From assembly GCA_016841245.1 (NCBI GenBank), contig JAENZN010000029.1, positions 1 to 41,705 of the forward strand: a stretch of 41,705 nt of DNA, written 5' to 3'. Below, piece after piece: positions 1 to 41,705 of the stretch (positions within the stretch are counted from its first letter, which is position 1; every line of letters starts with the position of its first letter). The notes beneath the pieces are model-generated. The model made no database searches, had not been told where the DNA came from, and saw only the letters and a program-made list of their open reading frames with translations. Made by a program: the position numbers and the translations under genes. The DNA comes from Syntrophomonas sp. (GTDB lineage: Bacteria > Bacillota > Syntrophomonadia > Syntrophomonadales > Syntrophomonadaceae).

Positions 1-2
1 AG

Positions 3-54
3 GCTTATGTACAAATTCGCTGCCATGTTGTGTATTTTTTACTTGCCAAACACA
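3..54. mobile_element. Terminal 52 bp of an unseen insertion sequence, left copy
   Basis: These 52 bases are a perfect reverse complement of 41654-41705. Read from the host gene into the element, the terminus begins TGTGTTTGGCAAGTAAAAAA. It runs directly into a yibF-like reading frame that lacks its N-terminal part, as expected when an insertion element ends inside a gene. Most of the element lies outside the window, so no transposase is visible and the IS family cannot be named. A short shared sequence at both ends of a contig is also what an assembler produces when it stops at a multicopy repeat. Confidence 0.75.
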
Positions 55-658
55 ACCCTTGCCGATTACTACGTTGATTCTTGTAGTAGTCACAGTATTT
101 ACCATGGTTGTTGTGGCTGGGTTTAGCAGCAAATCTTTTGCAGCTACTCTGGGCACGATTGGTGGAGTGATGGTGGCAGGGTATCTGGCGTATCGGGTAG
201 GTGATTTGGCTCATTTATATGGATTGGCTACAGAAGAAAGCCGGATGTTGTTGTATGTACCCAATCTGGAATTGGATATGAGAGGTCTTTTGTTTTCAGG
301 TATTATTATCGGCGCACTGGGTGCCATTATGGATGTGGCTATGTCGGTTGCTTCTGCCATGGATGAGATCCGTAAAGCGAATCCCAGATTATTCCGGTGG
401 AAACTCATGTTGAGCGGAATGAACGTGGGACGAGATATCATGGGTACCATGGCTAATACCCTGATTTTGGCCTACACGGGTGGAGCCCTGCCGTTTTTAT
501 TGCTCTATATGGCTTACAGTACTTCTGCTTTGCGGGTTATTAACTCCGAACTTATCGCCAGTGAAATTGTGCGGGCATTGGTAGGGAGTATAGGATTGAT
601 ATTATCCGTTCCGATTACCGCATTTTTTGCTGGAATGTTTATGGGAACCCGAAGATGA
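55..658 (+). pseudogene. YibE/F family membrane protein, C-terminal part only
   Basis: About 200 residues of a multi-pass membrane protein of the YibE/F family, of unknown function. The family-typical stretch around GTIGGVMVAG is followed by several hydrophobic segments and a soluble loop carrying DEIRKANPRLFRW, and the protein ends in a Met-Gly-Thr-Arg-Arg tail. Family members are normally longer, so the N-terminal part is missing. The frame stays open leftwards into the terminal repeat with no plausible start, and a TTG at 59 is only a formal start. Most likely the gene was cut by the insertion element at 3-54. It converges on the ZIP remnant that follows. Confidence 0.75.
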
Positions 659-662
659 CCAT

Positions 663-788
663 TTATCCTATTAATAATAAACTGAGTGCCATTGCCATCA
701 TACCTGCGATTATCCCATATATGGAGGTATGAGCTTCGCCATATTCTCTGGCTGCAGGCAGAAGTTCATCCATGGTAAAAAGCAAATT
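663..788 (-). pseudogene. ZIP-family metal transporter, C-terminal remnant
   Basis: Reading the minus strand from about 788 to the TAA at 665-663 gives some 41 residues: LLFTMDELLPAAREYGEAH, then a short loop and the hydrophobic tail GIIAGMMAMALSLLLIG. The pattern (D/E)ELLPAA.EYG followed by a last membrane helix is characteristic of the final two helices of ZIP zinc/metal transporters. An in-frame TAA lies immediately upstream (791-789) and nothing ZIP-like continues beyond it, so only the 3' end of the gene remains. Identification is by motif memory and the fragment is short. Confidence 0.65.
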
Positions 789-860
789 TTAACTGTAGCA
801 TTCCTTATGGAAATAGTTCAAATCATCAATAAGATTAGAGCTAAGCAGATGATTCCAATC

Positions 861-1718
861 TTATTCCAAGGCTTCACTGCATGGCTCTGGTATCCCGTTT
901 TCACAGGGAACTCCAACCTGGCACTTGCCACAGCCATATGCTGAGTTGTGTTTTTGGTATACTTTGTCCAGGAATTTAGAGCACATACTGTGGTTTTTGC
1001 CATACTCAATGGATATTGCATTTACAGGACAATTTTTTACACATGCACCACACATGGAACAGTATTCATAGATAGAATTATATTCTCTTTTGTCAGGAGA
1101 CAGATATAATTCTGTGATGATACTGCCGAATCTACCGGCGATACCTTTTTTGGTAATGAGACCTTTGGAAAGCCCGAAGGTTCCGAGCCCACACACAAAG
1201 GCTGCATGCCTTTCAGACCAATTGCTGGTAAATGATTGAGCGAGTTCGTTATTATCTGGATGCTGAGAAGCGTTATTTAAGGTAAACCTGTACTTTTCAT
1301 CCAAAGAGGGAACCAGACTATTATATCCCGCATCTATTAAACCTGAATTCAGATGCTGGCACAGCTTGTTTATAAAAGCCTGGCCGTGAAAACGTGCGTA
1401 CAGCCATCCATCAGAAGGCCAGGACATATCCTGCTGGTTGCTCTCTTTTACTGCTTCGGTAAGGGGAAGGAAAAATGAGATAACGGTTTGGGCATGCGGC
1501 AGCCATTCTGTAGGAAGTAAGAAATGTTCACCTATTACTGATGGGTCTTTTAATAATATGAAATTTTCATCATCTGCAGCTCCAAAACTGAAAATAGGAT
1601 GATCATACATTTTCATACCAACAACATTATCTGAAAACGCTATATCCTTTGATATTATATTGTCTTTGCAGTTATCCACAAAGTATGAGGCCGACTTTAT
1701 TAGATGATCTTTGTTCAT
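861..1718 (-). CDS. 4Fe-4S double-cluster-binding protein (QueG/epoxyqueuosine reductase-like C-terminal module)
   Basis: A 285-residue cytoplasmic iron-sulfur protein. The C-terminal third carries CSMCGACVKNCP (about residues 222-233), a further Cys in NHSMCSKF, and a second cluster motif CGKCQVGVPCE. This is the double-cubane ferredoxin pattern seen in QueG-type proteins and in the looser family of double-cluster-binding proteins. The middle holds ERHAAFVCGLGTFGLSKGLIT, typical of the same family. The start is ATG 1718, preceded by GGAGGG. The N-terminal half is weakly conserved and I see no reason to assign true epoxyqueuosine reductase activity. The gene stands alone; a short coding remnant lies just upstream. 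Confidence 0.8.
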   Translation of the reverse strand: MNKDHLIKSASYFVDNCKDNIISKDIAFSDNVVGMKMYDHPIFSFGAADDENFILLKDPSVIGEHFLLPTEWLPHAQTVISFFLPLTEAVKESNQQDMSWPSDGWLYARFHGQAFINKLCQHLNSGLIDAGYNSLVPSLDEKYRFTLNNASQHPDNNELAQSFTSNWSERHAAFVCGLGTFGLSKGLITKKGIAGRFGSIITELYLSPDKREYNSIYEYCSMCGACVKNCPVNAISIEYGKNHSMCSKFLDKVYQKHNSAYGCGKCQVGVPCENGIPEPCSEALE

Positions 1719-1742
1719 ATTACCCTCCCTTATTTTTGATGT

Positions 1743-1835
1743 TTAGCTATACATATTTTCCTCAATAAATTCAATTTTGTCCGGGTATTTATACTTCAGG
1801 CAGCTACTCAGCCATTTACGGGCAAGTGACTTTTG
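1743..1835 (-). pseudogene. Short C-terminal coding remnant of an unidentified protein
   Basis: Directly upstream of the iron-sulfur gene the minus strand reads QKSLARKWLSSC, then KYKYPDKIEFIEENMYS and a stop at 1745-1743. Its composition is protein-like, but an in-frame TGA (1838-1836) closes the frame upstream and no start codon exists. It is probably the tail of a deleted gene once co-transcribed with the iron-sulfur gene. I do not recognise the family. Confidence 0.3.
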
Positions 1836-1838
1836 TCA

Positions 1839-2031
1839 TTTTTATTATTTATATCTGGCCTGACGAAATTTATGTACATGTATTTTACAATAAAAACTTA
1901 ATGCTGTATATTTTCAGTGGCATTTATGATGTTATCTGTTATAACAATGTATAAAAAATGGGCAAATTGCCAGCGTGTATGAGGTATAATTGTACCATGA
2001 TTCATTTTATAAATTTTAGAAGGAGGGGATT
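1839..2031. other. AT-rich intergenic region
   Basis: No gene is seen. A TATAAT lies at 1985-1990 and a TTGCCA at 1967-1972, but the 12-base gap is too short for a normal sigma-A promoter. A strong AGGAGGGG ribosome site at about 2021-2028 precedes the 21-codon frame at 2032. Confidence 0.5.
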
Positions 2032-2097
2032 ATGAAAAATAGTATATTTAAGAATGGAGTGATTCTTGATTCGTGTATATATGCCCTGATAAAATAG
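2032..2097 (+). CDS. Possible 21-residue peptide or truncated gene start
   Basis: An ATG four bases after a strong AGGAGGGG site opens a 21-residue frame (MKNSIFKNGVILDSCIYAL plus two residues) that ends at TAG. The strong ribosome site suggests that a real gene once began here. The following 170 bases carry no clear continuation on this strand, so a gene start cut off by a deletion is as likely as a true small peptide. Confidence 0.25.
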   Translation: MKNSIFKNGVILDSCIYALIK

Positions 2098-2114
2098 TAA
2101 GCAGTAAGGGATTT

Positions 2115-2282
2115 TTAATTCTGTTGGATTTTTGGGAAATGATACCCTTCAGACTCCAGCATTTTAAATTTGCTATGCTGGGACTCATACCTTATGGGGC
2201 GAGAATAATCAGTAAGCAAACTATGCCGCGCCCAAATCATCGAAGAATCAAGCGCCCGATATAAGATTTCAAGTACATCTTT
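2115..2282 (-). pseudogene. Unidentified coding remnant downstream of the lipoprotein
   Basis: In the same frame as the lipoprotein and right after its stop codon, the minus strand stays open for about 55 codons. It reads DVLEILYRALDSSMIWARHS, then LLTDYSRPIRYESQHSKFKM and a tail ending FPKIQQN before TAA at 2117-2115. It has no start codon and no ribosome site. The residue mix looks like a real protein, perhaps the C-terminal end of a gene fused here by deletion. I do not recognise it. Confidence 0.25.
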
Positions 2283-2285
2283 GGA

Positions 2286-2756
2286 TTATGGTTGTTGAGT
2301 GGTATCCGGTTCATAATATACATTATAGTAATCCGACCTGCGACCGACATCTCTATTGTATGCAATAATATTAAAATGCCCCATGGTATAATCAGGAACC
2401 TCCCAAATATATTCCGCAACATTCTGGTTAGGAGTAACCTCATCGATTAGTTTTTGTAGTTTATATGTCTCCGTACCAGTTGGGGTCACAAAAAGCTCGA
2501 TCTGCTGGCAATCTCCTTCTAAAGTAACAATGATTCTCACTTGTTTTTCAAGAGTAAACCAATTAGCTTCTTCTTCAATTACCTTTCCGTCTATAGTTTT
2601 AAATGTTATATCTTTTATCAATGGGGCCTGATCTTTCATTACTGCTTCATACATTTGTTGATAATCTATGTTGTCCTGTTCTGGAATACTGGTATTTGAG
2701 CAAGCAGTGCCGCTAATAAGCATAAATAATATGATTATCAGTAAAATCTTTTTCAT
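2286..2756 (-). CDS. Secreted lipoprotein of unknown function
   Basis: 156 residues with a classic lipoprotein signal: MKK, a hydrophobic stretch, and a lipobox ending GTAC (Cys19). It should be exported and anchored to the outer face of the membrane. The mature part, rich in beta-prone stretches (VRIIVTLEG, IELFVTPTGTETYKL, YTMGHFNIIAYNRD), resembles a small immunoglobulin-like or Ca-independent sandwich domain, but I recognise no named family. No partner gene is adjacent. The upstream neighbour is the IS21 remnant, which may have removed its former context. Confidence 0.65.
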   Translation of the reverse strand: MKKILLIIILFMLISGTACSNTSIPEQDNIDYQQMYEAVMKDQAPLIKDITFKTIDGKVIEEEANWFTLEKQVRIIVTLEGDCQQIELFVTPTGTETYKLQKLIDEVTPNQNVAEYIWEVPDYTMGHFNIIAYNRDVGRRSDYYNVYYEPDTTQQP

Positions 2757-2814
2757 GTATTTCCCCTCAATAATTTGGATTGGATGCCTCTGATATCATT
2801 CTCTATATATTAAT

Positions 2815-2904
2815 TTAACATATATAATCACAATTCCCAAGAGTCGGTAGTTTAAGCTGTTTAGCGTAAAGTTTAATTATTTCCTGCTGTGGGTTCAGAT
2901 TGAT
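2815..2904 (-). pseudogene. istB: IS21-family helper ATPase IstB, N-terminal remnant
   Basis: Just after the istA remnant the minus strand reads NLNPQQEIIKLYAKQLKLP, then TLGNCDYI, before a stop at 2817-2815. The string '.IIKLYAKQLKLPT' is the recognisable beginning of IstB, the AAA+ helper of IS21 transposons. The expected start codon is changed (ATC in the ATG position at 2904) and everything beyond about 28 residues, including the Walker motifs, is gone. Gene order and overlap with istA match IS21. Confidence 0.6.
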
Positions 2905-3298
2905 ACACCCCCTGTCAGAAGTTGATCGCATATAATCATATTTACCGGCTGGACTACGGGGCCAGTGATCGTTAATGGGGCTGACTGTGCCTTACTGCAT
3001 ATATTTTTTTGGATAACCTCAAACGAATACTGTTGTTGATTACGAGCATTTTGGATGCTTCGTAATACTAACTCTATACCGGAATCAATAATCAGCCGCA
3101 ACAGTCTGACCATGGTTTTGTTAGGATCTGGAGTTTGCCATGCATACTCAGATTTTCTCGTGACCTTCTCCTGGATAGCAGAACACCGCCCGGTAACTAT
3201 AGTGGCTCTAAAGGCAGCAAATTTGTCCTGCTCCCTGGCTGTTCCCCCAGGCCATCTTTTACTGCGGTTCTTAAGTTGTCATAGATCAAATCGTGGCT
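2895..3298 (-). pseudogene. istA: IS21-family transposase IstA, frameshifted C-terminal remnant
   Basis: The minus strand starts at HDLIYDNLRTAVKDGLG, which matches the IstA catalytic-domain signature '(L)IYDNLRTAVKxVL'. It continues in a second frame with REQDKFAAFRAT, and then, after another shift, through LRSIQNARNQQQYSFEVIQK to a tail CDQLLTGGVSI ending at the TGA 2897-2895. At least two frame changes and a missing N-terminal half (helix-turn-helix and most of the DDE core) make it inactive. It is followed by the istB remnant, so this is the scar of one IS21 copy rather than an active element. Confidence 0.65.
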
Positions 3299-3341
3299 AA
3301 CTTATTCTAAAAAATTGGCGATGGAGTACCTATGCTTAATC

Positions 3342-3396
3342 TTGACAAAAAGAAATAGCATGTCTAAAATAAAACATATAAGAGTGAGTGCTCACT
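3342..3396 (+). promoter_or_regulatory. Promoter and operator of the TetR-type efflux regulator
   Basis: TTGACA at 3342-3347, a 17-base spacer and TAAAAT at 3365-3370 form a strong sigma-A promoter. Just downstream, at 3383-3396, lies the palindrome AGTGAGTGCTCACT (six-base arms). That is where a TetR-family repressor would block the transcript, which implies autoregulation of the gene at 3421. The same layout recurs at 37350-37404. Confidence 0.75.
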
Positions 3397-3420
3397 TATT
3401 TTTATTTTGGGGGGCATATT

Positions 3421-4026
3421 ATGGTAAATCAAAATCATCCAACTAAATTAGCAATTTTACAAGCTGCTTTTCGCGTTTTTGGAGAAAAAGGATTCAAAGG
3501 AACGACAACTAAAGAGATCGCTTTGGAAGCAAATGTTGCTGAAGGAACATTGTTTCGTTATTTCCCATCCAAGTTGGATATTCTCTATGGTGTTGTGGAT
3601 ACCTTGATAACATCAATTGGTGTTGAACCGCTGCAAAACTTTCTTGGAGAAATTAATGATTTGCCTACCGTAGAAGCACTCCAGTATATTATTCTTAATC
3701 GAATGGAGACTATTGGTGCAGGAAAAGATTTGATACGGATTATATTAACAGAAGCTCAGTATGATGAGCATTTGCGCGAAGTATATGTGGAGCAGGTTTT
3801 TAAGCCTATTCAGCAAATACTTAGCAGCTTCTTTGAACAAAAAATGGCAAATGGAGAATGTCGTGAAATGAACCCTAAACTACCTGCAAATATACTGCTT
3901 TCATCAATTTTCTTTACTGTTATTAGCCAGCATCTTCTTACAATTGAAGCAGAAGATAATATTTTTGAAGCCAGTGAATTAACTAATATTCTATTATACG
4001 GAATCCAGGAAAGATTGAAGCCCTGA
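3421..4026 (+). CDS. TetR/AcrR-family transcriptional regulator
   Basis: 201 residues. The N-terminal helix-turn-helix reads AAFRVFGEKGFKGTTTKEIA followed by AEGTLFRYFPSKLDIL, the standard TetR fold; the C-terminal ligand-binding half is variable. I place the start at ATG 3421, shortly after a G-rich ribosome site, rather than 11 codons upstream, because the upstream stretch overlaps the operator. The gene precedes an HlyD-type adaptor and an ABC-2 permease on the same strand, so it probably represses itself and that efflux pair in response to a toxic compound. The ligand is unknown. Confidence 0.9.
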   Translation: MVNQNHPTKLAILQAAFRVFGEKGFKGTTTKEIALEANVAEGTLFRYFPSKLDILYGVVDTLITSIGVEPLQNFLGEINDLPTVEALQYIILNRMETIGAGKDLIRIILTEAQYDEHLREVYVEQVFKPIQQILSSFFEQKMANGECREMNPKLPANILLSSIFFTVISQHLLTIEAEDNIFEASELTNILLYGIQERLKP

Positions 4027-4204
4027 CCAATACTAGATTAGCAAATAACTGGCACTATTGAGCAGACCGATTATGCAAACTGCAAAAAGCAAAGAAGAAT
4101 TTCGCTGCAAAATGCTGGCTTAATCAGTCTATTGAATATTGCTGGAAAGAAAATGAAGAAAAATGATGCGAATTATTACTTATTTACGCAAGGAGGTTAT
4201 TGCC

Positions 4205-5206
4205 ATGAGCAAAAAACAAATAGCGAATATTATGGTTCTCATACTTGTCTTTGGTTTTGGGGGGGCATTGCTGCATGCCAATGGAAAAGATGCAGTTTCA
4301 GCAAGTGCCGAAAAAAAAGAAAGCCTTCTTGCCGCAGAACAAATAAATGTTTCCTTCCAGCAGGTAGGGGGGCGTGTTATTGATATACCGATTAAAGAGG
4401 GGCAATTTATTAAGCAAGGTACGGTTTTAATGCAATTAGACACAAGAGACATCGACCTGCAAATCGAACAATATAAAATACAAATCAACAAAGCGGATGT
4501 TCAAATAGAACTGGCCAATACATCTCTTGGCAGTGAGGATGTGAATAAACAGCAGTATGCAATTCAGTTGGCCCAAGAGACCTTGGCGAATGCCAAAAAA
4601 ACTTTTGAACGAGTAAATACTCTGCATAGCCAAGGAGCCTGTTCTACAGCAGCTTTGGATGATGCACAGCTAAAACTTAGTTCAGCAGAAAATGCTGTTA
4701 GTCAAAATCAGGAGTTACTGCAAAAATATCAAAATAATCTAGAGACTGCAAGATTAAATGTCACCATCGCACAAGAACAGAAAAAAATGCTGGAGGTGCA
4801 ATTGCAGTCATTGCTTGATCAAAAGAATCGCATGCTTCTAAAAGCACCTTCTGACGGAACAATACTCAGTGTAATACCAAAGGTAGGAGAAAACGTGACA
4901 GCCAGTTCGACAGTATTGTTACTGCAAAGTAATGATCTTTATTTTGATCTATATGTTCCTGAAACTCAGGTGGATAACTTTTATGTTGGGAAACCGGTAT
5001 CCGTTTATGTTGTAACCCTGAATAAGACGATTCCTGGTATCGTTCAGTTTATTATGAGTGCACCCCAATATACCAGCATGCGTATGTCGCGTGACAACGC
5101 GCAAGGCGACTTAAGTACGTATCGGGTACGTATCAATTTAGATAAAGATGCAAAAGATTTGCTTTCAGGAATGACTGTGGAGGTAAGAACCGATGAAACA
5201 ATTTAG
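4205..5206 (+). CDS. HlyD-family periplasmic/extracytoplasmic adaptor of an ABC-2 efflux system
   Basis: 333 residues. An N-terminal hydrophobic anchor (about residues 5-22) is followed by the first half of a lipoyl-like barrel (QVGGRVIDIPIKEGQFIKQG), a long coiled-coil hairpin (about 75-205, rich in Gln, Leu and Ala), the second lipoyl half (KAPSDGTILSVIPKVGENV) and a beta-barrel domain. This order is standard for HlyD/EmrA-type membrane-fusion proteins. The start is ATG 4205, behind an AAGGAGG at 4190-4196; an upstream in-frame ATG overlaps that ribosome site. The gene overlaps the permease gene by 14 bases, so the two are translated together. Confidence 0.88.
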   Translation: MSKKQIANIMVLILVFGFGGALLHANGKDAVSASAEKKESLLAAEQINVSFQQVGGRVIDIPIKEGQFIKQGTVLMQLDTRDIDLQIEQYKIQINKADVQIELANTSLGSEDVNKQQYAIQLAQETLANAKKTFERVNTLHSQGACSTAALDDAQLKLSSAENAVSQNQELLQKYQNNLETARLNVTIAQEQKKMLEVQLQSLLDQKNRMLLKAPSDGTILSVIPKVGENVTASSTVLLLQSNDLYFDLYVPETQVDNFYVGKPVSVYVVTLNKTIPGIVQFIMSAPQYTSMRMSRDNAQGDLSTYRVRINLDKDAKDLLSGMTVEVRTDETI

Positions 5207-6329
5207 AGAGCAGATTGAAAAAATGAGGCATGATAAAGTTGCCATTACAGCCTTAATTATTCCTATTATTTCCGCTGTAATTTTTGGTTACATGTTTAGT
5301 AATAACCAAATCCTTGAGACCAGTGTTGCCGTAATTGATTTGGATAATAGCAATTACAGCAGACAATTAATTGATAAATTAGATGCATCTCCTTATATTC
5401 AGATTAACAAAGTTTTTAACGTACCGCTGGAGCCAAGCCAGGTACTGATTAACGAAAAGTATCTAGCTGTAATAAGCTTACCAAACGAGTTGGAAGATAA
5501 TGTGTATCGTAATAAACGGACCAATATTGGTTTTATTGTTGATAATACGGTTTTGGCAAGTTCTGCTAATCTTAAACAAGCAATGTCTGAAATCTTTGCC
5601 AATGAAAATATTACCCTGAGTATGTCAAAACTGAAAGGTATGGGCTGTTCTGGGGAACAGGCCCTTGGCCTGATTAACGGCCTTTCCGTACAGCAGCGCG
5701 CTCTTTTTAACCCTACAGCAGATTATGTCAATTCGAATGTGTTTGGATTTATTAATCTTGTAATTCTTGGAGTACTAACTGCCCAATCTATTAAGATCAT
5801 ACCTGAGCTCAGAGCAGAAGGTAAGCTGCAGCAAGCGCTAAACTCGCCTCTGGGAATTATCTCACGGGTTATTCCATATGCACTGCTATATTTTGTAAGC
5901 TCGATCCTGGTTCTGGGTCTTATGAAGCAGATTGCCGGCCTTCGTTTTTCCGGAAGTGTTTTTGAATTTTTCATTCCATTATTACTCTATACTTTTGCTT
6001 CAGGACTGGTGGGGATGCTGCTCGGTTGGTCGGCCAAAGAACCAGCAAGCAGGCTTATAATAGTCGTAATGCCCTCATTTCTCTTATCCAATGTGATATT
6101 GCCGGTAGCTCTTATGCCAAAACCCATTCAATATCTGGCAATGGCATTTCCCCTTACCTGGTATACCAAATTCTTTAGGGAAATTGCTCTGCGGGAGGCA
6201 TCAATTTCACATCTGTGGAAAGATCTCGGTGGCTTTTTGATTCTCATCGCAGTTATATTGTTTTTGTTAACATTAGAGATGATCAAGGAAAAACACAAAA
6301 TATTGAAGCAGGCAGCTGGAGCGGCTTAA
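5193..6329 (+). CDS. ABC-2 type transporter permease
   Basis: 378 residues. One N-terminal helix (about 18-36, IIPIISAVIFGYMFS) is followed by a large outer domain with the ABC-2 signature region SVAVIDLDNSNYSRQLIDKL, then five hydrophobic helices from about residue 190, ending before a basic tail. This matches the YhgE/YbhS-type ABC-2 permease layout. The product should export a lipophilic compound or drug together with the HlyD protein. Notably, no ATP-binding subunit lies next to it, so an ATPase must be supplied from elsewhere or has been lost. The start ATG lies inside the end of the upstream gene. Confidence 0.82.
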   Translation: MKQFREQIEKMRHDKVAITALIIPIISAVIFGYMFSNNQILETSVAVIDLDNSNYSRQLIDKLDASPYIQINKVFNVPLEPSQVLINEKYLAVISLPNELEDNVYRNKRTNIGFIVDNTVLASSANLKQAMSEIFANENITLSMSKLKGMGCSGEQALGLINGLSVQQRALFNPTADYVNSNVFGFINLVILGVLTAQSIKIIPELRAEGKLQQALNSPLGIISRVIPYALLYFVSSILVLGLMKQIAGLRFSGSVFEFFIPLLLYTFASGLVGMLLGWSAKEPASRLIIVVMPSFLLSNVILPVALMPKPIQYLAMAFPLTWYTKFFREIALREASISHLWKDLGGFLILIAVILFLLTLEMIKEKHKILKQAAGAA

Positions 6330-6562
6330 ACAGCTGATTGAACCTTTCTACCGGATTGAACGCTCCAGATCACGCCATTATTTAAAATGAATCTATTTTG
6401 AAAATCATTTACTATTGAAGTTTGTTCGGAAATTGGCGGTTTTAGTACACTATTGTTAACAAATTCCATATTCATATTATTAAAAAAGCTATCCATAAAC
6501 ATGATGCTGTATTCATATAACTCATCTTCCAGTTCCGGTCCTATTGGTTCAGCGTAGCAAAA
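6326..6562 (-). pseudogene. Unidentified coding remnant
   Basis: The minus strand is open for about 78 codons: FCYAEPIGPELEDELYEYSI, then MFMDSFFNNMNMEFVNNSVL, and a tail ending SVQSGRKVQSAV at TAA 6328-6326. It has no start codon; an in-frame TAA lies just upstream, and the neighbouring frame continues the acidic/aromatic character, suggesting a frameshift. It overlaps the permease stop codon by four bases. It looks like the C-terminal end of a decayed gene and I do not recognise the family. Confidence 0.35.
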
Positions 6563-6713
6563 TAGTTATCATAAAAAAAGGCGATAACCGTGTAACAACC
6601 TCATATGTTATCGGCTCTGCGTCTCGGAAACTGGCTTTTTGACAGAGCCTAATGTCTATTCGTATTTCATAGAGGCACGACTATCTCCCATTTGCCTTGA
6701 CTTTTACTTTTTA
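6563..6713. other. Intergenic region with two inverted repeats
   Basis: No gene is seen. CGATAAC/GTTATCG at about 6582 and 6608 and GGCTCTG/CAGAGCC at about 6613 and 6647 could form nested stems. The second pair bounds about 40 bases ending GCTTTTTGACAGAGCC, which resembles an IS or MITE terminal repeat, but there is no T-run and no second copy in the window. Confidence 0.3.
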
Positions 6714-7232
6714 TCATTTAACAAGCTGGATTTTGAAAATGTCCGTAATGCCACCGCGGTCAGTTACCAGAATAATGGAAACCAAGTCGCCTTCAACTAA
6801 ATCGGAAAGACTGATGGGAGTATTGCGCAACTCCAATTTTGTTCCTTCTGATACATCATACCTAAATTCACCTTGATAGCTTTCATCATTAAGCGAAATA
6901 CCTTCAACCAATATGGTGTTGTCGCCGACCTCTTTTACTTCCGCATAGAAAGTCTGAATATCGAAAGTCGATGTATGTGACAAGCTCTCCTCGTATTTAT
7001 CATAGGCAACCTTATATCCCACGAAGTAGCTTATTAACAGACCGACGATTAAAACCACGATTGTCAGCACGATTGCAACTTTATACGGTGGCGTCATTGG
7101 GCCGTGAGTATTTGCGTTTGTTTCTAACGCCTTATTGATGTTTCGCTTATACACTTCAAAATAAACCACAACCGTCGTAACCAGTAAAGCGACAACTGCC
7201 AATACTATAAGAAAAAAACTTGGGAAACCCAT
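6714..7232 (-). CDS. Two-TM membrane protein with C-terminal outer beta domain, LytTR partner
   Basis: 172 residues. Hydrophobic helices lie at about 4-25 and 50-72, separated by a short polar loop (ANTHGPMTPPYK). A soluble C-terminal domain of about 95 residues follows, with beta-strand patterns (FYAEVKEVGDNTILVEGI, LVEGDLVSIILVTDRGG) that look like an OB-fold. The start ATG is 11 bases after the LytTR gene stop, so the two are co-transcribed. LytTR regulators often sit beside membrane proteins that modulate them, and by that analogy this may be an inhibitor or sensor. I do not recognise a named family. Confidence 0.7.
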   Translation of the reverse strand: MGFPSFFLIVLAVVALLVTTVVVYFEVYKRNINKALETNANTHGPMTPPYKVAIVLTIVVLIVGLLISYFVGYKVAYDKYEESLSHTSTFDIQTFYAEVKEVGDNTILVEGISLNDESYQGEFRYDVSEGTKLELRNTPISLSDLVEGDLVSIILVTDRGGITDIFKIQLVK

Positions 7233-7243
7233 TGTTTTACCTC

Positions 7244-7696
7244 CTATATCCCAAAGTATTCTTTGAAGATGTAATAATAACTTCTCGTTACATCAACTTT
7301 CCTACCGTTCGACATTGTTAGGATAAACTTCATGGAAAGTGTCGGGGCAATTTGTTTTACCTTATCCCTTCCAATCACAACAGAATTACTAATCCGTAGA
7401 AACTTATCCGGGTCAAGCAAATTGTTGATTTTATACAAGCGGTCAAAGGCTTTATAGGTTTTGCTTTGCGTATGTATTTCAACCGCATGACCAAAGGTTT
7501 CTAAAAAAACGATATCGGAAACGGGCAATACAACACGCTCATTTGAACTTGTGTCTTTTACAAGTAAATTATCAACAAACTGGTTACTCTCACTCAACAC
7601 CAAATCCGCATTGTCGTCTATCTCAATTCCGTATTCAGAGAGCGCAGCTTTTATCTCCTCGTATCGCTCATTGCTAACAGCTAACTTAAACTTCAA
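7244..7696 (-). CDS. LytTR-domain DNA-binding regulator
   Basis: 150 residues with no receiver domain. The C-terminal 100 residues are a LytTR domain: DIVFLETFGHAVEIHTQSKTY, then LDPDKFLRISNSVVI and VTRSYYYIFKEYFGI. A short N-terminal region (MKFKLAVSNERYEEIKAALS) is typical of stand-alone LytTR regulators that pair with membrane proteins. The start is TTG 7696, preceded by an AAGGGGG site. The TTGA overlaps the TGA of the upstream truncated membrane frame, so translation may be coupled. It probably controls its own operon, although no LytTR direct repeats were identified. Confidence 0.85.
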   Translation of the reverse strand: MKFKLAVSNERYEEIKAALSEYGIEIDDNADLVLSESNQFVDNLLVKDTSSNERVVLPVSDIVFLETFGHAVEIHTQSKTYKAFDRLYKINNLLDPDKFLRISNSVVIGRDKVKQIAPTLSMKFILTMSNGRKVDVTRSYYYIFKEYFGI

Positions 7697-7983
7697 ACGG
7701 GCACCCCCTTTTTGTTGTAATGCATTATCAGTATATAGATAAAATTTCTCTTATTCAATGCAACAGAATACTTTACAGATATAGCCCCATAAAATGCAGA
7801 TATAGCAAGAATCTGTGCAGCATATTTTTGCAGAAATATCTCAAAAGGTGTGCCCACAAAACACATATAAGGGTATTTGGCAAGCAGAATTGGAACAACT
7901 CGCTGTATGCAATAATAGGCATCAATTATACCTGCCATCAATGGGAAAGTAACCAACCACCAAGCGACAACTCCAATGTTTAT
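7693..7983 (-). pseudogene. Truncated membrane protein upstream of the LytTR gene
   Basis: The minus strand reads INIGVVAWWLVTFPLMAGII, then DAYYCIQRVVPILLAKYPYM and a further hydrophobic segment (AAQILAISAFYGAI), before a basic tail ending at TGA 7695-7693. It has about three hydrophobic segments. There is no good start (a TTG and an ATG lie inside the first helix) and an in-frame TAA sits just upstream, so I read it as the C-terminal part of a larger membrane protein. The overlap with the LytTR start indicates that the two were once one operon. Confidence 0.4.
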
Positions 7984-8083
7984 TTAATTTAATTTCCCAA
8001 TGATTAGATAGGAAGTTATTAACATAATGTAGAAGGGTTAAATAGTTCCTGGTGTCCTAAAACTTGATATGGGAGTGAATCAT

Positions 8084-10051
8084 ATGAAAAAATTATTATG
8101 GAAGCCCTCTGCTGAATATGTAAAAAAGACTAATATGAACGCTTTTATGGGTTATGTAAATGCCAAATTTGGTCTTGCATTTGATGATTACCGGTCTCTT
8201 TATAACTGGTCGGTTGATTATCCTATCGAATTTTGGGACACACTATGGCAATATCTGGATATCAAGTGTTCCAGGCCCTATTCGGCACCGGTCAATGATT
8301 TATCAAAATTTCTCGGAGCTGGCTGGTTCATTGGTGCTGAATTAAACTATGCGGAGAATATGCTTCGATTTTCTTCAAGTTCAGCTCCGGCTATTATATT
8401 TCGGGGTGAGAACCAAATCAGAGAAGAGATCAGCCATAAGGAGTTATATGAACAGGTTGCCCGGCTTGCTGAAGCGCTTAGACAAGAGGGAATAAAACCA
8501 GGTGATATAATCGCCGCCTATATGCCCAATCTACCTCAAACACTTATTGCAATGCTCGCGTGTTCAGCTGTAGGTGCGGTATGGTGCTCGTGCGCTACTG
8601 ATATTGGACCACAGGCAGCCATTGACCGGCTTGGCCAGGTAAAACCTTCGGTTTTATTTACAACCGATGGATATTTCTATAAAGGAAAACGATTCGATGT
8701 TCTAGAAAATGTAAAAGCAGTTTTGGACGGAATCAGTTCCATAAAAAGAGTGGTTATCACTCCTTATGCGGGTAATAGTCCTAAAATAAATAAAATTCCC
8801 AATAGTGTTGGTTATGCAGACTATCTTAGCAGGAATGTGGCGCAGGATTTTGAGTTTGAGCAGCTTCCTTCGGAACACCCTCTTTTTATAATGTTTTCAT
8901 CGGGAACCACCGGAAATCCCAAATGCATGGTACAATCGGCGGCGGGTGTTTTGATCAATCAGCTAAAAGAACTGGTTTTGCATAATGACATGAAGCCATC
9001 TGATCGCATGCTCTATATCACTAGCTGCAGTTGGATGATGTGGAACTGGCAGGCTGCAGCTATAGGAACGGGTGCTTCAATAGTCCTCTATGACGGTAAC
9101 CCGTCCTATCCCGATACATCTGCCATATGGAAGATTCTAGAGGAAGAGCGGGTTACTATATTCGGGCTCAGTGCCAGCTATGTGCATACTATAATGAAAG
9201 AACACTTTTCACCCAGGCAAGCTGTTTCGCTCCCATATCTCAGGGCCATATCCCAGACCGGTTCGGTGCTCACCGACGAGGGCTTTGAATACATTTATAA
9301 AGAAATCAAAGAAGATTTGCATTTTAATTCGATTGCCGGGGGAACTGAAATTAACGGCTGTTTAGCATCAGGTAATCCTATCAGTCCTGTTTATCGCGGG
9401 GAACTTCAAGCCCCTGGGCTGGGCATGAAGATAAATGCGTACAATGAAAAGGGAGAGCCGGTCAGAGATGAGCAAGGGGAACTGGTCTGCGAGCTGCCTG
9501 CCCCGTCAATGCCGATCTACTTCTGGAATGATCCGGATAACAGCCGTTATATGGATGCTTATTTTAGAATGTATCCTGGCATCTGGCATCATGGAGATTA
9601 CGTAATGATACATTCTGATACCGGGGGAATAACTTATTTTGGCCGCTCTGATTCGATCTTAAAACCTTCCGGGGTTAGAATCGGAACTGCAGAAATCTAT
9701 AATCAGGTTGAAAAAATTTCGCAAATTACGGATAGTCTGGCAATAGGACAGAACTATAGGGGTGACCAGAGGATTATCCTTTTTGTTCAAACCCAAGAGG
9801 GGATTGAGCTGGATGAGAAACTGAAGGAAGAAATATCAAAGGTTCTAAGGGTAAATGCTTCTCCCCGGCATGTTCCGGCAATTATTATGCAGGTGCCTGA
9901 TATCCCCAAAACACTTAATGGCAAAAAGGTTGAAAGTGCAGTTACCAATATTATAAACGGGCGCAGGGTTACTAATAGAGATGCCCTGGGCAACCCCGAA
10001 TCACTTGGTTATTTTACCGGGATTCTACCCTTGTTGAATGAGCCCGGTTAG
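8084..10051 (+). CDS. aacS: Acetoacetyl-CoA synthetase (acetoacetate--CoA ligase)
   Basis: 655 residues, the usual length for the family. It activates acetoacetate with ATP and CoA to acetoacetyl-CoA, for use of ketone bodies or polyhydroxybutyrate breakdown products. The adenylate-forming motif FSSGTTGNPKCMVQ lies at about 270-283, followed by the second core motif around GGTEINGC and the C-terminal hinge FGRSDSILKPSGVRIGTAEI. The catalytic lysine lies in IPKTLNGKKVE near the end. WNDPDNSRYMDAYF and the N-terminal LWKPSAEYVKKTNM are typical of AacS rather than acetyl-CoA synthetase. I start at ATG 8084 because the ATG at 8069 lies in the GGGAGTG ribosome site. It stands alone, with decayed genes on both sides. 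Confidence 0.92.
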   Translation: MKKLLWKPSAEYVKKTNMNAFMGYVNAKFGLAFDDYRSLYNWSVDYPIEFWDTLWQYLDIKCSRPYSAPVNDLSKFLGAGWFIGAELNYAENMLRFSSSSAPAIIFRGENQIREEISHKELYEQVARLAEALRQEGIKPGDIIAAYMPNLPQTLIAMLACSAVGAVWCSCATDIGPQAAIDRLGQVKPSVLFTTDGYFYKGKRFDVLENVKAVLDGISSIKRVVITPYAGNSPKINKIPNSVGYADYLSRNVAQDFEFEQLPSEHPLFIMFSSGTTGNPKCMVQSAAGVLINQLKELVLHNDMKPSDRMLYITSCSWMMWNWQAAAIGTGASIVLYDGNPSYPDTSAIWKILEEERVTIFGLSASYVHTIMKEHFSPRQAVSLPYLRAISQTGSVLTDEGFEYIYKEIKEDLHFNSIAGGTEINGCLASGNPISPVYRGELQAPGLGMKINAYNEKGEPVRDEQGELVCELPAPSMPIYFWNDPDNSRYMDAYFRMYPGIWHHGDYVMIHSDTGGITYFGRSDSILKPSGVRIGTAEIYNQVEKISQITDSLAIGQNYRGDQRIILFVQTQEGIELDEKLKEEISKVLRVNASPRHVPAIIMQVPDIPKTLNGKKVESAVTNIINGRRVTNRDALGNPESLGYFTGILPLLNEPG

Positions 10052-10278
10052 ACCCAAAGGGATGTTCCCATTCTGTCCCCCAGCGCTGTGCTATTTTCCT
10101 TTTTATCTAGCAGATTGCATAGAATGAATAAACAAATATTGTAAGGTGAAGATTTTGATCAACCAGGCATAGTCATGGAATAATAATTTATGCCGGTTGG
10201 AGTTTACAATTAAATAGTCACAAATATAAAATCGAGCGTATATTATTTCATTTGTGGTTGAACTGAGAGGGGGAAGGT

Positions 10279-10725
10279 ATGAAATTAAGTTGTGAATCTT
10301 GTTACCTTAAAGATTATTTACCTGAACTGATGTGGTTGATTATAATCATCCATTAATAAGGATAAAAGTAAATGAATTAGTATCTACTTCATCTGGCAAA
10401 ATTGAAACAATCAAGACTGCATTTGAATATGTTCGTGATAATATTGACCATTCTTTCGACATACAAAGTTCTCGTGTTACATGCAAAGCCTCAGAGGTTC
10501 TTCACTTAAAAGAAGGTGTTTGCTATGCAAAATAAAACTTGCTGGCAGCCATGTTAAGAAGCCGGGGTATTCCCACAGGTTTTTGTTATCAAAGGCTTAC
10601 CATGGGTGACACACACACACCTGATACAGGCTATTGCATACATGCTTTAAATGCTGTATATCTTGAAACGCTTCAGCGTTGGATAAGATTAGATGCCCGG
10701 GGAATAAAGCAGGGGTCAATTCTCA
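10279..10725 (+). pseudogene. Transglutaminase-like (cysteine protease superfamily) gene, inactivated
   Basis: ATG 10279 follows AGAGGGGGAAGG and gives MKLSCESCYLKDYLPEL. The frame then shifts by one base into DVVDYNHPLIRIKVNEL and runs to the active-site block EGVCYAK. An in-frame TAA (10533-10535) replaces one residue there, and the same frame resumes with NLLAAMLRSRGIPTGFCYQR, the histidine block CIHALNAVYL and the aspartate block RWIRLDARG. Cys, His and Asp of the transglutaminase-like triad are therefore all still visible, but separated by one frameshift and one nonsense codon. The last part, after about 10700, is lost. Three lesions make a recent loss of function more likely than sequencing error. 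Confidence 0.85.
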
Positions 10726-10736
10726 ATTTTCTATAT

Positions 10737-11033
10737 TTATTTATTGTTTTTAGCCGAAGCACTGTCTTTTATCATCGCTATTTCTGCAACCTTCGGAATT
10801 TTATTCACGATAGCGGAATAGTTTCTTCGATCATGAGGAAAGAAGCATTTACTGCAATCCTTGATCCCTTTGTCATTATAGGAATAATTACCGTTACATT
10901 GTTCTCCTAAAGAATACAGCGGGCAATAGCAAAATAGACAGTTAAAATCCTCTGGTTTGTCAGTGGGATGGCACGGAAAATACTCACATTCTGTGTGGCT
11001 AAAAAACCAAGCTTTTTTCTCCTGATGATTCAC
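10737..11033 (-). CDS. Cysteine-rich small-domain protein associated with cobalamin genes
   Basis: 98 residues. The core EYFPCHPTDKPEDFNCLFCYCPLY is followed by CNGNYSYNDKGIKDCSKC and FPHDRRNYSAIVNKIP, with seven cysteines suited to bind a metal ion or Fe-S cluster. This matches the 'cysteine-rich small domain' known from B12 gene clusters, where it occurs alone or fused to cobalamin enzymes. Its biochemical role is not established. The start is GTG 11033, behind AAGGAGG. It lies 67 bases after cbiC on the same strand and so is probably the last gene of the operon. Its 3' end meets the transglutaminase remnant. Confidence 0.8.
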   Translation of the reverse strand: MNHQEKKAWFFSHTECEYFPCHPTDKPEDFNCLFCYCPLYSLGEQCNGNYSYNDKGIKDCSKCFFPHDRRNYSAIVNKIPKVAEIAMIKDSASAKNNK

Positions 11034-11100
11034 AATATTCCTCCTTTCAGTTTTTGATATACGGTTGTCATACCATTAATAATACATAGTATCTCGCTCA

Positions 11101-11727
11101 TTACGCCCTCGTGATAAGATACATCAGCGCGTTTACGATGGCAGCCGCGACATTGCTGCCGCCCTTTCGACCTCGCGCCACAATGTAGGGTATATCGGTC
11201 TGCATGATGAGCTCCTTGGACTGCACCACGTTCACAAAACCTACTGGTACGCTTATAATAAGCGACGGAGATATGCAGCCTTCGTTTATAAGCTCATACA
11301 GGCGGATAAGTGCGGTAGGAGCGTTCCCAATAACGAAGATGGGATGGCCCTGAAGGGATGCGGCTTTATCCATGGAAGCAGCAGCACGTGTGGAGTTATA
11401 CTGTTTTGCAGTTGAAGCGATATCTTCATCTGCCATGAAGCATAGCACCTCGGTTTGAAGCATAGCAAGTGCTGGCTTGTTGATGCCCGCCTTTGCCATA
11501 TTAGTGTCGGTCACAATGCGCTCACCAGTGCGAAGTGCGCCAAGCCCTGCTGAAAGCGCCGTCTTTGAAAAACACAGTGTCTCTGCATAATCGAAATCTG
11601 CCGTTGTGTGTATGACCCGTTTTATAATTGGCGCGAGCTCCGGATCGAGCTGATGGGGAAGCTCGTTCTCTATGATTTCAAAGCTGCGGCGTTCAATTTC
11701 TTCAGGCAGTAATTTTTCAAACTCCAT
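11101..11727 (-). CDS. cbiC: Precorrin-8X / cobalt-precorrin-8 methylmutase
   Basis: 208 residues. It moves the C-11 methyl group to C-12, giving cobyrinate, the last ring-forming step. The catalytic histidine is His40 in IIKRVIHTTADFDY; other family marks are VTDTNMAKAGIN, IFVIGNAPTAL and VPVGFVNVVQSKE near the C-terminus. I start at ATG 11727 rather than 11733 because AAGGAG lies seven bases before the former and one base before the latter. The upstream cbiP stop overlaps in an ATGA. Confidence 0.93.
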   Translation of the reverse strand: MEFEKLLPEEIERRSFEIIENELPHQLDPELAPIIKRVIHTTADFDYAETLCFSKTALSAGLGALRTGERIVTDTNMAKAGINKPALAMLQTEVLCFMADEDIASTAKQYNSTRAAASMDKAASLQGHPIFVIGNAPTALIRLYELINEGCISPSLIISVPVGFVNVVQSKELIMQTDIPYIVARGRKGGSNVAAAIVNALMYLITRA

Positions 11728-11729
11728 GT

Positions 11730-13220
11730 TCATACTCCTTCCTCTAATATTCGATAAATCAGTTTCATATCAAGACTTTCGCGTATCCCCTTAGCAAGCA
11801 GGTCGTGTTGGTCCTCCTTATACGCTTTTAAGTCAAATGCTTCCGTCTTAAGTGAAACACCCTTCTTCTTGCACAGTGAGGAAAGAACAGCCTCGCGGCA
11901 GGCTGCTGCGTCAAAAAAACCATGAAGATAACTGCCGTACACATTGTCGAGAACACAACCGTCCATGGCGCCGCTTTCAAGTAGAACAAGCGGTTTTGCG
12001 CCTTCTGAGAGAATTGTCCGTCCCATGTGGATTTCATACCCTTCGAGTTCTGCTCCAGAGAGCATGGCAAGCGTGCCCTCCGTCCCAAGCACCCTCGCTG
12101 TGGTGCGGGAACGGTGCTTTTCGGAAGTGAATTCGGTTTGTACGGGCAGCAGATTGATTCCCTCTACCTCTCCGCCTCCTTCTACACCTTCAGGGTCAAC
12201 GATACGGCTACCGAGCATTTGATACCCTCCACATAAACCAAATACAACAATCCCCTGTGACGCAAGCTTCTTAATCGCAGATTCCAGTCCGCATTCCCGC
12301 AGCCATTTAAGGTCGGATATGGTACTCTTTGTGCCGGGGAGTATTACCATGTCAGGACTGCCCAATTCTTTTGCACTGTTCACATATCGTACACCCACAC
12401 CTGAAGTAGCTTCAAACGCCGCAAAATCTGTAAAGTTTGATAAGCGCGGCAATCGTATGACCGCTATGTCGATAATTACGCCAAGCGTTCTTCGAGTCAA
12501 CCTCTCGGCAAGGCTGTCCTCGTCCTCTATGTCCACAATTAAATAGGGTATGACTCCAGCTACAGGCTTTCCTGTGAGATTTTCGAGCATATTAATTCCT
12601 TTATAGAGCAGGCCTATATCTCCACGAAACTTATTTATGACAGTCGCCTTTATCATGCTTTGCTCATTTTCCTCCAGAAGGGCAACGGTGCCGTAGAGCT
12701 GCGCGAACACGCCGCCTCGGTCAATGTCTCCGACAAGCAGCACGGGTGCTTTGGCGAGCTTTGCCATGCCCATGTTGACGATATCATCCTCTTTTAGATT
12801 GATTTCGGCGGGGCTGCCCGCACCCTCGATTACGATGATGTCATTTTCCTCAGCCAGGGAGCTGTACGCACGCATGATGTCAGGTATGAGACTACTCTTC
12901 ATGGCGAAATATTCTTTCGCGCTCATGTTACCAAGAACCTCGCCGTTTACAATTACCTGCGAGCCAATGTTTGTCACCGGCTTGAGTAATATCGGGTTCA
13001 TGCGTACGCTGGGCGCGATTCCGCATGCCTCCGCCTGCACCACTTGTGCGCGCCCCATCTCGAGTCCCTCGTCCGTAATGAAGGAATTGAGCGCCATGTT
13101 TTGTGATTTAAAGGGTGCGACACGATAACCGTCCTGCCTGAATATCCGGCACAGACCTGCACAGACAAGGCTTTTTCCGGCGTTGGACATCGTCCCTTGT
13201 ACCATAATTGCTTTAGCCAT
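11730..13220 (-). CDS. cbiP: Cobyric acid synthase (glutamine-dependent amidase)
   Basis: 496 residues. It amidates positions b, d, e and g of adenosylcobyrinate a,c-diamide. The N-terminal ATP-binding domain opens with [13 protein letters not shown] and contains [14 protein letters not shown] and [14 protein letters not shown]. The C-terminal class-I glutaminase domain carries the nucleophile in [12 protein letters not shown] and a histidine in [10 protein letters not shown]. The start at ATG 13220 has GGAGG six bases upstream; an earlier in-frame ATG lies inside cobD. It overlaps cobD by eight bases and cbiC by four. Confidence 0.94.
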
Positions 13221-14253
13221 TAAGTACCTCCGATACGGCACTCAGCAGTGCCATATTTTCATGGTGATTTTTGAGCCCGATGCGTATAAAGTTTTCACCC
13301 AGCCCTGTAAAATTCGCACAGGAACGCACCAGGATACCACGCGCCCTAAGCGGCGCATAAAGCAGCTTCTTACTTTTAATCAATAAAAAATTAGCGTCAC
13401 TTTGATACACGGTGAGCCCAAGGCTGCGAAGCGCCGCTGTTATAAAATTACGCTCGTTTTCAACGATCAGCCGTGTGCTTTCTATCCAATTCTGTTCATA
13501 GAGCGCTGCAATCCCGGCAGCTTGAGCCACCATCGATACACTCCATGTCGGCATATGTTCGGCAATTTTTAACAGAAGACTCTCATCAGAAGAGTATAAC
13601 GTGCCTAGTCTCAGTCCTGCCATGGAGTAAATCTTGGTGAACGCCTGAAGTATTAAAAGATTAGGATATTTTTTAAGCTGCGGGAGCATACTTTCCCCGC
13701 ATGTAAAATCTATAAAACACTCATCAAGTATGAGAAGCGTTTTGTTGTTGAAGCATATCTCCGCTATACGGTACAGCAGAGATGGTTCAGCAAGGCGGCC
13801 GGTAGGGTTGTTGGGATTGCAGAGAAAAATCATATCTACATCCGGTGTGAGCTTAGCCAGAAGATTCTCTGTGAGGACAAATTCCTGTGATTCCAAAAGG
13901 CTATGTTCGCACACCTCGCCTCCAAAGAGCGTTACCGCTCGCTCATATTCCGAAAAGGTCGGAGCGAGGGTAGCTGCCCGTCGCGGTCTTAAGCTGGCGC
14001 ACAGCGCGAATATAAGCTCGATTGCACCGTTCCCGCAGAGTACCATAGAGGCATCATCTAACCCATACTGCGCTGCAATTGCCGACCGAAGTGCACGGCA
14101 GGAGGGGTCGGGGTATCGTACATACTCGGGAACTTGATCTATAATCGCCTGTTGAACGGATTCAGGCATCCCCAACGGATTGGTGTTGACGGAGAAATCG
14201 AGCGAAATGCTCTCTCCGGCATAGATATTTCCGCCGTGTTCATATCGTAACAT
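13213..14253 (-). CDS. cobD: Threonine-phosphate decarboxylase, PLP enzyme
   Basis: 346 residues. It makes (R)-1-amino-2-propanol phosphate for the nucleotide-loop arm. The fold is of the histidinol-phosphate aminotransferase type. HGGNIY and [10 protein letters not shown] lie at the N-terminus, [10 protein letters not shown] at about 150, and LDECFIDF next. The PLP-binding lysine lies in [14 protein letters not shown], and the C-terminal arginine block is FIRIGLK. The start ATG 14253 follows a GGGGGG site. The stop overlaps the cbiP start and the start overlaps the cbiB end, consistent with operon coupling. Confidence 0.9.
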
Positions 14254-15196
14254 AGAGCGCCCCCCTTGCAATCAGTGAGAAAAGCAGCATGAGTACTGCC
14301 GTAGCGTAAAGTAATTTGTGTGCACGGCGAATATCATCTGTCTCAATAGGTCGAATATCATCACCTATATACGGTTTCTCATACAGTTTCCCAAAATAAT
14401 AGGCGTTTCCGGCTAAGCGAACTCGGAGTGCACCCGCCATTACGGCCTCGGTCTGCGCTGAGTTGGGGCTCGCGTGTCTGAGACGATCCCGCCGCCAGAT
14501 GTGCAAGGCGTTTTTGGCATCCATACGGTAAAGCCATGCTGCACATATCATCAAAAGCGCACACAAGCGAGAGGGGATGAAGTTTAGTGCATCATCGAGT
14601 TTTGCGGCAAAACGGCCAAAATCCAAATATCGTTCGTTCTTATAACCTATCATAGAATCCATGGTATTGGCCGCCTTATACATGCAGCCCAGCGGTGCAC
14701 CACCCAACATAAGATAAATAAGAGGTGCAACTACTCCGTCGGAGGCGTTTTCCGCTACGGTTTCAACCGCTGCACGCGTTACTCCTGCCGCATCGAGCTT
14801 ATCCGTATCTCTGCCGACAATCATGGAAACCGCCTTTCTCGCCCCTTGTAGATCTCCCGCTTTGAGCGCACTATATACTCTGCCGCTTTCAACCCTCAAA
14901 CTCTTTGTGGCAATAAGCTGCCAGCACAGGAGAGTCTCCAGCGCGAAATAAAGCCATGGAGAAATGCGGAAAGCAAAGTACAAAAGTACAGCAGGAATCG
15001 CTGTACATACAAGCAGCATAATCAATGACAACAGCGCACCGCCCAACCGCTTTCCCAAAAGCGGATAAAAAAGATGTTCGAGCTTCTCAATAAGTAACCC
15101 CATCCCACGCACGATGTGTGGCCAGCCTTGGGGGTCACCTATCATCATGTCAATAAAGAAGCCCGTGCACAGCGCTAAGGTCGAATAAATCAGCAT
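14240..15196 (-). CDS. cbiB: Adenosylcobinamide-phosphate synthase, membrane protein
   Basis: 318 residues with about four hydrophobic segments. It joins aminopropanol phosphate to adenosylcobyric acid at the membrane. Family marks: FFIDMMIGDPQGWPHIVRGMG at the N-terminus, IVGRDTDKLDAAGVTRAAVE in the middle, then ENASDGVVAPLIYLMLGGAP and KAANTMDSMIGYKNERYLDFG. The start ATG 15196 has AGGAGG seven bases before it. It overlaps both neighbours by a few bases. Confidence 0.93.
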   Translation of the reverse strand: MLIYSTLALCTGFFIDMMIGDPQGWPHIVRGMGLLIEKLEHLFYPLLGKRLGGALLSLIMLLVCTAIPAVLLYFAFRISPWLYFALETLLCWQLIATKSLRVESGRVYSALKAGDLQGARKAVSMIVGRDTDKLDAAGVTRAAVETVAENASDGVVAPLIYLMLGGAPLGCMYKAANTMDSMIGYKNERYLDFGRFAAKLDDALNFIPSRLCALLMICAAWLYRMDAKNALHIWRRDRLRHASPNSAQTEAVMAGALRVRLAGNAYYFGKLYEKPYIGDDIRPIETDDIRRAHKLLYATAVLMLLFSLIARGALYVTI

Positions 15197-15753
15197 ATTG
15201 TGCCTCCTGTAATTGTAAGAGTCCCATTTTCGCAGGCGCACATGATATAATTGCAATTGCCGATATGAAAATTATAGAAGTCGCGTCTGGGACGTACGAA
15301 ATATTCCATTATGGCCATGATGCAGCCTCCGTGTAACACAAACGCCGCAACGCATTTTTCCGGCAAACTGAAAGCTGCATTTGCAAACGCCCGAATGCTT
15401 CGTGCCCTAAATGCCGATACATCCTCACCATCTGGAATGGGGCCAGTGCATGCTGTTGCCAGCCATTCATTATAGGCGAAATCATTGGCATTTTTTCCTT
15501 CAAACAGGCCGAAATCGCATTCCCTCAGATCGTGGATGATCTTGATTTTTCGTTCGGGGAAGAGAATACCTGCTGTCTGCCGGCACCGAAGGAGCGGGCT
15601 GGAAAACACAGTATCGCACTGGGGAAGGCCTGGAGTCAAATCGACTGCCTGTGGCTCGCCCAAAGCGCAGAGGGGCTCGTCCGTACGACCGATATAACGT
15701 TTTTCCAGATTGCCCGCCGTCGTGCCGTGGCGGATAAACAGAATAGTTCTCAT
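15190..15753 (-). CDS. cobC: Alpha-ribazole phosphatase, histidine-phosphatase superfamily
   Basis: 187 residues. It removes the 5' phosphate from alpha-ribazole phosphate (or from adenosylcobalamin phosphate). The phosphohistidine motif is FIRHGTTAGN at residues 6-15. SSPLLRCRQTAG and LRECDFGLFEGK follow, with the second catalytic histidine in FVLHGGCIMAIM. The position between cobS and cbiB supports cobC rather than a generic phosphoglycerate mutase. I start at ATG 15753, behind AGGAGG; longer versions would run into cobS. ATGA overlaps with the cobS stop. Confidence 0.88.
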   Translation of the reverse strand: MRTILFIRHGTTAGNLEKRYIGRTDEPLCALGEPQAVDLTPGLPQCDTVFSSPLLRCRQTAGILFPERKIKIIHDLRECDFGLFEGKNANDFAYNEWLATACTGPIPDGEDVSAFRARSIRAFANAAFSLPEKCVAAFVLHGGCIMAIMEYFVRPRRDFYNFHIGNCNYIMCACENGTLTITGGTIC

Positions 15754-16511
15754 AGGAAACCTCCTATCAGCGCACCAGACAGAACGCAAAGTTCGCAAAG
15801 CAGGATAAAGAATCCAGAGGTGTCGCCGGTTACGCCACCGAACTGTTTTTTCGACATATGCGAATAACCCCAAAATGAAATTGCCGCAAGGAATGTGACA
15901 CATAGTCCTGACCAAAGATGAAAAAACATCATGCTTCCCGCGCAAAACAGGGCAAGAACATACATAACTGCCATGGCACGACGGTTTTTGGCGTTTCCCG
16001 TAAAGACGCTCAGCATACCTCCGCTGCGGGCATTGGGCAGGGTGAGTGCACCAAGTGTACATAGGCTACGGGAGAGAACAAATCCAATGCCAACCGTCCA
16101 CAAAGCAGTTCTGTTATAGAGAGCCGAGTATAGGCCGAAGTTCAAGAGCAGATACGAAGCGCACCAAATTACCGCAAACGCACCGGCATGTGAATCCTTC
16201 ATGATTTCCAGTTTGCGTTCTCGGGGCTGATGAGAACAGAGTGCATCGGCCGTATCCATAAACCCGTCCATATGAATGCCGCCGGTTTGCAGCAGGGGCA
16301 GTACAACTGCTACTGCTGCAAACAGTGCTGTTTCCACCTCGAATGCCAGGCAAAGCCATTGCCACAGGATAAGCGCTCCTCCGATGAATGTGCCTACTAC
16401 AGGTAAAAAGCAAATGGCAGTGCGCATATTTTCACTTTCCCATTCGACATGAGGTGTCGGCAGTATACTGTATGTACTTATGGCAATCCATAACGGGTTA
16501 AATAAGTTCAT
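15750..16511 (-). CDS. cobS: Adenosylcobinamide-GDP ribazoletransferase (cobalamin synthase)
   Basis: 253 residues, multi-pass membrane protein. It joins adenosylcobinamide-GDP and alpha-ribazole (phosphate) to give adenosylcobalamin (phosphate). The diagnostic metal-binding motif is GGIHMDGFMDTADAL at about 76-90, followed by KLEIMKDSHAGAFAV and, near the C-terminus, FGGVTGDTSGF. The start ATG 16511 follows AAGGAGC. It overlaps cobU by 14 bases and cobC by four. Confidence 0.93.
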   Translation of the reverse strand: MNLFNPLWIAISTYSILPTPHVEWESENMRTAICFLPVVGTFIGGALILWQWLCLAFEVETALFAAVAVVLPLLQTGGIHMDGFMDTADALCSHQPRERKLEIMKDSHAGAFAVIWCASYLLLNFGLYSALYNRTALWTVGIGFVLSRSLCTLGALTLPNARSGGMLSVFTGNAKNRRAMAVMYVLALFCAGSMMFFHLWSGLCVTFLAAISFWGYSHMSKKQFGGVTGDTSGFFILLCELCVLSGALIGGFL

Positions 16512-17013
16512 TTTTTGCTCCTTTTCTGAAAATTGGTGTACCTTCGCACATTTCCACCACTGCGTCTGCCAGAGTGTATAACTGTTGATTAAGGCTTTGA
16601 AGTGCCCGGATATACCGCCGAGTCTCTTCATTGTAAACGCCTGGGTCAAATTCGCTGATAGTTACCGCTATCACGCAGTCGACACGACGGCAGAGCGTTT
16701 TTATATCATCGAACACTTCCGCCTCAGATACGCCCTTATCAAACATTGCGTTCGAAAGCAGGTTAGAAACATCCTCTACCAACACTGCCGCATCTGCCGG
16801 TACGGCTGCATCGCTCACGGTATAAGGTAACTCCAATGTAATGAAACCCAACCCCGCGCGTTGAGCTTTATGCTTTTGTACCCGGGACGCACCCTCCGCA
16901 CCATATGGCAGCATGGTAGCAATATAATAGCGTGTCTTTCCCAACCAAACCGCCAGCTCTTCGGCGTAAGAGCTTTTTCCACTGTTGTTTTTGCCCATTA
17001 TGAGTATCATCAT
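16498..17013 (-). CDS. cobU: Adenosylcobinamide kinase / adenosylcobinamide-phosphate guanylyltransferase
   Basis: 171 residues. It phosphorylates adenosylcobinamide and transfers GMP to it. The P-loop is GKNNSGKSSYAEEL at 7-20. The guanylylation histidine is expected in the RVQKHKAQR block, and ISEFDPGVYNEETRRYI corresponds to the family's 'SEFG.G.VP' loop. The P-loop reads GKNNSGKS where most relatives have G.ARSGKS, a mild deviation. Four bases overlap cobT; two adjacent ATGs (17013 and 17010) could each start it. Confidence 0.88.
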   Translation of the reverse strand: MMILIMGKNNSGKSSYAEELAVWLGKTRYYIATMLPYGAEGASRVQKHKAQRAGLGFITLELPYTVSDAAVPADAAVLVEDVSNLLSNAMFDKGVSEAEVFDDIKTLCRRVDCVIAVTISEFDPGVYNEETRRYIRALQSLNQQLYTLADAVVEMCEGTPIFRKGAKNELI

Positions 17014-18062
17014 GGGTTTCGCCTGTATACGTCCACGGCGATATCGGCAAAGGTCGCGGAACTATGATAGACCGCAGCTGCCATATCCAAAAGGGGGAAC
17101 AGCGCCACTGCTCCCGTACCTTCGCCCAACCTCATGTCCGCATTGAGAATGGGCTTTAAGTCCATGGCCTCGCAAAGCAGCCTGCCTGCCGGTTCCGCAC
17201 TGATATGGGAGGGAATAATATAGTCACGTACATGCGGATTCAACCGGACGGCGCACAGAGCCGCCACGGCAGAGATCACACCATCCATCACCATGGGTAC
17301 GCCGTATGCCGCACCCCCTAAAAACGCTCCTATCATGGCGGCGATGTCCAACCCGCCAAGCTTGCGAAGAATATCCAGCGGGTCGTCGGGATTGGGTTGG
17401 TTTCGTGTGATTGCACGCTCAATGACGGCTCGCTTGCGATCAAGTCCTTCATCTGTCAGACCAGCCCCCCGACCGGTTACCTCAGTGACCGATTTCTCAA
17501 GCAGGACACCTGCCATGGCGCTGGCTGTTGTGGTGTTGCCAATACCGGTTTCCCCTGTGGCAATCAGCCGGAATCCTTCATCTTTCTTTTGCCGCACCAG
17601 CTCGGCACCAAGTTCGATAGCCTTGACTGCCAACTCTCTGCTCATGGCGGCACTATTTGCGATATTCTCTGTGCCATGCGCAAGCTTTCGGTCAATCATA
17701 CCATTTACCGTGTCCCTCATTCCAACGTCTACCGGGAATACCTGTGCACCGCAGGCCTTGGCCATGACACAGACGCAGGATTTGCCAGCGGTCATCATTT
17801 GCGCAATAGCCGTGGTGACGTCGGCATTACTTTGGGCAACCCCCTCAGATACCACGCCATTATCAGCGCAGAACACCAGCACGCACTTTTTTTCGATATT
17901 AATATTCGCATTGGCGTATACCGCTGCAATGCGGGCAAGTAAAGTCTCCATTTGTCCCAAGCTGCCTACGGGCTTGGCAACCATGTCGAAGTGCTCAATG
18001 CAAGCGGTATACGCGGTATTTTCGATGGGACTAATGTGTTTGAGTAAGTCATCCATTTGCAT
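17010..18062 (-). CDS. cobT: Nicotinate-nucleotide--dimethylbenzimidazole phosphoribosyltransferase
   Basis: 350 residues. It activates the lower-ligand base to alpha-ribazole phosphate. Family marks: KPVGSLGQMETL near the N-terminus, VLVFCADNGVVSEGVAQSN, then GETGIGNTTTASAM, TGRGAGLTDEGL and GGLDIAAMIGAFLGGA. The catalytic glutamate sits in the GEGTGAVALFPLLD block near the C-terminus. The start at 18062 (or two codons later) follows AGAAAGG. No genes for making the base (bza or bluB) are visible in the window. It overlaps cbiA by 14 bases. Confidence 0.93.
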   Translation of the reverse strand: MQMDDLLKHISPIENTAYTACIEHFDMVAKPVGSLGQMETLLARIAAVYANANINIEKKCVLVFCADNGVVSEGVAQSNADVTTAIAQMMTAGKSCVCVMAKACGAQVFPVDVGMRDTVNGMIDRKLAHGTENIANSAAMSRELAVKAIELGAELVRQKKDEGFRLIATGETGIGNTTTASAMAGVLLEKSVTEVTGRGAGLTDEGLDRKRAVIERAITRNQPNPDDPLDILRKLGGLDIAAMIGAFLGGAAYGVPMVMDGVISAVAALCAVRLNPHVRDYIIPSHISAEPAGRLLCEAMDLKPILNADMRLGEGTGAVALFPLLDMAAAVYHSSATFADIAVDVYRRNP

Positions 18063-19374
18063 ATTTAATAGCCTTTCTGACAAAATTTTCGGCAAACACG
18101 GGGTTTGCATTTAAATACAGGTGAGGGAATCCGGCATACAGCGTCTGCGTCGTATGTACGCAAGGCCAGTTCCGCTCAGACCGCGGCTTTTCTGCAATAA
18201 AGTCAGCGCCGCAGGAAGTGCTCTCATAATAATGGAATTCGTGTGAGCGTATGCACTCACCGGCTGCGCAAAGAAGGTTGTCCTTTTTTGCGTACAGCGT
18301 GATGTAACCGAAGCGTTTAAGTTTTTCCGTTCTGTATGCATCGGCATGGATGACTCCCGCCATGGAGATGCCATCTAGCGTGTCATGCAAATAAAGGAAT
18401 CCGCCGCACTCGGCGATAGTCGAAATCCCCCCGAGTACCGCCGTACGTATGGCCTCAAGCATTGCAACGTTTCCAGACAGCGCTTCCAGATGCAGTTCAG
18501 GATATCCGCCGCAGAGGTAAAGCCCGCCAATGCCATTGGGTAGACTCGTATCGTTAAGCGGACTAAAAAAAACGAGCTCACATCCAAGCGCAGTCAACAG
18601 TTCAAGGTTTTCCTCGTATAGAAAACAAAAGGCTTCATCCCGAGCAACCGCAATACGTACGGAACCCAGTGGACGGAGGTCCTGTTCAGCAAAGTTCAGC
18701 GTGTCTGCGCCCGCCGCCAGCGCAAGGAGGCTGTCTATGTCGATATGTCTCTCAGCCAGCTCGCCGAGCAGGGCGAGCTTTTCCTCCATGTCAGTAATTT
18801 CTCCCGTCGTTATCAGGCCAAGATGACGGCTTTCGATGTAAGCTTTCTTCTCTTGCGGCAAAAAACCTAGCGGCTTTACTCCGATTTTCTCTGCGATGGA
18901 GCAAAGTCCCTCATAGAGCAAGGGGGATGCGTTATTGAAAATAACCCCTTGAATTCCGTTATCAGTCTTGTAAGTTGAAAAGCCTTTGAGCACCGCTCCG
19001 GCAGAGGCGTACATGCCCTTTGCGTCTACCACCAATACAACAGGGGTCCTGGTTTGCATCGCTACATCATACGCACTGTAAAGTCCTTCAGCGCCAACGC
19101 CGTCGTAATAGCCCATGGCCCCCTCGAGCAGCGAGACGCTGCCTGCGTGCGCCATAATCTGTCGATTTAGCTGCTCTTTGGTGCAGAAGAACGGATCAAG
19201 ATTGTAGGAAGGTACGCCGATGGCGCGGCGGTGGAACATTGGATCAATATAGTCTGGCCCGCATTTGAAAGCTGACGGATTTAGATCTCTGTTCTTCATC
19301 GCCTTAAGCAATGCACAGGTAATTGTCGTTTTACCGCAGCCGGAATGGGTACCTGCAATCAGTATCCTATTCAT
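18049..19374 (-). CDS. cbiA: Cobyrinate a,c-diamide synthase
   Basis: 441 residues. It amidates the a and c side chains of cobyrinate using glutamine and ATP. The N-terminal P-loop is AGTHSGCGKTTITCALL, with the substrate block FKCGPDYIDPMFH shortly after. The C-terminal glutaminase nucleophile lies in TIAECGGFLYL, and the histidine block is RSHEFHYYES. The start ATG 19374 is preceded by GGAGG and overlaps the cbiET stop by eight bases. Confidence 0.94.
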   Translation of the reverse strand: MNRILIAGTHSGCGKTTITCALLKAMKNRDLNPSAFKCGPDYIDPMFHRRAIGVPSYNLDPFFCTKEQLNRQIMAHAGSVSLLEGAMGYYDGVGAEGLYSAYDVAMQTRTPVVLVVDAKGMYASAGAVLKGFSTYKTDNGIQGVIFNNASPLLYEGLCSIAEKIGVKPLGFLPQEKKAYIESRHLGLITTGEITDMEEKLALLGELAERHIDIDSLLALAAGADTLNFAEQDLRPLGSVRIAVARDEAFCFLYEENLELLTALGCELVFFSPLNDTSLPNGIGGLYLCGGYPELHLEALSGNVAMLEAIRTAVLGGISTIAECGGFLYLHDTLDGISMAGVIHADAYRTEKLKRFGYITLYAKKDNLLCAAGECIRSHEFHYYESTSCGADFIAEKPRSERNWPCVHTTQTLYAGFPHLYLNANPVFAENFVRKAIKYANG

Positions 19375-20554
19375 TTTGACCTCCGCTGATTATGAATACA
19401 GGCGAGCCCGATTGCAGCATGTGCCGGTTTCCAATCGGTTTCGCACGCGTCACACCGATTTGTATAATATTGGGGATTATGCCATGCGCTTCGAAGCTTT
19501 GTGTCGCCTCGTGCAGCGTTTCCAGCGTGACAGCATTGATTACGATGTTAGCGCGCGGGTTTCTTTTAATTAGTACATCGAAGATCTCGCCGAGTTTGCC
19601 CGAACTCCCGCCGATAAAAGCTGCATCCATGGGAGGCAAGATAGCGAGTGCTTCAAGCGCCTCGCCCAATACGGGCGTCACATTCCCGATGTGAAAGGCG
19701 TGGCAGTTGGCTGACACAAGTTGAATTGCCTCCTCATTTTTATCCAGTGCATACACCTGTCCCTCGTAAGCGGCAAGCGCCATCTCGACTGTGACTGAGC
19801 CGGTTCCCGCGCCGATATCGCAGCACACCACTTTGGGGGAGATAGCAAGTCTGCTCATTGTCACGGCACGCACCTCAGCCTTTGTCATGGGTACATCTCC
19901 GCGTATGAATTCCTCATCGGGTATACCGAAGCGCACACGACTGTCATGTCCAAAATTCTCAATCAGAAGCACATTCAGGCCGCCTGTTCCGGTCGCACTA
20001 AGGCCGGACACCGGCAATGTCAGAATCCTCTCCTCCGGCAATCCTAAGTTTTCACCTATGTAAGCGTTGAGGCTCCCGAACCCAGCGTGGGTCAATTCAT
20101 CTCCAAGCTCCGCTATATTGCCGCCGGTCAGGGCAAACGTCAGGCTGTTACGGCGAACAATATCTACCAGGTTCGACTTTCGACCGTGGCAACTTACTGC
20201 TGTAACATCCTGCCATGGGCGCATAAGCCGGGCGAGGAAATAGCTCAGCGATGAAACCCCAGGGATCAGCGAAAGCTCACAGCCTTTAAGCACGGAGCAG
20301 AGTCCATCTGCCGCACTATAAAAGCCCGTATCTCCGGATACCAGTACGCAAAAGCTTTCATTCTCGCTCTCATTTAAAAAATGGGCCACCTTCTCCGGCG
20401 CATATTCGGCCAAGGAGGGTTTGCCTAAAGCCCTAAATTGTGCAATCAGCCTTGGTGCTCCGATAAGTATATCTGCCTTTTGCACGGCGCGTAGGCCTTC
20501 TGTTGTTAACGTATCAGCACTCATGCCAAGCCCAACGATTGTAACTTTCTTCAT
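19367..20554 (-). CDS. cbiET: Fused cobalt-precorrin-7 C5-methyltransferase / C15-methyltransferase (decarboxylating)
   Basis: 395 residues, a CbiE-CbiT fusion comparable to CobL of the aerobic pathway. Residues 1-200 form the CbiE tetrapyrrole methylase (VTIVGLGMSADTLT, LVSGDTGFYSAADGL, LIPGVSSLSYF). Residues 210-395 form the CbiT class-I methyltransferase (MTKAEVRAVTMSRLAI, CCDIGAGTGSVTVEMAL, AFIGGSSGKLGEI). Together they methylate C-5 and C-15 and remove the C-12 acetate carboxyl. It overlaps cbiJ and cbiA by a few bases. Confidence 0.93.
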   Translation of the reverse strand: MKKVTIVGLGMSADTLTTEGLRAVQKADILIGAPRLIAQFRALGKPSLAEYAPEKVAHFLNESENESFCVLVSGDTGFYSAADGLCSVLKGCELSLIPGVSSLSYFLARLMRPWQDVTAVSCHGRKSNLVDIVRRNSLTFALTGGNIAELGDELTHAGFGSLNAYIGENLGLPEERILTLPVSGLSATGTGGLNVLLIENFGHDSRVRFGIPDEEFIRGDVPMTKAEVRAVTMSRLAISPKVVCCDIGAGTGSVTVEMALAAYEGQVYALDKNEEAIQLVSANCHAFHIGNVTPVLGEALEALAILPPMDAAFIGGSSGKLGEIFDVLIKRNPRANIVINAVTLETLHEATQSFEAHGIIPNIIQIGVTRAKPIGNRHMLQSGSPVFIISGGQNE

Positions 20555-21303
20555 AAAGCATCCTCCTCAATCAGTTTAAGCATAGCGCTAAGCGTTAGTC
20601 CGGTTTCCTCACTGGGACGCGAGAGCAACGCTACAGTCATGGCACACTCGCGAGCAGCATCAATCTTCTCCAAATACCCGCCCGTCAAGCCTGATTCTTT
20701 TGTGAGCAGAATATCCGCTTTTGTTTCACGGAACATGGCAGCGTTGAGCTCCCTTGAAAAAGGCCCCTGCATACAGATAACGTGCCTGGCAGGAAAACCT
20801 GCCCTAAGGCAGGCCGAAAGCCCCGCCGTATCGGGGAGTATGCGGAGCCATAAGCGCTCCCTATAACCTTCTATCACAGAGAGGGCAGCGGCCTCCTTTG
20901 TGCCAAGCGTAGAAAAAATCGTACCGCGCTGGTCCTTGAGCCAGCTGATGAGTCCGTTCATATGGGGGAAAATTACACAACCTTCGTTATCTAATGTTTC
21001 ACGGAGAAGGCGAAGATGTTTTGTACCGACTTTTTTACAGGCGGTGCTAATATTGTCGCTGACCTGGTTGGCATAGGGATGTGTGGCGTCTATAACCAGG
21101 CGAGGGTTTTCCGTTTTGAATAACTTTTCCATCGCCGCTTTATCAAGCCTTCCCATGTGCACATGTAGAGTTTCCTGTGGAGTCAAAAGCATTTCCCCGT
21201 ATTCCGTTGCGATGCACACAATAGTTTCTATTTGTTTTTTGCTGAGAAGTTCGCAAAGCTCTCTTCCTTCTGTTGTTCCGCCGAACAGGACGATCTCAGT
21301 CAA
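20551..21303 (-). CDS. cbiJ: Cobalt-precorrin-6A reductase
   Basis: 250 residues. It reduces the ring of (cobalt-)precorrin-6A with NAD(P)H. Family marks: IVLFGGTTEGRELCELL at the N-terminus, LVIDATHPYANQVSDNI at about 75, and near the C-terminus LLTKESGLTGGYLEKIDAA. The start is TTG 21303, inside the end of cbiH, with AAGGGGG eight bases upstream. The stop overlaps cbiET in ATGA. Confidence 0.92.
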   Translation of the reverse strand: MTEIVLFGGTTEGRELCELLSKKQIETIVCIATEYGEMLLTPQETLHVHMGRLDKAAMEKLFKTENPRLVIDATHPYANQVSDNISTACKKVGTKHLRLLRETLDNEGCVIFPHMNGLISWLKDQRGTIFSTLGTKEAAALSVIEGYRERLWLRILPDTAGLSACLRAGFPARHVICMQGPFSRELNAAMFRETKADILLTKESGLTGGYLEKIDAARECAMTVALLSRPSEETGLTLSAMLKLIEEDAL

Positions 21304-22027
21304 ATCGATACCCCCTTGGAGTCACCATTTTCCCGTTTACCATTTTGGTTTGAGCATTGCCAATAAAAACAGTGGTAAACATGTCCACCTGCTTCCGGCT
21401 AAGTTGTTCAAGGGGCATTATTTCTGTGTGCTGCCCCTCGCGGCCGATGTTACGCACAAGACCGCAGACGGTTTCAGGTGATCTGTGTCTCAGAAGAATC
21501 TCACAGGCCTTTTGCAGGTAATCAAGCCGTTTTTTACTGGCCGGATTATACAAGGCAATGCAAAAATCCGCAATAGCCGCACAGGAAAGCCTTTTTTCTA
21601 TAACCTCCCACGGCGTCAGCAGATCGGAAAGGCTGATAACGGCAAAATCATGAGTCAACGGAGCACCCAGCACGGCAGACCCTGCAAGGGCAGCCGTCAC
21701 GCCGGGGACTACCTCAATCTCTATAATGGGGAATTCTTCTGAAAGCTCGTAGATAAGCCCCGCCATACCATAGACCCCTGCGTCTCCGCTGCACACGACC
21801 GCAACGGTTTCGCCTTTCGCCGCAAGCGAAAGCGCCGCTCGGCAACGTTCAGTCTCACGGGTCATGGGAGTGTCCAGCGTGCGCTTCTCAGGATAAAGCG
21901 GCGCAACCAATTCAATATATCTGGAGTAACCGACAATTACGTCTGATTGTTCAATAGCATCACGACAGGCAGCCGTCATATTTTTTGTGTCACCCGGTCC
22001 AATTCCCACTACATACAGTTTTTTCAT
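21296..22027 (-). CDS. cbiH: Precorrin-3B / cobalt-factor III C17-methyltransferase
   Basis: 243 residues, tetrapyrrole methylase fold. It methylates C-17 and drives ring contraction. VVGIGPGDTKNMT at the N-terminus, then VIVGYSRYIELV, VCSGDAGVYGMAGL, VVPGVTAALAGSAVLGAPL and IALYNPASKKR are typical of CbiH/CobJ. It has the single-domain length, without the extra Fe-S domain seen in longer CbiH60-type proteins. The start ATG overlaps the cbiG stop as ATGA. Confidence 0.93.
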   Translation of the reverse strand: MKKLYVVGIGPGDTKNMTAACRDAIEQSDVIVGYSRYIELVAPLYPEKRTLDTPMTRETERCRAALSLAAKGETVAVVCSGDAGVYGMAGLIYELSEEFPIIEIEVVPGVTAALAGSAVLGAPLTHDFAVISLSDLLTPWEVIEKRLSCAAIADFCIALYNPASKKRLDYLQKACEILLRHRSPETVCGLVRNIGREGQHTEIMPLEQLSRKQVDMFTTVFIGNAQTKMVNGKMVTPRGYRFD

Positions 22028-23037
22028 GTTTTGTTTTCCTCTTCAAAGCAGATTGTATATGGCGAGATGGCGAGAGCCATAGTCACGCCATTTCCCGCAT
22101 TTTTACCTGTAAGCAACCGCCCGCCTTCTCCGCTGCCAAGAACCGCGCTGCGCTCGCAGACATTGTCCACACCCGTTACCTGTTTTACAAATGCGGATGC
22201 GGTATATATTCCGGGAACCGCCATCAGTTCTTGCGCCGAGAAAGTCTCGTAGGGCAGTGAGTGTATGCGACAAAACTCCAAAATACCCGGCTCCTGAGCT
22301 TTCAAATCAATGCTGCACACACGTACGATGGAGAGTGGATGACAGCTTGATTTCTTTAACATAAGTTCGTAAGCCCGCTCTATACTTTCTGTGGTTACGC
22401 CCTTTTTACAGCCTATGCCCAGTGTGATGACAGGAGGAACCAGCTTGAGTGCTGCCTCACTTCCGCGGGTACGATAGGTGATAAGTATATCGCCGCCTTT
22501 ATCACGGAGCTGGATACCTTCCGGCAATCGACCTACTACCGGAAATGAGCATTTGATTCCAATTTTTACACCAGCCAGCAGACGAGTCGAAATCCATTTT
22601 ATACGCTCGGGATTGGCTATTTTAAGACCGCGCTTTGCTGCCCAGGCGTCGATGGCAAACACGCCGTTTCCATCGGTTGCGGTTGTAACAATGGGCATCG
22701 CTCCAAGAAAGCGAGCGAGGTTGACCGTCAGATCGTTGGCACCGCCGATATGTCCGGATAACAGCGAAACGGCAAAATTTGCAAGTTCATCAATTACAAT
22801 CACGGCTGGATCATCTGTTTTGCCAGCCAAAAATGGGGCTATTGCGCGGACAGCTATGCCGCAGGAGCCGATAAAGATGAGCGCGTCATGCTCAAAATGT
22901 GCTTTCGTCCATTCTGTGAGCTGCCCTTGCCCGCAGCGGGTAAGATCAGACGCAACGCCGTTTTGTACAAAATACGACATGACCCGCTGTCCCAGAGCAT
23001 GACCTCGCTCGCTGAATGCGATCACAGAGGCGTTCAT
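22024..23037 (-). CDS. cbiG: Cobalt-precorrin-5A hydrolase
   Basis: 337 residues. It opens the delta-lactone of cobalt-precorrin-5A and releases acetaldehyde, a step specific to the cobalt-early route. FIGSCGIAVRAIAPFL at about 55 and SLLSGHIGGANDLTVNLA at about 92-110 are the family marks. The C-terminal CbiG domain starts at about 215 with LGIGCKKGVTTESIERA and ends with the SAVLGSGEGGRLL region. It overlaps cbiF and cbiH by four bases each. Confidence 0.93.
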   Translation of the reverse strand: MNASVIAFSERGHALGQRVMSYFVQNGVASDLTRCGQGQLTEWTKAHFEHDALIFIGSCGIAVRAIAPFLAGKTDDPAVIVIDELANFAVSLLSGHIGGANDLTVNLARFLGAMPIVTTATDGNGVFAIDAWAAKRGLKIANPERIKWISTRLLAGVKIGIKCSFPVVGRLPEGIQLRDKGGDILITYRTRGSEAALKLVPPVITLGIGCKKGVTTESIERAYELMLKKSSCHPLSIVRVCSIDLKAQEPGILEFCRIHSLPYETFSAQELMAVPGIYTASAFVKQVTGVDNVCERSAVLGSGEGGRLLTGKNAGNGVTMALAISPYTICFEEENKT

Positions 23038-23792
23038 GCTTTCTCTCCCTGACGAAAGGCGGTGGTAAACGTCGGGTCATACAATTTCGATAGCTCATAA
23101 TCATTCCCCAGAAAGCCGCCCACCAGAATGAGAGCGAGGTTTGAAACACCACTTTGCGCCGAAGTCCTGGCCAGGGTGCCCACCGTGCAGCGAAACACCT
23201 TCTCATCCGGCCAGCTTGCCTTATACACAATAGCAGCAGGCGTATCCTTACTGTATCCGCCCAAAAGCAGCTCGCGCTGCAAATCTTCCGTCATTCCAGC
23301 ACTCAGGAATATCACCATTGTCGCTCCATGCGCTGCGAAAGACGCGATGTTTTCTTGCTCCGGTACAGGCGTTTTTCCCTTTATACGGGTAATAATAACG
23401 CTCTGGCTCACCTGCGGCAGGGTGTATTCAGCTTTCAGCGCTGCCGCTGCGCCGCAAAAGCTGGATACGCCAGGGCATATGTCGTATGGCACGTCCTCCG
23501 CCTCAAGCCGGTCCATCTGTTCGCGGATTGCTCCATAGATCGATGGGTCGCCTGTATGCAATCGCACTGCTGTCTTTCCCTCGCGGTGCACATGGAGCAG
23601 AACGGTAATGACCTCGTCAAGGGTCATTTTGGCGCTATTGCGTATTTCGCAGTCTTTTTTTGCAAAATCTAAAAGCGCCGGATTAACCAGCGACCCGGTA
23701 TACACGATGGCATCGGCTGTTTTGAGAAGCTCGGCGCCGCGCAGGGTGATAAGATCCGGTGCTCCGGGGCCGGCGCCAACAAAATGGATCAT
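23034..23792 (-). CDS. cbiF: Cobalt-precorrin-4 C11-methyltransferase
   Basis: 252 residues. HFVGAGPGAPDLITLRGAEL at the N-terminus, IVYTGSLVNPALL, LHTGDPSIYGAIREQM and CPGVSSFCGAAAAL are typical of CbiF/CobM. I start at ATG 23792 because GGAGG lies eight bases before it; the in-frame ATG at 23807 is itself part of that ribosome site. The ATGA overlap with the cbiD stop fits coupled translation. Confidence 0.93.
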   Translation of the reverse strand: MIHFVGAGPGAPDLITLRGAELLKTADAIVYTGSLVNPALLDFAKKDCEIRNSAKMTLDEVITVLLHVHREGKTAVRLHTGDPSIYGAIREQMDRLEAEDVPYDICPGVSSFCGAAAALKAEYTLPQVSQSVIITRIKGKTPVPEQENIASFAAHGATMVIFLSAGMTEDLQRELLLGGYSKDTPAAIVYKASWPDEKVFRCTVGTLARTSAQSGVSNLALILVGGFLGNDYELSKLYDPTFTTAFRQGEKA

Positions 23793-24928
23793 TCTTTTAT
23801 CCTCCATATATTCATAAGATCATTTGCGTTGTCACTTTTAATAAGTACGTTGTTTAACAGCTGTGTATTGGTAAAACAGAGATAACCGATGGTAACATGC
23901 TCCGGGAGGCGTCTGCCCAGACAGGCATCTATTCGTTTTCCAAGCTGGGCCATAGTCTTTTCAAGCAGACCAGCTTCCCAGATCAGCATTAGAGCTGCGT
24001 CGGTGGTAGCGCTGTCCAAAATGCCCCTGAGCAGAGGAAGCTGAGCCCCTGCCGTGAGCGCACATGCCAGCAGTGTTTCCATCCGCCCGTCCCCGAAGGA
24101 GGAATGGGTGTTGACTGCACCGATGCCCAGCTTTACCAGCTTGCCTATATGCCCAACCAGCAGTATCCGGCTAAAACCCAACTCAACCGCACCGTCGATA
24201 GCGTCTCCGATGAAGTTTGAGCAATTTACATGGCTTTTCATGGAGAGTCCAAGGCTCTTATGCGAAAAGGTCTCGCCATAATTGCCAGGGGTGAGCAGCA
24301 CATCGCACATCCCCGAAGCTTTAAGCTGCCTGAGCTCAAGACGGACTGTGTCCATTATTGCCTGATTACTCATGGGCTCTACAATACCCGTAGTTCCTAT
24401 TACGGAAATTCCACCCTCTATCCCTAATCGAGGGTTAAAAGTGCGTTTTGCCAATTCCTCACCGCCGGGGATGGAAATAACGACGGAAAAACCGCCTTGA
24501 TATCCGTATTTTTCCGCCACCTTAAGCAGCTCCCCGGTAATCATCTCACGTGGTACGCTGTTGATCGCTGCGGCACCCACCGGTTGATCAAGTCCAGGCT
24601 TGGTCACTCGACCTACGCCTTTGCCCCCGTCGATGGTTATCCCATGGGAAATCCTTTTGACCCGAGAGAAGATAAGCGCCCCATCTGTCACATCCGGGTC
24701 ATCGCCCGAATCTTTCCGGATTGCGCAGCTTGCATAATCATCGGCAAGTTGGATATCCAACACATCCAGCGTCAGGACAATGCCCTTCAGCGTGGTGATT
24801 GATACCCTGTCTACCGGAGCGCCGCAAAGAAGCATAATCCCGGCTGCTTTCGCCGCAGCCGCAGCACATGCGCCGGTAGTATAACCGCAGCGCAGTAATT
24901 TTCCTTTTACGTTTCGTATCTGTTCCAT
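23789..24928 (-). CDS. cbiD: Cobalt-precorrin-5B C1-methyltransferase
   Basis: 379 residues and first gene of the operon. It methylates C-1 with S-adenosylmethionine. LRCGYTTGACAAAAAKAA at 12-29 is the family signature; ITIDGGKGVGRVTKPGL, GTTGIVEPMSNQA and INTHSS-like VNTHSSFGDGRMETL follow. The start at ATG 24928 matches the family's usual N-terminus. The ribosome site (GGGGG at 24941-24937) lies in the 3' arm of the terminator hairpin directly upstream, so the riboswitch could act on translation as well as transcription. Confidence 0.94.
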   Translation of the reverse strand: MEQIRNVKGKLLRCGYTTGACAAAAAKAAGIMLLCGAPVDRVSITTLKGIVLTLDVLDIQLADDYASCAIRKDSGDDPDVTDGALIFSRVKRISHGITIDGGKGVGRVTKPGLDQPVGAAAINSVPREMITGELLKVAEKYGYQGGFSVVISIPGGEELAKRTFNPRLGIEGGISVIGTTGIVEPMSNQAIMDTVRLELRQLKASGMCDVLLTPGNYGETFSHKSLGLSMKSHVNCSNFIGDAIDGAVELGFSRILLVGHIGKLVKLGIGAVNTHSSFGDGRMETLLACALTAGAQLPLLRGILDSATTDAALMLIWEAGLLEKTMAQLGKRIDACLGRRLPEHVTIGYLCFTNTQLLNNVLIKSDNANDLMNIWRIKE

Positions 24929-24930
24929 AT

Positions 24931-24960
24931 AAAAAACCCCCGGCGTCGAAGCGCCGAGGG
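24931..24960 (-). terminator. Riboswitch-controlled terminator in front of cbiD
   Basis: On the minus strand CCCTCGGCG (24960-24952), loop CTTCGA, CGCCGGGGG and TTTTTT form a nine-pair stem (one G-U) followed by six T residues. It ends three bases before the cbiD ATG. Its 3' arm contains the only plausible ribosome site of cbiD. Confidence 0.85.
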
Positions 24961-24974
24961 CTAATTTATAAGAG

Positions 24975-25085
24975 AAACGGGTTCTCACTTAAATCATATC
25001 CTTCGGTGCCCGCAAAGGAATATGAATCCTGGTAACCCGGCTTTTACGGTAACGGACTTGCGAGGGAATTTCACCCTGCTTCCCC
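24975..25085 (-). ncRNA. Cobalamin riboswitch, compact (class-II-like) form, for the cbiD operon
   Basis: The minus-strand leader reads GGGGAAGCAGGGTGAAATTC, then CCTCGCAAGTCCGTTACCGT, then AAAAGCCGGGTTACCAGGAT. These correspond to the B12-riboswitch P4/P5 region and the B12-box strand. The long P7-P11 side arm found in standard cobalamin riboswitches is absent; only about four bases separate the ACCGT and GCCGG blocks. A following hairpin (CATATTCCTT...AAGGATATG) presents CGGGC in its loop, which can pair with GTCCG of the L5 region (one G-U) as the expected kissing interaction. This suggests the smaller class often linked to methyl- or aquocobalamin binding; ligand preference is inferred. 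Confidence 0.8.
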
Positions 25086-25101
25086 AGTTTTATTTAAAAT
25101 C

Positions 25102-25161
25102 AGTATGAATGAAAACCACATGCTTGTCAAATTGACAATATGATTTTTCCAATGATATACT
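25102..25161. promoter_or_regulatory. Back-to-back divergent promoters for the B12 synthesis and import operons
   Basis: Minus strand: -35 TTGACA (25130-25125), 17-base spacer, -10 CATACT (25107-25102). Plus strand: -35 TTGACA (25132-25137), 18-base spacer, -10 TATACT (25156-25161). The two -35 boxes are separated by one base and form the palindrome TTGTCAAATTGACAA. Each transcript begins shortly before its own cobalamin riboswitch. Confidence 0.75.
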
Positions 25162-25177
25162 TACTTAAAATTGAATA

Positions 25178-25375
25178 TCGGAATCAGGTCATGGAAGTTG
25201 GGTGTGAATCCCACGCAAGGCCGTTGCTGTAATTCACTGATACTTTGGCAAAAGTCACTGGGATAAATTCCGGGAAGGCGCCAGGGTTGCGTTCTTAAGT
25301 GGACGCTGGTGATAAGCCAGAATACTTGCCTGTTTCCTGCCGCACGATTTGTGCGGTGCATACAGCCCTGCGGAC
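25178..25375 (+). ncRNA. Cobalamin riboswitch, full-size form, for the cbiK-import operon
   Basis: The plus-strand leader contains GAAGTTGGGTGTGAATCCCA, then CGCAAGGCCGTTGCTGTAA, the side-arm elements AAAGTCACTGGG and GGGAAGGCGCCAGGGT, and the B12 box GATAAGCCAGAATACTTGCC. Order and spacing match a standard (class-I, adenosylcobalamin-type) cobalamin riboswitch including the P7-P11 arm. The CCGCAC/GTGCGG hairpin after the B12 box completes the regulatory domain. The terminator at 25447 follows. Confidence 0.9.
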
Positions 25376-25446
25376 TACCGGGGTCATGGATGAGAATGAG
25401 GTATACTTGCCCTTATGAAAGTGTATCTCGGTTTCGTATGTAAACG

Positions 25447-25477
25447 AACGTCTGCAAGCAATGCGGACGTTTTTTTG
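25447..25477 (+). terminator. Riboswitch-controlled terminator in front of cbiK
   Basis: AACGTCTGCA, a short loop (about five bases), TGCGGACGTT and a T-run give a ten-pair stem with one G-U. It sits 100 bases before the cbiK start. An upstream TTTCGT/ACGAA pairing overlapping the stem base could be the competing structure. Confidence 0.85.
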
Positions 25478-25575
25478 GTTTGTCTCCGGCTGTATTTTTG
25501 CTGAGGGGTTATTTACGGCAAAACTAATCATCAGCGATAATATCAAACAAAACTGTAAAAAAGGAGAATAAGAAA

Positions 25576-26484
25576 ATGAAAAAAAGGTCTAAGGCAATGG
25601 CAACATTGACACTGGCTCTGTCGCTGCTCCTAATGACAGCGACGGGCTGCTCAACGAATCAGGCGAATCCGTCCAGTGGAAATTCTGCGACTGACGCACA
25701 GAAAAAGGTTTTATTAGTGATCAGCTTCGGCACCAGCTACAACGACAATCGTGATTTGTCCATAGGCGGAATCGAAAAAGCGCTGCAGACAGCTTATCCC
25801 GACTACGAGGTTCGGCGTGCATTCACCAGCCAGATTATCATTGACAAACTGCAAGAGCGCGACAAACTCGAGATTGATAATGTAAAAGAAGCAATGGATC
25901 GTCTGGTAGCCGATGACATTAAAGACGTCGTGATTCAGCCTACGCATGTGATGAATGGGTATGAATATGACGATATCGTTGCTGAAGTTACGCCCTACCA
26001 GGATAAATTTGACAGTTTCAAAATCGGTAAGAACTTGCTGAGTTCCGATGCCGACTATCAAGAGGTCGCCAAAATTATAACTGAAGAAACGAAAAGCTGC
26101 GATGTTGATGGAACGGCAATCGTCTTTATGGGTCATGGTACCGAGGCGCCGTCGAACGCTACATACGCCAAACTACAAGAGATTCTGACCGCTGAGGGTC
26201 ACAACCGCTACTTTGTCGGGACAGTCGAGGCTACGCCCTCTTTAGAAGACGTTATGGAACTGGTTAAGGCCTCCGGAGCGACGAAAGTCGTGCTGGAACC
26301 GCTCATGATTGTCGCTGGCGATCACGCCAACAACGATATGGCTGGTGATGAAGAAGGTTCCTGGAAGATAGAATTTGAAAAGGAAGGTTTCCAGGTTGAA
26401 ACAATCATAAAAGGTCTTGGACAGATGCCGGGTATTCAAAATCTTATTGTCAAACATGCGGGCGAAACAATGGCTGAGAAATAA
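25576..26484 (+). CDS. cbiK: Sirohydrochlorin cobaltochelatase with lipoprotein signal (extracytoplasmic CbiK)
   Basis: 302 residues. It inserts Co(II) into sirohydrochlorin (or a related tetrapyrrole). The N-terminus is an export signal with lipobox TATGC, placing a lipidated Cys at residue 25, so the enzyme should sit outside the membrane. The mature part is a type-II chelatase: LLVISFGTSYNDNR, then the metal-site histidine His124 in IQPTHVMNGYEYDD and His187 in VFMGHGTE, and later PLMIVAGDHANNDMAGD. Exported CbiK forms are known in sulfate reducers. It leads the operon below the full-size riboswitch, together with lipoproteins, an ABC importer and cbiL. The outside location of a biosynthetic first step is puzzling. 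Confidence 0.9.
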   Translation: MKKRSKAMATLTLALSLLLMTATGCSTNQANPSSGNSATDAQKKVLLVISFGTSYNDNRDLSIGGIEKALQTAYPDYEVRRAFTSQIIIDKLQERDKLEIDNVKEAMDRLVADDIKDVVIQPTHVMNGYEYDDIVAEVTPYQDKFDSFKIGKNLLSSDADYQEVAKIITEETKSCDVDGTAIVFMGHGTEAPSNATYAKLQEILTAEGHNRYFVGTVEATPSLEDVMELVKASGATKVVLEPLMIVAGDHANNDMAGDEEGSWKIEFEKEGFQVETIIKGLGQMPGIQNLIVKHAGETMAEK

Positions 26485-26590
26485 AGAAAAATATGGACTT
26501 CCAGCTGGCTGGTTTTCAGTCAGCCGGAAGAACCGTACCATGTGTTTCGTTGACTCAGACAAACAAGACTTTATTTCAGGAGAAAATAAA

Positions 26591-27466
26591 ATGAAGAGGA
26601 TACTAATTTTTTTATTGGCAGCCGTACTTGCCTGTGCCATATTCACAGGCTGCGATGCTAAAACTCCGTCTGCCGAAAGTCTGGAACCTTCGCCAAGTTT
26701 AAGCAGCGAAAATATGCCATCTGATGCAAGCGGCGAACAAGCCGCCAGTGAGAGCGAAGAACTGAAACCCATTTATGGAAACCAAATTAAAGATGGGACG
26801 TATAAGATAGAGGTTTCGTCCAGTTCATCCATGTTTCGGATCATTGATGCACAGCTGACCGCAGCGGGAGGTGAGATGTGGGCAGTCCTGACATTGAGCG
26901 GTGACGGCTACGAAAAGTTGTACATGGGTACCGGGGAGCAGGCTCTTGCCGATTCAGACGATAAGTGCATTTATTTTGTGGAAAATGCTGAGGGCAAGTA
27001 CACTTATACAGTGCCGGTTGCAGCACTTAACCAGGACACCGACTGCGCCGCGTGGAGCATCCGAAAGCAAACATGGTATGACCGGGTTTTGGTATTTCAG
27101 TCTTCGTCAATACCCCAGGACGCAATTTCCGCCGATTCTGCGGCACAGCTTCCTGCGGATGGGCAGTATACCATTGAAGTAACCCTGTCGGGTGGTTCGG
27201 GTAGAGCAACGGTGGAGTCGCCCGCGAAGCTGACCGTAGCAAACGGCGCAGCAATAGCAACCATTATATGGAGCAGTCCGTATTACGATTATATGCTGTT
27301 GGACGGAAATAAATATAATCCGGTTAATACCGAGGGGAATTCCACCTTCGAAATCCCAGTTGGGTTGGACACGGATATGCCGGTAAGCGCCGATACCATT
27401 GCCATGAGTACGCCACATGAAATTGATTATACGTTTCGTTTTGATTCCGGTACATTGAAAAAATGA
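26591..27466 (+). CDS. Lipoprotein with two tandem beta-domains, probable tetrapyrrole/corrinoid-binding surface protein
   Basis: 291 residues. The lipoprotein signal ends FTGC (Cys21), followed by a Ser/Glu/Pro-rich linker (about 22-60). Two related domains follow: one starting IKDGTYKIEVSSSSS (about 65-175), the other LPADGQYTIEVTLSGGSGRA (about 188-288). Both share '.DG.Y.IEV', a central aromatic block (GDGYEKLYMGTG; SSPYYDYMLLDG) and a strand ending in hydrophobics. The layout recalls NEAT-type heme-binding domains. The gene lies between cbiK and the BtuF-like binding protein and overlaps the latter by four bases, so a role in capturing a corrinoid or other tetrapyrrole is a reasonable inference. 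The start is ATG 26591, after AGGAG. Confidence 0.65.
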   Translation: MKRILIFLLAAVLACAIFTGCDAKTPSAESLEPSPSLSSENMPSDASGEQAASESEELKPIYGNQIKDGTYKIEVSSSSSMFRIIDAQLTAAGGEMWAVLTLSGDGYEKLYMGTGEQALADSDDKCIYFVENAEGKYTYTVPVAALNQDTDCAAWSIRKQTWYDRVLVFQSSSIPQDAISADSAAQLPADGQYTIEVTLSGGSGRATVESPAKLTVANGAAIATIIWSSPYYDYMLLDGNKYNPVNTEGNSTFEIPVGLDTDMPVSADTIAMSTPHEIDYTFRFDSGTLKK

Positions 27467-28614
27467 GAAAAAAAAGATATATAATATTGGGAATCAGCTT
27501 GATATTAACATTTGTACTGCTTGCGGGGTGTTCAGGCAATACAATTGATACCCAGAAAAAGGGGCTTGGGAACGGCTGGCAGATAGAAAGCAGCATGGAT
27601 CTCAAGTATGCAAAAAACTTCAGCGTGGATTATTATAAGGGCGGTTATTCCCTGATTACTATAGTCGATAAAAGCAGATATCTGGTTGTTCCGAAGGGAC
27701 ATGAGATCCCGGAGGGTATAAACGAGGATATTACGGTTTTGCGACAGCCAATCAAAAACATCTACCTGGTCGCTACTTCGGCGATGTGCCTTTTCGACGA
27801 TCTTGATTCTCTGGGTAGTATCCGGCTGTCCGGTACCAAGGCAAAAGACTGGTATATACAAAACGCAAGGACCAAAATGCAGGCTGGCGACATCCTATAT
27901 GCGGGAAAATACATGACGCCGGACTATGAACTTATCATGACCAGCAAATGCAGTTTAGCTATTGAGTCCACCATGATAAACCATACTCCGGAAGTGAAGG
28001 AAAAATTAGAATATGTAGGTATACCGGTACTTACAGACCAGTCGAGCTACGAATCTCACCCGCTTGGGCGTACCGAGTGGATTAAACTTTATGGGGTTCT
28101 TACTGGCAAGGAAGATACTGCGGAACGACTGTTCAATGAACAAATTGCCTATATGGATGAAGTCGTCAGTCAGAAAAACACCGGTAAAACAGTGGCGTAT
28201 TTCTATATCAACTCTTCAGGATATGCAGTTGCCAGAAAATCGGGCGACTACGTGACCAAAATGATTGAGCTGGCCGGTGGCAGCTATATTTTTGAAAACC
28301 TCGGCGACCCTGCTAAAGCAACCAGCACAGTAAATCTTGAAATGGAAAAGTTTTACGCGACAGCCAAGGAAGCGGACTTTATCATATATAACAGCACCAT
28401 CGGCGGAGAAGTTTCCTCCATGGCAGAACTGTTAAGTAAAAACAGCTTGTTAGAGGACTTCAAAGCTGTACAAAACGGCAATGTTTGGTGTACGGACAAG
28501 AATCTTTTTCAGGAAACGACCCAGCTTGGACTGATGATTTCGGATATCCATAGGATGCTTGCGGAAAGCGATGGTAACCTGACGAAACTGAATTTTATGT
28601 ACAAGCTGCAATAA
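27463..28614 (+). CDS. ABC-transporter substrate-binding lipoprotein, BtuF-like
   Basis: 383 residues. The signal peptide ends in lipobox LLAGC (Cys23). The mature part is a helical-backbone binding protein of the BtuF/FhuD type: YLVVPKGHEIPEGI, LRQPIKNIYLVATSAMCLF, the helix-bearing DYELIMTSKCSLAIEST block, and HTPEVKEKLEYVGIPVLTD. In context (cobalamin riboswitch, CbiK, CbiL) the substrate is probably a corrinoid or cobalt tetrapyrrole rather than a siderophore, but ligand specificity cannot be read from the sequence. The start ATG overlaps the preceding stop (ATGA). Confidence 0.82.
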   Translation: MRKKRYIILGISLILTFVLLAGCSGNTIDTQKKGLGNGWQIESSMDLKYAKNFSVDYYKGGYSLITIVDKSRYLVVPKGHEIPEGINEDITVLRQPIKNIYLVATSAMCLFDDLDSLGSIRLSGTKAKDWYIQNARTKMQAGDILYAGKYMTPDYELIMTSKCSLAIESTMINHTPEVKEKLEYVGIPVLTDQSSYESHPLGRTEWIKLYGVLTGKEDTAERLFNEQIAYMDEVVSQKNTGKTVAYFYINSSGYAVARKSGDYVTKMIELAGGSYIFENLGDPAKATSTVNLEMEKFYATAKEADFIIYNSTIGGEVSSMAELLSKNSLLEDFKAVQNGNVWCTDKNLFQETTQLGLMISDIHRMLAESDGNLTKLNFMYKLQ

Positions 28615-28627
28615 TATCGACATTTAG

Positions 28628-29683
28628 GTGCGTATAAGTAAGGACGATGAAATAATATTGACAGGCGAAAATACGAAGAGGAATTTGAGATACGGTATTA
28701 TGCTGGCAATCCTTCTTATCCTCTTCATAATCTTAATTATTTTAAATATTAATTTAGGCAGTGTGTCCGTACGGATAGGGGACATCGGTAAAATATTGTT
28801 CGATCAAGGGGCAAACATCACCGAACATGATATTATCTGGAAGATCCGCCTTCCCAGAACGATGGCTGCGGTTATTCTCGGCGGCGCTCTGGCGTTGTCG
28901 GGTTTTTTGTTGCAGACATATTTCAACAATCCCATTGCAGGACCCTATGTGCTGGGAATTTCCTCCGGTTCCAAACTGGTGGTAGCTATTGTTATGGTCA
29001 TGGCACTCAGTCGGCACTATGCAGTTAGCTCCGCGGCTCTAATTACGGCGGCTTTCGTCGGAGCTATGATTACCATGGGATTTGTTCTCCTGGTGGCCCG
29101 AACGGTTCAGCGGTCATCAATGCTGATTGTCAGCGGTGTTATGATTGGCTATATTTGCTCAGCCATCACCGACTTCATTATTACCTTTGCCGACGACGCC
29201 AGCATCGTGAACCTGCACAACTGGTCAAACGGCAGTTTTTCGGGCACTTCATGGGTGGATGTCAAAGTCATGGCGGTGGTGACGCTGCTTACTTCGGCAA
29301 TTGTGTTTCTGATGTCCAAGCCCATAGGTGCTTATCAACTGGGCGAGAGTTATGCGCAGAATATGGGCGTGAATATCAGGCTGTTTCGCATCATTTTGGT
29401 ATCGCTTTCAAGTATATTATGTGCCTGTGTTATCGCCTTTGCCGGGCCAATATCTTTCGTGGGGATAGCTGTGCCGCATCTGATCAAAGCGTTATTACGA
29501 ACCTCCAAGCCGCTAATTGTTATTCCCGCATGTTTTTTGGGAGGCGCAATTTTTTGCTTAGGCTGTGACTTGATTGCAAGAACCGTTTTCGCTCCGCTGG
29601 AATTGAGTATCAGTTCCGTAACCGCGGTGTTCGGAGCGCCTGTTGTTATAGGTATTATGTTAAGAAAGAGAGAGCGTGGCTGA
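28628..29683 (+). CDS. FecCD-type ABC permease, BtuC-like
   Basis: 351 residues with about nine or ten membrane helices. Family marks: IRLPRTMAAVILGGALALSG at about 75, NNPIAGPYVLGISSGSKL, then the late block ISFVGIAVPHLIKALLRTS and the end GAPVVIGIMLRK. These are typical of the iron-siderophore/cobalamin permease family. The start is GTG 28628, 14 bases after the binding-protein gene; no strong ribosome site is visible. It works with the adjacent ATPase and binding protein. Confidence 0.88.
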   Translation: MRISKDDEIILTGENTKRNLRYGIMLAILLILFIILIILNINLGSVSVRIGDIGKILFDQGANITEHDIIWKIRLPRTMAAVILGGALALSGFLLQTYFNNPIAGPYVLGISSGSKLVVAIVMVMALSRHYAVSSAALITAAFVGAMITMGFVLLVARTVQRSSMLIVSGVMIGYICSAITDFIITFADDASIVNLHNWSNGSFSGTSWVDVKVMAVVTLLTSAIVFLMSKPIGAYQLGESYAQNMGVNIRLFRIILVSLSSILCACVIAFAGPISFVGIAVPHLIKALLRTSKPLIVIPACFLGGAIFCLGCDLIARTVFAPLELSISSVTAVFGAPVVIGIMLRKRERG

Positions 29684-29685
29684 GT

Positions 29686-30798
29686 ATGGAATACTTTTTT
29701 CGAACCAGCAAGCTGGCGGTTGGCTATAACGGGAAGCCCCTTATTAAAGACATTGAAATCCGTCTGAACAAAGGGCAAATCCTGACCTTAATCGGACCAA
29801 ACGGCTCGGGCAAGTCGACCATTCTGAAAAGCATCACCAAATATTTAAAAAGTATTTACGGTACGGTTTATATTGACAACCGCTCTATTGCTGACATGAG
29901 CAGTAAAGATATGTCCTATCAGGTATCCGTTGTTTTAACCGAAAGGATTAAAACAGAGCTTATGACCTGCGAGGATGTCGTAGCCACAGGTCGCTATCCT
30001 TATACAGGCCTTTTGGGCATTCTCTCGAGTCAAGATAAGCTTCAGGTCCGTCAAGCGATGGAGATGGTGAATGCATGGGACATTAGGGAAAGAGATTTCA
30101 CCCAAATCAGCGACGGGCAAAAGCAGAGAATCCTGCTGGCCAGGGCTATATGCCAGGAACCGCAGATTATCGTTTTGGATGAGCCTACATCCTTTTTAGA
30201 CGTCCATTATAAACTCGAGCTGCTCAGCATTCTTAGAGCCATGTCGGAAGAACGTGGGATAACAGTCATCATGTCGCTTCATGAGCTGGAAATGGCGCAG
30301 AAAGTATCTGATCTGGTAATGTGTGTGAAGGGCGAATACATTACACACTGGGGCAGCCCTCAGCAAATATTCCGGAAAGATTTGATAGGAGAGCTTTATG
30401 AATTATCAAACGGCAGCTATAATCCACTCTTCGGCAGCTTTGAGATGGAAAGACCGAAAGGTGAACCAAAAGTCTTTGTGATTGCGGGAGGCGGTACTGG
30501 GATTACAGAGTTCCGGACACTACAGAAAAAGAGGATTCCGTTTGTGACGGGCGTCCTGCATGAAAACGATATCGACTATCAGCTTGCTAACGATCTGGCC
30601 AGCGAAGTGTTTTGGGTAAAAAGCTTTGAGCGAATCGGGGAAGATATATATCGTCAGGCATTGAAGAAAATGGAATCTTGCGATACGGTAATCAACTGCT
30701 TGCAGTGTTATGGCGAAATGAATGAAAAAAATAAAAAGTTATATGAAGAAGCCGTATTGATGGGGCTGAAAATCGTTACAAATGCTGATGTACTATAA
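29686..30798 (+). CDS. ABC-transporter ATPase, BtuD/FecE-like, with C-terminal Rossmann-like extension
   Basis: 370 residues. Residues 1-255 are the ATPase: Walker A GPNGSGKST at 37-45, signature ISDGQKQRILLARAI (SDGQ instead of SGGQ), Walker B IIVLDEP and the switch histidine in MSLHELE. Residues from about 262 form an extra domain of some 110 residues beginning KVFVIAGGGTGITEFRTL, with ENDIDYQLANDLASEVFWV and a Cys-containing stretch VINCLQCYGEMNEK. This part looks like a nucleotide- or cofactor-binding alpha/beta fold not needed for transport as such. Similar extensions occur in some ABC ATPases of anaerobes, but I know of no assigned function. Confidence 0.85.
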   Translation: MEYFFRTSKLAVGYNGKPLIKDIEIRLNKGQILTLIGPNGSGKSTILKSITKYLKSIYGTVYIDNRSIADMSSKDMSYQVSVVLTERIKTELMTCEDVVATGRYPYTGLLGILSSQDKLQVRQAMEMVNAWDIRERDFTQISDGQKQRILLARAICQEPQIIVLDEPTSFLDVHYKLELLSILRAMSEERGITVIMSLHELEMAQKVSDLVMCVKGEYITHWGSPQQIFRKDLIGELYELSNGSYNPLFGSFEMERPKGEPKVFVIAGGGTGITEFRTLQKKRIPFVTGVLHENDIDYQLANDLASEVFWVKSFERIGEDIYRQALKKMESCDTVINCLQCYGEMNEKNKKLYEEAVLMGLKIVTNADVL

Positions 30799-30819
30799 TA
30801 AAACCACGGAGGACTAATG

Positions 30820-31506
30820 ATGAAACGAGGGAAATTATATGGTGTGAGCGTGGGACCGGGAGATCCCTCACTGATGACGCTCAAGGCGGTGTCCTGCATT
30901 CAACAATGTGAAGTATTGGCAGTGCCGCGTACATCCGATGGAAACTCGCTTGCCCTGAAGATAGCAAAGGGTACTGTGGACACCTCGGAAAAGCATATCG
31001 AATATCTAAATCTCCTCATGACCCGTGATTTGGCTGAGCTGGACAAAAGTTATCAGGCAGCGGCGGAGCGTATTGAGGCCCATTTGGAAGCAGGCAGAGA
31101 TGTGGCTGTACTGAGTCTCGGCGACGCCTCACTGTTCAGCTCGTATTCCTATATTTGCCGCATTCTCATCGAGCGCGGCTGGGATGCTGAAACCATCCCC
31201 GGCGTGACAAGCTTTTCCGCCTGCGCAGCATTGCTCAACCGCAGTCTTACTGAAAAGAATATGCCGCTGCACATTTTTCCTGCATCCATGCCGGATCTCT
31301 CATCCGCCCTTTCTCTGCCGGGAGGCAAAGTGGTAATGAAATCCGGCCGTGCCTTGTCGGAGGTTAAGCGTCTCTTGTCTGAGCAGGGACTTGCGGAGCG
31401 TTCAGCGCTCGTAACCGACTGCGGTCTTCCAACCCAACGTGCCTTCTCCGATATCGATGAGGCAGGGGACGAGAGCTATTTTACCACCATCCTCATCGCC
31501 CCGTAA
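30820..31506 (+). CDS. cbiL: Precorrin-2 / cobalt-factor II C20-methyltransferase
   Basis: 228 residues. It methylates C-20 of the product of CbiK. GKLYGVSVGPGDPSLMTLKA at the N-terminus, VAVLSLGDASLFSSYSY and IPGVTSFSACAALLNRSL are typical of CbiL/CobI. The start at ATG 30820 has GGAGG seven bases upstream; an ATG directly before it (30817) is too close. It lies in the import operon, away from the other ring enzymes, so the two pathway steps encoded here (CbiK, CbiL) follow the full-size riboswitch. Confidence 0.93.
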   Translation: MKRGKLYGVSVGPGDPSLMTLKAVSCIQQCEVLAVPRTSDGNSLALKIAKGTVDTSEKHIEYLNLLMTRDLAELDKSYQAAAERIEAHLEAGRDVAVLSLGDASLFSSYSYICRILIERGWDAETIPGVTSFSACAALLNRSLTEKNMPLHIFPASMPDLSSALSLPGGKVVMKSGRALSEVKRLLSEQGLAERSALVTDCGLPTQRAFSDIDEAGDESYFTTILIAP

Positions 31507-31622
31507 GTTTGCCCTGTTTCTGCCTATGATGGCATATCACATCACCGATTATGAATGTTCAGCTTCGGGGAATATAGTACGCTGTGTGCGAACTCTCGTT
31601 AAGCTGAAAACTAGAGAAAACG

Positions 31623-31657
31623 ACCCGCAGGGATCATACCTGCGGGTTTGTGTTTTG
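31623..31657 (+). terminator. Rho-independent terminator after cbiL
   Basis: ACCCGCAGG, loop GATCATA, CCTGCGGGT and TTGTGTTTT form a nine-pair perfect stem with a T-rich tail. It closes the cbiK-cbiL operon. Confidence 0.88.
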
Positions 31658-31689
31658 AAAAGAATAAAGTGGTAATATACCATAAATAA

Positions 31690-31745
31690 TTGACAATGAA
31701 TTTATAATGTTATATATTTATAACACAATGTTACAAATATATAAC
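31690..31745 (+). promoter_or_regulatory. Promoter with two tandem 16-bp operators
   Basis: TTGACA 31690-31695, 17-base spacer, TATATT 31713-31718. Two similar palindromes, GTTATATATTTATAAC (31709-31724) and GTTACAAATATATAAC (31730-31745), match at 13 of 16 positions and lie 21 bases centre to centre, i.e. two helix turns. They cover the -10 box and the start region. The XRE protein at 32100 is the obvious candidate to bind them. Confidence 0.7.
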
Positions 31746-31760
31746 AAGGAGGTGCTTGAG

Positions 31761-32099
31761 ATGAAGAACGAGTTATGCCTTATAGGTCTCATTGGGTTTT
31801 TGGGGTTTTTAGGAGTATTTACAAACAATCCAGGATATTACGGATTCTTTTCTTTCTTTAGTTTCTTTTTCTTTGCAAAAGTGCTGCCTGATGAAATGCT
31901 GAAAAGAAATATCAATAAGGCAGCCAAAAATGCTTTTTTTTCAAGTGTGATATTTTTTCCTATTGTCGCAATTTGGGGAGCTTTAGCATCGTTTTCAGTT
32001 GAAAATGGCCTGGTTTTTGGTTTTGCCATTAACTTTGCTTTGCAAGCTATTATCTTTGGTATTTCATTGGCTAGATATGAAGCAAAGGGTGAAGTATAA
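31761..32099 (+). CDS. Small membrane protein of DUF3796 type
   Basis: 112 residues with three or four hydrophobic helices: a Gly/Phe-rich N-terminal one (LIGLIGFLGFLGVF), a Phe-rich one (FFSFFSFFFFAKVL), and two after the KRNINKAAKNAF loop. This matches DUF3796-type proteins, which are commonly encoded directly before a small XRE regulator. Function is unknown. The start ATG 31761 has AAGGAGG eight bases upstream. The stop TAA is immediately followed by the ATG of the regulator. Confidence 0.72.
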   Translation: MKNELCLIGLIGFLGFLGVFTNNPGYYGFFSFFSFFFFAKVLPDEMLKRNINKAAKNAFFSSVIFFPIVAIWGALASFSVENGLVFGFAINFALQAIIFGISLARYEAKGEV

Positions 32100-32303
32100 A
32101 TGGCAATGATAACAAAAATCAAAGAATATAGAGCTAAAGAAAATATTACCCAGGGTGCATTGGCTAATAAAGTGGGTGTAAGAAGGGAAACGATAGTTCA
32201 TCTTGAAAATGGTAAGTATAATCCGTCACTAAAATTAGCTCATGACATTGCAATAGCGCTAAATACCACGATCGATGAACTATTTATCTTTATTGAAGAG
32301 TAG
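32100..32303 (+). CDS. Small XRE-family (Cro/CI-type) regulator
   Basis: 67 residues, almost entirely one helix-turn-helix domain: [20 protein letters not shown] followed by [21 protein letters not shown] and a short tail DELFIFIEE. This compact type usually represses its own two-gene cassette with the membrane protein. Stop and start codons of the two genes abut (TAAATG). It probably binds the tandem operators at 31709 and 31730. Confidence 0.88.
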
Positions 32304-32480
32304 GAACCTCGGACCACCGATGAATAATTTATAGAAGCAAATCATAACACCTTATCAACAGCTTCATTGAGAATCATTTATAATTGACCCGCAAACAAAT
32401 CTCTTCCATTGAACAATTAAACGACTTACTACTTGACAAAAATGTAATGCAAGCTTAACATGTAGTTAAGCTTGCGTTAC
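32304..32480 (+). promoter_or_regulatory. Intergenic region carrying promoter/operator module A
   Basis: TTGACA 32433-32438, 17-base spacer, TAACAT 32456-32461. The palindrome GTAATGCAAGCTTAAC - ATGTA - GTTAAGCTTGCGTTAC (32444-32480) has 16-base arms with one mismatch and covers the spacer, -10 and start point. It is near-identical to module B at 34753. It should control the operon starting at 32578. Nothing else is seen in 32304-32432. Confidence 0.78.
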
Positions 32481-32577
32481 ATTTTTATTGCATTCAAGCA
32501 CATTTTTGTACAAGTGAGAAAGAACCAGCTGCATGATATATCTAACCTCTATTTGCCAGAAAGGAAGGTTGCTGATC

Positions 32578-33057
32578 ATGAAAATTAACACAGACACATG
32601 GGAAAAAATCGTTAAATATTATGATGAATTAAAACAGACTTCGATGATAGGTTCCGTTAATAATATGGGGCATCCAAATGTTACGCCGATTGGTTCATTG
32701 ATCTTAAAGGGCGATTGCTCAGGTTATTACTTTGACTTATTTACCAGGGAATTATCAGATAATCTGGATCAAAATCCAAATGTCTGTGTTTTGCTGGTTC
32801 AGACCGGAAAACTATTCTGGTTTAGATCACTATATGCCGATGAATACAAGAAACCTCCCGGAATAAAATTGACTGGTTCTGCCGGGAACAGGCGTGAAGC
32901 ATCAGCAGAAGAAATAGAATTGCTTAGAAACAAGACCAAGACGTTAAAAATGCTTAAGGGGTATCATACTATCTTTGGAAATCTATCCTATGTGAGAGAC
33001 ATTAGATTTACAGATTACTTTATGATCAACACCGGTAAAATGACGTTTGAGCTTTGA
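32578..33057 (+). CDS. Pyridoxamine 5'-phosphate oxidase-like FMN-binding split-barrel protein
   Basis: 159 residues. MIGSVNNMGHPNVTPIGSLI near the N-terminus, then FTRELSDNLDQNPNVCVLLV and IKLTGSAGNRREASAEEIEL, are typical of flavin-binding split-barrel proteins of the PNPOx-like family. No substrate can be given. I start at ATG 32578, after AAAGGAAGG; an upstream ATG at 32533 has no ribosome site. It is the first gene of a four-gene operon under module A. Confidence 0.8.
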   Translation: MKINTDTWEKIVKYYDELKQTSMIGSVNNMGHPNVTPIGSLILKGDCSGYYFDLFTRELSDNLDQNPNVCVLLVQTGKLFWFRSLYADEYKKPPGIKLTGSAGNRREASAEEIELLRNKTKTLKMLKGYHTIFGNLSYVRDIRFTDYFMINTGKMTFEL

Positions 33058-33097
33058 TAACCGCAAAAGACTGGCTAAGAATCAGGAGATGATAAAA

Positions 33098-33256
33098 ATG
33101 AAGTCCAAGTGCGAGAACTGTAAATTAAGAGCATATGCCGAGAAGCATAAGAGTTCCTTGCGGAGTAAGCTGTGGTACTGGCATAGCAAATGGTGTCCGG
33201 GCTGGAAAGCCTACCAAAAAAATTTAAAAGCTGCCGGAAATAATTCCAGAGTATAG
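33098..33256 (+). CDS. Small cysteine-containing protein
   Basis: 52 residues, strongly basic: MKSKCENCKLRAYAEKHKSS, then LRSKLWYWHSKWCPGWKAYQ and a polar tail. CxxC plus a later Trp-Cys-Pro-Gly could form a zinc or redox site. The start ATG 33098 has AGGAG nine bases before it; an ATG at 33089 is too close to the same site. It sits between the FMN protein and the SRPBCC protein. Function unknown. Confidence 0.65.
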   Translation: MKSKCENCKLRAYAEKHKSSLRSKLWYWHSKWCPGWKAYQKNLKAAGNNSRV

Positions 33257-33265
33257 GGGGTTATT

Positions 33266-33820
33266 GTGGATATGCGCACCGTTAACAACTGGGGAATGAC
33301 CTCCCAGGAGCGGAAACTGGTTTTCCCCTGTGATAATTATATAAAAGAATATGATCCGGCCTTTACCCTGTATCGGGGTATTACTATAAAAGCACCGATG
33401 AGTACGGTTTTTAAATGGGTGTCCCAATTGCGTATCGCACCTTACAGCTATGACTGGATAGATAACCATGGCCGACCAAGCCCCAACCGCTTGTTATCTG
33501 ACCTGCCTCCCCTGGCAAACGGTCAAATAGTATGGAACATCTTCGAATTGATCGATTTCGAGATCGATAGAAGTATTACCCTCCGTGCTACACCGGCAGG
33601 TCTTATGAAATATCAGCTTCAAGATTTGGTGGTCAGTTATCTGATATATCCCCAGGATAATCAAACCTGCCGCCTGCTGGTTAAAGGCTTAATGAAGTAC
33701 CGAAATAATTTAGCAGGCAGATTAGCAAAGTACTTAATGCCCGGGCTGGATTTAATAATGATGCGCAAGCAATTCCTGAGACTAAAGATGCTGGCGGAAC
33801 AACAAGGTGAAGAGCGATGA
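33266..33820 (+). CDS. SRPBCC-superfamily (START/polyketide-cyclase-like) protein
   Basis: 184 residues. Family-like features: YRGITIKAPMSTVFKWVSQL (first strand and helix), SYDWIDNHGRPSPNRLL, and later LVVSYLIYPQDNQTCRLLVK, ending in a long C-terminal helix MMRKQFLRLKMLAEQQ. SRPBCC proteins bind lipids, polyketides or other hydrophobic molecules in a deep pocket. The start is GTG 33266, five bases after GGGGG. ATGA overlap with the next gene suggests coupled production with the hydrolase. Confidence 0.72.
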   Translation: MDMRTVNNWGMTSQERKLVFPCDNYIKEYDPAFTLYRGITIKAPMSTVFKWVSQLRIAPYSYDWIDNHGRPSPNRLLSDLPPLANGQIVWNIFELIDFEIDRSITLRATPAGLMKYQLQDLVVSYLIYPQDNQTCRLLVKGLMKYRNNLAGRLAKYLMPGLDLIMMRKQFLRLKMLAEQQGEER

Positions 33821-34728
33821 GAACAGCCGAATATCACCCATTTAAATCGCCTTCTGCCAGAGATAAATATCTGAAAGCATATGATGATACTGAAAAATTT
33901 TGGCCGGTTCCCTCAGAATCAAAAATGGTAAATACCTCTTATGGCCAAACACTGGTGCGGATTAGCGGACCAGAGGAGGCTCCTCCTCTGGTGCTGCTGC
34001 ATGGGATATGCTGCAGTTCATTGATGTGGCTGCCTCAAATAAAGGAATTATCCAAAGATTATCGTGCGTTTGCCATTGATGATATTTATGATTATGGCCG
34101 CAGCATATACACGAAAGCTGTTAATGGCCCGGCTGATTACGTGAACTGGCTAAACGAATTATTCGATAGGCTTGAGCTTAATAATATAAACCTCATTGGC
34201 ATGTCTTACGGAGGTTGGCAGGCCAGTCAATATGCCATCCGATTTCCCGAAAGGCTGAATACCATTGTGCTAATAGCGCCAGCCGCTACCATACTGCCGG
34301 GAAGTTTTCCTATCAGGCCCGGTTTTGCAATGCCTGCTCTACGAACCTTTCTTCCCCTGGTAATGCCGGAACATTTTTTTGAAATGCAAATGCGTTGGCT
34401 GGTTAAAGACTATCTAAAAGAAGATAGAAAAGCGGCGGAAAGCTTTGTACATTGTTATTCTCTGGCATCCAAATGTTTTGCCCCCAAACCTACACCTGGT
34501 CCCACGGTTTTGCAGGACAGTGAATTGAGCAGCATAAGGACACCGGCTCTTTTTATAGTTGGGGAAAACGAAATAATTTATTCTGCTCAAAAAGCTCTGC
34601 GGCGGCTTAATCGTATCGCTCCTCAGATAGAAACTGCATTAATCCCTGATACTGGACATGACCTGCTGTGGGCACAAACCGAAATGGTCAACATGAAGAT
34701 ATTGAAATTTCTGCAATCAAAAGGCTAA
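33817..34728 (+). CDS. Alpha/beta-hydrolase
   Basis: 303 residues. The oxyanion block is LVLLHGICCSSLMW at about 60-72, the nucleophile Ser lies in LIGMSYGGWQASQYA, the acid is in the LFIVGENEIIYS region, and the catalytic histidine is in IPDTGHDLLWAQ. It could be an esterase, lactonase or dehalogenase-type hydrolase. Its partnership with an SRPBCC protein suggests a hydrophobic ester or similar compound. It is the last gene of the module-A operon. Confidence 0.88.
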   Translation: MRTAEYHPFKSPSARDKYLKAYDDTEKFWPVPSESKMVNTSYGQTLVRISGPEEAPPLVLLHGICCSSLMWLPQIKELSKDYRAFAIDDIYDYGRSIYTKAVNGPADYVNWLNELFDRLELNNINLIGMSYGGWQASQYAIRFPERLNTIVLIAPAATILPGSFPIRPGFAMPALRTFLPLVMPEHFFEMQMRWLVKDYLKEDRKAAESFVHCYSLASKCFAPKPTPGPTVLQDSELSSIRTPALFIVGENEIIYSAQKALRRLNRIAPQIETALIPDTGHDLLWAQTEMVNMKILKFLQSKG

Positions 34729-34752
34729 AGCATAGTCGCTTCTAAAACCCGC

Positions 34753-34800
34753 TTGACAATATTGTAACGCTAGCTTAACGTATAGTTAAGTTAACATTAC
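34753..34800 (+). promoter_or_regulatory. Promoter/operator module B, near-copy of module A
   Basis: TTGACA 34753-34758, 17-base spacer, TAACGT 34776-34781. The palindrome GTAACGCTAGCTTAAC - GTATA - GTTAAGTTAACATTAC spans 34764-34800. Aligned from TTGACA, modules A and B are identical at about 38 of 48 positions. It precedes the CTG-started XRE gene. Confidence 0.78.
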
Positions 34801-34825
34801 CATATTATCTGGAGGAGGCAGCATT

Positions 34826-35044
34826 CTGGGCAAAGTAGGAAACAACCTTAGATATTTAAGACGCATACAAGATTTGACTCAGGAAGAGCTGGGCAGAGCC
34901 CTGGGGGTTACCAGGCATACGATTATGGCCCTGGAGAGCAGAAAATATGAGCCTTCAATTGCCGTGGCATTAGCCCTGGCCCGGTTTTTTGAAGTCCCGG
35001 TGGAGGAGATATTTTATTTAGAGAATGAAGGGGAGGGTATATAA
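34826..35044 (+). CDS. XRE-family regulator with a non-AUG start
   Basis: 72 residues: LRYLRRIQDLTQEELGRALG, then VTRHTIMALESRKYEPSIAV and a short tail VPVEEIFYLENEGEGI. This is one complete Cro/CI-type helix-turn-helix. No ATG, GTG or TTG begins the domain. GGAGGAGG at 34811-34818 lies seven bases before a CTG at 34826 (and four before an ATT at 34823), so CTG is the most likely start. The stop TAA abuts the ATG of the membrane-protein gene. It is the best candidate for the factor that binds modules A and B. Confidence 0.75.
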   Translation: MGKVGNNLRYLRRIQDLTQEELGRALGVTRHTIMALESRKYEPSIAVALALARFFEVPVEEIFYLENEGEGI

Positions 35045-35455
35045 ATGGTCAGAAAAGACTCGTTTGTAATCATTGGATGGGCACTGTTGACCGTTTTGGC
35101 CATTGCCGTTGCTGCCATAAGAATCATCAGACAAAGCCCTTACCATATATCTTTAATAATAGCTCTGCTTATGTTAATCATATTTGTATATTTACTTATT
35201 CTTAGAAAAATTGATGGACCTTTGTTTATGAATGGGATAAATGATGAACGCCTTTGGCAAATATCAGTAAAAGCGCAAAGAAACTCATTCTGGTTTTTAT
35301 TCATCAGTATTTGGTGTCTGGCAGCTGTCCTGGAATTTTTTGATCCTGCCTTTCTCAAGGAATATTTCAGCCTGGCTCTGGCTGTGATAGGAACCATAGG
35401 CCTTTTTATATATATGTTCTGTTTTATCTGGCAGAAATACAGGGTGCAGGACTAA
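35045..35455 (+). CDS. Small four-TM membrane protein (DUF2178-like) paired with the XRE regulator
   Basis: 136 residues with four hydrophobic segments (about 8-25, 35-52, 77-95 and 105-128). The loop FMNGINDERLWQISVKAQRN between helices 2 and 3, with the 'DER...KA' pattern, resembles DUF2178-type proteins. They are often encoded next to small XRE regulators, as here. Function unknown. The ATG follows the regulator stop without a gap, and GGGGAGGG precedes it. Confidence 0.65.
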   Translation: MVRKDSFVIIGWALLTVLAIAVAAIRIIRQSPYHISLIIALLMLIIFVYLLILRKIDGPLFMNGINDERLWQISVKAQRNSFWFLFISIWCLAAVLEFFDPAFLKEYFSLALAVIGTIGLFIYMFCFIWQKYRVQD

Positions 35456-35457
35456 CA

Positions 35458-36657
35458 TTATTCCTTAATAATCAGGTCCATGACATCACGCCGCATACTT
35501 GGTGGGACTTCTTTAGTGGGCTTGCCTAAGCGCACAAGCATCTGAATAGTTCCTCCATCAGGAGTATAGGTTAGATGGATGCCGCTATAAAGTTCGTTCA
35601 TTTCAGGGTATTCCTCCAGAATTTGACTAAGCGGCTGCATAACAAAGCCTTGCTGCCGAGCTGCCAGTATCAATTTACTGTAAAGCATTCCGCTTTTGAC
35701 CTGATCTTCACGAGTGTTATTTTTTGTAATAATCATGGCATAAGCAGGTGTATTATCTACCGATGTCCGAGTAGACTGAATGAACATATTTGATGCAGCT
35801 TTTCCATTGTTCAGGGAAGGGAAAAGTGTGACCAGTCCCTGCATAAGATGCTTCATGATTCCCGACGTACCCTGTCCTTCAACCGAAAATCCATAGCGAT
35901 ATTTATTTTTCTGGTATTCATTAGCTCGGAAAATGATCTCCGATTCTTTCATAACACGATTTACGTCCGCTTCGACACAAGCCCCTTTTATTGCATAGCT
36001 TCCTAATTTCTCTTTATCTTCTTTATCCTGAAAAATCTTAATAAACATATTATCAGCGGTATTTATATTTTCCAGCTCATTTATCTGGTCAGACGTCAGC
36101 TTAGCCGACTGATATGGTGCTCTATTTGTATCCGGCAAAAACATATTATTATAAAGAGGGGTGTCTTGGAGCGTTGTTTTATTAAGCGTAATTTTGGCCA
36201 CAGGTGTTGTTTTCATGCTCTCAGCCAATTCCTGCTCATCATAATTGCCTTGAGGAAACAGTTCTATCCTCAGTTCATAGCCTAATTTATCTCCTGCGAT
36301 ATCGACATATTCCAAAAAGGTACCCTGCGAAATCATCAATTGTCGTGCAAAAGGGTCCACCTCATTTGTTAAGCGATCGCTGTCAGCATATAAGTAAAAT
36401 ACCATAGGGTCAGCCTTATCCAAACGTATTTTCCAGGGCTGCATATTATGACCGTTTGCCGCCAGCAGCCCATGTGCTGCAAGCTGGATTCTTGGATCAT
36501 CAAATTGTTGTGTATAATCTTTTTCCCATGGTTCCAGATATGTAGATTCCTTAAAAATGCCGCTAATGATGAACAAAGCTGTAATGGCAAGTATAATAAA
36601 AACGATTATTCCAATAAGTACAATACCCATTTTTCTTATTAATCCTTTCTTTACCAT
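35458..36657 (-). CDS. Membrane-anchored nitroreductase-fold (Acg-like) protein
   Basis: 399 residues. An N-terminal membrane anchor (about 10-32) is followed by a nitroreductase-like domain: IQLAAHGLLAANGHNMQPWK (FMN-site arginine/serine region altered to AANGHNMQPW), then DPFARQLMISQGTFLEYV. Late in the protein come SKLILAARQQGFVMQPLSQ and IQMLVRLGKPTKEVPPSMRR. This is typical of the Acg/nitroreductase-related family with the domain outside the membrane or on its face. It lies 14 bases after the TetR gene on the same strand and is probably its main target. Confidence 0.82.
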   Translation of the reverse strand: MVKKGLIRKMGIVLIGIIVFIILAITALFIISGIFKESTYLEPWEKDYTQQFDDPRIQLAAHGLLAANGHNMQPWKIRLDKADPMVFYLYADSDRLTNEVDPFARQLMISQGTFLEYVDIAGDKLGYELRIELFPQGNYDEQELAESMKTTPVAKITLNKTTLQDTPLYNNMFLPDTNRAPYQSAKLTSDQINELENINTADNMFIKIFQDKEDKEKLGSYAIKGACVEADVNRVMKESEIIFRANEYQKNKYRYGFSVEGQGTSGIMKHLMQGLVTLFPSLNNGKAASNMFIQSTRTSVDNTPAYAMIITKNNTREDQVKSGMLYSKLILAARQQGFVMQPLSQILEEYPEMNELYSGIHLTYTPDGGTIQMLVRLGKPTKEVPPSMRRDVMDLIIKE

Positions 36658-36671
36658 TTGAAATCCCCCAC

Positions 36672-37319
36672 TTAATTTTGTATTGACCTGATTATTATAC
36701 GAATAGCTTCGGAAACGAAATCGTCAGGTTTTACTCCGTGATAGTTCTCAATATAAAATTGCTTTTTCTTAGCTGTGTTGAATACGCCGATTATGCAGGC
36801 CCATAAGGTGAGAGCAGTCTTTTCAATATTCAAATCACTGTAAACAGAACCTTCTGCGATACCTTTTTCTAACACATCCATTAAATAACCCAAGGTTTTC
36901 TCTCCAAGGGCATAGCACTCTTCTTTTGAATGATCGGAAATGGTCTTTTGGAAATCAAGCGTACTGTTTTCATATTCCATTATTGCTTCAAAGTATTTCG
37001 AATAATCATCGCTGAACCGGTATAATGTTAAAGCCATCTGAGTTAGTATCTCAATGGCAGTATGAGTCTTATCTTTTGTTTGATCGGCTTTCAGCAATTT
37101 TATTAAAATCCGATAGCCTCTGATCATGATCTCAAAATAAATCTGTTCTTTACTTTTAAAATATACATATACTGTTCTTTTGCTGTACTCGGCCTCTTTT
37201 GCCACATCATCCATGGTGGCGTTATTATAACCCTTGGTAAAAAAAACTCTTTCCGCTGCATCGATGATATCTTTCTTACGGATTTCTTTCTCTTTTTCCT
37301 TGCGTTCATTACTTCCCAA
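36672..37319 (-). CDS. TetR-family regulator of the nitroreductase-like gene
   Basis: 215 residues. After a Lys/Glu-rich start the helix-turn-helix reads IIDAAERVFFTKGYNNATMD and YSKRTVYVYFKSKEQIYFEI. The C-terminal half is helical and variable. The start is TTG 37319 with GGAGG eight bases upstream; there is no ATG in frame before the domain. The downstream nitroreductase-like gene and the upstream palindrome suggest autorepression and control of that gene by an unknown electrophile or drug. Confidence 0.9.
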   Translation of the reverse strand: MGSNERKEKEKEIRKKDIIDAAERVFFTKGYNNATMDDVAKEAEYSKRTVYVYFKSKEQIYFEIMIRGYRILIKLLKADQTKDKTHTAIEILTQMALTLYRFSDDYSKYFEAIMEYENSTLDFQKTISDHSKEECYALGEKTLGYLMDVLEKGIAEGSVYSDLNIEKTALTLWACIIGVFNTAKKKQFYIENYHGVKPDDFVSEAIRIIIRSIQN

Positions 37320-37349
37320 CTGTCAGACCTCCATATTGCATATAAATGC

Positions 37350-37404
37350 AATTAAGTAAACTAATAGTTTACTTAATTTTAAGAGCTAAATTTCTTTTTG
37401 TCAA
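37350..37404 (-). promoter_or_regulatory. Promoter and operator of the second TetR gene
   Basis: Minus strand: TTGACA (37404-37399), 17-base spacer, TAAAAT (37381-37376). The operator AATTAAGTAAACT - ATT - AGTTTACTTAATT (37378-37350) has perfect 13-base arms and overlaps the start region. Promoter sequence and layout mirror those of the TetR gene at 3421. Confidence 0.82.
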
Positions 37405-37838
37405 ATTGCCGCTCAACTATCTTTTATGAAGATATGGTTATAGATTATTACCATACGCTTTATACAGTTAATCATTAAAAAGAATTGTTGGAAAAGATTT
37501 TATAAAACACACAATTATTTGCAGCTTTGAAGTTCAAGATATGCCTTATAAGATTGCATCAGGCCCTGGTACTGAGTCAGGATTGTATAGCTTCACCCGT
37601 TACCAATCCCAGGTATTGTGGAATGGTGCGAGTTTCAATATTGGGAGCAGTCGTTATACTCATTTACTGAACTACCATCATTCTTTCTACTTTATCACAG
37701 TAGATCAACTATATGGAATAATGGGGATGGGGAGATAAAGTCGAGGCCGGCATACATAAATGAAATGAACCTTTTTATAATCGGCTTCGTTTATATAGCA
37801 GGAAAGAACTGCAGTGTATTTGAAAAGGGGGGAGTGTA
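37405..37838. other. Intergenic region, no clear gene
   Basis: Short frames on both strands have no ribosome site or recognisable motif. A GGGGGGAG site at about 37828-37835 belongs to the sigma-factor gene. I see no convincing -35/-10 pair for it. Confidence 0.5.
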
Positions 37839-38390
37839 ATGCAGCCAGATAAAGAATTGCAGTTTTTGCAGGCTCTGCAAAAAGGTGAGCAGCAGGCTGT
37901 AGAAAAATTAGTCAATGAATACTACCCCTCTCTTTTGAACTTTCTCCTCCGTATGGGATGCCAGCCCGGTGATGCGGAAGATATTATCCAGGAGACGTTC
38001 ATCAAGGCAGCCCGGGGGCTTAATAATTACCAATCCAGAAACCGGTTCCGCATCTGGCTGTTCAAGATATGTCATAACAGCCTGCGCGACTATTACAAGA
38101 AGGCTTCCCGGCGCCGGGAAATCCCGCTTGATCCGGTAAACCTGCCGGCAGCAGGAACGGACCATCCCGAAAACTACATAATGAAAAGGGAACAGGCTCT
38201 ACGGGTACAAGCCGCCTTAAAGCGATTACCGTCCAAGCAGCGCCTGGTTGTGGTCCTACGTTATTACCACGGGTTTTCTCTTAAGGAAATTGCCTCAATG
38301 GTTCACTGTCCGGTGGGAACGGTAAAATCACGATTAAATAAGGCTCTCAGCAGCCTAAAAAGCATTATGCAGGAAGGAGATGGATTATGA
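37839..38390 (+). CDS. ECF-type RNA polymerase sigma factor
   Basis: 183 residues. Region 2 runs from NEYYPSLLNFLLRMGCQPGD through AEDIIQETFIKAARGLNNYQ and RFRIWLFKICHNSLRDYYKK. Region 4 is ALKRLPSKQRLVVVLRYYHG followed by FSLKEIASMVHCPVGTVKSR and LNKALSSLK. The start is ATG 37839, after a G-rich site. The next gene overlaps it in ATGA and encodes a small membrane protein in the usual anti-sigma position. No target promoters can be identified from the window. Confidence 0.92.
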   Translation: MQPDKELQFLQALQKGEQQAVEKLVNEYYPSLLNFLLRMGCQPGDAEDIIQETFIKAARGLNNYQSRNRFRIWLFKICHNSLRDYYKKASRRREIPLDPVNLPAAGTDHPENYIMKREQALRVQAALKRLPSKQRLVVVLRYYHGFSLKEIASMVHCPVGTVKSRLNKALSSLKSIMQEGDGL

Positions 38391-38749
38391 GAAAAGATAG
38401 AAATCAAGAGCAAGAAATAATTGATTTTCTTATGTCTTACCCGGAGGCTATTCCTTCCCAGGCGCAAAAGGCACGAACCATAGCCCAAGTGCAAAGAGAA
38501 ATACGAAGTAATCAGCCGGTCCGATTGAGCAGCATGGATGTTTTGTTTACCTGCTTGCTGCTGGCAGCTGCTCTGGTTTTATATCTTTTCAGTGCCTGGC
38601 TGCCGGAATTTTATTCGGGACAGATTCTAATCCAGTTTTACCAACTGCGGTATTTTCCTCATATCTTGTTCTATTTTGGTTTAACTGGTTGTTTAACCGT
38701 TCCCTTGCTTTTAACCATACTGCCCATAAAAAAAGGAGGTAATCAGTAA
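38387..38749 (+). CDS. Small membrane protein in the anti-sigma position
   Basis: 120 residues. The N-terminal half is soluble (QEQEIIDFLMSYPEAIPSQA and a charged helix KARTIAQVQREIRS). The C-terminal half holds two hydrophobic segments (about 48-68 and 84-112). Gene order (sigma, small membrane protein, sensor-like protein), four-base overlap with the sigma gene and one-base overlap with the next gene suggest an anti-sigma factor, although no ZAS zinc motif (HxxxCxxC) is present. Confidence 0.6.
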   Translation: MRKDRNQEQEIIDFLMSYPEAIPSQAQKARTIAQVQREIRSNQPVRLSSMDVLFTCLLLAAALVLYLFSAWLPEFYSGQILIQFYQLRYFPHILFYFGLTGCLTVPLLLTILPIKKGGNQ

Positions 38750-39645
38750 TGCGAGCAAAAGCTTTTTCTAACCGAAAAATTGCCATAGCCCTAATATGTG
38801 TGTTGGTTTTGGGACTGTTATCAGTGGTCGGCGCCATGGCCGCTAATATGAAAATGCTTAACCTGATGGACTCGATAAACCCGGAGGTAAATGCTTCCGT
38901 GACCGAGCTGGGGCAGTTTATTCAAAAGGGTGAAGATTATGCTGTACTGCAGCAGCAATTGGAGAAAGTGATAGGCAGCAATGAGCAGCTGGGGGATTTG
39001 TTTATCATTGATCAAAATGCCGTAATACTAGCAGCTAAAGATATTGATGCCGTAGGGCTGGCCTACCCGATCAGTTTCAGAAGCAATTTAATCAAAGGAC
39101 TGCCGCTGCCTTTTTCTTATGAAATATCAGAAATGCCGAGACCGGCGGACAGATATAAGGTAAGTACAAATCCTGATGAGATGTTCAAGTTCTTCGGGAC
39201 TTATAAGGCCCCGGATAACAATATCTATCATATTATCGGCTATTATCGTGTAGCTCCCGACCTTATTGACCGGCAGAACCAAATTTCGGGCCTTATTACT
39301 TTTGGCCTGCAGGTTTACCGGATCAGCTTCATCCTATTCTGGCTGCTGCTTCCTCTCTGGGTCTACCGGGATGCCCGCCGCCGGCCAACTAACGCCGCCG
39401 CCTGGGGCATATTGACCCTGGTTACCAGTGTTATTGGCTGGCTGGTATATTTGATCGCCAGGCCTTCGCTTGGCGTTTGCCCCAACTGCGGACAGGAACA
39501 AAGCAGCAGCTTGAAGTTCTGCACCGGCTGCGGTACTTTGCTAAAAACATGCTGCTCCGAATGCGGCAGCGAACTCGATAAAGAATGGGAGTACTGCGGG
39601 AGCTGTGGTCATAAAATTGGGCCGGGTTCTGGTAATGGTTTATAA
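38749..39645 (+). CDS. Membrane sensor-like protein with outer domain and C-terminal double zinc ribbon
   Basis: 298 residues. TM helix at about 10-32. An outer domain of about 150 residues follows, with cache-like features (DLFIIDQNAVILAAKDI, IYHIIGYYRVAPDLIDRQNQ). Then come two helices (about 185-205 and 218-235), a basic loop YRDARRRPTNAAAW between them, and a cytoplasmic tail with CPNCGQEQ...FCTGCG and CSECGSEL...YCGSCG, two zinc ribbons of CxxC-CxxC type. It may pass an outside signal to the sigma/anti-sigma pair. The function is inferred from context only. Confidence 0.68.
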   Translation: MRAKAFSNRKIAIALICVLVLGLLSVVGAMAANMKMLNLMDSINPEVNASVTELGQFIQKGEDYAVLQQQLEKVIGSNEQLGDLFIIDQNAVILAAKDIDAVGLAYPISFRSNLIKGLPLPFSYEISEMPRPADRYKVSTNPDEMFKFFGTYKAPDNNIYHIIGYYRVAPDLIDRQNQISGLITFGLQVYRISFILFWLLLPLWVYRDARRRPTNAAAWGILTLVTSVIGWLVYLIARPSLGVCPNCGQEQSSSLKFCTGCGTLLKTCCSECGSELDKEWEYCGSCGHKIGPGSGNGL

Positions 39646-39787
39646 TAAACACATCATATGGCTTAGTTGGTGAGGTTTTTATCATAACAACCATCAGAAG
39701 ATGGGGAATAAATATCGTTATTGCTGCATCGTCAAAGCTGAAGCCTGGCTGCGCTGCACGGGGAACAAACAGAGAGGAGAAGAAATA

Positions 39788-40198
39788 ATGAACATCTGGT
39801 TAAAAGAGCTGTTAAAAAGCTTAGATAAAAATCTAGACGGAAAAACAAAAATCAGCATACTGGAGGCATGCGGTGAAAAGTGCCCATTTACTCATCTTTC
39901 AGATCAAAAATTATTAGATATTAAAAAAGAATCCAAATCTGAATACGATTTTCTGGAAAGATTATCACAACAATGGCGGGTTAGAATGGAACAGGGCAAT
40001 ATTTATGTCGTCTTTGACAAATGTTATTGCCCCCTCATTAACCAAAATATTGAAGACTCATCCAAAACGCTTTGTTATTGTACACAAGGAAACATTAAAA
40101 AGAAATTTAAACTTGGCTTGGGCCGAGATGTAGATGTTCTCATGGAGAAGACTATCCTCGCCGGTGATAATGAATGTCGTTTTAAAGTTTTAACATGA
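39788..40198 (+). CDS. Cysteine-containing conserved hypothetical protein
   Basis: 136 residues, cytoplasmic. ILEACGEKCPFTHLSDQKLL near the N-terminus, then IYVVFDKCYCPLINQNIEDS, TLCYCTQGNIKKKFKLGLGR and a C-terminal LAGDNECRFKVL. The pattern CG..C, CYCPL, CYCT and '(D/E)CRFK' recalls small proteins related to 4-vinyl-reductase/V4R-like or thiazoline-hydrolase-like domains that may bind a metal. The end resembles known 'GxDxCRF' tails. The start ATG 39788 follows AGGAGAAG. No partner is obvious. Confidence 0.6.
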   Translation: MNIWLKELLKSLDKNLDGKTKISILEACGEKCPFTHLSDQKLLDIKKESKSEYDFLERLSQQWRVRMEQGNIYVVFDKCYCPLINQNIEDSSKTLCYCTQGNIKKKFKLGLGRDVDVLMEKTILAGDNECRFKVLT

Positions 40199-40554
40199 GG
40201 CAGCTATGTGTGCACCCTAACTAACGTAGGGGGGGATTAATTCCTCTCCCACAACTGCAGGAAATAAACAGCCTCTATAAAGTGCAGGCGATGCTTCAGC
40301 TGCGCAAGGCCGCCGATGAAAAATATTGATTTGTTATTCAATCGCAGGGAGGATCTGATCTCTGTGTTTTGTATTTCCTAGGCAAATAAACGCAGTTCAG
40401 AAAATGCTCAACCTCTGGCACAATATTCTATTACTCTTAAAAATCACAATACTGCAGTTCAAGTCTGTGCCGAAGATTTCTCCAGGAATTTTTTAAAAGG
40501 TGGTGCCCTAAACCTTATATGGTAATGTCTTCATATATGCATAGAGTTCAATAC
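40199..40554. other. Intergenic region, possibly with a short coding remnant
   Basis: At about 40216-40330 the plus strand reads LIPLPQLQEINSLYKVQAML, then QLRKAADEKY and a stop, without a start codon; this could be a fragment of a lost gene. Otherwise I see nothing in this stretch. Confidence 0.3.
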
Positions 40555-40601
40555 TTGACAGCGGTTCAAATATTTCATATACTATACCAACCGGTCGGTA
40601 T
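40555..40601 (+). promoter_or_regulatory. Promoter and TetR-type operator of the C45-hydrolase gene
   Basis: TTGACA 40555-40560, 17-base spacer, TATACT 40578-40583. The palindrome ATACCAACCGGTCGGTAT (40584-40601), centred on ACCGGT, follows directly, in the start region. This is typical of a TetR-type operator. Neither TetR gene in the window has this palindrome in front of it. Confidence 0.72.
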
Positions 40602-40691
40602 TTTTTAAAGACATTATATCAGAGATGACGATGGGGACTCGACTTTCATTTAAATCTTACAGGACGAAAAAACACTAAGGAGGATTAGAAT

Positions 40692-41669
40692 ATGTTTGAA
40701 GAGTTAACATTGAAAGGTTCATATTACACTATGGGAGCGAGTTATGGGAAAGCATTTAGAAAAGAAATTAGATACCTTTCAAAAATGTTTTATATAGGAA
40801 TGACATTGTCAAAAAAACCAGGCTCGGCACCATTTAATCCAAACAAGCTGTATTTATTATCAGCATTGCTTAATTATAAAAAAGACAAAATAAAGTGGCA
40901 GTATGCAGCCCAGGAGAATCAAAAGTTTATCGACTTATATCATCCGGATGCTACTGATTTTATGAAGGGAATTGCTGAAGGCGCAGACTTACGTTATATT
41001 GACATTTTGCATTTTAATGTTGTAATGGAAAACATGTTCACTTGCTCTGCTTGGGGAGCAAGCGGAACAAGTACAAAAACCAATGAACCATTCATTGGTA
41101 TGAATTCAGATGATGAACCAATGCTACAGAAATATTGTAAAATTTTAGATATTCAGCCCAATAAAGGTTATAGATTTAAGGCACTAACTGTTGCAGGCTG
41201 GATTTTTTGGGCTCATGCTATGAATGAAAAGGGATTGGCCTGTGCATTAAAAATGACTTTCCAGATACCTCAGACAAAAAAGCAAGTTGGAGTACCTGCA
41301 TTAGTCTTATGTAAAGCTTTGAATACTTGTTCGACAGTGGAAGAGGTAAAAGAGTTTTTTGATTCGGTGCCAAATGCTGCTACTGGTTTTTTATTCTATT
41401 TTGCTGACAGTGAGAAATTTATGAAGGTGGAATGCTGCCCTGAGGGCAGAGATTATGATATCGTCCAAAATGGAACAAGAGGAACAACCAATATGGCCCA
41501 GTCGGATCTGGTCAAACCCTATAACATATTTCCAAGTGGTCTTGATCAAACATTTAACGCAGTACCACGGCAAATACGGATGAATCACCTGTTAGAAAAA
41601 TATAATGGTAAAATAGACTGGAATGTTATGCATACCATCGCCAGTGATCATGGTGTGTTTGGCAAGTAA
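40692..41669 (+). pseudogene. C45 autoproteolytic acyltransferase/hydrolase, 3' end cut off by the insertion element
   Basis: 325 residues remain. The family hydrolyses linear or ring amide bonds after self-cleavage to expose an N-terminal cysteine. LKGSYYTMGASYGKAFRKEI and FMKGIAEGADLRYIDILHFN precede the nucleophile in ENMFTCSAWGASG (Cys118). GMNSDDEPMLQ and MNEKGLACALKMTFQIP follow, then TRGTTNMAQS. The end VMHTIASDHG should lead into a further conserved region, but instead the terminal repeat begins inside the last Gly codon and supplies Val-Phe-Gly-Lys and a stop. The start ATG 40692 follows AGGAGG. Confidence 0.82.
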
Positions 41670-41705
41670 AAAATACACAACATGGCAGCGAATTTGTACA
41701 TAAGC
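41654..41705. mobile_element. Terminal 52 bp of an unseen insertion sequence, right copy
   Basis: Perfect reverse complement of 3-54, with the element terminus TGTGTTTGGC at 41654 inside the C45-hydrolase gene. The flanking bases differ from those at the left copy (ATGG here, ACCC there), so the repeat ends exactly at 52 bases. The body lies beyond the window. Confidence 0.75.

Follow-up and report, generated by a model that had tools for sequence, protein, structure and literature searches.

Divergent cobalamin riboswitches of two architectures between the operons of an anaerobic B12 gene cassette in Syntrophomonas sp.

The two operons and the promoters between them

The stretch of DNA considered here, referred to as the window, comprises 41,705 nucleotides from Syntrophomonas sp. 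(assembly GCA_016841245.1, contig JAENZN010000029.1), and an Rfam scan of its full length returned exactly two matches, both to cobalamin riboswitches. Both are of known kinds but differ in architecture, and they lie between two divergent operons that jointly hold one B12 pathway. The minus operon was annotated to begin with cbiD (23789–24928) and to continue from cbiF to cbiC (11101–23807), with the gene order cbiD-F-G-H-J-ET-A-cobT-U-S-C-cbiB-cobD-cbiP-cbiC. The plus operon opens with a CbiK-family cobaltochelatase that carries a lipoprotein signal (25576–26484), followed by a second lipoprotein, a BtuF-, BtuC- and BtuD-like corrinoid ABC transporter (27463–30798) and CbiL, the cobalt-factor II C20-methyltransferase (30817–31506).

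An earlier note on this DNA had suggested that synthesis and import could respond separately. This division did not hold, as a whole-genome search found one CbiK and one CbiL over the cut-off, both encoded on the supposed import transcript, so that corrin synthesis requires both transcripts and saturating either switch should slow it. Nor could the plus operon be maintained as an import unit, since in G341, a genome of another family, btuFCD has been lost there and CbiK and CbiL are retained. In G341 a 90-bp trace of btuC (L085:2668–2757) remains where the lipoprotein gene meets cbiL, which points to a deletion of btuFCD from that operon, and at locus L044 CbiK and CbiL alone are found behind the plus switch.

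Two features of the plus-operon proteins deserve mention in their own right. CbiK, of which the genome has no other copy, carries a lipoprotein-like signal (LLMTATGC) and would therefore sit on the outer side of the membrane, separated from the pathway in the cytoplasm that it should serve. The second lipoprotein (26417–27466, with a start likely near 26588) found no match in Pfam and a weak, PplA-like one in NCBIfam, and it is conserved at loci L042, L043, L046 and L047 and in G341.

The same note had placed two −35 boxes back to back and firing in opposite directions, and this was confirmed by the promoter scan. The cbiD-operon promoter has a −35 box TTGACA (25125–25130, minus strand), which recurs in four other loci, and a −10 box CATACT (25102–25107) after a 17-nt spacer, while the cbiK-operon promoter has TTGACA (25132–25137, plus strand) and TATACT (25156–25161) with an 18-nt spacer, leaving the single base 25131 between the two −35 boxes. 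Both promoters are present in the window (genome G000) and in four other loci with nearly unchanged spacers; in G048 the minus −35 box reads TTGACT. The gap between the −35 boxes, on the other hand, measures 1, 7, 20, 49 and 1395 bp across the five loci, so the one-base spacing is incidental, and mutual exclusion of polymerases was rejected as a conserved feature. The palindrome TTGTCAAATTGACAA was likewise rejected as an operator, being the two −35 boxes themselves and showing no conservation. The widest arrangement belongs to locus L047 of genome G058, where 1.4 kb (L047:8068–9464) separates the divergent promoters.

Two aptamers of different architecture

The two RNAs had been expected to belong to different classes, and the Rfam scan that the note had suggested as a check agrees, with each RNA passing the gathering cut-off of a different model. 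The minus-strand aptamer (25023–25102) matches AdoCbl-II (RF01689) at 41.4 bits (cut-off 36.5, E 1.1e-6), with the P3-P4-P5-P6 four-way junction, and the plus-strand aptamer (25169–25347) matches Cobalamin (RF00174) at 65.5 bits (cut-off 31.5, E 4.1e-14). Only the latter has the P7-P11 arm.

The minus RNA proved as compact and class-II-like as described. Its P6 is a bare 3-bp hairpin with a 7-nt loop in all five loci, hence the P7-P11 arm is missing. Our own model, R1, places the aptamer at 24995–25089 on the minus strand and includes the P13 hairpin (24995–25024), whose loop L13 (CGGGC, 25008–25012) is predicted to kiss L5 (GUCCG, 25053–25057) through five contiguous pairs in four of the five loci. 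The J6/3 strand is GUUA (25033–25036), or GUUU in L047, where the Rfam consensus has AGcG, and J3/4 is GGAAG in the window and GAAAG in L047 and in L080 (the G341 locus), the GGAA being common to the window and G048. The −10 box lies 13–17 nt ahead of P3 in the five loci and the predicted transcript starts at about 25095, some 6–10 nt ahead of P3, so the 5' strand of P1 would be untranscribed; by the promoter prediction, the first helix of the RF01689 model overlaps the −10 box. The minus RNA is thus class II in architecture, with P1 apparently missing, and not a typical RF01689 member. The aligned minus sequences are too similar for covariation, the one double change being equalled in 136 of 500 shuffles.

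RF01689, the AdoCbl variant, owes its definition to marine metagenomes (PMC2864571). With that family, including the class IIa aptamer env8, the minus RNA shares the P3–P6 junction without a P7-P11 arm, the L4 and L6 loops and the L5-L13 kissing, but it differs in the predicted loss of P1, in its J6/3 and in its origin, an anaerobic member of the Syntrophomonadales rather than marine samples or cyanobacteria. In addition, env8 acts on translation, whereas the minus RNA ends in an intrinsic terminator. Class IIb (eut-type) aptamers and the Mycobacterium tuberculosis ppe2 switch are similarly compact, without the P8–P12 extension; the GGAA of J3/4 in the window and G048 recalls class IIb, and ppe2 also lacks UCU in J6/3 and shares its cell with a class-I switch. 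Unlike class IIb, the minus RNA has no UCU in J6/3, and membership by way of RF01482, a third B12 riboswitch family, was rejected, as that model had zero matches across the genome. Neither class IIb nor ppe2 is known to stand divergent to a class-I switch, and ppe2 acts on translation.

The plus RNA had been described as a full class-I riboswitch, which was right as to the B12 box, the P7-P11 arm and the RF00174 match but not quite as to completeness, because P2 is missing. It shares with class I the four-way junction, P13/L13 and a terminator, and has its L5 (GGCCG) at 25219–25223. It departs from class I in its P3 (AUG/CUU) and in its J6/3, where AAUA (25321–25324, within AGCCAGAAUACUUGCC) replaces the GAGA or GAAA of the consensus (AGCCAGGAGACCUGCC) in all eight relatives, and aptamers of this type score 56–70 bits, compared with about 87–145 bits for most others of the family.

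Leaders, terminators and a proposed switching scheme

Both leaders end in an intrinsic terminator identified by the terminator scan. In the minus leader (terminator at 24935–24962), the 3' strand of P13 and its flank (24990–25009) are predicted to form an antiterminator with a downstream arm (24951–24968) that overlaps the terminator 5' arm. This pairing amounts to −13 to −15 kcal/mol in four loci, energies that were matched by 3–15 of 2000 shuffles, and it includes a paired GAUUUA/UAAAUY flank. When the leader is cut before the terminator 3' arm, the P13 antiterminator is the minimum-energy fold in the window and in L043 (the locus of genome G025). The 3' strand of P6 together with J6/3 pairs with the terminator arm equally well in the window and L080; an antiterminator made of P6 and J6/3 alone was nevertheless set aside, despite equal energy in some loci, as the P13 version is the one that folds in the window and L043. 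The terminator region of the G048 minus leader differs from that of the other loci. Nothing ahead of the cbiD ATG resembles a Shine-Dalgarno sequence except a GGGGG in the minus terminator, at a distance of 8 nt, and the terminator stem may therefore also hide the ribosome site of cbiD.

In the plus leader (terminator at 25446–25472), L13 (UGCGGAC, 25369–25375), the loop of P13 (25365–25383), can pair either with L5 or with GUCUGCA (25450–25456) in the terminator 5' arm. The latter pairing, the predicted antiterminator, extends over 6–8 contiguous pairs at seven loci; in L046 its two sides have both changed. It was seen in the RNAfold structure of leaders without a complete terminator from the window, L042, L046 and L047. 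The predicted kissing of L13 with L5 (GRCCG) is weak, at three contiguous pairs and one across a mismatch. Because L13 is shared between the antiterminator and the L5 kissing, the sign of the ligand response is most likely OFF.

A single scheme could account for both leaders, and it builds on elements that can be read in the sequences themselves, namely the aptamers, promoters, terminators, conservation and gene split. From the back-to-back promoters, each transcript would carry one cobalamin riboswitch acting as a transcriptional OFF switch. A corrinoid bound at the four-way junction would let L5 kiss L13 and keep P13 closed, the terminator would form and the operon would be turned off; with no ligand, part of P13/L13 would pair with the terminator 5' arm and the operon would be read. 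The minus switch, a class-II-type aptamer without P1, would control cbiD and 14 further B12 genes, and the plus switch, a class-I-type aptamer without P2 and with an altered J6/3, would control cbiK, the lipoprotein gene, btuFCD and cbiL. We infer ligand binding and the OFF sign for both switches, and consider it probable that the locus consists of two corrinoid-OFF transcription terminators, each with P13/L13 shared by kissing loop and antiterminator, in the regulatory centre of a mobile cassette of anaerobic B12 genes.

The same competition has been established by mutation in the metE riboswitch of P. megaterium (PMC10653944), where the kissing loop holds P13, the antiterminator pairs the terminator 5' arm with the 3' side of P13, and the sign is OFF; the plus leader here differs in using L13 itself to pair with the terminator arm. 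Dehalobacter restrictus, as presented in the available sections of PMC4285132, similarly has several terminator-linked switches on corrinoid operons in one anaerobic Bacillota cell, but with one switch per operon and the operons at separate places, and those sections hold no description of different architectures back to back. The locus is real, conserved and unusual in its details, yet built from known kinds. It cuts one B12 pathway into two halves, each under its own switch architecture and each perhaps differently sensed, and the minus RNA would be a natural class-II aptamer that seems, by prediction, to work without P1.

Conservation, origin and ligand preference

When 63 genomes of the order were searched with Rfam, RF01689 exceeded its cut-off in three, the window's own genome, G048 and G058, and in all three a class-I-type match lies nearby on the other strand, at a distance of 1.4 kb in G058. 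The minus copy of G025 was missed by the Rfam search and scored 106 bits with R1, a model built with that copy included. When R1 was run on 398 genomes from the phylum, a single further one was gained, G341 from the other family, at 120.7 bits and with a plus switch again divergent, so that the pair is found in four other genomes (G048, G025, G058 and G341) around the same B12 genes. The J6/3 signature of the plus switch, AAGNCAGAATACTTGCC, occurs in four of the 63 genomes, exactly those with a minus element, and a reversed control pattern gave no matches in the 63. The plus type can also occur alone, as its relatives at L042, L044 and L046 stand ahead of cbiK with no minus element adjoining. 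Weak RF01689 matches in G007, G017, G018 and G064 and a weak R1 match in G380 were rejected; those in G007, G017 and G018 overlap RF00174 matches, and L078 and L083, checked among the weak matches, read as canonical class I.

Among cassette holders the CbiD proteins are 58–78% identical, with 78% to the copy from the other family (G341), whereas full-length CbiDs elsewhere in the order share 40–47% with those of the cassette, and that of a congener 43%. Horizontal transfer of the cassette in its entirety is the best explanation for such a pattern, and the riboswitch pair and its B12 genes form a conserved and apparently mobile unit. The G025 copy (L043:4600–4694, minus strand) keeps L5, P6, P13, terminator and promoter intact, but the P3 and P4 pairs of its minus aptamer are broken, either from ongoing decay or from an assembly error.

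The minus aptamer could be a duplicate of the plus one, made within the cassette and since stripped of the P7-P11 arm, and the two would then be paralogues with much the same ligand. Both RNAs lack P2, and both have an unusual P5/L5, CAAGnCCGUU (with one change, CAAGUGCGUU, in the G048 minus copy); 13 canonical class-I cores, taken from the same family and from other retrieved loci, all lack it. The minus core of the window has a mean identity of 74% to plus cores and 67% to canonical ones, although this difference is small and the core only 40 bases long, and R1 matches the plus RNA weakly (22 bits, E 0.015). The minus cores are, however, also 59–68% matched to the RF01689 consensus. A duplication of this kind is possible, the sequences giving a faint hint of it, and we hold the paralogue origin to be conceivable, with the odds somewhat against it.

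The J6/3 strand of env8 reads AAUG in its crystal structure. Measured against this class IIa aptamer, the minus RNA, with GGAAG in J3/4 and GUUA in J6/3 in the window, does not reproduce the pocket of A20 and A68, the A68 position being occupied by a U. PMC11838749 assigns the upper-ligand pocket of the MeCbl-selective env8 to G19, A20 and A68. Of the class IIb pocket, given in PMC11260477 as J3/4 GGAA with J6/3 UCU, the GGAA occurs in the window and G048, and UCU is absent from all five loci. Neither the minus nor the plus pocket, as judged by sequence, thus fits a class of known preference; class and pocket disagree, and a preference therefore cannot be assigned.

The earlier note had outlined, as a possibility, a model in which the minus RNA senses methyl- or aquocobalamin and the plus RNA adenosylcobalamin, the operons answering separately to two cofactor forms. 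The two RNAs do belong to different Rfam families, and in M. tuberculosis the class-I metE switch responds to AdoCbl while the IIb-like ppe2 switch is promiscuous, so that two classes differ in isoform preference within one cell (PMC11260477). In PMC11260477 and PMC11477304, selectivity for methyl- and hydroxocobalamin is attributed to class IIa alone, and AdoCbl is preferred by class I and also by class IIb. A class-II label consequently does not imply methyl- or aquocobalamin, and the GGAA of the minus J3/4 is IIb-like. Moreover, the minus J6/3 (GUUA or GUUU) has its U where PMC11838749 places A68 of env8. It is the plus J6/3, AAUA, that resembles the AAUG of env8, and the assignment could even be reversed; nor does the gene split divide synthesis from import. 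The model is accordingly unlikely in our estimation.

It is equally doubtful that one locus reads two upper-ligand forms, the class-II arm one and the altered class-I arm the other, with the gate mobile as a cassette. If this were so, the division of the corrin pathway over two transcripts would make the locus an OR-type repression gate, with synthesis only when both forms are scarce. A different ligand preference of the two switches is possible, and our guess leans towards overlapping corrinoid pools with differing sensitivity, strictly separate forms being the less favoured. The locus offers, within 550 bases, a natural side-by-side test of whether the peripheral arm (class) or the J6/3 pocket sets the cobalamin form; here class and pocket disagree. 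A reading of the minus element as a degenerating leftover, with the plus switch alone functional, is very improbable: the predicted loss of P1, the broken helices of L043 and an Rfam score only 5 bits over the cut-off would suit it, but the window, G058 and G341, across families, preserve P3, P4, P6, L5, L13, P13, terminator and promoter, and the core is intact in G048 as well.

A third cobalamin riboswitch of the same genome, a canonical class I scoring 95.8 bits, lies at G000:C34:157274–157476 (L040:5275–5477). The gene upstream of it encodes an adenosyltransferase of the CobA/CobO/BtuR type, and downstream are genes for an SLH/DUF4430 protein, a DUF4430 protein, a CbiQ-like permease and a double ABC ATPase, likely an ECF-type corrinoid import system.
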